Assembly (NCBI GenBank): GCA_037447655.1
Contig: JBBHKE010001973.1
Span: 1,145,954 to 1,209,953, forward strand
Source of the DNA: Zygnema cylindricum
Taxonomy: Eukaryota > Streptophyta > Zygnematophyceae > Zygnematales > Zygnemataceae
Direction of reading: 5' to 3'
DNA length: 64,000 bases
The position numbers and the translations under genes were made by a program. The first letter of the stretch is position 1. Every line of letters begins with the position of its first letter. Below, piece by piece: positions 1-64,000 of the stretch. The notes beneath the pieces were generated by a model. The model ran no database searches and had not been told where the DNA came from. It saw only the letters and a program-made list of their open reading frames with translations.

Positions 1-165
1 AAATCTTTTTGCTGTAGACTTAAGGGAGTCCAAAGTTTACAGTGGTGTAATCATATTTTATATTTGCCTGCTTAGGTAGCAGTTGTTCTAGTTGAAAGTG
101 GGTTAGTGAAAAACTACCTAGAGGCTTCTTGAATTTTGCATCCATATGGGGGACATAGAATTGCA
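1..165 (+). repeat. 3' end of the 5' LTR of Copia-1 (LTR family A)
   Basis: Matches the last part of the 3' LTR (about 6165-6331), including the shared block with AAAGTGGGTTAGTGAAAAAC and CCTAGAGGCTTC. Both copies end in GAATTGCA and diverge right after it, which fixes the LTR end at 165. Confidence 0.85.
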
Positions 166-166
166 A

Positions 167-180
167 GTTATTGGCCCACC
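167..180 (+). other. Primer binding site, half-tRNA(iMet) type
   Basis: GTTATTGGCCCACC follows the LTR end directly. It matches the reverse complement of the anticodon arm of plant initiator tRNA-Met (GTTATGGGCCCACC) at 13 of 14 bases. Drosophila copia uses the same region of this tRNA. The usual plant copia PBS (TGGTATCAGAGC) is absent. Confidence 0.75.
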
Positions 181-1243
181 CTATAGGGTACCCATATTCA
201 ACGGATCTGGGTTCATTTAATGAGAAGCCATATTGATAAGGGAATTGTGTGAAAACGATATTAAGGTATTTTTAGTGGACAAGTGAAACGTCCATCTTAG
301 TGAACTCCACCAGGGTTTGGAGGAGTGAGGTTTTTTGCAGGAGCATCTTCTCCAATGGAGGAGACAGATGATGGCAACAGTAATGTGTCCAAAAAGTAGA
401 AAGGAAAAGAGATACCTCTCACTCCTATTGCCACGGCACCAAGAACGGTGGCAATGAAGACCGAGGAAAATGATATTCAAATGTGGGAGAACACCGACAT
501 GAATGCCAGTCATTTCATCTTGAGGCACCTCACTCAAGCTTTGGCGACCTCTCATCTTCACATCTTCAAGGCCGAGGAGTTATGGATGACTTTAGTGGAG
601 ATTTATAGAGCTGGTACCATTTAAGAGCGCCAGCTGGTTGAGCAAAGGTTGACGAGTTATACTTACAAAAGTAAAAAGATGTTGGACTACTGTAATGATC
701 TCTCTTGTCTATACATAGAGATGGAAAGTGTTGGATGGACATGCACAATGAAGATGAAAGTTTACACCCGCATCATGAAGTTGCCTTAGGAGTATGAAAA
801 CATAGTATACCCAGTGCAAGAAATGGATGATAGTTTTTGGAAGTGGAACACGTGGTCCGAATGATTCTCGTACAGGAGAACACCATTTAGATCTGCTGAG
901 GATTAAAGAGTGTTCAAGCTCTAGCTGTTGCAACTAACCGGTGGAGGAAGGATCTGAAAAGCCGTACAATAGCTTCAAAGGAGATCGTTCTAGAGAACCC
1001 AAGCCTCCAAAGGGACTTTGCCATTTCTGCAAAAAACCAGGACACTTCATAGTTGATTGCATCAACCTGTCAGAGCTGAGGCTCCAAGAAAACCTTGGAG
1101 AAGGTTCTTCTCGAGGGAAGATGAAGAAACTTGTAGTCACAGGTGTCAAAGGAGAGACCGAGGAGGACGAGTCCTCTGAGTTGGAGGATGGGGAGCTTGT
1201 GCTCGATGAGAATTTGGAGGAGAAGGAGATTCCTCAAAAATAG
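173..1243 (+). pseudogene. Copia-1 gag remnant with zinc knuckle
   Basis: Reading from the PBS gives a copia gag start (VPIFNGSG...), then fragments such as LDYCNDLSCLYIEMESV. The nucleocapsid zinc knuckle CHFCKKPGHFIVDC (C-x2-C-x4-H-x4-C) is at about 1021-1062. After it comes an acidic tail (about 1150-1240). The same gag is present in Copia-3 at 27.8-29.2 kb on the other strand. In-frame stops throughout make it non-functional. The ATG expected in the PBS has been lost by a G to T change. Confidence 0.8.
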
Positions 1244-4200
1244 ATTTGTGCTTTTGGAGCCATTCGAGAAGCTCCAGAGGGAGGATGCATCATCGATTGA
1301 GGTGCATCCATTCATATGTGCCGTGACAAGCACCTCTTCAGTGAGCTGAAAAAAATCATTATTGTAGAAATAGAGTATGGGGATGGGAGAGTAGTTACTA
1401 AAGATCAATTGGGCTCGGTAGATCTGAAAGTTTTAGTGGAGGGTAAGACTTCTATACTCACCTTCTCACATGTGCTCCACATTCCTCTGCTGAGTAAAAA
1501 TCTTGTGTCTACTTCTGTTTTAGATGACAAGGATTTTGATACCTTCACTATAAAGGGAGTCTTTGCAGCTAAGTACGGAGATGAAGTCTACTTCACAGTA
1601 GATAAGGGTAGCCAAGGAATGTTTAGGCTTAACGTGAGTAATGAAAAGAAGAGTGCTTATTATGGTGGTGTCCCGAGCTTGATGATTTGGCATATGCGGT
1701 TGGGGCATGTGCATTTTGATAGGCTGAGGGAAATGAAGAAGCTGGGTGTAGTGGAAGGCATTCAGTTTGGGGTTAATGAAATGATGGATGATTGTTGTGG
1801 CTGTGCCTAAGGTAAGGCTCACAAACTCCCCTTTCCCAAAAATTCCGCATATAGAGGTGATAAAGTCTTAGATCCGGTCCACAATGATATCTCGGGATCA
1901 CCAAGAGTACCGTCGGTTGGGGGGAAGAGGTATTGATTTGGGGCAACCGGTAACCCAGAGGAAGAAGAAGAAGCACCAGCAGCTGCCATAATATTCAGAT
2001 TACAAAAGAGGAAACTCTCACGGAAACCACAAATAGGATCGACTTCACAATGAAGCCCCAAGCAAACCAAAAACACACTAAGTTTGCAAATTTCTCACAG
2101 TATAAAAATTATAACAAAGAAACCACGTGCAAATTTTCACGGGGTTATGCCAAAAGAACAAAATGATATAGCAATTTTAAAAAGACAGAAAACTGCTTCG
2201 CAGTTTTCCATTCATTGAATTCCTGACTCCAAAAATATTCTAAGTCCTACATATACAAAGTGAACGTACAGCTGATCTACACCGTACCAAAACTACTATG
2301 GTGTGCTGGTACACTAAACATTAATCAAACTAAACCCCGCCATCTACCGTACAAAAATTTACATCAAACCTTAACCTTAGCCGCTGCTAAAGTACGCAGT
2401 CAAAGTTAGTTCGATGAAATGACAACTCGGTAAATATTTCTCTTCCAAAAATGACGGCGAACTCTACCGCCGTCTGCATGTTCATTCATCGCCGAAGATG
2501 AACCACCACGTGTAAATTAGGTCCCTCAAGTATATATGTACGTTGTCAACCAACTCAACTAAGCTTGACTTCCCCACATACCGACACGTGCACATAGAGT
2601 GTACCAAATCTATGGAATCCCTTTGGAGTTATATACCACACCACATCTTGTCTACGTCAACTCAGTCGGTACACAAAGCCAGCTAAGTCTAGAATCTCTT
2701 TCTCACACAAAAGATATAAAGAGGACTAAAGGTTTCCAAAACCAACAAGAGGTATATGCTGACAATTACTGATGATTGATCCAAATATTCTTGAGTCTAC
2801 TTCCTAGAAACAAAGACTGAAACACCAAAGTACTTCAAAGAATACCAAGCATAGAATGAGAAGTTGCGCAGAACCCCCATTAAGCGAATAAGGAGTGATA
2901 ACGGGGGAGAGTACACCTCTAACCAGTTTGAGGAATACTTGAGAGATGAGGGAGTTCAGCATCATAAAACTGTACCGAATAATCCATAACAAAATGGGGT
3001 AGTTGAAAGGTTGAACCGGACTTTGGGAGATAGTATGTCTAGTATGTTGGCATATAAGAAAATAGGAAGATTATTTTGGGCAGAAGCCATAAATTGTGCT
3101 AATAACATTAAGAATAGAGTCCTCACTACAGTCGTTAAAGGAATGACCCCTTATAAGAGATGGATTAGAAGGAAACTAGACATTTCTCACTTGAAAGCAT
3201 TCGGTAGTCAAGTTTATAGTCATGACACAGATAAGAAAAACTAGAAACTAGATGCTAAAGGGAAACCGCGATATTTTGTGGGATATGATGAGGATGTAAA
3301 GGGATGTAGAGCAAATGACTTAGCTAATAAGATATCATTCTCGTAAAGCATCTAATTGTCATGGATGAAGGAAAGTCATTTGATCCCTTTAAATACACTA
3401 AGAAAATTAGAATCAATTTTGAGTCCGAGAGTGAGGAAGACTTGAAGCTTCCCAGAAGGGACACAAGTGAAAACATGATTGCAGATTCAAGGGAGATCCA
3501 AAATGGGGGAGATATACCACAATCTCCGCACATTTCTACACACTCTGAGGAGAGAGAGGAAGAGGAGCTAGAATCGGCTTCCATGGATAGGGGAGCCGAT
3601 GAGATTGTATAAGGGAACCGAAGAATTCCCTTCATTCGAACTTTGGACTTCGAGGGAGGACGAAGGAGTAGCAAAAGACTACAAGAAAAATAGGCTGCTC
3701 ACAAGGTAACGAAGCTATCTCACCCAGATGAGCCTCAATCATACCCGGAGGCAATAGACATTCCGGAGAAAGACCAATGGGTCAAAACCATAAATGATAA
3801 GATGGCTTCCATCATGGAAGCTAACACTTGGAAGCTGGTGGACTGTCCTCGAGACAGAAAACTTATTGGGTGCAAATTGGTATTTAAATTGAAACTGAAC
3901 CCAGATAATACCATTGAGAGATATAGGCTCGGTTGGTAGCAAAGGGGTTCACACAAAGAGAAGGGATAGATTATGAGGAGACTTTTGCTCCGGTGGTTCA
4001 GCTCCGATGTGTAAGGATTCTCCTTTGTCTAGCAGCAGCGGAATACATGAAAATAAACCAGATGGATATCAAGACCGCTTTCCTCAACGGTGAACAAGAA
4101 GAAGAAATCTTCATGCGAGAACCAGATGGGTTTATAGAGGAAGGAGAAGAAAGCAAACTCTGATGGCTCATAAAGTCCTTATATGGAAAGAAGCAGGCTC

Positions 4201-5319
4201 CCAAACAATGAAACAAGAAACTTGATGAGTTTCTCACCGGTCTGGGATGTATTCGGATCAGTTCTAACAATTGTATTTATATGTTTGAGGATGAGAATGG
4301 TGTGATTATTATTGCAATTTATGTGGATGATTTGCTGGTGTTAAGTTAATCTATGGAAAAGATGAAAAAGTTAAAGAAAAATCTTAGAAGCAGATTTGAC
4401 ATGAAGGATTTAGGGGAGGCTTAATATATTCGGGGATTCAAATGGAAAGAGATAGAGGGAAGAGAATAATCAGACTTTCTCAAAAGGAAGCTATCAGAAA
4501 TATACTTGAGAAATTTCAGATGGAAAAGGCAAACAATTGTACCCCTCCCATGGACTTGAAGAAAGTAAGTGATGGGTGTGTAGAATGAGAAGTGATAATA
4601 CTAGATGATCTGATGAGTTCAGAAGAGAGACAGTTTATGAAGACTATTGCTTACAGACAAGTTGTAGGATGTTTGATTTACTTTATGAATTGTACTAGAC
4701 AAGACATAGCAGCAGTAGTAGGAGTCCTTAGTAGGAGTGTTAATGATCATAGGAAGAGAGACTAGGAGGCAGCCAAGAGAATCATGAGTTACTTGATGGG
4801 AACTAGGGATTTATGGTTGCATTAGGGAGGGGGGCACACCGACATCACCACTTGGAGAGATTTGAGTTATGAGGATGCACCTATGAGAAGATGCACTTTT
4901 GGATATGTGTTATATGTGGGGGAAGGTGCATGTTGTTGGAGTAGCAAACAACACAAGGTGGTTTGTCATTCCACTATGGAGGCTGAGTACATGGCCTCTT
5001 GTTCTCCTGTGAAAGAGTTGATGTGGGTCAAGTCTTTTTAACAAGAATTGGGGTATATGAAAAAGGGGTGCATGAGCTGTTTTGTTATAATCAGGCTGCA
5101 ATTGCAATTGCAACCAATCCAAAACATCATTTTAAGGCTAAGCATATGGATATAAGATTGAGTTTTGTGAGGGAAAAGGTTGAAAACAAAATTGTGAATC
5201 TTGTGTATAGAGGTGATGGGGAAATGGTAGTTGATGTGATGACAAAGCCTATGCCCTCTCCCAAGTTAAAATTTTGCAAAGAAAAGTGTGGGTTAAAAGA
5301 GAAACTAAAATTAGACTAG
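1244..5319 (+). pseudogene. Copia-1 pol remnant (PR, integrase, RT, RNase H)
   Basis: The protease site reads IID-stop-GAS at about 1288-1305, where family members have D-T/S-G-A-S. A GAG-pre-integrase domain follows (1316-1810; WHMRLGH...C-x2-C-type ending). The integrase resumes after the solo LTR (2753-3240: DNGGEYTS, NGVVERLNRT). RT includes KTAFLNGE (4073-4097) and the catalytic YVDD (about 4319-4330). RNase H/C-terminal segments run to 5319 (STMEAEYMA, then MDIRLSFVREKV). Stops and frameshifts are frequent. Parts occur in all three frames, so no polyprotein can be made. Confidence 0.88.
1931..2747 (-). repeat. Solo LTR, family B, inside Copia-1 integrase
   Basis: The block starts (minus strand) TGTTGG and ends CAATA, close to the TGTTG...CAACA ends of family B. 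It is flanked by a perfect 5-bp duplication AGAGG (1926-1930 and 2748-2752). Removing it rejoins the integrase sequence VPSVGGKRY with MLTITDD. Near its 3' end it carries a short ORF from an ATG at 1989 (minus) that begins MAAAGASSSSSG and runs to the LTR end. Confidence 0.88.
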
Positions 5320-5332
5320 AAAATAAAGGGAG
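5320..5332 (+). other. Polypurine tract of Copia-1
   Basis: AAAATAAAGGGAG lies directly before the TGTTGAAATCAC start of the 3' LTR. This is the expected plus-strand primer position. Confidence 0.7.
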
Positions 5333-6331
5333 TGTTGAAATCACTAGATTTAGGAGAGATATTTTCTAAGTCTTAATTGATTAGAATAGCTAAGTGAAAA
5401 AACATAGGCAGCGTGCCTCCACCTTCTCTCTGTAGCCCCCATACTTGTTGTCACTAAAGGAGAGAGAGGGCAGTGGAGCCATGGCTGCCTCAGCTCTATA
5501 GGTAGGAATAAAGTGTGACCTAAATCACTCTCAACGAAAAGGTTGAGTTCGGTAGGACTTTAACCTCCAACCGGTAGAGTGAGGCGTAGCCGTCAGCTCT
5601 TACCGCTCTGTCGTAGTAGTCCGTTAGGATACATAGGGTTTGATGGCTATTTATACATTAGGTAGATCATTAATTCAATTAATGGAATAGCAAATTGAGG
5701 ACATAGAAACTTGTTGTGTTTTAGTACGCACGAAACAAATCTACTGGACATTTGTTATTTTGAACAGCTAGCATTAAAAGCCGGTTTTGGATACGACAAC
5801 CCTCATTATCGTCCAGGTCCCGGAATGGCCGCCTTAGCGGTTTTCGGACGTGACATGACTTGTTGACACGTGGCAAGATATCATTGGGAAGCGGGAATCC
5901 CGAGGAGCGCGAGGACAAGTCTGGAGGAGATAGACGTCCACACCATAGCCTTGTCGTACACAGGATGTACAGAAAGTACATCGGCCCTAGTACCTATCTG
6001 TATTGTACAGTTTTCTGATTGGTTCGTACATCAATCGATAGGGGTTGTAAGAGGGGTTTAAGACCTAGAGGATTGAGGAGGTAGCCGCCTCTCTCCCAAC
6101 AAGCTTGTATAAATATGGGCATCTTTGCCACTTGATAATTAATCGCCTTGTTGGGCGTTTTCAATGAATCTTTTTGCTCTGGACTCAGGGGAGTCCAAAT
6201 TGCATAGGGGTGCATTCAGACTATCTATTTGCTTGCTTGGGTAGCAACTGTTCTAGTTGAAAGTGGGTTAGTGAAAAACTACCTAGAGGCTTCCTGATTT
6301 CTGCAGTCCAAATGGGGGACACAGAATTGCA
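5333..6331 (+). repeat. 3' LTR of Copia-1 (family A)
   Basis: About 1.0 kb, starting TGTTGAAATCAC and ending GAATTGCA. Its end matches positions 1-165. Family A LTRs also flank Copia-3 (13647-14653 and 29228-30194) and, in part, Copia-6. A TATA-like TATAAATATGGGC lies near 6110. A tRNA-like block sits on the opposite strand at 5539-5615. Confidence 0.88.
5539..5615 (-). other. tRNA-like hairpin block, antisense in LTR
   Basis: The minus strand contains CGGTAAGAG...CTCTACCG, closing a stem over the loop CTGACGGCTACGCCTCA (5572-5605). A box B-like part follows. The same block is at 14361-14440, 29941-30023, 41222-41300 and 45811-45880. No complete cloverleaf is evident, so this is called tRNA-like and not a tRNA gene. 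Confidence 0.4.
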
Positions 6332-6381
6332 CGCTTATCCATCTGAAAGAAATGTTGATAGTGAAAAAGTGGTAAACTTAG

Positions 6382-7140
6382 TGTTGAAAAGGGATAATTA
6401 AAATTTCACTTCTCTATTTTAGTTAGACTCTTGAGAGAAAAAGAGGATCAAAGATAACCATGGCTTCCTCCATGATGAATAGGTGGTAGAGTATAATAGA
6501 AGACACTTTATCAAAAGCCTTAGATAGGCGCGAATTTGAACATGGGTCCGGAGAAGTTTGAAATAGCCTGTCGCCTTATCCATTAAGTAGGTGTATAAAC
6601 GATACACATATCGAGTTTGATAGATTAATAAATAATAACACAATGGATAATTCACACCAAACTGACGAGAAGGGGCATGTGAAACAATTCATGCACGGAC
6701 GCGCATCCGAACCGTGTAAATATATTTAATCAGACGGTCATCGTTGCAACCGCCACCCCCAAATGAACTTTTGGTGACTTCTGGAGATACAGTCACGCGA
6801 TGCTACTTGCTGCCAAATTATTGGATACTAGAGAAGATGGGAGGAACCATGGATCACGAGATGACAAGCGTCACCTTGATGGCCATGTCGTAAAATGGCC
6901 GTACAAAAAGTTCATCGGCCACTGTACCTTCTTGTACTGTTCAATGTTTCTATTGGTCAAAAGTTTAGTAGTAAGTAGCTGTGAGTAGACAGACCAAGAT
7001 TTAGTGAAATTTAAGTATCTCTCTCAAAGAGCTTTTAACTATAATGGTCATCTTTTACCAACCATGACTTACTACTCAAAGGTGCAAATTCAGTGATTAT
7101 TTTTGCATTTGGCTCACGGGAGTCAAACCTTTACAAGGGT
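6382..7140 (+). repeat. LTR-J, family A-like 3' LTR, left part
   Basis: Starts TGTTGAAAAGGG and follows the course of family A LTRs (CCATGGCTTCC block, GGCCATGTCGTA...GTACAAAAAG block, TTTTTGCATTTGGCTCACGGGAGTC near the end). The 50 bases before it (6332-6381) look like the tail of another copia, whose body would be left of the window. Copia-2 inserted near its 3' end; it resumes at 31008. Confidence 0.7.
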
Positions 7141-7770
7141 TGTTCGGATATCGCCGAATCGCCACTTTAACGCAAACCGACATTTCAACAATATTTGACT
7201 TACTTTAAGTGCCGCGTCATCTTACGAAATGTGCGATGACGTTTTGTGGCACAATTTGAGGTGTCCGCGAAGGAAATATACTATTTCGTTTCACTTGTCT
7301 TTTACTATTAAACAGGTGTTCTTGTTTTGTGTACATGTACTTTATTTTTGTGCGTACACATGACACGTGTTAAATTTTACTTTTGGAGTTTGTCGTTTCC
7401 AAGAAAGAAAGTGTGTGCGCCTTCCTTCGTGGAAGTTTCAGTGCACTGTACGACATTTAGCTAATGATAAAATTTGTCGCTTTGCTAAGTCTTGCTTGTC
7501 TTAACTTTTATCTGTTAGTGCAGAATGCGAGTATATGGGCAGCAGTGTACAAATGCAAAGTATTCAATCTTAAAAGAGTTAATTGTTGAAGTTGAGATTA
7601 TGGAGAAGAGAGAAGAGAGAAGAAAGAAGATGTAAAAAGGCTTTTGCCAAAAACAATTATAAATCTTTTCGGATGAATATTCCTCTTATCTTTTATGAGC
7701 TTTCGTTGTGTAAATTTTTTATGTTTTGTGAATTTATTTTGAGTGAATGACTTTTGGTTAAAATCCTACA
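7141..7770 (+). repeat. 5' LTR of Copia-2
   Basis: Starts TGTTCGGATATC and ends AAAATCCTACA. It pairs with 30361-31002 through long shared stretches, such as GTTTTGTGTACATGTACTTT and TCTTATCTTTTATGAG. Confidence 0.9.
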
Positions 7771-7772
7771 AT

Positions 7773-7784
7773 TTGTATTGGAGC
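7773..7784 (+). other. Degenerate PBS of Copia-2 (tRNA-iMet 3' end)
   Basis: TTGTATTGGAGC matches the standard plant copia PBS TGGTATCAGAGC at 9 of 12 bases, three bases after the LTR. This is the ordinary iMet 3'-end primer site, unlike Copia-1, -3 and -4. Confidence 0.5.
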
Positions 7785-8169
7785 AAGTGCTTCGAAGATA
7801 GAGAGAGAGAGCGCATGGGGAGGAAGAATAATAGAAATACTCGTTCCCCCATGTCAATTTTGGAGAGAGCAAGAGAGTTCAGTAATTTCAGGTTTTCAAT
7901 TTGAGAAGACTTGAAATACGGAGAGAAAATTTGAGGAAATGTTTGATACACTTATAAGATATGTAGATTCCCATTTTTAAACTCAACCAAGTGAGAGCAA
8001 GGAAAACACCCAAAGAAAACAATTTCTTTCCAGCAACCGATCCCTTAAGAATAGGAGCAAATGAGAGTGAGAGAAAAGAGAGGATTAGGAAGTGAAAGTC
8101 GAAGATAGAAAAATAATAGTCTGATTTTGACAAAGGATTGGAAAACGAAGAAAATTATAATATGTCCAG

Positions 8170-9159
8170 GATATCTGTGGCCTTTAATGGATCCAATTAT
8201 GCCGTTTGGAAAAAGTTTTTTTCAGGCCAACTTATTATTAAGATTCTTTAGAGGATTGTCAGTGCAGAGGAGAAAATGCCACTCGAGAGTAAGGCACGTG
8301 CTCAATCGAGGTTAAAAGATATTGCGGCAACAACTAGTTTGATGAAAAATTGCACTTCTTCCTTGCTGAATCACTTTCTCGCTCACGGCACGGCCCTTGA
8401 GTGTTGGGAGGCAATTGAGGAGGAATATGAGAAGGGTGTTGAGAACAAGGGTGAATATGTTTTTACGGACTTTATGGATTTTAAAATCAAACAAAATGAA
8501 GTGATAGATGAAGCCGTGAAGGGCTTCAATATTATACTCAAGCAATTACTCAACAATGGTCTAGTGTTTGTAGATGTAGATAAATTAAGTGTATTCCTTA
8601 ATGCTCTGCCGGACAAGCTTTTGTGTCTTAAAGCTATTTTACGAGCAAAGGCAGATAACACCTTCGCAATCACTATCAATTTTATCAAAATGTCGGAGGG
8701 AACTCTAATGGCTTCTTCAACTGGAGGAGGAGGAGTTATTAACTCTTCTACTTTCAAAACTGCAAATCTCAATTTTTCTAGTGGTAGAGGGGGTGGCAAA
8801 GAAGGTGGGGCGAGAGGTCGTGATGGCGGCCGAGGCAACTAGAAGAAGCAAGGTCGTCCACCGAATATCCCTTCGGATCTTTCCAAGGTGATATGCTACC
8901 GATGAAACTGGCTTGGACATTTGTCTTTTTCTGGTCTGATAAAGACAACCAATGTCATTATTGTGGTAAGTGGGGGCATACGAGCCCTCAATGTTATGGG
9001 AATAATGGAGATTCCGGAGGTGGAAGAGGAGAAAGAGGAGGTGATAGAGGTGGCCGAGGTGGCAGCCGAGGAGGAGGCCATGGTGGCGGCCATAGTTACG
9101 GTAACGGAAATTACGTTGACTATGGTAATGAAAGTGGTGATGAGTTTCCGGTTCTTAAC
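8170..9159 (+). pseudogene. Copia-2 gag with glycine-rich zinc-knuckle tail
   Basis: The gag opens with FNGSNYAVWKKFF (about 8184-8222), the typical copia gag start. A 188-residue open stretch follows (8276-8839; LECWEAIEEEYEKG and LPDKL regions). The nucleocapsid part has CHYCGKWGHTSPQC (8961-9002; C-x2-C-x4-H-x4-C), then an arginine/glycine run (RGERGGDRGGRGG). Gag then runs into protease, and the solo LTR at 9160 splits that join. Stops before 8276 and at 8840 break the frame. Confidence 0.8.
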
Positions 9160-10505
9160 TGTTGTTTTTGGAAGATTACGTTTTGTACGTGCGTGCGCAT
9201 GTTTGCGTGTTTATGTGATTATCTGATATACTGTGGAGGTTCGAAAGGATTTGCGGATTGGGGAATTAAATGTACGAGTAAAAATAATGGAGTAATTGAG
9301 TGGCGCAAAATGTAATAGGAAATGGACGGCGGATCGCGAATCGATCCGAAGATTAATATTCGAAATGTTTTTTAAAGTGTTCGCCGTAAGTACGAAACAT
9401 AATGGGACAAGCGACATTTAAAAAAAAAAAGACCGCGCTAGTACAGAGCGTCTTATTTGACAGGTGTACTTTATTTGTGACAGCCGCATTTATTGCAATG
9501 GACGTGGTTTTGGTACAAATAAGATTTTGAAGGTACAACATCATTTCGGCAGGTGGTTTGAACTACACGTGGAGGGCGGACCGCGTTCGCCGATATTTTT
9601 CAAGGGATCGCATTGTTTGATGACGTGTTATCAAGTGGACCGTACTTTTGTGATGTCGGTTCATTGTGTGGTTTCTTCTACAAGTGACTAAGCAAGTTGT
9701 CACTTAGCGGCCGGATTTTGCGGACGCGTTGGTGTAAATATTTGAAGAAACATTTTCTTGTCGTATGTGTATTAATTAATTAGAGTTGACTATGATGTTT
9801 ATAATTATGTGGTCAATTAGGATTTCAACAATTTAATTCGTGTGTCATAATTGCAGACAAGTGTACGCTTACGATTGCTTGACTTTCAAATGTATGCTTA
9901 CGAATAGTTTATTTTTAATAGTATGTTATCATGGTTAAATAGGATATAATGATAGTTACGTAATTTTCGCTTAGGATTTTTGTCGTAATAGGATATTATG
10001 TTTCAGTGGAAGTTACGTTAGATATTTTGACAATTAGTGATTCGTTGACAACTCACAAGTGTATATATATCAATGAGGTTTGTTTGGAATAATAATGAAT
10101 GCTTAGCATGAAAAGTAGGGACCGAAGATGTAGACTTTTAGAGTTGCCGATTAAGTCATGCATTTAAATGATACATTTATCATCTGATTATACTTTTGTT
10201 TATATGTGTTAATTTTATGTTTGTTTGATATGCATCATGTATGCATTTGTCTTAGGGTTTTTTGTGATTTTCATGTAACCCTAAATGTTATTCATGCATC
10301 TGTGTATGCATGTATGCATGCTTGCTCTGTCTGTGTACTGATGATTGCTCCGCCTATGTGCGGATGAATGATTGCATATGTGTGTGCATGTATGTTAAAT
10401 GAAGGATGCATTTCAAATGATTGTTCATTAGCCTAACTTTGCATAGCTTTTCTTGCATGATAGTTTGGGTCACTTCTGCAATCTATTTTAGACCAAAGAA
10501 CAACA
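9160..10505 (+). repeat. Solo LTR, family B, at the Copia-2 gag/protease join
   Basis: Starts TGTTGTTTTTGG, ends GAACAACA, and is flanked by a perfect TTAAC duplication (9155-9159 and 10506-10510). Its 5' part matches the reverse complement of the Copia-4 LTRs (ACTGTGGAGGTT..., GAGTGGCGCAA, CGGCGGATCGCGAA). At 1346 bp it is longer than other family B LTRs. Confidence 0.88.
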
Positions 10506-13500
10506 TTAACCTTACCCTTGATTACGTAAGTAGTGGAGGAAATTCGGAGAATGAATGTATTATTGGTACTGGGGCATCCCACCATGTGTGCACGGATGCC
10601 ACCTTGTTCAATAATATGAGGAAACTTACGGTTCTAAAGTTTATTCCGGTGGAAAACGGCCATGTCATTTCGGTTTGTACGATTGGCACGGTTTGGCTTG
10701 ATCGCCTTTCATGGGATACTTATGGAATGGAGAAGTCAATAGAGTATTGTCTTCAAAAACTCTTTATATTCCATACGGTTTTGTTTATTTGTTAAGTGTT
10801 CCACAAATCCAACGGATTGGTGGAAGCTTACTTACGAGAGGTGATCAATCTATTCAAATTTGGAATGAGGAGGGGAATGCTATTGGAGAAGGGGTTGTAA
10901 CGGATGCGAATCATAGTTGGCTCTTTTGGAGGCGGCCGAAATCCAAATTTCTCACCGTTGGAATTTCACATCAAATTTCGGAGTTGAAAGGTGATCTTAC
11001 CTTATGGCATCACCGGATGTGTCACACATCCGAGGTAAGCTTGAAGAAGATGATTCGTCATTCTTCGGTGAGGGGTTTGGACCTCGCATCCGGTGAGAAG
11101 GTGAACGGATGCGGAGGATGTAGCAAAGGATGTCAAATTAAGAAATCCCATCCGAAAAAAGACATCAAGCATCGAGCTCTAAATCCTTTAGAGGTTTTTC
11201 ACATCGATCTTTGTGGGCATATTAAACCCGAGACAATTGGAGGTAATAAGTAACCTTTGGTGATTGATGATGACTTTTCTCGGAAGTCATGGGTGTATTT
11301 ATTGAAAAAGAAATCGGATGCATTTGAAAAATTTAAAAAGTGGCATGTAATGGCCGAAAGACAAATTGATAAGAAGCTTAAGTCCATAAGGTCGGACAAT
11401 GGAGGGGAGTTTGTTGTTTTAGAGCGGTATTGAAATGAGTGGGGGATAAGGCACCAATTCACAACGCCTTAATCTTCGAAGTTAAATGAAGTGGCCGAGA
11501 GGAAGAATCGTACCTTAGAAGAAATGGTCCTTGCGATGGTTTATAACTCTCGACGAGAGATGTTTTTGTGGGGAGATACAATTCTTACGGAAAATAACAT
11601 TTGTAACCAAAGACTCAATTCGGTTTCCGGAAGTAAAACACCAAAGGAGTTGTGGAGTGGTAGAAAGCCCACGGTTCATCATTAGAGAATTTGGGGATGT
11701 CATGCGACGGTTTATGTGGGAATCAATTAAGAGGAAAGGGAAATTTGAACCAAAGACTTGGCTTGGAATTTTTATTAGATATAGTGCAAAGGGAAATTTA
11801 TACCGGGTGTATGATTTGGCTCCTCACACTGTGGAGGAACTTGGAATGTGGATTTTCATGAGGATCTCAAATCTGCCATGAATTCCGTTGGGAAACTTAA
11901 AGAAAATTTGGATTTTTATAAGGAGAGTGAAATTGAGAATTTTCCGTACATCAGGGATTCGGAATCCGATGAGAAACCAAATGTAAAAACTCAAAAAAAG
12001 AATTTGAAGAAATCGATTGAAATTGAATTTCAAAGAAAGAGTAACGGATCTTTGGATTCCAGAGTGCCTTTGGACATTCGGAAATCTCAAAGCTCTAACT
12101 CTAGTTTTTAATCGAGTGAGATGGAAATTGAAATAGAATATGTGGAAGAGAAAGAGGAAAAGGAGGAGGAGCAAGTTCTTAGGAGGAGCTTTTGGAGTAC
12201 AAAGGGGAAGAAACCGGAGAAACTCACTTACAATCGAAAAGGGGAAAATGCATCAAATTTGCATTATTTTCTTTCCGATGCTTAGGAGACGGAGTTCATT
12301 TTATAGCAATAACTTACAAAAAATATGACCGGCATCCCTCAATCTTATGTCAAGGCTAGGAGGTCAGTCGATTGGGAGAGTAAGTGGAAACCGGCGTGGA
12401 AAAAATAATTTAAATTGGTGGTTGATAATTGAACTTTTGGGGAGGTGAAATTACCAGAGGGGAAAAGGCGATTGATGCAAAGTGGGTCTTTAAGACCAAA
12501 ATTGGGGTTTCAGCTGAAATTATTAAGTACAAGGCAAGGCTTGTTTGTAAGGGATTCCAACAATGTGAAGGAATAGATTTTAAGGAGAGTTATGCTCTCG
12601 TGGTGAAGTTCGACTCACTACGGGTTGTTATTGCACTAGCAGCGAAAGGGAAGAAGCACGTCTATCAAGTGAACGTGGAAATGGCGTTTTTAAATGGTGA
12701 GTAGGAGAAAGTGGTATATATAAAGGTACCGGAACGGGTGTCTTGCGTTTGCAAAAGTCGTTAAATGGTTTGAAACAGGCGTCGCGCACATGGTATTTGA
12801 GACATCATGAAGTATTGTTGAAATTTGGATTTTTAGGGACTACGACTGATTTTGGAGTTTAAGTGAAAGATGAAAGGGTTGACCAAATCATCTTTTTTGT
12901 ATATGTGGATGATTTCTTGATGGCATGCGACAAGTTGGAGCGCATTAATAAGTTGAAACGTTATCTTGGATTACATTTCAAATTAACGGATCTTGGAGAG
13001 GTATGTTATATTTTGGGAACTGAAGTGATACGCGATAAGGAGGGGAACATTATATTGAGGCAAGCTCAATGTTATAAGGAGATTTTGGAGAGATTTGGTA
13101 TGATTGACGTGAAATTGCTTTATACGCCGTTGGATGCAAATCTAGACATTCCCAAGTTTGAAGAAGAAGATTTTGGTTCACTTATGTACCTTAGCGTTAG
13201 TACTCGTCCAAATATTTCGGCCGCGATTTCCATCGTCAGGGGTTATTGTCACGAGGCAAAAAAGGCACATTGGGAGGGTGTACGACCTACCTTTTGATAT
13301 TTGGTTGGTACGGTTGATCTTGGACTTTTGTTTACTTCAAACAAAAATTCTTTGGATTGTGTTGGTTATTGTAACACGGATTGGGGCGGCGATTTTAATT
13401 CAAGTTAATCCAAGTTAGAGTACGCCTTTATTTTTGGAGGAGACGCGATTTCATGGAGTTTTAGGTTACAACCTACGGTTGCGTTGAGTTCTACAAAATC

Positions 13501-13646
13501 AGAGTATATGGTTACGTGTCACGCATCGAAGGTTTCTATTTGGATTAAGGAGATGTTAAGTGAGTTAGGTGTTCCTATTGGTTGTATAAAGATTTATTCT
13601 GACAACATAAGTTCGATGGCGTTGGCAGAAAATCCAGTGTTTCACA
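10506..13646 (+). pseudogene. Copia-2 pol (PR, integrase, RT, RNase H part)
   Basis: The protease site is IIGTGASHHVC (about 10557-10590); the catalytic Asp of DTGA is replaced by Gly. The integrase zinc region runs WHHRMCHTSEVS...CGGCSKGC (about 11005-11140), with HIDLCG, SDNGGEF and EVAERKNRTL carrying the D, D and E. A charged linker (11850-12230) separates integrase from RT. RT shows DAKWVFKTK (12475), FLNGE (12690) and YVDDFL (12901). RNase H is cut after ALAENPVFH by Copia-3. Several stops and frameshifts are present. Confidence 0.87.
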
Positions 13647-14653
13647 TGCAATTATGTGTCCTATATTCGATTACAAAATTGAGGAAGCCTCTAAGTAGTT
13701 TTTAACTAACCCACTTTCAACTACAAAAACTCTTACCCAAGCAGACAAATTGACAATGTGACAACACCAATGTGAAGCCTAAACTCCTCTAAGTTTGTAG
13801 CAAAAGAAATCACTGAAAACAACCAACCAACCGATAAGTTATGAGGTGGCAAAGATGACGATTTATACAAACTCACATAACGAGAGGTGACTGTCTACCA
13901 AAATTTGCTAAATCCTAATCCCTTCTCACAACCCCTATCTACTGCACTATGATCCAATCAAATGAGTGTACAGTACACAAAGGTACTACAGCCAATGTCT
14001 TTTCTATACGGCCTGTGTACGACAAGGCCATTGAGTGGACGCGTGTCTATATGTTACTCGTTTTTATGTTTCTTGGAATTGTCGCAACCAAATGTTATCC
14101 CTCCAAGTGGCGCTAGCTCATACCAGGTCAAAAAACCACCAAAGTGACCATATAAGATCTCTGCCGCGACGTGTGCCGTTCGATCAAATCCTACAATATT
14201 TTTAAGCCGTCGAAACAAATGTCCGATTCATTTGTTTCGTGCGAGATCTTCGCACTATATGTTTTTTATTTCTATGTCCATTCATTTGTAATTTCCGTTA
14301 ATGTGATTAATGATTATAATATGGTTTAAGTAATTATCACACCCTATGTATTTTAACAAACTCCTACGACAAACGGGTTAGAGCTACCGGCTACGCCTCG
14401 CTCTGCCGGTCCGAGGTTCGAGTCTTGCCGGACTCAACCTTTTGTTGAGAGTGACTTATATCACTTTTTATTCCTGACTATGGAGTTGAGGCAACCATGG
14501 CTCCACTACTCTCTCTCTCTCTCCTTCAAAGACTACAATAAGTATGGGGGATAGAGGAAAGAGGTGGAGGCAAGCTGCCTGCACTTTTCTTTTCTTTTCC
14601 TACCAAGCTCTTAAGACCTAGAAAATACTCTATAAATCTAGTGATTTTTAACA
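13647..14653 (-). repeat. 3' LTR of Copia-3 (family A)
   Basis: On the minus strand it starts TGTTAAAAATCACTAG and ends ATAATTGCA. It pairs with 29228-30194, sharing GATAAGTTATGAGGTGGC and GACAAGGCCATTGAGTGGAC. The polypurine-rich start of the element side is just to its right. Confidence 0.88.
14361..14440 (+). other. tRNA-like block, antisense to Copia-3 LTR
   Basis: Contains GGGTTAGAGC, the paired arms AGAGC/GCTCT, ACCGGC/GCCGGT, and a box B-like GGTTCGAGTC at 14415-14424. It could be a pol III promoter relic or an ancient tRNA-derived insert in the LTR. Confidence 0.45.
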
Positions 14654-14689
14654 CTCCGTTTATTTTCTAGTCTTATTTTACATTTTCTT

Positions 14690-17359
14690 TCAATCCACAT
14701 TTTTCCTTACAATATTTTAACTTGGGAGAGGGGATAGGCTTGGTCATCATGTCAGCCACCATTTCTTCAATCAGACCTATACACAAGATTCACAATTTTA
14801 TTTTTAAACTTTTCTCTCACGAAGCTCAATCTTATGTCCATATGCTTAGTTTTGAAATGATGATTTGGATTGGCTGCAATTGTAATGGTAGCCTAATTAT
14901 CACAAAAAACTTCATGCACTCCCTTGTTTATATAACCCAATTCTTGCAACAAGGACTTGACCCACATCCACATTTTCACAACATTTCAAGGGGCCATATA
15001 CTCAGCCTCCATGGTATACTAGGCAACCACCTTTTGTTGCTTATTGCTCCTATAGCAAGCACCTTCCCCCACATACAACACATACCCAAAAGTGCATCTT
15101 CTCATAGGTGCATCCCCATAACTGGCATCATTCCAAGTAGTAATATCAGTGTGCTCCCCTCCCAAATGCAACCATAACTCTTTGGTTCCTACCAGATATC
15201 TCATGAATCACTTGGCTGCCTCCCCATCTTTTTTCTAAGGATCATTAAGACTCCTACTGCGTACTCCAACTGTTGCAGCTATGTGCAGCCTGGTATAGTT
15301 CATAAAGTATATTTTACTTCCTTCAACCTGCGTTTAAGGGATAGACTTCATAAAATCTCTCTCTTCTAGACTAATTTGATCATCTAAGATTATCACACCT
15401 CCTTTTACACTTCCATCAATTATTTTCTTCAACTCCGTAGAAGTGGTACAACTGTTTGCCTTTTCCATCTCGAATTTCTCAATTATATTATCTATTGTTT
15501 CTTTCTGAGTAAATGAATTGATCCTTTTCCCCCTATCTCTTTCCATTTGGATTCCCAAAAAGTATCTTGCCTCCCCTAAATCCTTTATGCAAATGTGCTT
15601 CTTAGATTTTTCTTTAACTTATTGATCTTTTCCATGGACTTACTTAATACGAGCAGATCATCCATATTAAATGTAACAAAAATCACACCATTGTCATCTT
15701 CAAAAATATAGATAAAATAGTCAGAGCTAATCTGGATATATCCCAGACCGATGAGAAACTCATCTAGTTTCTTATTCCACTGATTGGGAGCCTACTTCAG
15801 TCCATATAAGGACTCTATAAGCCTATAGACTTTCCTATCTAATCCTTCCTCCACGAACCCCTCTGGTTGTCTTATGAAAATTTCTTCCTCTAACTCACCA
15901 TTGAAAAAGGTGGTCTTAATAACCATCTGGTGTATTTCCATGTCTTTGCCTGCCACTAGATTGAGGAGAATCCTTACTGATGGGAACTCAACAACTGGAG
16001 CAAAAGTCTTTTGATAGTCAATCCCCTCTTTTTGGGTGTTCCCCTTCGCTACCAACCAGGCATTATATCTTTCAATGGTATTATCTAGGTTCATTTTAAG
16101 TTTAAACACCTATTTATAGCCAATCGATTTTTTGTCTAGAGGACAGTGCGCTAGTTCCCGAGTATTTGCTTCCATGATGGAGGCCATCTCATCATTTATG
16201 GCTCTAATCCAGATGTCTTTCTCCGGAATGTTCACTGCCTCCGAGTATGACTAAGACTCATCGTGGTGAGATAGCTTAGCTACATTATGAGCGACGTGTT
16301 TTTCTAGTATCCTTTTGCTGCTCTTTCTCCCTCGCTCCAACTTCGAAGCTGGAATAGTTGGAAGTCTTGGATTTTTCCTTACTATCTATCGGCTCCCCTA
16401 TCAATGGAAGCCGGTTCTGGGTCCTCCTCTTCTGTCTCCTCAATTTCCATAGTAATAAGCGAGGTTTGTGGTAGATCCCCTGTGTCGCGGATCTCCCCTA
16501 AATCTGCAATCACTGTTTCATTCATGCACTTTTCGGGAAAAATGAGTTCTCCACACTTTCGGACTCAAAACTGACTCTTATCATTTTGGAATATTTGAAG
16601 GGATCAAATGACTTTTATTCAGTTATGACAACTAGGTGTTTGACTTGAATGCTATCATTTTTTGCTAAGTTATAGACTGTATATCCCTTTACATCCTCAT
16701 CATATCCTACAAATTATCCAGGTTATCCCTTACCATCTAGTTTCTAGTTTTTCGTATCTATATCAAGAATGTAAAATTGGCTATTGAATACTTTAAGGTG
16801 AGAGACATTTGGTTTCCTTCCAACCCATCTCTCATGAGGTGTCATTCCTTTTAAAGCTGAGGTAAGGACTCTAATCTTAATGTAGTTGGCACAGTTCATG
16901 GCTTCTGCCCATAGTCTCTTTCCTATTTTCTTGTTAGCCAACATACTGCATACAACATCTCCTAGTGTTCGGTTCAACCTCTCGCTTACCCCATTTTGTT
17001 AAGGGTTATATTGTACAATTTTGTGGTGCTGAACTCCCTCAACTCTCAAGTATTCCTCAAACTGGTTATTGGTGTATTCTCCCCCATTATCACTCCATAT
17101 TCTCTTAATGGGAGTTCCATTCAACTTCTCACTCCAAGATTTTTATTATTTCAAGTAAGTTGGTGTTTTAGAATGTTTTTAGGAAGAAGACTCTGGAGTA
17201 TCTATACTAGTCATATGTATTGTTAACATAAACTTCTTCCCCCCAACCGAAGGTACTTTTGCAGGTCCCCAGATATCTGTGTGGACCAGATCTAGAACTT
17301 TCTCACCCTTATATATGGTGGCTTTGGGTAAAGGAAGTCTGTGAGACTTACCTTGAGCA
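14690..17359 (-). pseudogene. Copia-3 pol, 3' part (integrase C-term, RT, RNase H)
   Basis: Reading leftward: GAG-pre-integrase/integrase start (AQGKSHRLPLPKA...VLDLVHTDIWGP, 17385-17179); NRTLGDVVCSMLANKKIG (16977-16744); RT with NTIERYNAWLVAKGNTQKEG and FFNGELEEEIF (16109-15792); and RNase H/C-terminal parts (YLVGTKELWLHLGGEHTDI, 15204-15019). It is closely related to Copia-1 over the same region. Stops and frameshifts are spread through it, so it is not functional. Confidence 0.86.
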
Positions 17360-18447
17360 TGTCGTTCATAGCCATTTTTAGCCATGAATTTACCCTCGTA
17401 AGCACCACAGACTACTCCAAAAATAGCCTACTTTGAATCCACTCAAAATTATTGTAAATTACCAGAACTATCTCAAACTACATAAACATATACTCCTTAG
17501 GTCATTTAATATCTTCACAAATTTTCATATGAAAATAACAAACACACGTATCACACCACTCAGTCAAAGTTTCAGAAAAATTGTCTCCCAAAACTTTGAT
17601 TAATCTGACCAACTTCACAATGAAACCCCTAGCAAACCAGAAAAAAAATAGGTGTGCAAATTTGAGAAAATATTAGCATTATAAATAAGAACACACATGC
17701 AAAGTTCCCAAGTCCAAAAATGACTAAGTCCTACAAATATACACTAGAGCTTACTACTGACTATATGGAGGCATGCCTGCCATATGTAACCTATCAAATA
17801 CCTATATTAACGTGAGTGTACCCAATGCTTCGTGATATGTCAAAAACAAAAGATATACACTAATAATTAATACAGAGAGGACAAAACATTGTTGTAAACA
17901 TTTACAAACCTTATGAAATTCATCTAATCAATCAAAACAGTCCAAAATAAATATCATGTGATAGACGCGATTTCACGTCCCTCACCAAAATGACCAAACT
18001 GACGTGCCGCCGTCCGTAGCTTCTTATTCGGCATTATTGAAGTTGTGACATGTGGTCACACAATGCCTTTGACGAACTAGCGTCACCTCATCCAAATTAG
18101 TCCGTACCGGCGGCGTTTTTTTTCACTAAATGTTGCTCACGCCACTTTCAGTTCGAAATCCTCTCGTCATCATTTTGATTTGTACTTGTAGTGTACATTA
18201 TCAAAATATTCCAAATCGGATCGCTTCGCGATCCGCCGTACATTTACATATTCTTTACCTTTCCTTACGTTTTGGTTGCGCCACTCAAATAATTCCGTAC
18301 ATCGTAAACCAATTAGTACCATTACTCCTCCAGATCGCAAATCCATACAAACCTCCACAGTAAATAAAGATAGCGTACGCATTAAAAATCTCGTAAGTTA
18401 CTCACGAAACATTGTGTTCGCACGAAACTCACTATTAAGAAACAACA
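17360..18447 (-). repeat. 3' LTR of Copia-4 (family B)
   Basis: The minus strand starts TGTTGTTTCTTAATAG and ends GAACGACA. It pairs with 20122-21310 through CACTAAATGTTGCTCACGCC, TCGGATCGCTTCGCGAT and others. The polypurine tract TTTTTGGGGGAG (minus) is at 18448-18459. Confidence 0.88.
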
Positions 18448-19748
18448 CTCCCCCAAAAATTTAGTTTCGTGCATGCGCAAATAAAATAAGAGCAGAGTAG
18501 CTGTTATGATTGCGATGTTGGATTAGAGCTGCATAGCAACATAGCAACATAGCTGCATAGCAACACAGCATGAAAACGTAGCAAGATGTGTCCAAAGTCT
18601 CCACAACTTCCTCTGCGCCAAGACTGCTCCAGCTTCCTACTGCCATTTCTTCCAAAATGCGTCCTCTCTAAAAATCATTGTTATTGCTTCCTCTTTCTGA
18701 GTCTTCAAAAATGAAACTTTCATTTCAACTAATTTCAAAAATCAAAATGCAAAATTCAAATTCTACATATATTACTGATTTTTAATGGTAGGCACCTCCG
18801 TAAATTACTTTTCACGTCGTCTTCTCTTGACCACTTTTGGAACATGTTTTCTTCTATGGTTAATCCTTTGAATTCTACTTCTTTTCTTCGTTTCCTTTTT
18901 GAATTTTGGTATCTTCTCAATTTTCACAATTTTATTTTCTTTTCCCATATTATAAGTTTATTTGCTTACTCCAATTTTTTGAACACTTTTCCTCTCTCCT
19001 TCTTCTTCCGTATTATAAATTTTTTCACTTACTCCACTTTTTTGAACACTTTTCTCTCTCTCCTTCTCGAAGTGTATTAATCTCCTCATGCCAATTATTT
19101 GTAGTTTCAACTACCAAATCCCTTTCACTTCCTCCTAATATTCTTTCTTCAATAACCTCTTCCTCTTTCTCATCTTCATCACTCACCAATCTATTGTTTG
19201 AAAAAGTGAGTAATACAAGCTCTTATCGTGTCACCTCTTTTTCCACTCCATTTCTGATGACAACAAATTTTTCTTTTCCTTCCTCATGTTCCATATCTCG
19301 AAGAGCAACAATTGGCAAGAATACAAATTCTTCGACGGGAAGTGTAACCCTTCGTTAAGGGGGTCGAACTCGATAGTCATTCCATCCATTCCTGAAAATT
19401 CCTACGAGGCATGCACTTTTATATAGCGGACATACCCTGAAAGTATGTCATACATCAATATAGTAAAAACTATTTTCTACCTTAGAACTTTTCTTATTTC
19501 TTTGAAACTGTGATCTTCAAACTTTGAAAATTTCCCCTATTCTTTAAAGCCTCGTTATTAGCCTCTTCCTCTAAATCACACCTGATTGCTAAAGGTAAGT
19601 TCTAATCCTTGTTGTCTACTTGTCTTAATCTATCTAAAGCACACCTATATTCCTTAGGTAATCCTTTCATTAACAGGAAAGCCTTTTGAGCATTTGTAAA
19701 ATTTCCTCCGGCAATATCCTTTTCCACAAACAATATTTGTATCCCAAT
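18448..19748 (-). pseudogene. Copia-4 internal remnant (gag 3' part and filler)
   Basis: From about 19745 to 18850 (minus), fragments such as GGNFTNAQKAFLLMKGLPKEYRCALDR and acidic stretches resemble a copia gag, with many stops. From 18660 to 18460 lies unrelated sequence with repeated GCATAGCAACATAGCAACATAG units. I find no pol domain. Confidence 0.6.
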
Positions 19749-20117
19749 TCAGTAATTCAGCATACTACCTCTATCATTCTTATACTCAACTATTTTTGTA
19801 ACATAACTCATCCATAGATACACAGAAGTCTTTTGATATACACGTTCTAAGCACTTCCATAATTCAGCTGCACTTTCCAGACCAAGGTAAGTCATTACAA
19901 GTTTCTCATTCAAGGATATCTTTATAATCAGCAAACACTCATCGTTCTTCTCCTCCCATCTAACCGATGATTGAGCACATGTCCCATCCACCACATCCAT
20001 TAGCTTCCGCGACTTGAAGTAGCTCTCCATAATACTCCTCCAATAGTAATATTTAGATCCATCAAATATGGGTAAGGTTGATTCATCCAATATGGGTAGC
20101 CATAGGCGTGGGCCCAT
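19749..20117 (-). CDS. Copia-4 gag N-terminal ORF (122 codons)
   Basis: The ORF starts at the ATG inside the PBS (20115-20117) and reads MGPRLWLPILDESTLPIFDG, then SKYYYWRSIMESYF and LVMTYLGLESAAELWKCL. This is the copia gag pattern (F-x-G-x-x-Y-x-x-W-x-x-x-M-E-x-x-F). Gag forms the virus-like particle that packages element RNA. The ORF stops early relative to other copia gags. The upstream LTR sequence is open in the same frame. Probably a relic, although this part is unusually clean. Confidence 0.72.
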   Translation of the reverse strand: MGPRLWLPILDESTLPIFDGSKYYYWRSIMESYFKSRKLMDVVDGTCAQSSVRWEEKNDECLLIIKISLNEKLVMTYLGLESAAELWKCLERVYQKTSVYLWMSYVTKIVEYKNDRGSMLNY

Positions 20118-20120
20118 AAC
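20108..20120 (-). other. PBS of Copia-4, half-tRNA(iMet) type, holding the gag ATG
   Basis: The minus strand reads GTTATGGGCCCAC, identical over 13 bases to the reverse complement of the plant iMet anticodon arm. It begins one base after the LTR end, and its ATG is the gag start. Confidence 0.85.
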
Positions 20121-20121
20121 A

Positions 20122-21310
20122 TGTTGTTCAGAGCCATTTCCGGCAATGAATATATCCTCGGAAGCACCACACCTACCACAAAAACAGCCTACTTTGAATC
20201 CACTCAGAATTCTTGAGAATTACCAAAACGATCTGAAACTACATAAAAATATACTCCTTAGGACACTTAGTATCCCCACAAATTTTTATATGAAAATAAC
20301 AAACAAAATTATCACACCACTCAGTCAAATTGCAGAAAAACAGTTTGCCAGGACTTTGATTAATCTGACCAACTTCACAATGAAGCCCCAAGAAATCCAG
20401 AAACACAATAGGTCTACAAATTTTCCAAAATATTTCCAATATAAATAAGAACACCCATGCAAAATTAATGATATTTTTGCCAATACGACTAAGAGCAATC
20501 CTCAGATGAAATTAGCAAAAAAAGAAGCAAAACAGTTTTTGTCCCGAAAGTTCCCAAGTCCAAAAATGACTAAGTCCTACAAATATACACTAGAGCTTAC
20601 TACTGACTGTACGGAGGCATACCAGCCGAATGTAACCTATCAGCTAACTCTATTAATTTGAGTATATCCAATACTTCGTGATATGTCATAAACAAAAGAT
20701 CTACACTAATAATTTATACATAGAGGACAAAACATTGTTGTAAATATTAACAAACCTCACTAAATTCATCTAATCAATCGAAACCGTCCAAAAAAAATAT
20801 CATGTGATGGACGCCATTTCGCGTCCCTCACCAAAATGACCAAACTGACGGCGCCGCTGTGCCTAGTTCTTATTCAGCATTCTTGATGTCGTGACATGTG
20901 GTCACACAATGCACTTGACGAACTAACGTCACCTCATCCAAATTAGTCTGTACTAGCGACGTTTTTTTCACTAAATGTCGCTCACGCCACTTTCAGTTCG
21001 AAATCTTCTCGTCATCGTTTTGATTCGTACCTACAGTGTACCTTTTCAAAATATTCCAAATCGGATCGCTTCGCGATTTGCCGTACATTTACATATTCTA
21101 CACCTTTCCTTAGGTTTTGGTTGCGCCACTCAAATAATTTGGTACATCCCAAAACAATTAGTACCATTACACCCCCAGATCGCTAGTCCATACGAACCAC
21201 CACAGTAAACAAAGATAGCATACGCATTAAAAATCTCGTCAGGTACTCACAAAACATTGTGTACGCACGAAATGTCTTGTATGCACGAAACTCACTTTTC
21301 AAAAACAACA
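20122..21310 (-). repeat. 5' LTR of Copia-4 (family B)
   Basis: The minus strand starts TGTTGTTTTTGAAAAG and ends CTGAACAACA. It pairs with the 3' LTR and is about 100 bp longer. Confidence 0.88.
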
Positions 21311-21568
21311 GAGCACAACCACTACAATCATCCACAATTTCATTATCCCCAAACTAAATGCCTTATACTACACCAAGCTTCTTCATTTCCCTCAGCCTAT
21401 CAAAATGCACATGCCCAAACCGCTTATGCGAAATCATCAATTGTGGAGCACCAAGTTAGTAATCATTTTTCTTTTCATTACTCACGTTAAGCCTAAACAT
21501 TCCTTAGCTACCCTTATTTGCCGTGAAGTAGACATCATCCCTTTACTTAGCTGTAAAGACTCCCTTTC
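21311..21568 (-). pseudogene. Copia-3 GAG-pre-integrase fragment between Copia-4 and Copia-5
   Basis: The minus strand matches Copia-1 1545-1800: the tract before and after WHMRLGH-like sequence, ending ...DDC-x2-C. It joins 27844+ on one side and 17359 on the other once the insertions are removed. Confidence 0.8.
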
Positions 21569-22541
21569 TGTTGAAATTGAAAAGCTTTAATTTTCAGTAA
21601 GTTAGTGTGACAACAAAAAACACAACGTAAAGGAAACGCGTCGTCACTTAAAGAACAAAACATGTGTTTTTTGGAATAGCATCGACATCCACATATGTGC
21701 ATGACACATTAGATTGGAAAAATCAGCTGCGACGCAGATGGGACAAAGCAGCTGCTACGGGACAAAGCAGCTAGGACGCAGACGGGAAAGAGTAGTTGTG
21801 ACGTGACAAGGCAGCTGCGGTTATTTTTGGATATGATTCGGTACAGGAACATGCAGTTGTAACAAAGCTGCGATGACATTGAACATGATTTGGAACGGGA
21901 CATTGTTGTTGTGGTCGATATGAATCAAGTCAATGGACAAGATTCTTGACAGAATCACAAATGATTTTTTGGTAGGTGTTTCGTAACATCTGGATGGACG
22001 TATCCGGACAATAGAAACCAAGCTGGCGGCAGGTAATTGTACAATCTCTTACTCTTAATCTCTCAATAATATTGAGTGTACATTCGTAGAATCAGCTTTA
22101 GCGTGATTAGGAGATCTTAGATCTTAGTGGTAGTTTGGTTCTTGGACATATCTCTTTTGAACACTTGTATCATAGATACTGAACTAAGTAAGAGGAAAAC
22201 TAGGAGTAGAAACTCATTACGAGTATAAGACATAGGACTTAGAACATTTTGTGTATCTAAACTTCTAGACCGTGTAATGTGCAGACTGTTTTTGGGAAAC
22301 TTCTGAGTTGCATATCTTGGTGTATGTTGGATCAATTGGGCTGAAACTTTGGGAGTTGTCAATCTTTGTGATATTCTATACTGTGGTATAGATTGAAGTT
22401 GGTTTGATTGTTGTATCAGATTTGGTGAGATGTAGAAAACAGTTGCTTGATAGGATTCTTGGTTAGCTTTTCTTAGTGAATTATGTCTACTTCTACTACT
22501 AGTGCGGCTCCTCCACCTGCACTAGTTGTTGTAGAACAACA
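21569..22541 (+). repeat. 5' LTR of Copia-5 (family B), with gag leader ORF
   Basis: It pairs with 26870-27843. Imperfect repeats of GGGACAAAGCAGCT lie at about 21738-21815. An ATG at 22483 opens MSTSTTSAAPPPALVVVEQQ and reads through the LTR end in frame with the ATG in the PBS. Confidence 0.88.
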
Positions 22542-22542
22542 A

Positions 22543-22556
22543 GTTATGGGAATATC
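22543..22556 (+). other. PBS of Copia-5, degenerate half-tRNA(iMet) type
   Basis: GTTATGGG directly after the LTR matches the first 8 bases of the iMet anticodon-arm PBS seen in Copia-1, -3 and -4; the remainder has diverged. Confidence 0.5.
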
Positions 22557-23480
22557 AACAAGAATTTCTTATCTTCTCGGGTGAAAAATATGTGTAGAGG
22601 GCAGATATGGTTGAAACGCACTTCGAAAATGTTAATCTAATCGATATTTTGGATTGTTCACTAGTAGAATCGGATCCGTCTTGGTCGAAGAAAAACTCGC
22701 AAGCTCGATCTATTCTCAAATTTTTTATCTTGAAAGAATTGGCTATGTCTTGGATAAAAATGAAAAAGCCGATTGATATCTAGAAGTCTCTCAAGGATGA
22801 TTACGAAAAGGCTAATGTCCAAGAAGAGTTATCTTTGGCTGGTCAAATTTGGAACTATTGATACACGCGCGGCAAAATGGCAGATTATGGAAACAAGTTT
22901 CAAATTCTAATAGACTCTCATGCCTGTGCAGGTGGATCTTTCCCTCATTTTCAGTAGGCTGCATTACTAATGAGAGGTCTTCCTAATACTATTAAAGCAG
23001 CATCTGACAAACTGAAAAAGAAAGATAAAGCTAGCTCGTCTTTACAGTTAGCTATTAATTTGATATTAGAAAAGGAAGCTAATTCTAAAATTCATAGTGG
23101 AGAAAAGAAGGTAGAGGCATTTAATGCAAATTTTGATTAAAAACACAGTTTAATCCGCAAAAAAATCAGTTTAATCAAAACCTAAATCATTTTAAACAGT
23201 TTAATGAAAGAGGAATTAGGTAGTCTTTCAACGCTTTTTTTTATTGTAATGAAAAAGGTCATGGATAAAATTTATGTTCTTAGCTAAAGAGAGCTAACGA
23301 AATAGGTTTGTACAGGCCTTGATGGCAACAGAGCCGGTATTATTAGGCTTCACAAGATCTACGTCTTGAGGAAATTAACTATTTTCGACATCTTCATCTT
23401 ACGAAGACGAGTCTCAAACACTCGGTGACGAGGAAGATGAGAACTTATTCGCTATAGGAGCAACAATGGAGGGTGCAAAA
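22551..23480 (+). pseudogene. Copia-5 gag remnant
   Basis: FLIFSGEKYV-stop-RADMVETHFEN (about 22566-22635) is the copia gag start, one frame off from the LTR/PBS ATGs, so a frameshift has occurred nearby. QEELSLAGQIWNY and LLMRGLPNTIKAA follow. The zinc knuckle FYCNEKGHG-stop-NLCS lies at about 23239-23284. Confidence 0.75.
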
Positions 23481-26400
23481 GACAGTGGATGGATAATGGA
23501 CACCGGAGCGTCGGCACACATGTGTTGGAACAAGGCAATTTTCAAAAATTTGAAATCCACACTTAAGTAAAATATCTACTATGCCTCTGGTATGAGTGTA
23601 TAGACACGTGCTGTAGGTGATGTCTCTTTGCTTGTTGACATAGAAGGAAAGGCAGTTGAGAGAACTCTTCACAATGTTCTCTTTGCCCTAGATTTCAAGA
23701 AAAAAATGTTTTCAACTTCTTTGGTAGAAAGTAAAGGGTTTAAAGTCCATTTGAAACATGGTCGGCATGTTGTTAGCAAAAACGGAAAGATTGCGGTCAC
23801 ACGCACTAGAGAGGCAAGCAAAATGTATCGAATGGATATTCTTGATAATAAAGAAAATGATGTTTTGTATTTTGGTGTATTATCTTCAAATGAGCTGTGG
23901 CATAAGAGGTTAGACCATGTGAACTATGACAGTTTGAAAAAATTGGTACATGCTGGTAAATTAGAAAGAGTCACTCTTTCAGATAAGTGATCTAAAACGT
24001 GCGATGGATTTGCACTAGGAAAAATACAGAGATTATCGTTTTTATAGAAATTTGAACACAGGTTTACTAAACTTTTGCTACTAATTCATTCTGATGTCTT
24101 CGGTCCTACAAAGGTACCCTCTACCGGGGGAATAAAACATATGGTTTCTTTTATAGATGATTTTTCAATGCTTACTAAAGTCTAATTTATGAAAGATAAA
24201 AGTGAAGTCTTCAACAACTTCAAACAATACAAAGCATGGGCAGAGAAATTACATGGTCTGCGAATTATGGAACTCAGATTGGACAATGGCGGCAAATATA
24301 CGTCAAAAGAGTTTGAAAATTTCCTACTTAAGGAGGGCATTAGTCATCACCTAATTGTACTATATTCAATGGAATAAAATGGGGTTTTAGAAAGACTAAA
24401 TAAAACTATCACAGAGAGCTCTAGGGAATGCTTACAGATAAAAATGTGGATCTGAAATTCTAGGTTGAAGCATTAAATTGTGCAGTTTATATAAAGAATA
24501 GAATAGGGTCAAGATCGGTAGAGAATACACCTTACGCAGCTTAGACTGGTAGAAACGTGGATGTTAGTCATTTCAAAATCTTTGGCAGCAAATGCTTTAT
24601 TTTGGATACGTCTAAAGACTGATGGAAGACGGAACTGAATGGATAACCGGGTATTTTGTTGGGGTATCATGATCACTCTAAAGGGTATATAGTCTTTGTA
24701 TTTGAGAAACAAAAAATAATTGTAGCGAGGAATATTTTTGTAAAAGACGAGCTTGACTCGATAGACTCATTAAACATGATAAACTAAAAAAAGCAGTAAA
24801 AAATACAGAAATATGTCATTTTAGATTGCAAACAAGAGATTGTCACACAGATGCAAAGACCTCCGGTGGTGACACCGATGTCTGACATTAACCAAGTTTC
24901 TCAACAAGTTCGATTTCAGCTAGGTGACCAGAATTCGAATCCCATGGATTTTGCACAATGACAAAAGAGAAATGCGAGGGATCCGACGATTTCAACCTCA
25001 AAATATTCGGGGGGAAAACGATCCAGTAGATGGCTGCGAGCAAATTCCCACTCTGCCTACTCTCCGGCCTCAGCGGAGCCTTAAGCATTCGGGAGGCCTT
25101 CTAAACACCACGCCTTCTAAACACCAGAAAGACATCACTGGATCGAAGCAGCTAACGACGAAATGAAGTTTATCATGGAAGCTCAAATATGGGAGCTTGT
25201 GGATCTTCCTCTGAACTAAAAAGCGATCGGCAGCAAATAGGTATTCAAGGTGAAGTTAAATCCTGATAATACCATTGAACGATAGAAGGCTAGGCTTGTG
25301 GCAAAAGGGTTTAATCAAAAGGAAAGAATTGATTTTAAAGAAACTTTTTCTCTAGTTCTAAGATTTGTGACAGTTAGGATTTTCTTGTCCCTAGCTGCTA
25401 TAGAAGATATGAACATACATCACATGGATGTAAAAACGGCCTTGTTGCAAGGAGAGCTAGAAGAGACCATTTACATGCAGCAACGTGAAATGTATACAGA
25501 GCTAGGATAATAGCACATAGTATGCAAATTGTTAAATTCTCTGTACGGTCTAAAACAGGCCCCTAGGCAATGGAATCTGAAGCTTCATGAATTCCTAACT
25601 AGCCTACGATTTCAAAGGATAAGCTCTCATCATTTTCTCTACGTCTTAAAGAGTGAGGATGGGACAGTGTATATAGCGGTGTATGTAGATGATTTACTAT
25701 TAACTAGCAAATCAATGGGTGAAATAAATAAAATCAAAACAGTCTTAAATTTAGGTTCGAGATGAAAGACCTCGGTGAGGCAAAATATATTTTAGGTTTT
25801 TTAGGTAGAAAGGGATTGAAATAAGAGAGATTAATAAAAATGATTCAAAAAGAGGTTATTGGAAAGATGCTAGATAAGTATGGTATGTGGGGGGCAAAAG
25901 GGTGTGTAACTCCAATGGAGTTTTGACAAAAGTTAGATGGAGAAGAGACAAAACCGGGCGTTATTGTTATTGAGTATGTAACAAATAGTGGGGAGTTTAA
26001 TATATTTTATGAATTGTACCCATTCTGACATTACTACAACAATTGGGGTACAAAGCAAAAGTATAGATAATCCAAGAAAATCTGACCGTGATGCATCAAG
26101 AAAAGTCTTAAAATATTTGGTAGGAACCAAAGACCTTAAGTCACACTAGGCGAAGGAGAAGTGAAGCTGCAAACATGGAGTGATGCAAGCTACGGCGACA
26201 TTCGAAGCCGGAAATCCACCACGGGATTTGTTTTGCAAATTGGGAATGATCTTGCTGTTAGAGCTGCAAACTTCAAAATGTCACGGCACAGTCGACAATG
26301 GAGTCAGAATACATAGCAGCAAGCTCGGCCCTCAAAGAGCTCTTATGGGTAAAATCCATGTTGTAGGAATTGGGATATATGCAGGTTGGACCACACCAAA

Positions 26401-26590
26401 TCTGGTGTGATAACCAGGCTGCCATTGCCATTGCCTCTTACCCGAGTCACCACTTGAATAGCAAGCATATGGATGTAAGGTTACACTTTGTAAGAGAAAA
26501 AGTGTTTTCCAGGGTGATTGAATTATACTATTTACCAGATGCAAAAATGATTGCTTATACGCTCACTAAAGCTCTCCCTGCTCCTTAGCT
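23481..26590 (+). pseudogene. Copia-5 pol (PR, integrase, RT, RNase H)
   Basis: The protease site IMDTGASAHMC is intact as a motif (about 23491-23523). The GAG-pre-integrase domain is open at 23628-23990 (LWHKRLDHVNYDSLKKL). The integrase core includes HSDVFGP and LDNGGKYTSKEFENF (24090-24377). RT contains KARLVAKGFNQKERIDFKET, HHMDVKTALLQGELEE, LYGLKQAPRQWN and YVDDLLLTS (25290-25765). RNase H runs from LQTWSDASYG to SKHMDVRLHFVREKV (26170-26588). Stops at several points and a RT/RNase H frameshift make it defective. Confidence 0.87.
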
Positions 26591-26605
26591 GAAGTAATGT
26601 AAGGA

Positions 26606-26800
26606 TGTAGTGGGACTAGGTGACTAGTTGAGTTGTTTCGCCGCCATGTTGTGCTAAGTCGACATCAAAATGGAGTGGGACTAGGTGACTAGTTAAAGTT
26701 GCGGCATTGCTATACTTCCATGCTGCGTTACATTGGGATTCAGTGGGATTAGGTAACTAGCTGATTTGTTGCATAGGTATGCTGCTATACTGTGCTTGTT
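26606..26800 (+). repeat. Three imperfect 65-68 bp repeats before the Copia-5 polypurine tract
   Basis: AGTGGGACTAGGTGACTAGTT recurs at about 26609, 26674 and (diverged) 26742, each followed by a TTG-rich and GCTAT-containing part. Confidence 0.7.
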
Positions 26801-26869
26801 TGACAAAAAAAACTATGTTGCTTGACATCGTAGCTGCGCCAATACACTAAGTCTAAAGCTTTAGGAGAG

Positions 26870-27843
26870 TGTTGAAATTGGAAAGATTTAAGTCTCAGTA
26901 AATTAGTGTGACGGCAAAAATAATAGCGTAAAGGACAAGTGTCGTCACTTAAACAATCGAACAGGTGTTTTTCATAATAGCATCGACATCCACATACGTG
27001 CGTCACACACTAGACGGGACTAAGCAGCTGCGACACAAATGGGACAAAAGAGCTACTACGGGAAGAAACAATTGCGATGCAGATGGGACAAAGTAGTTGC
27101 GATGTGACAAGGCAGCTGCGATTATTTTTAGATATGATTTAGTAGAAGACGACGCAACTATGACGAAGCTGTCATGATGTTGAATATGATTCAGAACGGG
27201 ACATCGCAGTTGTAGTTAATATGAATCAAGTCAATGGACAAGATTCATGACAGAATCACAAGTGATTTGCTGGTAGTTGGTTTCCTAACATCTGGATGGA
27301 TGTATCCGAACAATAGTAACAAAGCCAACGGCAAGTAATTATACAATCACTTACTATTAATATCTCAGTAATATTGAGTGTATAGTGGTAGAATCAGCCT
27401 TAGCCTGATTAGCTTAACTTAGATCTTAGTGGTAGTTTGGTTCATGGAAATATCTCTTTAGAACACTTGTAACAAAGATACTACACTAAGTAATAGGACA
27501 ACTAAGAGTAAAAACTCACTACGAGTTTAAGATTGAGGACTTAAAACATTTTGTGTATCCAAACATTCAAACTATGTAATCTGCTGACAGTTTTTGGGAA
27601 ACTTTTGAGCTGCTTATTTTTGTGTATGATGGATCAATTGAGCTAAAACTTTGGGAGCTGTTAGTCTTTGTAATATTTTATAATGTGGTATAGTTTGGAA
27701 GACGTTTGATAATTGTATATGAGTTGGTGAGCTGTAGAATACACCTACTTGATAGGATTCTTGGTTAGTTTGTGTGAGTGAATTATGTCTACCTCTACTA
27801 CTACTGTTGCTCCTCCACCTGCACCACTCGTTGTAGAACAACA
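26870..27843 (+). repeat. 3' LTR of Copia-5
   Basis: It pairs with 21569-22541. It also keeps the ATG and the leader ORF ending in VVEQQ, because the leader is part of the LTR. The polypurine tract TTTAGGAGAG precedes it. Confidence 0.9.
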
Positions 27844-29227
27844 ATTTCTAGTGAAAGTATCAAACTCTTTGTCATCTAACACAGACGTAGAGATAAGATT
27901 TTTACTCAGTCGAGGAATGTAGAGTACACCTAAGTAGGTGAGTATAGAAGTCTTACCCTCCACTAAGACTTTCATATCTACCGACCCCACTAGATTTGTA
28001 AGAACCACTCTCCAATCCCCATACTCTATCTCCACAGTAGGGATCTTTCTTTGCTAAGTATAGAGGTGGTTATCATGACACATATGCATAGATGTACCTA
28101 AGTTGATGATCCATCCTTCATGTGGAGCTTCTCGATTTGCTTTAAGAGCCCTCTTCTGTTTCACAGGGATCTCCTTCTCCTCTAGATTCTCGTCAAGAAG
28201 AAGCTCCCCATCCTCCTCCTCAAAGGACTCGTCCTTTGTGTCTCCTTTCACTTTTGTAACCACAAGTGCCTTTTTTTTTCTCTCCAGAAGAACCCCCTCC
28301 ATAATTAATTTGGAGCCTCAGCTTCGAAAGCTTGACGAAATCCGCGATGAAGTTTTGCGGCCATTTGCAAAAATGACAAAGACCCTTTAGGGGCCGCGGT
28401 TCTCCAGATTGATCTATTTCTCCTTTGTACGGCTTTTTCGGGTCCTTTCTCTACTTGTCAACTCCGAGAGCTAGAGCTTGAATGCTCTTTCATCCTCTCA
28501 TGATCTCAATCATGTTTTCTTGCACAAGTATCATTCGGACCACTCTATTCCACTTCCATGAACTGTTAGTCATTTCGTGTACTTGGTACACTATGTTCTC
28601 ATTCTCCCCGGGTAACTTCATGATGAGAGTGTTAACTTTCATTTTTATTGTACCTGTCCACTCAACACTCTCCATCTCTATATATAGACAAGAGAGATCA
28701 TTGAAGTAGTCGAACATCTTTCCCCCTTGTGTATAATTTCCTAAATTTTTCTCAAACAAACTAGAGCTCTTGAATAGTACCAACTCTATAGATCTCCACC
28801 AAACTCACCCAAAATTCATCCGATTTGTAAATGTAAGGTGGGGGGTTGCCAAAGCTTGAGTGAGGTGTCTTAGATTGACGTTTTTGGTAGCCATGATGGT
28901 GTCTTCCCACGTTTGGGTATGGTTCTCCGTGGTCTTCACGATTGTCGCTCTAGGTGCCGTGGACAAAGGAGTAAGAGGTGTCTCCTTCTCTTTCCCTTTT
29001 GGGACACATTGTTATCCCCATCATTAGCCTCCTCTGGAGCAACACATGGTGCAGCACAAAACCTTATTCCACCAAACCCTGGTGGAGTTCCCTGAGGTGG
29101 ATCTTTCTCCTATCAACTAACAATACCCCAGTATCGTTTTTCGTAAAAAGCCCTTGCCATCATGGCTTCCCAATAGATGAAACCAGATCCATTGAAGATA
29201 GGCACCCAAGAGGGTTGGCCCATAAGG
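27844..29227 (-). pseudogene. Copia-3 gag and protease, 5' part of the element
   Basis: The minus strand from 29223: MGQPSWVPIFNGSGF, beginning at the ATG in the PBS. It continues through FDYFNDLSCLYIEMESVEW (about 28710-28655) and a damaged zinc knuckle (CHFCKWPQN..., about 28370). An acidic tail follows (28302-28180), then the protease site INLGTSMHMC (about 28125-28095, Asp to Asn). The end matches Copia-1 1366-1545 (MEIEYGD...STSVLDDKEFDTF). Frames are broken by several stops. Confidence 0.82.
29214..29227 (-). other. PBS of Copia-3, half-tRNA(iMet) type
   Basis: CTTATGGGCCAACC on the minus strand matches the iMet anticodon-arm PBS at 12 of 14 bases, directly after the LTR. It contains the gag ATG. 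Confidence 0.75.
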
Positions 29228-30194
29228 TGTCATTGTGTGTCTTCCATTGGACTAGAGAATTTAGGATGCCTCTAGGTAGGTTTTAACTAACCCACTTTCA
29301 ACCACATCCACTGCTACCTAAGCAGACAAGTTGACAATCTGACTGCACGATTTGTTACTTCGACTCCCCTGAGTCCATAGCAAAAGAAATCACTGAAAAC
29401 GGCCAACCAGCCGATAAGTTATGAGGTGGCAAAGATGCGGATTTATAGAAACTCTCATAGAGAGAGGTGACTGTCTAACAAAACTTGCCTAGTCGTAATC
29501 CCTTTTCACAACCCCTATCTGCTGCAATACAATCTAATCAAATGACTATATAGTACAGAAAAGTAATACGACTGATGTCCTTTCTGTACGGCATGTGTAC
29601 GACAAGGCCATTGAGTGGACGCGTGTCCATATTTTACTCCTCTTTATGTTCCCTGAAATTCTCGCGACCAAATGTTATCCCTCCATGTGTCAGTAGGTCA
29701 TGCCACGTCTGAAAACCACCAAAGTGACCATTCCGAGATCTCGGCGGTGTTGTGTGCCGTTGGATCAAATTCAACATTAATTTTTAGCCGTCGTAACAAA
29801 TGTTTGATTCATTTGTTTCGTGCGGGATCATGTTCCCACTATATAATTTCTATTTCTATGTCCCTTCAATCATAATATCCGTTAATTTGATAAAGAATTA
29901 TAATATAGTTTAAGTAATTGTCATTCCCTATGTAATTTAACGAACTCCTATGAGAGACCAGTTACAGCTGACGCTTATGCCTTGCTTTGCCAGTCGCAGG
30001 TTCGGGTCTTATTGGACTCAACCTTTTGTTGAGAGTGACTTATATCACTCTTTAGTCCTGACTATGGAGTTGAGGCTACATGGCTTCTACTTCTCTCTCC
30101 TAAGTTTTAACGTATGGGGATGGGAACAGGTTGAGGGAGGTCACACTTTTTACCAAGCTATTCAATTAAACTTTATATGTCAGTGATTTTAACA
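29228..30194 (-). repeat. 5' LTR of Copia-3 (family A)
   Basis: The minus strand starts TGTTAAAATCACTGAC and ends ACACAATGACA. It pairs with 13647-14653. Confidence 0.88.
29941..30023 (+). other. tRNA-like block in Copia-3 5' LTR
   Basis: Diverged copy of the block at 14361-14440: CAGTTACAGCTGACG...GCTTTGCCAG and a box B-like GGTTCGGGTC (29999-30008). Confidence 0.4.
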
Positions 30195-30360
30195 TGAAAA
30201 GATAAAAACAGGGATCGATGGCATTTGTTTGATTTGAGAATTTATTTATTAAATTTTACGTGCAACTAAAATGTAGGCGGCTAATTTGTTGTGGATACGC
30301 ATGATATATTTGGATTTGCGGCTGGATTAGTTCAGAGTTTGTGTTTGCGCCCGTGGGGAT
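30195..30360 (+). pseudogene. Copia-2 RNase H tail
   Basis: Sequence between Copia-3 and the Copia-2 3' LTR. It seems to resume at an (R)EKI-like position, so about 15 codons are missing relative to the left side (NPVFH). A short purine-rich CGTGGGGAT before 30361 is the likely polypurine tract. Confidence 0.55.
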
Positions 30361-31002
30361 TGTTGGGATATCAAATCACCTCGCATAAGCGACGTTTCAA
30401 ACAATATTTGATTGCGCTTCCGTGTCACGCCGTTCTACAAAATGTGCAATGATGTTTCGTGGCACTATTTGAGGCGTTCGCGAACAAAACGTACTATTTC
30501 GTTTCTTATGACTTTTAATTTTGAACAGGTGTTCGTGTTTTGTGCACACGTACTTTATTTTCTTGCGTACACGTGACACATGTTAAAATTTACTTTTCGA
30601 GTTTGTCGTTTCAAAGGAAGAAAGCGTTTGCGCCTTCCTTCGTGGAAGTTTTAATGCAGCATGCGATAGTTAGCTAAAGACACAGTTTGTCGCTCTGCTA
30701 AGTCTTGCATGTCTTACCTTTTATTTGTTAGTGTAGAGTAGCGAGAATATAGGGAGTTGTTAGAAGCGAGTACATAGGCAGCACTGTACAACTGTAGAGT
30801 ATTGAATCTTAAAAGAGTTAATCGTTGAAGTATAAATTATGGACATGAGAGAAAATTAAAGATGTAAAGAGGCTTCGACAAAAAACAATTATAAATCTTT
30901 TTGCCTGAATATTCCTCTTATCTTTTATGAGATTCCGCTTTATAAATGTTTTATATTTTGTGAATTTTTTTTGAGTGAATGTCTTTTGCTTAAGATCCTA
31001 CA
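30361..31002 (+). repeat. 3' LTR of Copia-2
   Basis: TGTTGGGATATC...AAGATCCTACA; pairs with 7141-7770. Confidence 0.9.
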
Positions 31003-31007
31003 GGGGT

Positions 31008-31125
31008 GAGGGTGGTCATAATACTTGTGTACGAGGGTGGCACTTATTTATTAAAGAAGTAGGAGGGGTATACATTATCTTACAGGCTGCCCATTTTGTG
31101 GGTCAATGGAGACCAAAGAAAGGCA
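31008..31125 (+). repeat. LTR-J, right part after Copia-2
   Basis: Continues LTR-J after the Copia-2 target duplication. It ends GGGTCAATGGAGACC...AAAGGCA, aligning with the family A ending (GTCCAAATGGGGGACACAGAATTGCA in Copia-1). Confidence 0.65.
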
Positions 31126-31290
31126 CTTACGAGTTCATTTTATCATATTTAAAAGACAACAAAGATAATCGAGTGAGATCTTCTCAAAGTACTCCTTCTA
31201 CTACTTTGAACGCCACCGTTCTAAATTAAGGCGATTTATTTTCTTTGCGTGGTGGCAAAAGAGGGGGAGGAAGGGGTGGAGGCCTAAGAG
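31126..31290 (+). other. Short unassigned segment between LTR-J and Gypsy-1
   Basis: Has a glycine/arginine-rich reading (RGGGRGGGLRG) recalling the Copia-2 gag tail. No boundary or target duplication was placed. Confidence 0.35.
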
Positions 31291-33640
31291 GTATCATTTG
31301 AGAGGCTAGACGGAGGTCAAAAGGACTTGTTAGTGGACAAGTAGCTCCTCCACATAAGACAGGCCCCTCTGCGGGAGAACCACCTCGCTGTCAAACAGTT
31401 CCGACTGCAACGCAGGTTCTGGGGACTTCACCAGGACCTAGACCGAAATCTCCTCTTCTGCAGGAAAGGGAGGAAACCACAGGGCATAACAAAGAGGGTT
31501 TGGGTGCATATTTGCCTACTGAGTCTGCTAGTGTTCCCCGGGAAGAGCAAACATTGGTCTCTCTAGAGGTGTCTTCTGCTGTGGAGACGTTGGTGCAGTT
31601 ACGACTGGATGAGAGGATTCACATTCCCTTAAGGGCGCCAACACCTCTTTCAACATCCCTCAGAGCATCTCCAAATTTTCCATCTTCTCCTCCTCCTCAT
31701 TTCTCTCACTCCCCGGGTCCCACCACGCAGTCTGGGACTGCCCTTTGCCATCTGTTTCTCCAGCAACCACCGCCTGCGGGTCCTTGGATTCGCCAATTTT
31801 CTTGTACAAGTACGACGTACCCGCCTACTCACCTCCTCACCAACGTTCTCTTTCTTCTAACTCCGGAACTCCACCTCTCGAGACATATAGGAGGCAAACT
31901 AGGAGACCCACGCCTCATTCCTTGAGGGCCCCAACAGTCTCCGTCTCTGTCTCCATCTCCGTCTCCATCTCCGTCTGTGTCACCTTCCATTTCTCAAATA
32001 AAAAATAAACATCGCCATCACATCCCATCGGTGGAGGAATTTTTAAGGGAGGAACAATACGCTCCTAGATATAGAGGAGCCAGAAATCAAACTCCTTCTT
32101 TAACAACAAGACCATCGTTAGTGGGAGGGAGGATTAAAGAAGTTACACCAGCCCGTCCTAGTGGAGGAGGAGGCAGTTCGGATCTCAGAAACACAGATCC
32201 AAGGGTTGTTTCACCGGTTCAATTTGTCAGTCCCACCCGGCCTTCTTCGCCCCCGTTCACCACCCTCGCGAATGAGGAGAAAATGGGTGACTTAAGGATT
32301 TTTACCGAGGACAGTTCGCGGATCGATTTCTCCGATTTTCAACTGTTGTGGAAATCTTTCACGCAATCCGAGATAAACGAGTATAGGGGTGGAGCAATCC
32401 CCGATGACTTTAGAGCTACCCTCTTCCAAATGATGGTCAATTATCTTGTTGGTGGCTCTTTAACAAATTACAAAGAGCGATAACCTCTTTTGTTGGCTCC
32501 CAGGATCAAAATTTCTGACCTTATCGTTGGTGAGGCAGTCTTGGAAGCAGAAGCAAACTTAGCTGCAGCTACAGCCGCTCCTATCACAATCGCCTTCACA
32601 GATGACATGAAACAGCAAGCAAAAGGTTAAGCCTATGTCAACCAGCTTTAGGCAATCTAGGCCGCCAGAGCTGCCACCCGGATGGTTGCACATCCTACAC
32701 CCTGTACTACCATTTTGAACACCTGGAGGCTCTTTTACACTGGAAGGAATGAATCGGCTTTCAAAGAATTTACGGATTTCTGTTGCCAGAAGAGTGAAAC
32801 CCCCAAAACTCTTTTCAACAGATTGTCGAGCCTCTGTCAAAAGACAAAACTATAAACCATTGATTTCTCGGCTATGTCAACCAAATACTTTATCGCGGTC
32901 CGAAACTGGTTCGGACCCACGAGGAAGACTGCCCTCGATAATTGGATTGCCGGACAGGCCATCCAGGATAACAATCCATTCACTAAAGAAATCTCGGTGG
33001 CTGCAATGAAGCTTTACGACCACTTCGTTCATAGAGAGGCCTAAGAGAAGGCGGTAACCGGCAAAACCAAGGGAAACTTTGCAAGATTTGTTGGAGACAT
33101 GCATCCTGACAATGAGGAGTCAGGAAAACTCCTAGCTTTGCGGAACCTTAAGAAGAAAGAGGTGGTGGATAGCGTTTCCGAACCCGCCATGGGGTCCGAT
33201 GACTGCGTCTTCTTGTACAATTGTTTGAATTGTCAACAAACAGGTCATGGATGGAAGCGCTGCCCCCGGAAGCTCAAACCAGAGTTGGCCCTCAAGGTGA
33301 AAGAATGGGAAAAAGAGAGGGCTGAAAGGACCAAGAAGAAGCAGGAAAGGAAACAAGAAGGGGGATCGGAAGACAAAACATCGGTGAACAAGGAAAATTA
33401 CCGTCCGACTCCCCGGTCCGAAACTGCAAAAATGTCACTAGCCCAATTGCGACAAATCAAACTTTTGAAATTTGATGATGCGTAAATCTCCAATAAACTT
33501 AGTGGCAAATACACCACCGAGGGCTCTAACTGTGAGGCTTGTGGTTTCAGGGGTCACAAATAGGGGCAGTGTTTTCGAAAGAATGGGGTCTCAAAGGAGA
33601 TGATGAATATACACTGTTTACCGGCGAAGGTGAAACTGCG
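31291..33640 (+). pseudogene. Gypsy-1 gag (proline-rich N-term, capsid, zinc knuckles)
   Basis: A proline/serine-rich N-terminal region (31500-31925) matches Gypsy-2 55349-54726. The capsid-like part begins MGDLRIFTEDSSRIDFSDF and includes LLWKSFTQSEINEYRGGAIPDDF (32284-32480). A zinc knuckle CLNCQQTGHGWKRC lies at 33228-33269, and a second C/H cluster (CEACGFRGHK) at about 33534-33563. The capsid is cut by at least three stops. Gag would package the RNA of full-length relatives. Confidence 0.78.
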
Positions 33641-33678
33641 GTAAACCCTTTCCCTCTCCAGCTTCTTTACCCTTAGGT

Positions 33679-34560
33679 ATGCTGCACCACAGAAGAACCG
33701 GAACGACAGCCAACAGGTCAAGCAAGACTCACCCCAAAGATTATAATCCAACAGCACAGCCAGCAACTAGCGCCAATGGCTACAGATTTGGCAGCCCTGC
33801 GATAGGAATCTTCCTCCGGACTCGTACTCTACCAACTGCTCTGAAACTCCACCAAAGGAAACACGAGTTACTACAGATGCTGGCGGAGCTTGAACACGAA
33901 ACCGCGGCGGGCGAAGACAATGACGATGTGAAGGGGCGGGACATGGAACCTCCTAAAGCGCATCATGCACAAACCTTTCTTTCAGAAGCCTGGAATGGCG
34001 GCATGGGAGACACTCGCAGGCAGCTTCGTAACTTGACATCGGCGGAGAGAAGAGACAAGCAAAGACTGGCTCAAGGAGACCACAACAGGAAGATCAGTGG
34101 ACCTTTGACCTTCTCCCCCATGGTAGTCATTTTCAACGACAAAATAGGTCTCGGAATCAAACCCATAAAACCTCCTTCCCCAGCGAGGAAGAAATTGCCT
34201 CCCGGATTTGAGAATTACAGGACAACTTACACGTTAAAGATGGAAAAACATGCAAAGGAGGAGGAAAAGCAGAACAACCAAGACAGGTTCAAAAAATATT
34301 TGGCGGAACGTTTAGAGGATATTACACCAGAAACGCCACCAGGATTTTAGAATTACAAGACAACTAACACGTGAAAGATGGAAAAACTTGCATAAAAGGA
34401 GGAAAAACAGAATAACCAAGACTGGTTCGAAAAATATTTGGCGGAACGTTCAGCCAAAAACGCCACCAGAACAAGAATCTGACCACAAAAGTGAGGAAGC
34501 AAGGGGGTGGGAGCACAAAAAACCGGAGGAACTAGCACATTCCCCCATTTTGTCTCATTC
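33679..34560 (+). pseudogene. Gypsy-1 gag C-terminal linker with internal duplication
   Basis: Open at 33679-34350 (223 codons): RRDKQRLAQGDHNRKISGPL, KKLPPGFENYRTTYT and a charged EEEKQNNQDRF helix. A block of about 143 bp (about 34205-34345) is repeated in tandem at 34346-34475 (GF-stop-NYKTTNT...EKYLAERS). Gypsy-2 has a single copy (53043-52700). Confidence 0.75.
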
Positions 34561-34735
34561 CCCCTGTTTAATCTACATTCTGCGGCGTTGCCATACTGCT
34601 ATGGTGCGTTGCTATGTTGCACTACTGTATGGTTGCGCTACTCTACTACTTTGCTACGCTGCTATGTTGCGATGGTCTGAAGTCGCAGCTGGGCTGCTCT
34701 GGAACCGCAACTATAGCCGTCTAGTTTCTAGCCAC
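34561..34735 (+). repeat. Filler at the Gypsy-1 deletion junction
   Basis: Contains repeated TGCTATGTTGC and TTGCTACGCTGCTATG units. A similar motif in the opposite orientation is at 18520-18570 in Copia-4. Confidence 0.5.
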
Positions 34736-36142
34736 TACTGAACTTTGTAACCCTCTTTCTCCCGTGTTCATACTTGGATGGCGGCGTATAAATGGGATCG
34801 AGGTATTCTTCTCCGAAAATAGGCCAATGGGACAAGGAAAGTGGCTACTCTTTTGGTAGATTAGGAAACCCTAATTGTTCGTCTTCACCAGCAATGCGGG
34901 CACTTCGGACAAAATAAGACCACCTCACTAGTCACAGGGTTGTCTTAGTGGCATGGGTTTCGGGCCTAGGTCAACCGTGTGGTGCAGACTTGCCCTTCTT
35001 GTGACTGCGTGAAATATGCTTTTGACAGAAAGGGCGGAACGGACCTTCACTCCCTCCTCATCCGGGGGATGTTTTAGAGATGGTCACTAGATATGTTGGG
35101 ACCACTCTTAACCAGCCATAGGGGAAGGCGTTTTGTTCTGATAATGATTGAACACTTCTCCAAATGGATAGAAATGGTGGTTTTTTTCTAGAAGTAGTCG
35201 AAAGCAATTGCGGATGCATTTTTGTAGAGAGTACTATCCCAATTTGGAGCAACGGCTAAAGTTTTGACGGATCAGGGGTCCGAGTTTGTTCGAGAATTTT
35301 CTAACCTTTTAGAGAAGTGCCTCATTGACCACCGGTTTACCAGCCAAGACCATCTCCAAGCCGACGGCTGAGACGAGAGGTGCGTAGAGATAGTGAAGCC
35401 GTCACTACGGAAATATGCAATGGAAGAGGATTTGGGGGAATGGGACAGACGGGTGCCTTGGATTGCCATGGGATATAGGTTCAGTAGACATGCATCCCTC
35501 CACTCTTATAGCCCTTAGTTCATTCTCTTGGGCCGACATCCCATCCTACGTAGAGCTGTAGCGGCTCAGGCGGTTGTGCTTCCGGAGATAGACAATCAAG
35601 GCATTGTAGAGAAATTGATTGCCGACAGGGCCAAGGTATTTCACTGAGAAATGCCTCTGGCTATGGGCAATTTATAGGCTGCTCAACCTAAAGATCTACT
35701 TTGGTATTCCCAACACCGCAGCGGCAATTATATCCCTCGGCAACGGCGACTAGTGATCGGAGATTTTGTAAATTGCATGCATCAAAAGAATGATACTTTG
35801 GACATTTAGGCCGGACGGGTGATTTTGAAAGTAGTGGAGGTCTTTAACAAAGGGGTATTTACCTTGGAAAGGAAAGATGGCGGCAAAATTAAAGAAAATC
35901 CGATCAATGTGGCCCCTTGCCATTTGCGAGGGCTAGAGGATGAACCCACTTTCCACCTCACTTACTTTGCAGACCCGCCATCTTGTTCCTCTGCCTGTGA
36001 TGTGTCCTCCGTACCCAACCTCTTGTTGGTGTGTGAACGCTGCCACCAAGGGTGGCATGACTGCTGCCTATCGCTGAATTGGGATCCCCGCTCTCAACTC
36101 TCAAATACGTGGTTCTGTAGGGATTACGAATTTGGCGGCTAA
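34736..36142 (+). pseudogene. Gypsy-1 integrase with C-terminal PHD-like finger
   Basis: The zinc-binding start LHQQCGHFGQNKTTS...CPSCDCVK is at about 34884-35010. The catalytic core keeps WSLDMLGPL and VLTDQGSEF, but the E block reads ADG-stop-DERCVE. The last 107 codons (35819-36142) are open: a GPY/F-like module (VILKVVEVFNKGVFTLERKDG), then a PHD-like finger with LLLVCERCHQGWHDCCL and NTWFCRDYE. The last zinc Cys is Tyr. Many stops upstream make the protein non-functional. Family integrases insert the element DNA; the finger is expected to bind a histone tail. Confidence 0.82.
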
Positions 36143-36152
36143 CTTATCTCAT

Positions 36153-36178
36153 CCTCTTAGTCTAGCAGGACTAAGAGG
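36153..36178 (+). terminator. Hairpin after Gypsy-1 integrase stop
   Basis: CCTCTTAGTC / GACTAAGAGG is a perfect 10-bp stem with loop TAGCAG, directly followed by a G-rich purine run. Similar hairpins follow integrase in Gypsy-2 and Gypsy-3. Labelled terminator by position only; the role is unknown. Confidence 0.5.
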
Positions 36179-37785
36179 AATCTGGGGGGTAGGGGATACT
36201 TTTCACTCAATTCCTCATCATCACCTATGCTTTATCCTTAGGGGGGGGAAGGAACAGTGAAGGGCATAATCACAGATGCGGAAGAGCATCAGCATTTGGG
36301 GGTGGAATGTAGGTTTCTTATGCACACCTACTCTGACCTCTTACCCAAACCTCACGGTTCCCAAGCACGTTCGATACCAATCAAGCTCGTGTGCATCTTC
36401 GGCACATTTGCACTCTCAGAAGTTCCGCGGTCTCATCCCACCTTGTACAAATTTTAGCGTACGCAGAAGGGGAGGACAACCAGCCGGATCAGATATTTGT
36501 ATTTTCACCTTAGAGCACTACACACTTTAGTTCAACTTAAACGGAGGTCGAACGACGGAGTTAGTCCGGTTCAAAGGTGTTGGCTCTATTACATGGCATC
36601 CGTTCTATGTAGCTCAAGTTGATTGGTACATTGAGGAACATCACGCAACCTTTAGGATTTTCCCGTAGATCTTGGTATTAGCTGTCAGCAACAAGATTTT
36701 AGTTCAGGCCCAAAAGGCTCACAAAGCATTTATGACGTAGGGTCAAAGTTAGGCGTTTCACGTCAATTCAAAACTTTGTTGTCTACTAGTGTATAATAAG
36801 AAGACCTTTGGCTGCCAATCCAGCCGGAGTCAGCCGTCTAACTTTTGGCCTTGAGTGTAGTATTGTCCGTTTTTTCTTATATCATTAGGATAACAATTGC
36901 TTGCCGCTGATTGAATTTTGGCATTCCTTTGAATTTGGCACCTGCAATAAGAGAAACTTTGCTAGTATAAGGCACTTGGAGCCGAAGGAGACAAGTTGCT
37001 TTTTCAGTACTGTCTCCTAAGAAAACCGCAGGAGAATTAAATCAATCTTTCTTTTGGAGAACTGTTGTATTGTGTCGTGGACTCTATTGCCATCTTTGTT
37101 TTGGATTGTCTTTTGTGGAGACCGTAGCTTGGGAGGGTAGTTGGCACTATCCTCTCTTTTGGGCGGTTTAGAATTTGGCTGTTTGAAACTTATAAGAGTC
37201 TAATCGGATCCGTACGGCAGAACTGATGGGTGAGGGGGACTTATACCTGTCTTCGGGGCCATTTGATGATTTTCTTCTTTTGAAGTTTGGTAATCTTTGT
37301 ACTCCGAGGTATGTGAGCTCGCTTAACTATTTTCATTCATTTTCATTTGTTTCCATTCTCTGGGGCAAGGTGAAATTGTTTAATCTAAAAAAGCTGATAT
37401 TTATTAACTTTATATTTTCTGCGTGGGAGTTATTTGCACATTTTGAGGTCATCTTTGGTTTTTTTCCAGATTTCTCGTGGGCCGGATCAGACGACTTGCA
37501 TTTCTTTTCTATTATTTGGAGAGTGGTCGGGGTTGTAGCATTTAGCGGGCTTGTGGTGGATAAGCACAGGGGGAATCTGGGGGGAGTATGGATTACCTTT
37601 TATTTTTCACTCAATTCCTCATCATCACGTATGCATTATCGCTGGGGGGGGGGGGAAGGAACAGATAAGGGCATAATCACGAATCCGGAAGAGTGTCACC
37701 ATTTGGGGGTGGAATGCAAGTTTCTTATGCACACCTCCTCGGACCTCTTACCCAAACCTCACGGTTCCCAGGCATGTTCGACATA
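36179..37785 (+). repeat. Gypsy-1 3' UTR and LTR-like region with flanking 220-bp repeats
   Basis: From about 36627 (TACATTGAGG) to about 37560 it matches the reverse complement of 56.45-57.45 kb and 46.13-46.74 kb, including GGCCCCAAGTGC-type and CAGTACTGTCTC blocks. This is taken as the LTR. A segment of about 220 bp with TTCACTCAATTCCTCATCATC and CTCTTACCCAAACCTCACGG occurs before it (36180-36400) and again after it (37568-37785). A 186-codon ORF at 37226-37786 runs through this region and is not believed to be coding. Confidence 0.6.
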
Positions 37786-38540
37786 ATAACTTAAACTATA
37801 TTATGATCTTTCATCCGATTAATGGACATATGAATGAAAGGACATAAAACTAGTTAATATTTAGTGCGAATGTGATCTTGCACGAAACAAATGAATCGGA
37901 CATTTGTTTCGACGGTTAACATTTAATGTTGGCTTTTTATCCAACGGCATATATTGTTGCCGAGATGCCAGAATAGTTACTTTGGCGTTTTAGGACGTGG
38001 CATGACGTGGCGCCACGTGGAGAGATAATTTTTGGTCGTGAGAATTTCGGAGAACATACGGACGAGTACCATGTGGACACGCGTCCACTCAATGGCCTTG
38101 TCGTACACACGCCGTACAGAAAAGACATCGGCCGTAGTACCTTTCTGTACTTTACACTTATTTGATGTGGATCATTCTTTAGTAGATAGGTGTTGTGAGA
38201 GGGAAGTAGGACTTAGGTTTTTTTAGACACTCACCTCTTTCTCTAAGAGTTAGTATTAATTGGCATCTTTTCCATCTATCAGCTGGTTGGCAGTTTTTCA
38301 GTGATCTTTTTGGCTACACACTCATAGGAGTCTAGACTACACACGGGTGCAGTCACATTGTCATTTTGTCTGCTTGGGCAGTAGTCGTTGTGGCTGAAAG
38401 TGGGTTAGTTAAAAAATACCTAGAGGATTCCTGAATTTTAGACTGCTTGGGCAGTAGTCGTTGTGGCTGAAAGTGGGTTAGTTAAAAAATACCTAGAGGA
38501 TTCCTGAATTTTGTAGTCCAATATCGGACACAAAATTGCA
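37786..38540 (+). repeat. Partial left LTR of Copia-6 (family A), with 73-bp tandem duplication
   Basis: Matches the 3' three quarters of family A (GACACGCGTCCACTCAATGG, GGCCTTGTCGTACAC..., AAAGTGGGTTAGTTA) and ends ACAAAATTGCA. The segment 38370-38442 is repeated exactly next to itself at 38443-38515. Confidence 0.82.
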
Positions 38541-39106
38541 GGTTTTTGTAAACGCGAAAAGTTTAAAACTTTCAAAACACGTGCGAGCTCAATCACGTGC
38601 AAAAACACCTCTAGCTGTACACATGTGTACTGCGATTAAAAAGAAGTTGAAAGCTTTCTGGTATGCTTTACTGGTTAGGGTGACGACGTTCCATCAAGAT
38701 ATTTTTGTAACTGTACGACCAACTTTACTGGCTGTAATGTTTTGGAGGTCGCTACACAATGTTTTGTAGTTTAAATGGTGCCACATACGCTAAGATCAAA
38801 TATTTAAAATTGTCAAAGTTTTTTGTCACCAACCAATTTTACTATAAAAAATCATTTCCGTACCATGTACTTGCGTACCATATCATTATACAACATATAT
38901 TTTGTGCTTTTTACAAACGTCTGTTCTTATACACTAAATCAATTTTTTTTAGGGTTCCTGTTTTTGTAGTTTTATTTTTTCATCTCTAAATAAAATAAAA
39001 TATTTCTTATGATTGGTTAAAACTAGTTTCAACCAGAAACCGCCACCTGTCCCTTCCGTCTCTCTATGTGACAACAAATCATCTACTAAAATATGATCTT
39101 TTAGAG
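38541..39106 (+). other. Unrecognised stretch in Copia-6
   Basis: AT-rich, with no PBS, gag, protease or conserved ORF that I can identify. It ends where integrase C-terminal sequence begins (PNNREQNGLAKSMKRTVGD). Confidence 0.4.
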
Positions 39107-40963
39107 TTCCAAACAACCGTGAACAAAATGGATTGGCTAAAAGTATGAAAAGAACAGTTGGAGATATAGCTAGAAGTATGCTAAGATACTAAGATGCTAG
39201 AGTCATACTAAGATTTCGAGGACAGGGGAGAAGAAAAACAACCTCCAAGAAATCCAAGACTTTGTTCAGTTTTGGCGGAAGCTTTTGAAGGAGGAAGAAG
39301 AACTAGTAAAAGGATCCAAGAAAGGCAAATGAATAGCAAAGTAACCAAGCTGTGACATGGAAGTGAGCCTCATACATATGAAGAGGCTGTTAATTGTCGA
39401 AAGAGTGAAAGGTGGAAGATGACCATCAATGAGGAAATGGCTTCCATTATGGAAACAAACAACTGGGATTTTGTAGATTGTCCACCAGACATAAAACCCA
39501 TTAGATGCAAATGTGTGTTTAAGCTTAAATTGAATAGTGATAACACAATTGATAGGTATAACGCAAGGCTGGTAGCATAGGGATATACACAAGAGGAAAG
39601 AACAGATTATGAAAAAACATTTGCTCTGGTGGTAAGGTTCCTCTCACTAAGGATACTCCTTAGTGTGGCAACAACGAAAGACATGGAGGTGCACCAGATA
39701 AACATAAAAACAACATTTTTACATGAAGAACTCGCAGAACACATATTGATAAGACAATCGGAACAATTCGTGGAAGCAGACTGGAAAATCAAGGTTTGCA
39801 AGCTGATCAAATGTACGGACTAAAGCAAACTCTCGGCAATTAAATAAGAAATTAGATGAGTTTCTTACCGAATTGGGATATGTCAAAATTAGCTATGAGC
39901 ATTCTAGATACTTATTTTAGGACGAGAACGGTATAATTTTCATTGCCATTTATGTTAATGACTTGCTTGTGCTCAACAAATCAATTGAAAAAAACAATAA
40001 ATTAAAGGAGAATCTGAGAGGCAAATTTGATATGAAAGATGTGGGAGAGGCAAAGTACATTTTAGGAAATCAGATGGAAAGGGGTAGAGGAAAAAGAGTA
40101 ATCAATTTAACTCGAAATGAGGCCATTGGAAACATGCTTGAAAGATTTCAAATGGACAAGGCTAATAGCTGCTCAACTCCAATGGATTTGAAGAAAGTGA
40201 GTGAAGGAAGTACAAAAGTGGGAGTAGTAATTTTGGATGATAAAATAAAACCAGAAGAGAGAAAATTTATGAGAACTATTCCATATAGCCAAATTAATGG
40301 TAGCCTAATATACTTTATGAACTGTACAAGACTTGACATTGTTCTAGTTGTACAAGTGCTAAGTAGAAGTTTAAGGATCCGAGGAAGAGGTATTCGGAAG
40401 CAGCTAAAAGGGTGCTTACATATCTGGTTGGTACTAGAGACTTGTGGTTGAACTTGGGTGGGTGGAACACTGACATCACCACTTGGAGTGATGCCAGTTA
40501 TGTTGATGCTCCTATGAGGAGGTGTACCTCTAGATATGTATCGTATGTTGGGGAGGGTGCTTGCTGCTGGAGCAGCAAACAACAAAAGGTTGTTGCTCTG
40601 TCCACCATGGAGGTTGAGTATATGGCTTTCTATTGAGCTGTAAATGAATTGATGTGGGTGAAGTCTCTATTGCAGTACTTGGTTTTTTTAAGAATGGGGT
40701 TCAAAAGGTGTTTTGTGATAACCAAGCTACAATTACAATTGCAGCCAACCCAAAGCATCGATTCAAAGCAAAGCATATGGATGTCAGACTTAGCTTGGTA
40801 AGGGAAAAAGTAGAAGATAAAATCATCAATTTAGAATACAAAGCAGATGGGGAAATGGTGGCTGATATGATGAGAAAGTCAGTTCTAACTCCAAAATTGA
40901 TTTTCTGTAAGAAAAAGTGTGGACTAAAAGAAAAATTAGGTGTGGACTAAAAGAAAAATTAGG
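39107..40963 (+). pseudogene. Copia-6 pol 3' half (integrase end, RT, RNase H)
   Basis: The integrase end is ...NGLAKSMKRTVGDIARSML. RT has VFKLKLNSDNTIDRYNARLVA, IKTTFLHEELAEHI and the active-site region YVNDLLVLN (39955), with the first Asp changed to Asn. A 162-codon open stretch (39963-40451) covers the RT/RNase H connection (MKDVGEAKYILG...TPMDLKK). RNase H includes WSDASY and LSTMEVEYM. A 23-bp tandem duplication lies at 40918-40963. It is closely related to Copia-1. Confidence 0.85.
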
Positions 40964-40980
40964 CTAGAAAATAAGGGGAG

Positions 40981-41345
40981 TGGATAAATTTGTGTATTTT
41001 CAAATTAGTATTTTTCTCTATTTGTTCTCTTAGGTTTAATATGATTAAAGGAAAATGAAGAGGAATTAATTATATTCTTCTCCATGGCAGCTACTCTTTG
41101 CTCTCTCTCTCTTAGGTCCCCACACTTGTCGTAGTCATTGAAGATCTATGAGAGAGATAGAGCCATAGCTGCCTGGGAAGGCGGGTAGGAAGGGAGAATG
41201 ACGAAAGTCACTCTAACATACAGGTGAGTCGCGCAAGACTCGAACGTAGTATCGGCAGAGCGAGGCGTAGCCGTCAGCTCTAACCGATAAGTCGTAGAAG
41301 ATATTTGAAAGCATATAAGTTCGATAATGTATTATAACGATAATA
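40981..41345 (+). repeat. Partial right LTR of Copia-6 (family A)
   Basis: Follows the polypurine tract AAAATAAGGGGAG and starts TGGATAAATTTG. It holds the CCATGGCAGC block and, on the minus strand at 41222-41300, the tRNA-like block with CGGTTAGAGC/GCTCTGCCG arms and a box B-like CGTTCGAGTC. It is lost in AT-rich sequence at about 41345. Confidence 0.78.
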
Positions 41346-42989
41346 TTAATAAATAATTATACCTATATTATATTATATTACCCCCTATATTATTGTACGA
41401 GGTTAAAAACCCATCCGTACAACTTTCGTCCGCACATTCCAACCATCCTTACAATTTCCGTCCGTACACTCGGTCTGTACACAAAAAGTATTCGGATTTA
41501 ACGAAAAGTTAAAAAAAAAATAAAAATAATGCATATTTGTAACAATTTCGAAATTTGAACGAATGAAACCTTTGTTCTTCTTGCTCTTCTTTTCTTCTTT
41601 CTTTTCTTGAAGTTTTTTTTTTTTTTTTTTTGTTTTTCATTTGTCCTTTCTGCTTTTGTAGTGCTTTTGTATTTTGTGTGACAAACGCGTGATTTTCATG
41701 TGTAGAATATACAGTCTTGTCATGTTGTGTATAGTGTTTTATATAGTGTGGCATAGAGAGAGTGAAAAAGAATTTATTCATTTAATTATATATATAATTT
41801 GTATTTTTGTATTTTTTTTTTCTCTGTGGGATATATTGGCTTCTATGGAGTGCTTTCTTTTCCGTAGTTTTATTTATTGCTTTCAATATTTATTCTTATT
41901 ATAGACTAATATACTCGACAGAATGACAAACAACAACAACAACAACACAAAAAAGAAAAAAAAATGACATTAAAAAAAAAAAAAAGAAAAATGAGAGAAA
42001 AATAACGAAGAATGTCTTAAAAAAATATGCCCTCAGTAAAAGAAAAAAAAACGGAGGATAGAGGCTCTCTAATGACTCCGATTGAAAAAAAAATACTTTT
42101 ATCGAAAAAAACACCTCTTCGTTTTTGTAGACTTTGTTTTTATAGACTTCGTCTGAGTTCCAATTTGAGCCTAGAAATATAAAGATTTTGATTTTAAAAT
42201 ATAAAAATATGAACATGTGATGTTATCCTTACCCTCAACCTTATTTCCTTACAATGCCATAACCTTATCCTCAACCTTCTCCTTCTCATTCTCCTTCTCC
42301 CTCTCCCTCTCCTTCTCCCTCTCCCTCTCCCTCTCCTTCTCCTTCTCCTTCTCCTCTTCCTCATCCTCGTAATCTTAATCCTTAGCCAAATCTTTGTCCT
42401 TAACCTTATCCCTCGGTATCCTTATCTTTCGGTATCCATTGTTAAATTCACACCTCCGTCTTTTACACAGACACAGACAGTCGGTCAAACCCTATCCATT
42501 TGTACTGTGACCGGTCTCGAATGTCGGAAACCACTTTTGCCGAAAATTCGAGGGACGACCGAATTCCCAAAAAATATTTTTCAGCCAAAAGGCGTCCCGC
42601 AGAATCCGGAATCTGCCCGAAAAAAAAAAAAAAAAGAATGACAAAAGAAAGGGGGTAAATCTTTATGATTGTCTTTCTTTATAGTTTGTTTCATAACCTC
42701 TCCCCCCATTCCCCCTCTTCTCCCCTCCCCCTCTCTCTCTTATTTTTCTTCTCTCCTATTCTTACTTTTATTCAAACACAAAAAAAAAAAAAATAGAGCT
42801 TCCACAGTTTCCAAACTTTTATTTTTGTTCTTTTTCACTTGAATGTGTACTTGTGTGGACTTAAATTTGAATTTTAAAACTTTTCTTTTCTTTTTTTTTT
42901 TGGGAGAGGGGGGAAGGGGAGAGAGAGAGTTGGGGAGGAAGAGGGGACAGGGAGAGACAGGGAGGGGAGAATTTTTTATATTCTTTAAC
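41346..42989. other. AT- and pyrimidine-rich non-coding stretch, probable POLA intron/flank
   Basis: Long A and T runs and a CTCCTTCTCCCT microsatellite (about 42270-42360). I looked for the last POLA exon (the C terminus after the second zinc motif) on the minus strand and did not find it. ORFs here are low-complexity. Confidence 0.5.
42270..42360. repeat. CTCCTT/CTCCCT microsatellite
   Basis: Imperfect hexamer tract CTCCTTCTCCCTCTCCCT. Confidence 0.85.
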
Positions 42990-43064
42990 CTTTTGAATGG
43001 CTCTAGAAACGTCCAAAAGTCGAAAAAAATGCGATAATTGCTTGTAGAGATCCGCCTCCGAAAA
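42990..43064 (-). CDS. POLA: DNA polymerase alpha catalytic subunit, exon C (fragment)
   Basis: An exon of 75 bp (25 codons), FSEADLYKQLSHFFRLLDVS then RAIQK. It matches the plant Pol alpha segment just after the second zinc motif (pattern T/SEADLY-R/K-QLSYF...D). The acceptor TTTTTTTTGCAG and the donor AAG|GTTAAAG flank it, phase 0 on both sides. Pol alpha with primase starts DNA synthesis at replication forks in the nucleus. This C-terminal helical region contacts the B subunit in known structures. The next exon is not found. Confidence 0.8.
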
Positions 43065-43189
43065 CTGCAAAAAAAAAAAAAAAAAAAAAAAAATAATAAT
43101 AATAATTTAAGATATAAAATTCAAAATCAAAAAAGAAAACGCAAACACGAGGGGAAAAAATAAAAAAAAATTAAAAAAAATGGTCCCAC

Positions 43190-43500
43190 TGCCTGTCTCT
43201 TTTCCTCCCTCTCTCCTTTCCTCTCTCCTTTCCTCCCTTTTTCTCCCTCGCTCTGCACTACCATGCCTCCCACTGAAGAAGACAAGCTCTCCACTTTCTC
43301 CCTCCCTCCCTCCCATCCCTCGCTCCCTGCCTACCTCCTTTTCTCCTTCCCAACCTCCCTCTTACCTTCCCCCCCCTCCTTCCTACCCTCCCTCCCTCGT
43401 AACTCTCCTACCCTCCCTCCATCCCTCGTAACTCTCCCGCCCTCCCTCCCTCCCTCGTAACTCTCCCTCCCTCCCTCCCTCCCTCTCCCTCCCCCCTCAC
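43190..43500. repeat. CCCT-rich microsatellite in POLA intron
   Basis: Pyrimidine-only tracts (CCTCCCTCCCTC, with CGTAACTCTCC interruptions). ORFs read through it on both strands are low-complexity Pro/Ser or Gly/Arg/Glu and are not genes. Confidence 0.85.
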
Positions 43501-43616
43501 CTCTCTCGACATCCTCCCACTGCATCGTGGATAATTTGGGCACACTCCTCTCTCTCCCCCCCCACCACGCGTAACGTCACATTTCTTGTCCGACATCCTC
43601 ACAGCTCGTCATCGCA
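43501..43616 (-). pseudogene. POLA: DNA polymerase alpha catalytic subunit, exon B (zinc motif 2), disrupted
   Basis: The acceptor CCTGGCAG leads into TGC GAT GAC GAG (CDDE); then GCRTRNVTLRVVG and, one frame over, ERGVCPNYPRCSGRM, ending at the donor GAG|GTGAGG. Plant Pol alpha has the same order: CDDE-G-C, a TRxVxLRV stretch and CPNYPRC. Two faults are visible: an in-frame TGA after CDDEL, and a missing base in a run of eight G. One more G would make the exon 117 bp and restore phase to exon C. This could be a real pseudogene lesion or a homopolymer assembly error. Confidence 0.75.
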
Positions 43617-44010
43617 CTGCCAGGTGGTGCCACGTCATCAGCCAACAAAAGACAAAAAAACATAAAACGACAAAAAATAAAAAACGATAAAAGACAAAAA
43701 ACAAAAAACAAAAAAAGATGAAAAACAAAAAAGGGGAAAAACAAAAAATACAAAAAAAAAGAAAATTGTGAAAAAAAAAGAGAAAAACAAAAAAAAACAT
43801 CCGCAAGAGCCCACCAATCATAGTGTGGATGCTACCAAAACGTACGTCAAAAAAACAAAAAATAAAAAGCAAAAACAAAAGCTCCAAAAGACGCTAAAAG
43901 AAATGTATACAAAAGACTAACAAGAAAGAAACCAAACACAAAAAAAAGGAAAATAAAGAAAAAAACGAACAAGGAAAAAAATAAAAGAGGAAAAAGAAAA
44001 AAAAAGGTAC
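43617..44010 (-). other. POLA intron, T-rich on the coding strand
   Basis: Lies between exon A (donor CAG|GTACCTTTTT) and exon B. About 18 residues expected from plant Pol alpha between LANQ and CDDE are not clearly present. A short non-T-rich island at about 43790-43850 could hold them, but it has no convincing splice sites. Confidence 0.45.
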
Positions 44011-44311
44011 CTGATTGGCAAGCATTTTACCTGTCACAACGGATTCCGTTTCAAAACTGTTTTCTTTGCATTTTGGACAACTCAAACCATCCACGGCCGT
44101 TGTCTCTTTCGGCTTATTAGGCGTTAAACCGTCGGCTTTTGGAAGTGCACTAGAATCTGACGAGGGAGGGAGAGGAGAGGGAGATTTGGTGACATCGATG
44201 GGCTGTTGAGGTTTTAAGGAAGCTTGGGAGATGATGCTTTGGATACCCAGGAAAGGGAATTTGGAGGCACAACTCGGGCAGATGAGAAGGAAAGGATCAC
44301 AATGTCGATAC
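44011..44311 (-). CDS. POLA: DNA polymerase alpha catalytic subunit, exon A (zinc motif 1)
   Basis: An exon of 301 bp, reading RYRHCDPFLLICPSCASKF, then a variable proline/serine linker, DGLSCPKCKENSF and GKMLANQ. Plant Pol alpha has YRDC-x-P-x-x-L-x-CPSC, a variable linker, RCPxC and LANQ. The four Cys of the first zinc site are present. The acceptor GTCATAG (phase 2) and donor CAG|GTACC fit. The exon is fully open, unlike exon B. Upstream exons would lie to the right; none is seen before the TE block at 45 kb, so the gene is either split by a TE-filled intron or a fragment. Confidence 0.85.
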
Positions 44312-45059
44312 CTATGACATTGGTCACGGGTGATAAACATTCAGCATTCCAAAATGGGAAACATAAACTGCTTCGGAAATTGGATGGTGAGAAACATTGG
44401 ATATGGAAGTTTGGCATTGAATACTAGACATTGTACACTGAAAAGATTGGAAATTTGACATTAGTCATCAAACATTATCATCAAAACTTTAAACATTAAG
44501 TGTTGGATATTGGACATTAGACATCAGAAATAAGACATTAAACATAAAGATTGGATATTGGATATTGGAACGTTGGACAAATTGGATAAGGATGCTAGAC
44601 GTTAGAGATTGGAGATTGGACATTAGGCATTTAGACATTTCAAACTGGGAAACGAGTACAGAATGTCAAAAATTAGACATCTGACATTGGACATTCCAAA
44701 GTCGAAGATAGAAATTTTTTGTGGAAAGCGGACATTGAAGATCAATTAAATATTGGACATGTAAAACGTGTGAAAGAAAAACATTGGTCCGTGGAGGCTG
44801 GTCACCGAGTTTGAACATCAGACAATGACAGAAACGGATAAAATTTGAGATATCAGGAAAATAATGAATTTGAGACATTAAATTTGGCCAAACAAATTTA
44901 CACAATAACCATCCTAAAAAGATTACAACTTTCTGTTATCGCGATAAACCATCGATATGGCCAATGACGATATAATGGAGCCATACATCCGTACAGCAGA
45001 ACTTCCAAAAAAGTACGTTATCGGGTTATCAGGAAAAAGACGTCATAAAATCTAGTAGA
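44312..45059. repeat. Non-coding stretch with degenerate GACATTGGA repeats
   Basis: From about 44420 to 44700, ACATTAGACATTGGACATT-like units recur irregularly. The remainder to 45059 shows no gene or LTR that I can identify. It lies upstream of POLA exon A and is probably intron. Confidence 0.6.
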
Positions 45060-46130
45060 AATCACGTAAAAAAAAAAAAACCTTTTTTTTGGGCAAGTTC
45101 AAGGTAAAGCTTACCACTCGTCATCGTCTAGTGTCGATAAAAACTGCCACCCTGGCAGACAAAAACTCTGACTACCTTCACCCCTGTGAAGGCAAGACTC
45201 CCCTGAGTCGATAGCAAAAAGAATCTCTGATTTTGCTCACCTGAGCAGTACGTTATAGAGGGTCAAAGTTGACCTTTTGTACAGAAGCTCTCTGTGAGAG
45301 AGGGTCCTATCTACTAGTTTTTCTAAGTCCTTTCTCTCTCACAAACTCTATGTACTGATGTACGGAGCCAATCATATTGCTCTTCGGTACACAAAAGTAC
45401 AGTTGCCGGTGTACTTTATATACGGACACTGTATGACATGGCCTTAAAGTCGACACATGTCATATCTAAATTCGGTGTTGTAATCCCCGAAGACACCGCG
45501 ATCCAACGTAATTTCTCCACATGTCATCCAATGTGGCGATGACCATAAACCGCCGAGATTCTATTCCGCGATCATGGCTTTCTTCCTGGCCGTCCGATTG
45601 AATGCAAATTTCAATCGAAGCCGTCATAAATACTTGCGCGGTATTTGTTTCATTTAAAGAAACAAATGCACGGTACTCGTTTCTTATAAATACCGTAATC
45701 CGTACTTTTACGTTACTATATCTTTGTATACCGTAACAATTTCAGTTAAATGAATTATCTTAGGTGGAAATGTTTAAATAAATATCAAAACATGTAGTAT
45801 ATAACATTAGATCTAGACTTAATGGATAAGTCTACCGGCTACTTATCCTCGAGTAGGTACGAGGATGAAATCCTAGATGCAACATATATCTTTTTAGTAA
45901 ATCAACCCCTAAAGGTAGATAAACTAATATATTTCCCGTAAAGCTCTGGATAGCCTAGGTAGCCATGGCTCTAGCTTCCTCTCCAATTTCTCAGTGACTG
46001 CGATAAGTGTGAGAGTTGGAGAGAGAAGTTAGAGATAGACTGCCTCGGCTTCTTTCTATATTTTTATTTAGACCTAGAAAATACTTAAAAACATACCATA
46101 AATATCTATAGTAAATAGGTATGGTACTCC
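45060..46130 (-). repeat. Diverged family A-like copia LTR
   Basis: Follows the family A course on the minus strand: GACTCCCCTGAGTC block near 45200, ACATGGCCTTAAAGTCGACACATGTC near 45430, a tRNA-like hairpin GGATAAG/CTTATCC (45823-45847), GCCATGGCT (45963) and AGACCTAGAAAATACT (46070). It is next to the Gypsy-2 LTR-like end. No target duplication was found, so it may be a solo LTR or a truncated element. Confidence 0.65.
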
Positions 46131-46738
46131 TTCAACCATCGGTGTTCGCAGCTCGGAACCGGCTAGACTCTTCCTAGTTTTAAGCAACTAAAAATCCAAA
46201 AATCACCCAAAGGGACGATAGTGCCAACTACCTGCCCAAACTATCATTCCCACAATGGACAGATCCAAAACTAAGATGGCAATAGAGTCAAAACAAAACA
46301 AAGATTCTTCCAAAAAAAGGTTTGTTGGATTCTTTAAGGGTTTTCACAAGAGACAGTACTGAAAAGCAACCTATCTCCTTCGGCCCCAAGTGCGTTATAC
46401 AGCAAATGCTTGTCCAGTTTCAGGTCCAAAAGTCAAACCAACGCTATTAGCCAATGAGCGGCAAGCAACAGCAACCGAATTGACATAAAACAAAAATATG
46501 TGTCCTACACTTGGGGCAAAATGTTAGACCTCTGACTACGTCTAGATCCGCGGCCGGAAGTTATTATTTGTTCCACAGTTTTAAGACAAAGTACAAAAAG
46601 GACACGGAAGTGCCAAGCATTGACTTAATGAAATGAATGGACCACCAATCAGCTGAACCTGAACAGAATCGATACAGACAGCTAAAAGCATAATCTAGAT
46701 TAAAGTCCGAAAGTCTACGTGGTAACCCACAATGTATC
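46131..46738 (-). repeat. Gypsy-2 3' LTR-like region (truncated)
   Basis: Matches 56.87-57.45 kb (GCCAAC, CAGTACTG, CTTCGGCCCCAAGTGC and CTACGTGG blocks). The likely start is TACATTGTGGG (minus) after the purine run CTAGTGGGGGGA (46737-46748). It stops at the copia LTR near 46130. Confidence 0.7.
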
Positions 46739-46748
46739 CCCCCACTAG

Positions 46749-47274
46749 GGCTGGTGGAAGCTAGTGCCATGTAACGCAACTGCGATTTTTCAGACGGAAG
46801 AACTTTGTCGTCCGACCTCTGTTAGGTGCGACATAAAGTGTTTCTTGTTTAGTGAAGGAAATACTATAATCCTTCTAGCTGGTTTCCTTCGCTTCTCCGT
46901 AATCTGAGAACAGTACGGGTCGGAAGGGTACGGAAATCCTCAGTAATATAAAAATCTGCCTGAAAAGCACTCGAGCTTGAGAATTGTCGAGTGTGCCCGC
47001 GAATTCAAAAGGAAAGGCCCAATGCCCAGAGTGATTGGCCGTAGAGTCCTACAAAAAACCCACCAATGCAAAGTCTTCCTATGATAATGATCATGCCCAT
47101 TGCTGCCCCCATCCCTCCCAATAGACATGCATCCGCAAAGAGGAGAGGAAGAAGGACCGGGAATAGGAATGAGTGCATGGGAAGGCGAAAAGATATTCCC
47201 TCCCCCTTCCTTTACCCCTCGAGCCGGGGAAAGGGGGTTTGGTTTATCGGGTCGGTGCCCTAATTTCCCCCCCT
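46749..47274 (-). other. Gypsy-2 3' untranslated stretch
   Basis: Between the integrase hairpin and the polypurine tract; no conserved reading frame seen. ORFs of about 60 codons here are not conserved in Gypsy-1 or Gypsy-3. Confidence 0.5.
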
Positions 47275-47294
47275 CTTAGTCAATCGTGACTAAG
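47275..47294 (-). terminator. Hairpin after Gypsy-2 integrase
   Basis: CTTAGTC / GACTAAG with a 6-base loop, next to an A/T run and a G run. It has the same 7-bp stem sequence as in Gypsy-1. Role unknown. Confidence 0.5.
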
Positions 47295-47304
47295 AAAAAA
47301 AAAA

Positions 47305-48878
47305 TTACCCGCCCAATTCACAGTTCCCGCAAAACCATGGACTAGGGGATGGAGAGTGTGGTTCCCACGAGGAGGGGAGACAAGCTGGATGCAAATACTG
47401 ACTGTACTGATTGCAGACAAGGATATCGTGCTGCGGGGAGGAGAGGGTGTAGGATGATGAACATGCAAGAGGATTGGCAAAGTAAGTCAAGTGGAAAGTG
47501 GGTTCGTCCTCCAGTCCTCGGAGATAGCATTGGCCACATTGATCTGATTTTCTTTAAATTTTCCACCATCTTTTCCCTCCAAAGTCTGAACTCCCTTGTT
47601 GGAATCTTTCACCACTTTCAAAATCACCCGCCGGGCAGAAATGTCAAGCGTATCCTTTTTATGTTGCATTCGATACACAAAGTCTTCCGGCATAAATCGT
47701 CGTTGTCAAGGCACATATTCTCTGCTCCGGCGGTGGGAATACCACAATTGATCCCGGTGTTATGCCGCCTGCAAATTCCCCATGGCGAGAGGTATCTCCC
47801 GGTAGAAAATTTTCGCACAGTCGACGATCAATTTTTCGACGGTTCTCTTGTCATCCATTTTCGGGAGGACCACTGCTTGGGCCGAGGCATCCCCGGGAAG
47901 AATGGGATGTCGTCCGAATAAAATGAAGTAAGGGATGTAGGAGTCGAGGGAGGCTTGCCGGCTAAACCTGTACACCATGGCGATCCAAGGCACCCTTCTA
48001 TCCCACTCTCCTATATCCTCTTCCACAACATATTTGCGCAGTGACCGTTTCACTGTCTGTATGCATGTTTTGGCCAAACTGTCGGCTTGTGGGTGATCTT
48101 CGCTGGTAAGGCGGTGGTCGATGAGGCACAATTCCAACAAGTTGGAGAATTCTCCCGCAAATTCGGAGTTCTGGTCTGTCAAAACTTCGGTTGGGGCCCC
48201 AAATTGGGACAACACTCTCTGCAAGAATGCGTTCGCAATCGCTTTGGACTCCTTCCGAGGTAAGACCACCAATTCGATCAACTTGGAAAAATGCTCTATC
48301 ATTACCAATACAAAGCGGTTCTCTCGTCTGCTGGTGGGGAGAGGACCCAGCAGATCCAGAGACCACCGATAAAACATTCCCTTGATTGGTAGGGAATGAA
48401 GCTGGGTGTCTCTATTTTTGTTGAAAGCTGCTTTAACGCGGTCACTGGAAGAGCACGTCTGCATAATCCGGTTGACTTGGGTCCGCAACCCGTGCCACCA
48501 GTACGATCGTGTGACCAGGGAGGTGGTCCGTTTCTGCCCAAAATGACCACATTGTTGGTGGAGGCGAAAAATAAGAGTCTCTCTATCACCCGGAGGAGGA
48601 ACCACTTTCCTCGTACCGTCTGCCCATTTTCGGATTAAAATGCCTCGCTCCCACACGTACGCCCCCATTTGTCTTTGAACGCGAGATAACTGCATTCCAG
48701 GCAAATGGGAAAGAGGAGAACCTTGTTGGATAGATTGGAGGGCGTCGGGATCATTCCAAATATCCTTACGCCCGGCTCCTATTGGTGCTTCCCCCTCCAT
48801 GTCTACTGAGAAAGTTGACAATTCCCCCCCAGATTGAGGAAGCCAAATAAAGGCAGAGGATGCTCGAATGAGTCCCAA
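47305..48878 (-). pseudogene. Gypsy-2 integrase with C-terminal PHD-like finger
   Basis: A 372-codon open stretch (48878-47760) covers the end of RNase H, the zinc region (LHQQCGHFGQKRTTS...TCSSSDRVK, second Cys lost) and the catalytic core. The core has WSLDLLGPLPTS, VLTDQNSEFAGEF and DHPQADSLAKTCIQTVKRSL, where the catalytic Glu is Lys. After a frameshift the GPY/F-like module continues (47693-47490), then the finger: DILVCNQYSQYLHPACL and PWFCGNCELGG (about 47400-47310). It keeps H, C and the last C-x2-C, but two other Cys are Tyr or Ser. It inserts element DNA in active relatives. Confidence 0.85.
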
Positions 48879-49546
48879 ACTGATTTCGAGATCTTCATCG
48901 TGACGGGCCCCGGTGGAACCTCTAGTGGAAGGATCCGGATTTTTGCCAAGTCCGTCAGCATTGGATTTTTCCGGCCCGGTGGATTATGTCGAAATCATAT
49001 TTTTGCAGTATTAGCACCCACCTGGCGAGCTTCGCAGTGAGCTTGCTGTTCTCCATAATCCACTTGAGAGGTTCGTGATCTATAATCAGAGTGAAGTGGA
49101 CTTCGTATTGATATGGCCGAAATTTTTGATGGCCCAAACTGCCGCCAGTAATTCCCCGTGGTAGCTGCTGTAATTCCCCTCCGCTCGATTGTTACTTCTA
49201 CTGGCGTAAGCTACCACATATTAAGTCCCTGCATCATCCAGTTGATCTTAAACAACTTTCAATCTAAACCGGCTCTAATCAGTGTAAAGGAGGAACGACC
49301 TCTGATGGTCAAGCATCCGGAGCACTGGGTGTTGCTTAAGAGAATCCTTCAAAAACAGGAAGGAAATTTGTTGATCCTGCGTCCACAGCCACTTCGGTCC
49401 TTCCGCAACAAGTGGTTCAATGGTTGAGCGTGACTGCTAAATTCAGAGATGAATCTCCGATAGTAGTTAGCCAGGCCTAAAAAAGTGCGGAGCGCAAAGA
49501 CGTCCTGAGGAAGGGAAAATGCATCAAGGGCTGCCACCTTGACCAT
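48879..49546 (-). pseudogene. Gypsy-2 RNase H region
   Basis: From RT: TFLGLANYYRRFISEFSSHAQPL (49546-49349). Then [20 protein letters not shown] and ARWVLILQKYDFDIIHRAGK (49137-48955), the usual Ty3/gypsy RNase H C-terminal motifs. The middle is frameshifted. Confidence 0.82.
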
Positions 49547-49654
49547 ATCGGGACCTACTATCCCAGGTGTAACTTCATGTCCCAGTTAAATAATTTTTTG
49601 CACCCCAAAAATTTCCTTACCCGAGTGACATTTCAAGCCCTCTGCTTCGAGAGC

Positions 49655-50368
49655 TCAGAGTACAATCTGTATGTGCTCCAAATGTTCCTCGAAAGTCTTT
49701 AAGAAGATAATAACATCGTCGATGTAGCACGGTGCATAGTCAATTCCCCAGAGCGCCTCGTCCATGGCACGTTGGAATTTGGCTGGTGCATTCTTTAGCC
49801 CGAATGGCATGTAAAGCCATTCATACAACTTGGACCCCGCCCAAAACTTTGTCCTTTCGTGGTGCCTTGGCTCCATTGCGATCAGGTGGAACCCATTTTT
49901 CATGTCCAATGTGGAATAAATGGTGGCCCCGGCCAGGGAATCGAAAATCTCTTCTGGAGTAGGCATTGGGTATCGGTCAGGTATGGTTGCTATGTTAAGC
50001 ATCCGGTTGTCTCCACACATTCGAAAGTCTACCGTTTTCCCAGACGAGTCTTTCTTGGGAAGAAGAACGGTTAGGGACGCAAATCCATGGAGTCTATTAC
50101 TTTCCTGCACCAATCCTGCTTCCACCAAGGTTTGTACCTTTGTCGTGATAAATTCCTTTTCCTTGAAGCTGAGCGGGTATTGCTTCTGCCAAACAGTAGC
50201 TGTCTCGTCTATTAAATCGATCCAAAAGGGGGTCCTTTTGTAGATGCCGACGTCGGTGTCTGACCAAGAGAACACCTGTTTGTTCTTCTCCAACAGGTTG
50301 GAGAGCCGGGCCTTTTGATGAGGGTCCAATTGCTCCCCTAAGGTCCAATCCATCTTCGCGGGTTCCAC
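49655..50368 (-). pseudogene. Gypsy-2 reverse transcriptase
   Basis: 237 open codons: SDTDVGIYKRTPFWIDLIDE, then LPKKDSSGKTVDFRMCGDNR, ATIYSTLDMKNGFHLI, YEWLYMPFGLKNAPAKFQRA and the catalytic CYIDDVIIF. The palm motifs are all present, so this stretch could still fold. Its N terminus (WTLGEQLDPHQKARLSNLL) joins directly to the methyltransferase side through about 300 bp with stops. It copies element RNA into DNA in the virus-like particle. Confidence 0.88.
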
Positions 50369-50699
50369 TGCTGCCCAAGCCTATGGGGGTCTACCCCAGC
50401 GAGAGATATCAAATTCCAACCCTACCTGTGGGTCTACTTCCCCTCCTCCTGTCAGATTGTTGCTGCTAACAACTTCCGCTAAACTGTCCCCTTTCGAGCC
50501 TCCGCTCCCCCTCACTGAGGAATCCTTTGATTTGGGTGAAATGTTGGGAGTTGAAAATTTTGATGATAAAATCTATCTCCTTGCTACCCTCCCCCCCTCA
50601 AGCTGCAAGTTGTCTTGTACTGCTATCAATTGTGGAGCTTAAAGGTAGCTAGCTTTTGACTGGGAGACTGTATGCTAGAAAAGGCAAAGGCATGTTTGA

Positions 50700-51630
50700 T
50701 TACCTAAGTGATTGCATTGAGATCCATGCTCTGTCCGAGAAGGCTGCACCTATTGAGGTTTGAAATACATGGTGCGTTGTGTCAGGTTGGAATCCCATTG
50801 CTTGTTCTCGTTCTTTCATCGTTGGTGTGGTCCAAACTCCAATTTTGCTGTCGAATATCATTCCGGCTGCTCCTTTGCGATACGCATGGCTATTGGGGAA
50901 GGAAACCAAGGTTGGCAAAGCTTGCCGAGGTGCCCCAGGTTGGTTGCACCAGAAGAACGGAGGTCGATCAGCCTTGGTAATTGGAGTGGCCATCCGCCCT
51001 GGCCATAGTATTTGTTGCAGAGTAATCTAGGGATCTGTCTTATGGTTCTGTAAGAGTTGGTTTAGGACTGAGATAGGTATCAAGTTGGTCCAATACGTCC
51101 GAACTCTGTGAGCCCTAGATCCCATTTGCGGTGCATTGAAAACAAGTGGAGCTCCTAGAATTTGCTTGACTTAATTCCAGCTACGGGCGACCTGTTTTCT
51201 TTTGTTATCTCCGGGTGAACATTTTCCAAAACGTACTCCACTGGTGTGTCTTGGGACTGCTGCAGCAAGGAAATTAAATTGATCATCTAGAAGAAGGTTT
51301 GACTTCTGCTGTCTTGATGCCCCTCGCCTTTCCCTGCTAGAGAGTATCCATGACACGGCCATCTTGCTATTACCACATCTACTCGCTCTAGTATAGCTAG
51401 ATGAGGTTTCAAGATATTGTCTATATTTTTTGGAAGGCTTCGGTGAGATCTGCTTATGGCGAATACTGGAAGTTGCTGGGGATACAATTGGTGGAGCTGT
51501 TGTAGTCGGTGTTCACTGACGACCCGAGCCTCGAGGAGATTTCCACGGCCACATAAGACTCCATTTTATATCCTGCTTTCAATACAGCCTCTAGGTTTGA
51601 GCTAATTCCAGAATATAAGGATAATATCCG
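50700..51630 (-). pseudogene. Gypsy-2 DNMT3-like C5-cytosine methyltransferase
   Basis: Lies between protease and RT. Motif I is RILSLYSGISSNLEAVLKAG (about 51630-51571), followed by YVAVEIS. Motif IV is VDVVIARWPCHGYS with the catalytic PC (about 51380). Motif VI is YVLENV (about 51245). Motif IX-like KEREQAMGFQPDTT is near 50790, and a motif X-like DRAWI near 50715. The order fits DNMT3/DRM-type enzymes with motif I first. At least two frameshifts and several stops break it. The fold would add methyl groups to cytosine in DNA with SAM as donor. Gypsy-3 has a better copy. Confidence 0.85.
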
Positions 51631-51834
51631 GAGACTAATATTCGGGATTGATAATGACACCACTTGTCGATGGAATGTTTGATTCTCGGGTGGAACCTCC
51701 GAAGGTTCTATGCGAGGTGTTTTCTCTTTGGCAAACACAGCTGTGAAGGATTGGTCCACTTCCCGCCAAAGTGTTGCTATTTGTCTTAATCTGCTCTGGT
51801 ATCACTTTTCCCACCGCTTGGAAATAGGGAATTG

Positions 51835-51837
51835 CTA
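51835..51837 (-). promoter_or_regulatory. Candidate readthrough stop (TAG-CAA-TTC) in Gypsy-2
   Basis: The reading is DIADVI-stop-QFPIS. The stop is at the same site as TAA in Gypsy-3, and the codons around it differ mostly at third positions. TAG followed by CAA-TT resembles the tobamovirus leaky-stop context. Confidence 0.6.
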
Positions 51838-53043
51838 TATCACGTCTGCGATATCTGTGGCGCTGGCGAGTAGTTCTGTCGGAGTGTGGGTTGCATAGAC
51901 AGGATAACATCCGGCTACGAGAGCATTGTTTTTCACCCGATTTCATAGATCCAGGGGGACCACCACCTTAATCCCTTCCGGATCCTCAAGATCCCGAACA
52001 GGAAACTATTCCTTCCACACTTTTAATTCCATATTCAACCTGGTCCAGGTGGCTTTTCCCAACAGAATTTTAAACTGCTATCCTTCCACCCCCAAGAAAA
52101 GAAGCTGAATTTGGACCTTCTGACCCGAGTCATCGAAGAACTCGATTAACATAGCTTTGATTATTCCATCAACGCGCTGGCTCCCACTGCTAACAGTGCT
52201 TAGGCAGATGTTATTGGGGCAGATTTTCGGTCAGAGTTCTTCAGGGATTTGTTGCAGAGCCGATGTGGTAATTAGATTTGGGAGTGCTCCGGTATCGACA
52301 ACCGCGTCCTGATATCCGCTAAATCTTTTGAGTTTGAAATTTCCCGTTCGATTGAGTATTAGCGCCACAGATAACGTTTTATAATCCTTATCCGTTATAG
52401 GTGTCTTTGGGTCTGCTGACCAAAAGACGGATCTGGCCTGATTGGCTCGATCTTTATTCTCCCCCCCTGAGTGAATCTCCACTCCGAGGGCCTGGATGAG
52501 AATTTCTTCCGGCAAGTTATAGGATGATGCTAGTGTTTTCACGTGAGTGAGGGCGTAGGGCATTAGATGCCTTACTAACATCAGTGCTGGTTTGGAGGAA
52601 GGGGGTTGAGTTTTGGGCGACGAAATGGGGGAATCTGCTAGTTCCTTCGATTTTTCTTGCTCCCCACCTTTAGTTTCCTCACTTTCCTGGTCGGTTTCCT
52701 GTTCGGTTGGCGTTTTGAGTGTGGTATCTTCAAGACGTTCAGCCAAATATTTTTCGAACCAGTATTGGTTGTTCTAGTTTTCTTCCTTCTTTGCTTGTTT
52801 CTTCATCGCCGTGGTGTTAGTTGTCTTGTAATTCTCGAATCCGGGAGGCAATTTCTTTGCGGCTGGAGGTGACGGGTTTGTGGGTGTCATTTCGAGGCCT
52901 ATTTTGTCGTTTAGGATGACTGCGCAGGGGGTGAAGGACAAAGGTCCACTAGTCTTCCTGTTGTGGTCTCCTTGAGCTAGTCTTTGCTTGTCTCTTCTCT
53001 GTGCCCATTTTGAGTTACGAAGCGGCCTCCGACTGTTTCTCAC
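51838..53043 (-). pseudogene. Gypsy-2 gag tail and aspartic protease
   Basis: Gag tail: RRDKQRLAQGDHNRKTSGPL and KKLPPGFENYKTTNT (53043-52774). Then a 171-codon stretch (52746-52231) ends in the protease: DAVVDTGALPNLITTSAL with the DTGA active site (about 52300-52260), followed by CLSTVSSGSQRV and the flap/ILLG part (about 52050). It cleaves the polyprotein in active relatives. Stops follow at about 52230, 52080 and others. Confidence 0.83.
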
Positions 53044-54660
53044 GCCTACATTCTAAGCTCCATAAAAGGAGGTTTGTGCGTGATGAGGTTTAGGAGGTTC
53101 CATGTCCCATCCCATTACATCGTCATCGTCTTCGCCCGCCGCGGTTTTTTATTCAAGCTCCGCAAGCTTTTGTAGTAACTCTTGTTTTCTCTAGTGGATT
53201 TTCTGAGCGGTCGTCAAAGCAGGAGTCCGGAGGGCGACCCCAATCGCAGTGCTGCCAGTTCTACAGCCATGGCGGCCAGTTGTTTACTCTGCTGTTGGAT
53301 TATTATCTCCGGAGTGAGTCTTACTTGACCTGTTGGCTATCATTCCGGACCTTCCGTGGTGCGGCGTCCCCAAGGGTAAAGAAGCTGGAGCGGGAGAGGG
53401 TTTACGGTTTTCGCGTCATTGAATTTTGGAAGTTTGATTTGTGGCAACTGGGCTTGTGATATTTTTGCAATTTCGGATAGGGGTGTAGGACAATAATTGT
53501 CTTTGTTCACCGGTGTATTGTCTTCCGATCCTCCTCTTTGTTTCTTTTCTTGTTGCTTTTTGGTCCTTTCAGCTCTCTCTTTTTCCTATTCTTTTTCCTT
53601 GAGGGCTAGTACTGGTTTGAGTTTTCGGAGGCAGCGCTTCCATCCATGACTTGTTTGTTGACAGTTTAAACAGTTGTATAAGAAGACGCAGTCATCGGCC
53701 TCCATGGCAGGTTCGTATCCACTATCCACCACCTAATTCCCCTTAAGCTTCCGCAAAGCTAGGAGTTTTGCCGACTCATCATTTTCAGGAGGCATTTCTC
53801 CGGGAAATACTGCAAAGTTTCCCTTGGTTTTGTCGGTTACCGCATTCTCTTGGGCCTCTCTATGAACGAAATGGTCGTAAAGCTTCATTGCGGCCAACGA
53901 TATTTTTTTTGCGGATGAATTGATGTCTTGAATGGCTTTTCCGGCAATCCAATTATCGAGGGCTGTATGCCCCGTGGGTCCGAATGAGTTTCAAACCGCG
54001 ATAAATTATTAGGTTACCATAGCCAAAGATCAATGGTTGATAGTGGAGATTAATGGTAGATAGTTTTGTCTTTTGGCAAAGGCTCGACAATCTGTTGAAA
54101 AGAGTCTGGGGAGTTTCACTCATCTGGCAAAGGAATTCCGTAAATTCCTTGATAGCCGATATTCATTCCTTTCGGTGTAAATGAGCCTCCAGGTGTTCAA
54201 AAGAGTGTTACAGTGTGTAGGATATGCAACCATCCGGGTGGCTGCTCTGGCGGCTTGGATTTCCTAAAGCTCATTGGCATAGGCTTGACCTTGGGCTTGA
54301 AGTTTCATGTCATCTGTGAAGGCGGCTGTGAAAAGAGCAGTTTGCAGCAGCGGTTGCTGCTGCAACCAAGTCTACTTTTGCTTGTAAGACTGTCGCATCA
54401 AGGGTATGGTCTGAAATTTTGATGTTGGGAGCCATTAGGAGAGGCTGTCGCTCTTTGTAATCCACTAAAGCTCCCCTAGCGAGATTATTTACCATCATGG
54501 GAAAAAGGGTAGTTTCGAAGTCATCCGGAATTGCTCCCCCCCAATATTTATTTATCTCGGATTGGGTGAAAGATTTCCACAACAATTTGAAATCTGACAA
54601 GGCGATCCTCGAACTGTCCCCTGTAAAAATCCTTACGTCACCCATTTTCTCCTCCTTCGC
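53044..54660 (-). pseudogene. Gypsy-2 gag capsid and zinc knuckle
   Basis: Starts MGDVRIFTGDSSRIALSDFK and LLWKSFTQSEINKYWGGAIP (54645-54310). The remainder is frameshifted but follows Gypsy-1 33.0-33.5 kb, including a C-x2-C-x4-H-x4-C-like cluster near 53680-53630 and a charged KEKE tail. Confidence 0.75.
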
Positions 54661-56450
54661 GAGGTTGGTAAACTAGGGCGAAGAAGGCCGGGTAGGACTG
54701 ACAAATTGAACTGGTGAGACGACCCTTAGATCAGCGTCTTCGGGATCAGAACTTCCTTCTCCTCCGCTTGGATGGACGGGTGAAACTTCTGTTCTCTTCC
54801 TCCCCTCTGAGGATGGTCTGGTTGATAAAAGAGGAGTTGGATTCCTGGCCCCTCTAAATCCAAGAGCATATTGTTCCTCTCACACAACTGTCTCCACTGA
54901 TGGGATGTCGAGACGAGGTCTGTCCGAAGTTTGTGGACTTGCTGGTGGCGGAGACGGGGATGGAGACTGCTGGAGCCTTGTAGATAAAGGGATATGTTTC
55001 CTGTTTTGCCTCCTAGAATTTTCTGAAGGTAGAATTCCTGGGTTGGAAGAAGGGGAACGTCGATGAGGCGGGGAGTAGGCGGGTACGTCGTACTTTTACG
55101 GTATAACTGGCGGATCCGGGGACCCACGGACGGCGGCTGCGGGAGAAACGAGTGGAGAATGACTATCCCTGGGCCTCGTGGTGAGACCCGGGGAGTGAGA
55201 GGAATGAGGAGGAGGAGAATGTAGAAAATCTGAGGGTATTTCGGAAGATGGAGAAGGGGGGGAATTCCTAAGAATTCCTCCTGCCCTCCGTTTAGCCTCT
55301 CAAATGAGAAGCAGGTCCTGTTCAAGTGCCTCTTTCCTCTCCCTTTCAAGAGCCTCCTAGTCTATGGTGACGGGTCCGGTCCCCGCCGTAGCCTCACTCT
55401 GCGATCGAAGAATGTCAACAAGTTTCTGAGTGATGCTCACTACCCCCGAGTGATCCGCAGTCCCCAAACTTGGTACCTCGGGGTGGGTGGGTCTTGAACG
55501 CCAAAACCCTTAGGAAGGTCGAACAAACGGTCCTGGTGGAGATAGGGAGGTCAAAGAGATTGAGGCAAAGGGGAAGAACGACTCCTCTTTAGGTCGGGGA
55601 GCAAACCTGCCCTTGTGGTCCCGATGATTCAACCGATGCACTCTCTTTGGCTCTGGTAACTCGTGCTGGCTTATCCCCCCTCTGACTCGGGTCCGACATG
55701 TTTCCCTACCCCTGGACTGTTTGCTGGTCGCAGTGTCTAGAGATTGGGTAGGTTGTTAGCGTGAAATTGAGGGCGTCCCTTGTTGCTCCCGGACGGAGGT
55801 CAAAGAGTCGCTCTCAGATGAACTACTCAGTATCTGAACAACACCTCCCACTTGGCGTACAATCGTGGCTCTGTCGGTTCTGGCTACCCGCTGCACCAAC
55901 TCCTTCTTAACCTTAAACTCATGGAGATTCTGAAGGGCTAAGATTTCATTTCGACCTGGCCGGGTAGGGTCTTCCAATATCTCCAGATCCATGTGCAATT
56001 CAGCTGTTGGAGCCTTAAATCTGGTATAGCGACCGATTTCGGGGAGGTGACCAAGAACCGCTTCCTTGTGGGCCAACCCTTTTCTACGTGAGTTAGGAGA
56101 TAATGGAGGTCTTTCCGTCTTCTCCGCGGCCTTGGCTTTGGCAGCTTCGGACAAAGTTGGGAAAATCTCTAACAAAAAAAAAGGCGGAGGTGGGGGAGAG
56201 GGTCTCTCCTCTGGCTGCTTCGGGGAGGTCTCAGATGGGACAGCCGGAGGCACTATTCCCCTAAGGAAACTTTCAATGTACAATGGTGATCCTAATGGGG
56301 CTGGTTCCTTGGGCACCTGTGACTCTTCTTCCTATGCCACTGCTTCTTGCCTCTTTTGCTCTTCTGATTTGACGCCCGCAAGATCCTTATCCTAAACTTC
56401 TCCTCCTGCTATAGCTGACTGGGAAAATAAGAGCTAAATCGTGTTTAAAA
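54661..56450 (-). pseudogene. Gypsy-2 gag N-terminal proline-rich region
   Basis: Two open stretches, 56316-55756 (PKEPAPLGSPLYIESFLRG, PPPPPFFLLEIF, EFKVKKELVQRVARTDRAT) and 55349-54726, the latter matching the proline-rich part of Gypsy-1. Upstream of 56316 the same frame continues, with a TAG at about 56355, to at least 56390. The true gag start is therefore further upstream, near the LTR-like block. Confidence 0.65.
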
Positions 56451-57451
56451 AATACTTCGCCCTGAGACCCTATCCTCTTTAACCTAAAGAGACAGGTTGT
56501 TATTTCATTACTGTGGCAGACTAATGAAAGTCTAACAAAGATTCCCTCAAAATCCACTATTCTGGTCCAAAATATTCTGGTAATCGACTCCGGAAGAAAA
56601 CCGACCGAAGCCCCAAAAAGGACTACCAAAGAGAGAACAAAGATACTTTCACTCAGAATAATGAAAATATAAAATATAGATATACTGACTCAGAATTAAC
56701 AATATCACCTTGCCCTAGATAAATAGAGAATAAAGGCAGAATGTAGAATGATAGCAAGCGAGCTCAACCTAACCCCAAAATGTAACGTTGACAACAAGAG
56801 GAGACGAAATACCTCCTGCAGACACCGGAACAGACACCGGAACAGGTAAGGCCTCCTTAACTCCTCGGTTTCCGCAACCCGGAACCGGCAAGACACTTCT
56901 CGGTTTCCAACAAACACCAATCCCAAATCGCCCAAACAGGAAAGACAGTGCCAACCACCAAACCAGACTATGATTTCCACAAATGACGGATGCAAAACCA
57001 AGATGGGGAAAGTGTCATAATCTCATATTAAACAAAAGTTCTCCACAAGAAAGTTTGCTGGAATTTCTAAAGTTATTCTCAAGAGACAGTACTGAAACAG
57101 CAACCTGTCTCCTTCGGCCCCAAGTGCATTATACAAGCAAAGTTTGTCCTACCGAAAGTGCCGAAGTCAAAGCAATACCGGGATCTAATCAGAGGTAAGG
57201 AATTGTTATCATACGGACATAAGACAAAAGAGGTTGTACTACACTCAGGGCAAAAAGTTATGTGACTATTTTTGGCTAGATTGCAAGCCAAATGTCATTC
57301 TATGATACACTATTGAGCAGAAAGTTCTGAAATGGACCTGAAACGCCTAACTTTGACTTAGTCAATTGTACCTGAACTGAATTCCTACTAGCATTTACCA
57401 CTATAATCTAGATAAAAATCCAAAAATTTACGTGGCGTTCCACAATGTACA
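56451..57451 (-). repeat. LTR-like block between Gypsy-3 and Gypsy-2
   Basis: The minus strand begins TGTACATTGTGG after the purine run at 57452-57467 and matches the Gypsy-2 3' LTR part and Gypsy-1 36.63-37.56 kb. It can serve both as the 3' LTR of Gypsy-3 and as the 5' LTR of Gypsy-2. The inner end was not fixed; no clear PBS was found. Confidence 0.65.
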
Positions 57452-57467
57452 CCCCACGAGGGGTGGT

Positions 57468-57698
57468 TGCACCTGGTTGTCGAGCTCATGGCTTTGATGC
57501 TTCATGCAAGAAAAATAATATATAAATTTGGCTCCAAATAACACTCCGCGTGGAGAAATCAATACGTCGAAATACAATGATCATCTTGACAACATTAGTG
57601 TGGACATATAGATGATGAAAACAATAAAATGACAGAAAAGTTACCAACCCTGTCCCAATGTTGGGATCGTCGTATTCACTCCTGAATCATTCCCCCCC
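57468..57698 (-). other. Gypsy-3 3' untranslated stretch
   Basis: No conserved ORF; it lies between the integrase hairpin and the polypurine tract ACCCCTCGTGGGG. Confidence 0.5.
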
Positions 57699-57723
57699 CT
57701 TCTTAGGTCCTTGTCTTAAGAAG
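57699..57723 (-). terminator. Hairpin at the end of Gypsy-3 integrase
   Basis: CTTCTTA / TAAGAAG arms, 11-base loop, followed on the minus strand by a run of eight or nine G. It overlaps the last codons of the open reading frame. Same position as in Gypsy-1 and Gypsy-2. Confidence 0.45.
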
Positions 57724-59109
57724 CACGCAAATCAAAAGTTCAAACCCCCATTTCACACTGCCCACAAAACCAAGGTCGGCCAAGTTGGTCTCGACCTGCC
57801 CAATCCTTAGGTAAGCAAGAAGAATGCCAACCTCGAGTGCATGCCCAGATAATAAAATGTTTGTAGTTTCGTAACGAAGGGCACACATGTGAGAATTAGA
57901 ACAAATGGGAGGAGAGGGAAAATAAGTGAAATGTAATGTTGGCTCGTCCTCGAGCCCTTGAAGGTGGCAAGGAGCCACATTAATTTGATTATCTTTGAAT
58001 CTCTTGCCGTCAGCCCCTTCCAAAGTTAACACTCCTTTAGGGGAAACCTCAACCAACTTCAAAATAATCCGGCCCGCAGAAATATCCAAAGTATCATTTT
58101 TCTGCCGCATCCGATAAACAAAATCCCCGGGCTGAAAACGTCGTTGTCGAGGAACATAAGAGCCACTCCTACGGTGGGAATACCAAAGTTGATCTCTGTG
58201 TTGGGCCGCTTGCAAATTGCCCATAGCTATCGGAATCTCCCGATGAAAAACCTGCGCTCGAGCGGTAATTAGTCTTTCCACTGTCCCTTTACTATCCATC
58301 TCCGGTAAGACAGTGGCTTGGGCCGAGGCAGATCCTGGGAGAATAGGATGCCTACCAAACAACATAAAATAAGGGCTGTGACTGTGGAGAGATGCCTGTC
58401 TACTAAACCTATAGCCCATAGCAATCCAAGGCACCCTTCGATCCCAATCCCCCACATCCTCCTCGAGTGCATATTTTTGGAGTGCTCTCTTGACTGTTTG
58501 GACACAACGTTCGGCTAACCCATCAGCTTGAGGATGATCTCTACTAGTAAGTGGGTGATCAATCAAACATTGCTCCATCAAAGTCGAAAAATCCCCAGCA
58601 AATTCGGAACCCTGATCGGTTAAAACTTCCGCGGGGGCCCCAAACTGAGCAAGCACTCTCTGTAAAAAGGCATCGGCCACGGACTTAGACTCTTTCCGAG
58701 GTAACACCACGAGCTCAATCCACTTAGAAAAATGCTCTATCATCACAAGCACGAAGCGGTTTCCTCGTCGACTAGTCGGAAGAGGCCCTAGCAAGTCTAA
58801 TGACCAACGGTAAAACATTCCCCGGATGGGAAGAGAATGTAATTCGGCACCACCTTTCTTGTCAAAGGCCGCTTTCACTCGATCGCATGTTAAGCAGGCT
58901 TGAACAACTCGATTCACTTGTGCTCGAATTCCATGCCACCAATAAGATGCTGCAACCAAAGAAGCGGTACGCTTCTGACCGAAATGATGACATTGCTCAT
59001 GGAGGTTAGTGACTAAGGTTTCTCGATCACCTGTTGGTGGAACTACCTTCCTAACGCCATCCAGCCAAACCCTTAAGAGAACCCCCCTATCCCAACTGTA
59101 AGCTGACAT
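57703..59109 (-). CDS. Gypsy-3 integrase with PHD finger (finger frameshifted)
   Basis: 468 open codons. Zinc region: H37, H41, C72, C75 (NLHEQCHHFGQ; CLTCDRVK). Catalytic D105 (WSLDLLGP), D165 (VLTDQGSEF) and E200 (DGLAERCVQTVKRAL) give exact D,D35,E spacing. A GPY/F-like module (ILKLVEVSPKGVLTLEGADG) lies near residues 350-375. The finger follows near residue 400: MCALRYETTNILL in this frame, then the remaining ligands in a neighbouring frame (CTRGWHSSCL and RPWFCGQCE, about 57820-57750). One small indel separates the halves. This integrase inserts the element DNA; no chromodomain is present. Confidence 0.9.
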   Translation of the reverse strand: MSAYSWDRGVLLRVWLDGVRKVVPPTGDRETLVTNLHEQCHHFGQKRTASLVAASYWWHGIRAQVNRVVQACLTCDRVKAAFDKKGGAELHSLPIRGMFYRWSLDLLGPLPTSRRGNRFVLVMIEHFSKWIELVVLPRKESKSVADAFLQRVLAQFGAPAEVLTDQGSEFAGDFSTLMEQCLIDHPLTSRDHPQADGLAERCVQTVKRALQKYALEEDVGDWDRRVPWIAMGYRFSRQASLHSHSPYFMLFGRHPILPGSASAQATVLPEMDSKGTVERLITARAQVFHREIPIAMGNLQAAQHRDQLWYSHRRSGSYVPRQRRFQPGDFVYRMRQKNDTLDISAGRIILKLVEVSPKGVLTLEGADGKRFKDNQINVAPCHLQGLEDEPTLHFTYFPSPPICSNSHMCALRYETTNILLSGHALEVGILLAYLRIGQVETNLADLGFVGSVKWGFELLICVLLKTRT

Positions 59110-59130
59110 CCTCTGTAGAACTCTAACTTT

Positions 59131-60042
59131 CTAGATCCCCTCTAAATAAGGTAAAATTGACCCTTGCTGAATGGATTTCAAGGTGTCTAAATCATCATAA
59201 ATGTCAACCCTGCCAGCTGACAATGGGGCCTGCCCTTCCACCTCTGCCCCTAATGCAAAAAGTTCCCCCTCTTTTCTAGGAAGCAAAGAGAATGCTGTGG
59301 CTGCCATAACCATTCGAACCCCCAAAATAGGATCCTCATCGTACCTTGCTCCAGTTGCATCAACAGAAGATGGATCGGGGTTTCTGCTAGGACCATCTGC
59401 ATTACCATGGGTCTCACCAGCTCGGTGAATTATATCAAAATCATACTCTTGCAATATCAAAGCCCATCAAGCAAGTTTCCTTGTAAGATTACTATTCTCA
59501 TTATCCATTTCAAAGGTTGGTGATCGGTGATGAGGGTGAAACGAACGCCATAAAGATAGGGTCGGAAGTGTTGGATGGCCCAAACAGCTGTCAGAAGCTC
59601 CCTATGTTAATTGCTATAAGAGGCCTCCGCCTTATTGTTGCTCCGGCTCGCATAGGCCACTACGTATTCGGCTCTTGAATCATCAAGCTGAGCTAATATG
59701 GCCCCTAATCCGAATCTACTCCAATCAGTGTAAAGAATAAATGGTCGAGAATGGTCTGGCATACGAAGAATCGGACTTTCTTTAAGCGCATTCTTCAAAA
59801 ATTGGAATGCCTCTTCTTGTTCTTCCTTCTATTGCCACTCTTGATCTTTCCTTAAGAGTAAATTGAGGGCCTGAGCTTGGCTGCTAAACTCTGGAACAAA
59901 TCGTCTATAATAGTTAGCTAACCCTAAAAATGTGCGGAGTGAAAAACATCTGTAGGAGTTGGCAACGCATCCAAGGCGGCGTCTTTGACCATATGTGGAG
60001 TTGGCAACGCATCCAAGGCGGCGTCTTTGACCATATGTGGAC
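59131..60042 (-). pseudogene. Gypsy-3 RNase H and RT connection
   Basis: RNase H begins NALKESPILRMPDHSRPFIL and YTDWSRFGLGAILAQLD (59798-59607; the D of YTDWS is the usual first catalytic Asp). It ends LQEYDFDIIHRAGETHGNAD (59460-59385). The frame changes between the two. A 42-bp unit is duplicated in tandem at 59956-59997 and 59998-60039, in the RT/RNase H connection. Confidence 0.84.
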
Positions 60043-60136
60043 CTATAGTCCCAGGGGTAACCTCATGTCCCAAATAAAAAATTTTGTCTACCCCGAATAT
60101 ACCTTTACTTGGATGACACTTTAAGCTTGCCGCCCT

Positions 60137-60840
60137 CTAAGCATCAAACACCATTTGTAAATGAAGGGGGTGATATTCCAAATTGTTAGAAAAAATGATC
60201 ACGTCGTCAATATAACACCGAGCACATTCAATCCTTCGTAAAGCATCATCCATTACTCGTTGGAACTTTGCGGGTGCATTTATCAATCTAAAAGGCATAT
60301 AAAGCCACTCGTATAATCTGTTACCTGCGAAAAATGCTCTCCTCTCTCGATGCTTAGGTTCCATTGGCACTTGGTGAAATCCTGCTTCAAATCCAAGGTA
60401 GAATATATAGTTGCTCCAACCAAAGCATCAAATATTTCTTCAGGAGTGGGTATAGGATACTTGTCCAATATAGTGGCTTCATTTAACATTCGATAGTCTC
60501 CACACATTCGGAAGTCTACAGTCTTCCCTGTAGAATCTTTCTTCGGAGGAAGTACAGTTGGGGAGGCAAACCCATGAAGACCAGTGCTTTCCTGTACTAA
60601 TCCTGAATCAACCAATCTTTGGACTTTCTCTTTCACAAATTCTTTCTCCGAGTGGCTCAAAGGATATTGCTTTTGCCACACTGTCGTTGATTCGTCGACT
60701 AAGTCAATTCTAAATGGTGTGCCCTTGTAAATCCCAACATCTGTATCAACCCACGAAAACACATCCCTATTCCTTCCCAATAGATCCACAATTCTAGACT
60801 TTTGGCTCTCCTCTAACCGTTCTCCAATAATCCAATCCAT
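60137..60840 (-). pseudogene. Gypsy-3 reverse transcriptase (one frameshift)
   Basis: The first part is open at 60840-60283 (DTDVGIYKGTPFRIDLVDES, PPKKDSTGKTVDFRMCGDYR, ATIYSTLDLKQDF). After one frameshift near 60375, PKHRERRAFFAGNRLYEWLY and the catalytic CYIDDVIIFS follow (60370-60137). The start is in frame with the methyltransferase upstream. It copies element RNA to DNA. Confidence 0.88.
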
Positions 60841-61149
60841 CTTTCCCGGTTCTACAGCTGCAAAACTCTTCGGTGGCCTCGTCCACTAGGACGGATCAAA
60901 CTCGTCCCCCCCCAACCCCTTTGCTCTATCTCCTTCCCGTAACACCCTACTAGACACCCACAAAACATCCTCTACCTTATGCACTTGCTTCTCTCTTTCT
61001 TTTGGTCCCCCCTCCTTGGATTTTTGTTGTCGGATCTTTTGATGAATTTTTCTATCTCTCCCCCCCCCAAGCGCTAGTGTGACTTGTATAGCCACGCGAG
61101 CTGGAGCTTGTAAAAATGAAGTGCGATGCTGGTGAGAATGCAAAGGACC

Positions 61150-62110
61150 ATGAGATAGTGTAAGACCAACTAACCATTGTAATGCGTGTAAATCCATAGC
61201 TTGGCCAATCAAACGGCAACGAGTTTCAAGGGAGGGATTAGGAGCGACAGTAGTATTGGTGCGAAAACCCATGGCTTGTTCTCGTTCATTGATATTGGGC
61301 ACATCCTATTTTTTTTTTATTAGTGTCAAAGATAATGCCAGGGGAACCTAAACGATAACAAGACTCCGAGGAAATGAAACTAGAGTGGGGAGTGCGTATT
61401 TTGGTTGACCAGATTTGTTGCAGTCAAAAAATAGATGTCGAGATGTAGATGTGACAGGAGTAGCTGTAGAGCCTTTGTCTAAAATCTGATCGACGGTGAG
61501 GTTTGGCGGACACTTTTGTAATCCCACGACGGCCTTTAATAGTGGAAGAGGAGCAAGATTAGTCCAATATGAGCGAAGACGGAAAGCACGAGACCCCATC
61601 TGAGCTGCATCAAATACTAAAGGTTCCCCAAAATCGTGAATTGTCTCCTGCCAAGCAGTAACTACCTTACTACGTTGATCCGCACCAAGGAAGACATTTT
61701 CCAACAAGTATCCCAACGGCTTATGTTGATGTAGTTGTAAAAGGTTGAGGATAAAAACCATTTGATAAAATAAACGACTCCGAGTGTCACTATTTCCCCT
61801 TCCTTTCCTTGCATGAGAATATCCTTGACAAGGCCAACCAGCTATCACTAAATCTACCCCCCCCAAATCTCGGATATCTTATGAAGTAATTAAGTCAACA
61901 TTTTGTGGGAGTCGATGATGAGATTGTGAAATAGCAGATACAGGTAATTGGAGAGGGTACAATTGGTGAAGCTCTAACAGTTGAAATTCACTCGCTGCCC
62001 GAGTTGAAGATGAAATTTCCACGGCCCAATAACTTCTAATCTGGTGGCCGTTCATCAGTATAGCGTCTAAATCCGTACTAATGCCAGAAAACAAAGAGAC
62101 TACCGTAAAC
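61150..62110 (-). pseudogene. Gypsy-3 DNMT3-like C5-cytosine methyltransferase
   Basis: Embedded in pol between protease and RT, same frame register. Motif I is VVSLFSGISTDLDAILMNG (about 62103-62047), with YWAVEIS giving the motif II acidic residue. Motif IV is VDLVIAGWPCQGYSHARKGR, catalytic Cys at 61828-61830. Motif VI is YLLENVFLGAD. Motif VIII is GSRAFRLRSYWTNL. Motif IX is EREQAMGF, and motif X is RCRLIGQAMDLHALQW (ends about 61160). These resemble DNMT3/DRM enzymes. The faults are one TAA before motif IV, and a frame change with a poly-A run between motifs VIII and IX. Retrotransposon DNMTs are known from charophytes and dinoflagellates, where de novo CG methylation was shown. Activity here is inferred only for intact relatives. 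Confidence 0.92.
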
Positions 62111-62340
62111 CCTGCCGGTTCTGGTGTCAAATGAACCACCTCTCGAGGAAGTGGCGTCAAAATCTGCCCTTGAACAAAATGTCGAAATTCGGTTCTTCTT
62201 TTGGATACATTTGTCGAACAAGGTAATGTCTTCTCATCTATCAAATTATTGAACACTTTTTAATGACCTCGTCTCAAAGAAGCCGCTACCTCCAATATCC
62301 GTTTGTGGGATTCATCCCACTCAGCGGAGATCGGAAATTG

Positions 62341-62343
62341 TTA
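62341..62343 (-). promoter_or_regulatory. Candidate readthrough stop (TAA-CAA-TTT) in Gypsy-3
   Basis: DIAPFI-stop-QFPISAEW. Same position as the TAG of Gypsy-2, between protease and methyltransferase. Confidence 0.6.
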
Positions 62344-62846
62344 TATAAAGGGGGCAATGTCGGTGGATTCATCCTCCGATTCAATGGAAAATTTAGAAGA
62401 ATGAATTGAAGAAGCATTGCTATTGTAGACTAGGTAGCAGCCTGCCGCCGCTTCTTGGGAATGATGACGTCCCCACAAAGTGAGAGGGACAAAAACGCGG
62501 TGAGCGAGTGAAGTTGACAAATCCCTAATGCAGATTTGCTCGCTCCAAAAATCTACCATAGCTCCCAATCATGACCATGTATGGGTTCCCAATAAAATTC
62601 CAAACTGATTTCCCTCCACCACAAGAAAAGGGAGACGAATAGAAATTTTTTGACCTGCATCATCTCCAAATTCGATATCCATACCCTTCACCATGCCAAA
62701 CACTAGTTGATTACCACTACTAACCGTGCTTAGGCACACCTTACTAGAAAATACTTTCGGCCTACAATTGGGTGGCAATTTCTCCAAAGCACTAGTAGAG
62801 ATAACGTTAGGAAGGGCCCTAGTATCCACCACGGTTTGGAGGAAAC
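62344..62846 (-). pseudogene. Gypsy-3 aspartic protease and linker
   Basis: Before the solo LTR is removed it starts VVDTRALPNVISTSALEKL; the active-site triad D-T-G is D-T-R here, while Gypsy-2 has D-T-G. KVCLSTVSSGNQLVFGMVKG and FLVVEGNQFGILLGTHTW follow, as in retropepsin-like Ty3/gypsy proteases. A TAG at about 62566 and then a linker (62568-62341) lead to the candidate readthrough stop. Confidence 0.83.
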
Positions 62847-63585
62847 TGTTGTTTTTTAGAAAGCTTTAGTCCTCTTTATGCCTCAGCTGTGAGAGAGAGC
62901 TGTTCGGGACTTAAGCTATTTTTGGTTGAGTTCGGTTCTGTACTTACCGGAATTAGTGTGACAGTGAAGTTGGGAGTTCACGGTTCATTCACACTTGGGA
63001 CACGTGTCGTCACTTGGGAGAATGCGTGAGTATGTCCTCCGTGGACGTACGGAAATTCGGCAGGACCACTGGACTTCGTGAAGTCAATTCTACGGTGCCA
63101 AATCCTCTAATCGGACCGCTGACAGCCGCCGCCAACAAATAGTGACGAGGCATGACTAGATCATTATCACTTTACGTTGTCTGAACTTCGGTGTAAATAT
63201 TTGTGATAGAATATTAGACGTACGGCTGGAATGCCTCCGTACAGCTTAGTGTAGTTTCGGTGTATAAAAGTAGGACTTAGTGAATTTGATTTTTAGGAAC
63301 AAATGATATGAAAACTGTACACTCAATTTTATGTAATTTCATTTCTACATATCTCACAGATGTGTAAGCGGAATTAATTGAAATTTTGTGTGTGTGTTTC
63401 TTTGTATGTTATCTACATTGTGGCAAATTTTCAGGACATTTGGAGCATTTTTCCGAAAGTTATAGTCTGTCAAAGTTTCTGTTCAGCCATCGGTATTTGT
63501 GGAAGCTTCCTCTCTTGATTTGTTCTACGATGACTACTGCTGCATCTTCTTCATCTTCATTACCAGCACTTGTCTCAGAACAACA
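62847..63585 (+). repeat. Solo LTR, family B, inside Gypsy-3 protease
   Basis: 739 bp, starting TGTTGTTTTTTAG and ending GAACAACA, with a perfect GAAAC duplication (62842-62846 and 63586-63590). Removing it restores the reading INGFGGF-LQTVVDTRALP. An ATG at 63530 opens MTTAASSSSSLPALVSEQQ to the LTR end. Confidence 0.92.
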
Positions 63586-64000
63586 GAAACCACCGAAACC
63601 ATTAATCTTAAAGTGTCCAGAAGAGTTACCAATATATGCAATTGCCAAAGAAGAGTAATCCATATCCGCAATTGGAACCTTCGCAGCGCTACTAAAACTG
63701 GAATCGGAATAAGAAATGGGTGCTCCAAAAGCATCTGTGGATGTCACCCTGCCGGTGATCTTAGATCTTAATGCCGAAATGAGTTCTTCATCCGAAATTT
63801 GATGGGTGTTAGCAAACGTGCAAACTAACTCTATAGAGTGTGGGATGAGAAGATCCACTAACATGGCGAAAGGCCGAGACGGTGGGATGGGCGGATCTGA
63901 TTTCGAAGTAGGATGAGAATCCACCTGAGTGGTGAGAGGAGGAGTGAAAGAGTCGTCCGGTTTGTCTTCAGTGGTCTCTGGTGAGGAGGAATCAGCGGTT
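63586..64000 (-). pseudogene. Gypsy-3 gag C-terminal part (partial)
   Basis: Open from the 64-kb edge region: PSRPFAMLVDLLIPHSIELV, then DMDYSSLAIAYIGNSSGHFK, joining the protease after the solo LTR. It matches Gypsy-2 52600-52310 (MLVRHLMPYALTHVKTLASS; KDYKTLSVALILNRTGNFKL). The N-terminal gag is outside the window. Confidence 0.8.

Follow-up and report, generated by a model that had tools for sequence, protein, structure and literature searches.

A retrotransposon family with a DNMT3-like methyltransferase in Pol, a conserved UAG stop ahead of it and a predicted PHD finger behind the integrase

Retroelements that carry a cytosine-5 DNA methyltransferase (DNMT) have been known since 2018 (de Mendoza et al., PMC5890265), and a survey from 2025 placed some DNMT3 members of streptophytes and dinoflagellates within retrotransposon structures (PMC12344493). 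The closest known relative of the family reported here is KnitGypsy-Dnmt3 of Klebsormidium nitens. Judging from the main text of PMC5890265, the two share an unrearranged DNMT3-type domain in a Gypsy Pol, with the catalytic residues kept and under purifying selection, and both have A-coding-B-A-B repeats like those of DIRS elements, yet Gypsy-type enzymes; the layout in KnitGypsy-Dnmt3 was said to be “the same as that of a DIRS retrotransposon.” The Ka/Ks of KnitGypsy-Dnmt3 was < 0.2 (PMC5890265), compared with medians of about 0.2 to 0.4 here, and the genome of K. nitens is 104 Mb (PMC11096116), compared with 352.8 Mb in 2,689 contigs here. When the Klebsormidium enzyme was tested in yeast, no methylation was seen, a result that the authors called inconclusive (PMC5890265). 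Two elements of Symbiodinium, SymbioDIRS-Dnmt3 and SymbioLINE-Dnmt, are also retroelements with a C5 methyltransferase, but they are a DIRS element (with a tyrosine recombinase) and a LINE, whereas the present family has a DDE integrase; the authors regarded them as independent captures, and de novo CG methylation was shown for SymbioDIRS-Dnmt3 (PMC5890265). A preliminary description of the present locus had mentioned retrotransposon DNMTs from charophytes and dinoflagellates, with de novo CG methylation in the latter. The term “PHD” is absent from the main text of PMC5890265, and in the literature that we searched (mostly open-access text), no description of a conserved stop or a PHD finger in a DNMT retroelement was found. 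We consider these to be features added to an already known kind of element; the comparison with KnitGypsy-Dnmt3 was made with the main text, and the Klebsormidium elements may share both features.

Chromoviruses carry a chromodomain after the integrase, at the place where the PHD finger sits in this family. The two groups thus resemble each other in having a histone-reader domain at the integrase C-terminus, which here is a predicted PHD finger instead, and the present family has a DNMT in addition. In some retroelements, a same-frame stop separates gag and pol, and Pol is made, or is proposed to be made, by readthrough of that stop, as is suggested here; murine leukaemia virus and the rice gypsy element RIRE2 (as cited in PMC2754532) are examples. 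The present family differs from such elements in that its stop resembles the tobamovirus type I signal in all but the last base (PMC3542737), and in that the first domain of Pol is a DNMT.

The window, i.e., the whole stretch of 64,000 nucleotides of Zygnema cylindricum DNA that was analyzed, contains three copies of the family (A, B, and C), the features of which are listed in Table 1. In copy A, the stop-free piece of the methyltransferase (61878-61348, minus) matched Pfam PF00145 (DNA_methylase) with an E-value of 4.2e-11, over the Pfam cut-off. The same piece matched the PDB chains of HaeIII (2.8e-5) and DNMT3A/3B (about 2e-4), and NCBIfam dcm at 7e-12, which is under that model's own cut-off. 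Translation gave the segments VVSLFSG (about 62100), GWPCQGYS, and LLENV in the N-terminal half, and QMGSRAFRLRSYW, EREQAMGF, and LIGQAMDL (ending at about 61161) in the C-terminal half, which we take to be motifs I, IV, VI, VIII, IX, and X, respectively. The order from I to X is canonical and unrearranged. The domain carries an in-frame TAA, which was not seen in any of the 12 other same-frame copies for which the stop list is complete, and a frameshifted segment. No Pfam match was obtained for the protease region of copy A, and the homologous protease ORF at the locus C1374 matched Asp_protease_2 at 2.1e-4, under the cut-off.

Table 1. Features of the three family copies in the window (positions in the 64,000-nucleotide stretch)
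Feature	Position	Strand	Evidence or remark
Copy A end of gag, upstream of the protease and truncated at the window end	63586..63999	minus	contiguous with the protease in copy B (52692-52312, then 52320)
Copy A aspartic protease region, DTRA (DTGA in copy B)	62572..62865	minus	56% identical to copy B
Copy A stop between protease and DNMT, UAA CAA UUU	62341..62343	minus	occupies the position of UAG CAA UUC, which is conserved in the family
Copy A DNMT3-like C5 methyltransferase domain (motifs I to X)	61161..62112 (approximate ends)	minus	Pfam PF00145, three-frame translation
In-frame TAA inside the copy A DNMT (decay)	61879..61881	minus	translation
Copy A frameshifted DNMT segment, between motifs VIII and IX	61306..61390 (approximate)	minus	translation, by-eye comparison with copy B
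Copy A reverse transcriptase, frameshifted	60140..60885	minus	72% identical to copy B on 60885-60286
Copy A RNase H	59460..59828	minus	Pfam RT_RNaseH_2 3.9e-23 on 59828-59610; rest by similarity to copy B
Copy A integrase (H2C2 and rve)	57906..59130	minus	Pfam 4.6e-14 and 5.3e-12
Copy A PHD finger remnant, frameshifted, after the integrase	57746..57905	minus	tblastn with intact copies
Copy B protease	52042..52320	minus	similarity
Copy B conserved UAG CAA UUC between protease and DNMT	51835..51837	minus	pattern alignment
Copy B DNMT domain, several stops and frameshifts	50690..51669	minus	similarity to copy A
Copy B reverse transcriptase	49661..50398	minus	Pfam RVT_1 8e-19 on 50380-49655
Copy B integrase	47466..48683	minus	Pfam and similarity
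Copy B PHD finger, partly decayed	47308..47465	minus	tblastn
Copy C gag-like ORFs	31302..34350	plus	ORFs, comparison (likeness to copy B by eye)
Copy C integrase with stops	34763..35980	plus	similarity
Copy C PHD finger, reading on from the integrase	35981..36139	plus	Pfam PF00628 7.1e-5, at 23.2 bits just short of the cut-off (24)

Copy B lies on the minus strand at roughly 56.3-46.3 kb (ends not fixed), and its DNMT is 49% identical to that of copy A and occupies the same place in the element. Since the domain recurs at that place in copy B and across the genome, it is more than a chance match, and its E-values likewise rule this out. Copy C (plus strand, roughly 31.3-37.2 kb) is silent on the presence of a DNMT because everything from the protease to the RNase H, for which nothing was found after the gag-like ORFs, is missing there; both RT-bearing copies, A and B, carry the domain. 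The preliminary description thus holds in most respects: the motifs are in canonical DNMT order, the domain lies between the protease and the RT and is not a chance neighbor, this copy has one stop and one frameshifted segment, the element is of the Ty3/gypsy type (RT, RNase H, and rve were found in that order), and copies without the domain, which had been named as contrary evidence, are not found among the two RT-bearing family copies of the window. Its claim of a single frame register for protease, DNMT, and RT stands as far as the frame is concerned, but stops separate the protease from the DNMT in copy A. It missed the conserved stop, the PHD finger, and copies B and C.

Copy A is a broken, dead member of the family, as indicated by the TAA and the frameshift in its DNMT, the frameshifted RT, further stops, and approximately 0.7 kb of extra sequence. 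This extra sequence (window about 62851-63585) splits the pre-protease region from the protease and is probably a later insertion; a 67-base stretch of it shows a 79% match to the window at 20.6 kb. A tandem duplication of about 42 bases is also present downstream of the copy A RT (window 59960-60050).

To place these copies in the family, we searched the genome with the 176-aa DNMT piece of copy A. There were 1,327 first-look candidates, and the best 150, which were scored, all reached an E-value of 1e-46 or lower; of the top 30 matches (the query's own locus included), 22 were stop-free in the matched stretch. We studied 51 copies, i.e., 50 loci (L030-L059 and L070-L089) and copy B, which are the best matches to copy A and not a random sample. 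Within flanks of about 1.5 kb, a protease was found upstream of the DNMT core in 41 of the 51 and an RT downstream in 42. At C1374, a single open frame of 1,520 aa comprises DNMT, RT, RNase H, integrase, and PHD finger, and the domain order at C544 is the same. Additionally, P0065, the sole protein returned by a longer protein search (JGI contig, 4.6 kb), joins a DNMT that is 52% identical to that of copy A to an RT in one 685-aa frame. The DNMT is, as the preliminary description had proposed, a domain of the polyprotein, and the order of the element is gag - protease - UAG - DNMT - RT - RNase H - integrase - PHD finger. The family comprises two subfamilies, the DNMT cores of which are 52-57% identical; copy B belongs to the second, with an RT 89% and a DNMT 68% identical to those of L051.

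The sequence UAG CAA UUC stands between the protease and the DNMT. Two patterns were used to read this site, both of which fixed CAA; the first left the third codon free and the second excluded TTA. With the first pattern, the exact TAGCAATTC was found at the expected distance from the DNMT core in 39 of the 51 copies (29 in frame and 10 with intervening indels), three copies had the variants TAACAATTT (copy A), TAGCAATTG, and TAGCAAATC, and nine of the 51 were unreadable; TAGCAATTA was not among the contexts, although any third codon was allowed. In the alignment made with the second pattern, in which 39 of the 51 copies were readable, 38 had TAG as the stop and copy A had TAA; no sense codon occurred at the site, even though the pattern admitted CAG, CAA, and TGG. 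The Phe after the stop was encoded by TTC in 37 of 38 copies, while the next Pro used all four codons and the next Ile two. Protein conservation was high on either side of the stop (DIA..I * QFPIS..WE). Among the first 30 loci, 24 had both protease and DNMT; these shared a frame in 15 of the 24, and in 8 the UAG was the sole stop from the protease to the DNMT core. The consensus of type I readthrough signals is UAG CAR YYA (PMC3542737), which UAG CAA UUC fits in five of six bases, the last being C where the consensus has A. It therefore falls outside the strict, tobamovirus-like type I class, and may work like a member of it. UAG is not a general sense codon, because the 1,520-aa Pol frame contains no UAG and decayed copies of the family show UAA, UAG, and UGA stops. 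Given that the conserved context resembles type I stops and that UAG has no general sense meaning here, the stretch from the DNMT through RT and RNase H to the integrase is probably made by readthrough, with the DNMT as its first domain. Single in-frame stops were also observed between two gag ORFs at L060 (C1374 23132-23134) and L067 (C1100 86739-86741); a conserved stop in gag was rejected, as the two loci differ in both stop and context.

Directly behind the integrase tail, we found a C4HC3 finger (CSSAC..VCERCHQGWHDGC..PWFCGDC) in which the zinc ligands and the W two residues before the last pair are present. Its first ligand pair is wider than usual, i.e., CxxxC, or C-x5-C in the first subfamily. 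The Pfam E-values for PHD were 7.1e-5 in copy C, 0.003 at C1374, 3e-4 at C544, and 2e-4 at C161, and all of these matches were under the gathering score (18 to 23.2 bits against 24). By tblastn of the window and L060-L069, the finger was located in nine places in both subfamilies: copies A, B, and C in the window, L061, L063 (two), L064, L066, and L069; L061 also has a 22-residue fragment.

The repeat structure was examined at five fetched loci. Long terminal repeats of 1,186 bp (97.8% identical) at C1374 and 1,229 bp (96.0%) at C1100 were found, with K2P distances of 0.021 and 0.035, respectively; the loci C161 and C928 had 993 bp (86.8%) and 485 bp of repeat (87.0%), and none were found at C544. 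At C1374 and C1100, the arrangement is A1-coding-B1-A2-B2: the A repeat (1.2 kb) is at the element start and again near the end, the B repeat (0.2 kb) flanks the second A, and B1, A2, and B2 are contiguous. This layout is partial at C928, with A alone at C161 and neither repeat at C544. A G-run lies just ahead of B1, the element ends are TGTC...GACA, and GACAGCTGTC is within the B1/A2 junction. Neither C1374 nor C1100 showed a target-site duplication at its ends. DIRS membership was rejected, as scanning of the Pol frames with Pfam found no tyrosine recombinase and instead rve and H2C2; protease, RT, RNase H, and DDE integrase occur in the order of Ty3/gypsy elements. At C1374, the B-repeat region (31308-31632 and 35349-35679) has an extra copy directly after pol, and approximately 3.7 kb of further sequence lies between this extra region and the second A repeat.

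The kind of methyltransferase was examined by scoring a profile built from copy A and 17 collection proteins (18 rows) against the solved C5 methyltransferases. For the element METHYLTRANSFERASE, the best scores were with DNMT3A (8.6e-17), DNMT3C (5e-16), and DNMT3B (8e-16), and the scores outside DNMT3 were 4.2e-8 for HaeIII, 5e-7 for HhaI, 1e-6 for 4onj (listed as “DNA methyltransferase,” which we take to be tobacco DRM), 4.8e-5 for DRM2, and 5.5e-4 for DNMT2. No row named DNMT1 or CMT was among the 60 matches listed up to E 10. The enzyme is DNMT3-like by profile, as was first proposed, with DNMT3A the best match among the solved enzymes listed; a DRM type was ruled out, as the motifs are unrearranged. 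In a tree of 52 rows, which gave a long-branch warning and in which less than half of the columns are occupied in the DNMT3 rows, a 90/90 branch had the element DNMTs, P0001-P0018, and P0065 on one side, and three vertebrate DNMT3 segments and 14 collection proteins on the other. In this unrooted and partly unresolved tree, with only three short PDB segments, the element DNMTs are not inside vertebrate DNMT3, and the two subfamilies do not form one clade on their side, where the fork is unresolved. AlphaFold2 modeling of P0001, an uninterrupted relative, gave a mean pLDDT of 89 and a pTM of 0.89. The JGI name of P0037 and P0038 is DNA (cytosine-5)-methyltransferase 3A, yet they form a clade apart from the vertebrate DNMT3 segments, and this label may mislead. 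C5 methyltransferases of phages (114 phage records) belong to the same Pfam family, but with 25-39% identity among the 15 records listed, they are far more distant than copy B or P0065, and their annotation shows no RT joined under the match.

Selection was assessed by pairwise Nei-Gojobori dN/dS, with pairs of dS 0.05-1.5 considered usable. In the second subfamily (31 copies, leaving out L048 and L078, which have intermediate identity), the median dN/dS was 0.200 for the protease (147 of 351 pairs usable), 0.208 for the DNMT core (190 of 465), 0.241 for the whole DNMT (189 of 465), and 0.241 for the RT (152 of 371). Two RT pairs had dN/dS ≥ 1, and no protease or DNMT pair did (0 of 190 for the DNMT core). 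In young pairs (dS 0.02-0.15), the values were 0.333 for the DNMT core, 0.314 for the whole DNMT, 0.320 for the RT, and 0.313 for the protease. The first subfamily (17 loci with copy A), which is more decayed, gave 0.40 for the DNMT core, 0.43 for the N-terminus, 0.42 for the RT, 0.09 for the protease, and 0.63 for the C-terminal DNMT piece (motifs IX-X and linker); 12 second-subfamily copies in the same pass gave 0.106 for the DNMT core and 0.157 for the RT. Between the subfamilies, synonymous sites were mostly saturated. In the second subfamily, WPC (with the catalytic PC) was present in 31 of 31 copies, ENV in 30 of 31, and the FSG of motif I in 23 of 31. The DNMT core is therefore held as firmly as the RT, under purifying selection; a ratio near 1, which the preliminary description had named as contrary evidence, is not what these medians of about 0.2 to 0.4 indicate.

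Copy A is a dead member of a multi-copy Ty3/gypsy family that has a DNMT3-type enzyme as the first domain of Pol, and we consider it reasonably probable that this Pol is made by readthrough, that the enzyme methylates the element's own cDNA or insertion, and that the PHD finger guides insertion. Most ribosomes would halt after the protease and a minority would read through UAG CAA UUC, which would yield a Gag-PR-DNMT-RT-IN-PHD fusion. Because only this proposed minority would read through, the methyltransferase would enter the particle at low, RT-like amounts, and it would then be freed by the protease. With less certainty, it could act on the double-stranded cDNA or a fresh insertion, which we infer to be its likely role, and the PHD finger on the integrase tail might read histone H3 and steer insertion. 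Several observations weigh against this picture: the unremarkable CpG composition of the DNMT copies, the yeast result for the Klebsormidium enzyme, the C at the last base of the stop context, the loss of FSG in some copies, the higher dN/dS of the C-terminal piece in the first subfamily, the position of the element DNMTs outside vertebrate DNMT3 in the tree, and the lack of a visible target-site duplication in two copies. All this presupposes a leaky UAG. That it is instead a sense codon under an altered code of the host, or that Pol arises from a separate start or a spliced RNA, we consider quite improbable: reassignment to sense was rejected, as UAG is absent within long frames such as the Pol frame and the decayed copies show all three stops. 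Furthermore, because protein conservation continues up to and past the stop in one frame, a fusion fits rather than a restart. That the captured gene is a mere passenger is suggested by the broken DNMTs of copies A and B in the window. However, its dN/dS is in the same low range as those of the protease and RT, and this holds for young pairs as well (0.333, compared with 0.320 for the RT); both subfamilies retain the DNMT even though their cores are just 52-57% identical; the dN/dS in the main refutes this reading, which seems to us highly improbable.

What the enzyme acts on allows two further readings. The DNMT, together with the PHD finger, might have host DNA, or chromatin at or close to the place of insertion, as its main substrate rather than cDNA in the particle, thereby making a tolerated or hidden niche. 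The PHD finger follows the integrase in both subfamilies, at the place taken by the chromodomain in chromoviruses, and shares one Pol frame with the DNMT, both of which are consistent with such a role, but the protease is expected to part the two domains and the PHD matches are just under the Pfam cut-off; we regard this reading as rather unlikely. The domain might also be a nucleic-acid-binding or RNA-methylating part, with DNA methylation not its main job. Motif X of C5 methyltransferases usually has an Asn, and that of copy A is without it. The related Klebsormidium domain also left yeast DNA unmethylated, inconclusively according to the authors (PMC5890265). Against this, the catalytic PC and ENV are kept almost throughout the second subfamily, and DNMT3 is the best profile match, with DNMT2 far weaker, so a role of this kind appears improbable. 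We also put forward, tentatively and as rather unlikely, that Pol as a whole marks chromatin, with a methylation writer at the N-terminus and a PHD reader at the C-terminus supplied at a low dose via one leaky stop, so that insertions would be placed by histone state and methylated at once.

If this last proposal were true, the parasite would install its own epigenetic mark and not wait for the host. Cytosine methylation is a main host weapon against such elements (PMC5890265), and despite this, the family has retained a methyltransferase, on which selection is as strong as on the RT. The present data contribute many copies from a further genome, a conserved stop that probably serves to set the dose, and a paired putative histone reader, and they suggest that the Klebsormidium element does not stand alone. 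The question of why a transposon would methylate DNA becomes testable through cDNA methylation, insertion sites, and the PHD ligand.

Composition gave no clear sign of a special methylation history in the DNMT copies. Their CpG observed/expected ratio (0.66-0.71) equals that of other sequence in the window (0.66-0.72), and a search of the coding parts for a CpG-depletion signature was negative. The LTR pairs of two copies differed from each other, with values of 0.76 and 0.76, and 0.49 and 0.60, and of the substitutions between LTRs, only 2 of 25 and 6 of 42 were CpG-type changes. The tRNA and Rfam scans of the window gave no hit, and no repeat pair of at least 60 bases was found in the window at 44-64 kb. 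By eye, window 1-30000 and 37100-46000 contain copia-type-looking fragments (gag and gag-pre-integrase-like ORFs). Outside this genome, the 176-aa DNMT piece found none of 58 candidates in the protein collection at 1e-5, and a two-copy DNMT profile gave 64 hits. Two scans of viral contigs yielded 6 and 23 loci, distant relatives only (26-51% identity in the best segment), and three others yielded no locus. P0002-P0018 are relatives of the element DNMTs on public contigs of up to 52 kb, in several deep lineages; among these and P0065, an RT joined to the DNMT was shown for P0065 alone. More DNMT retroelements may exist in uncultured organisms.
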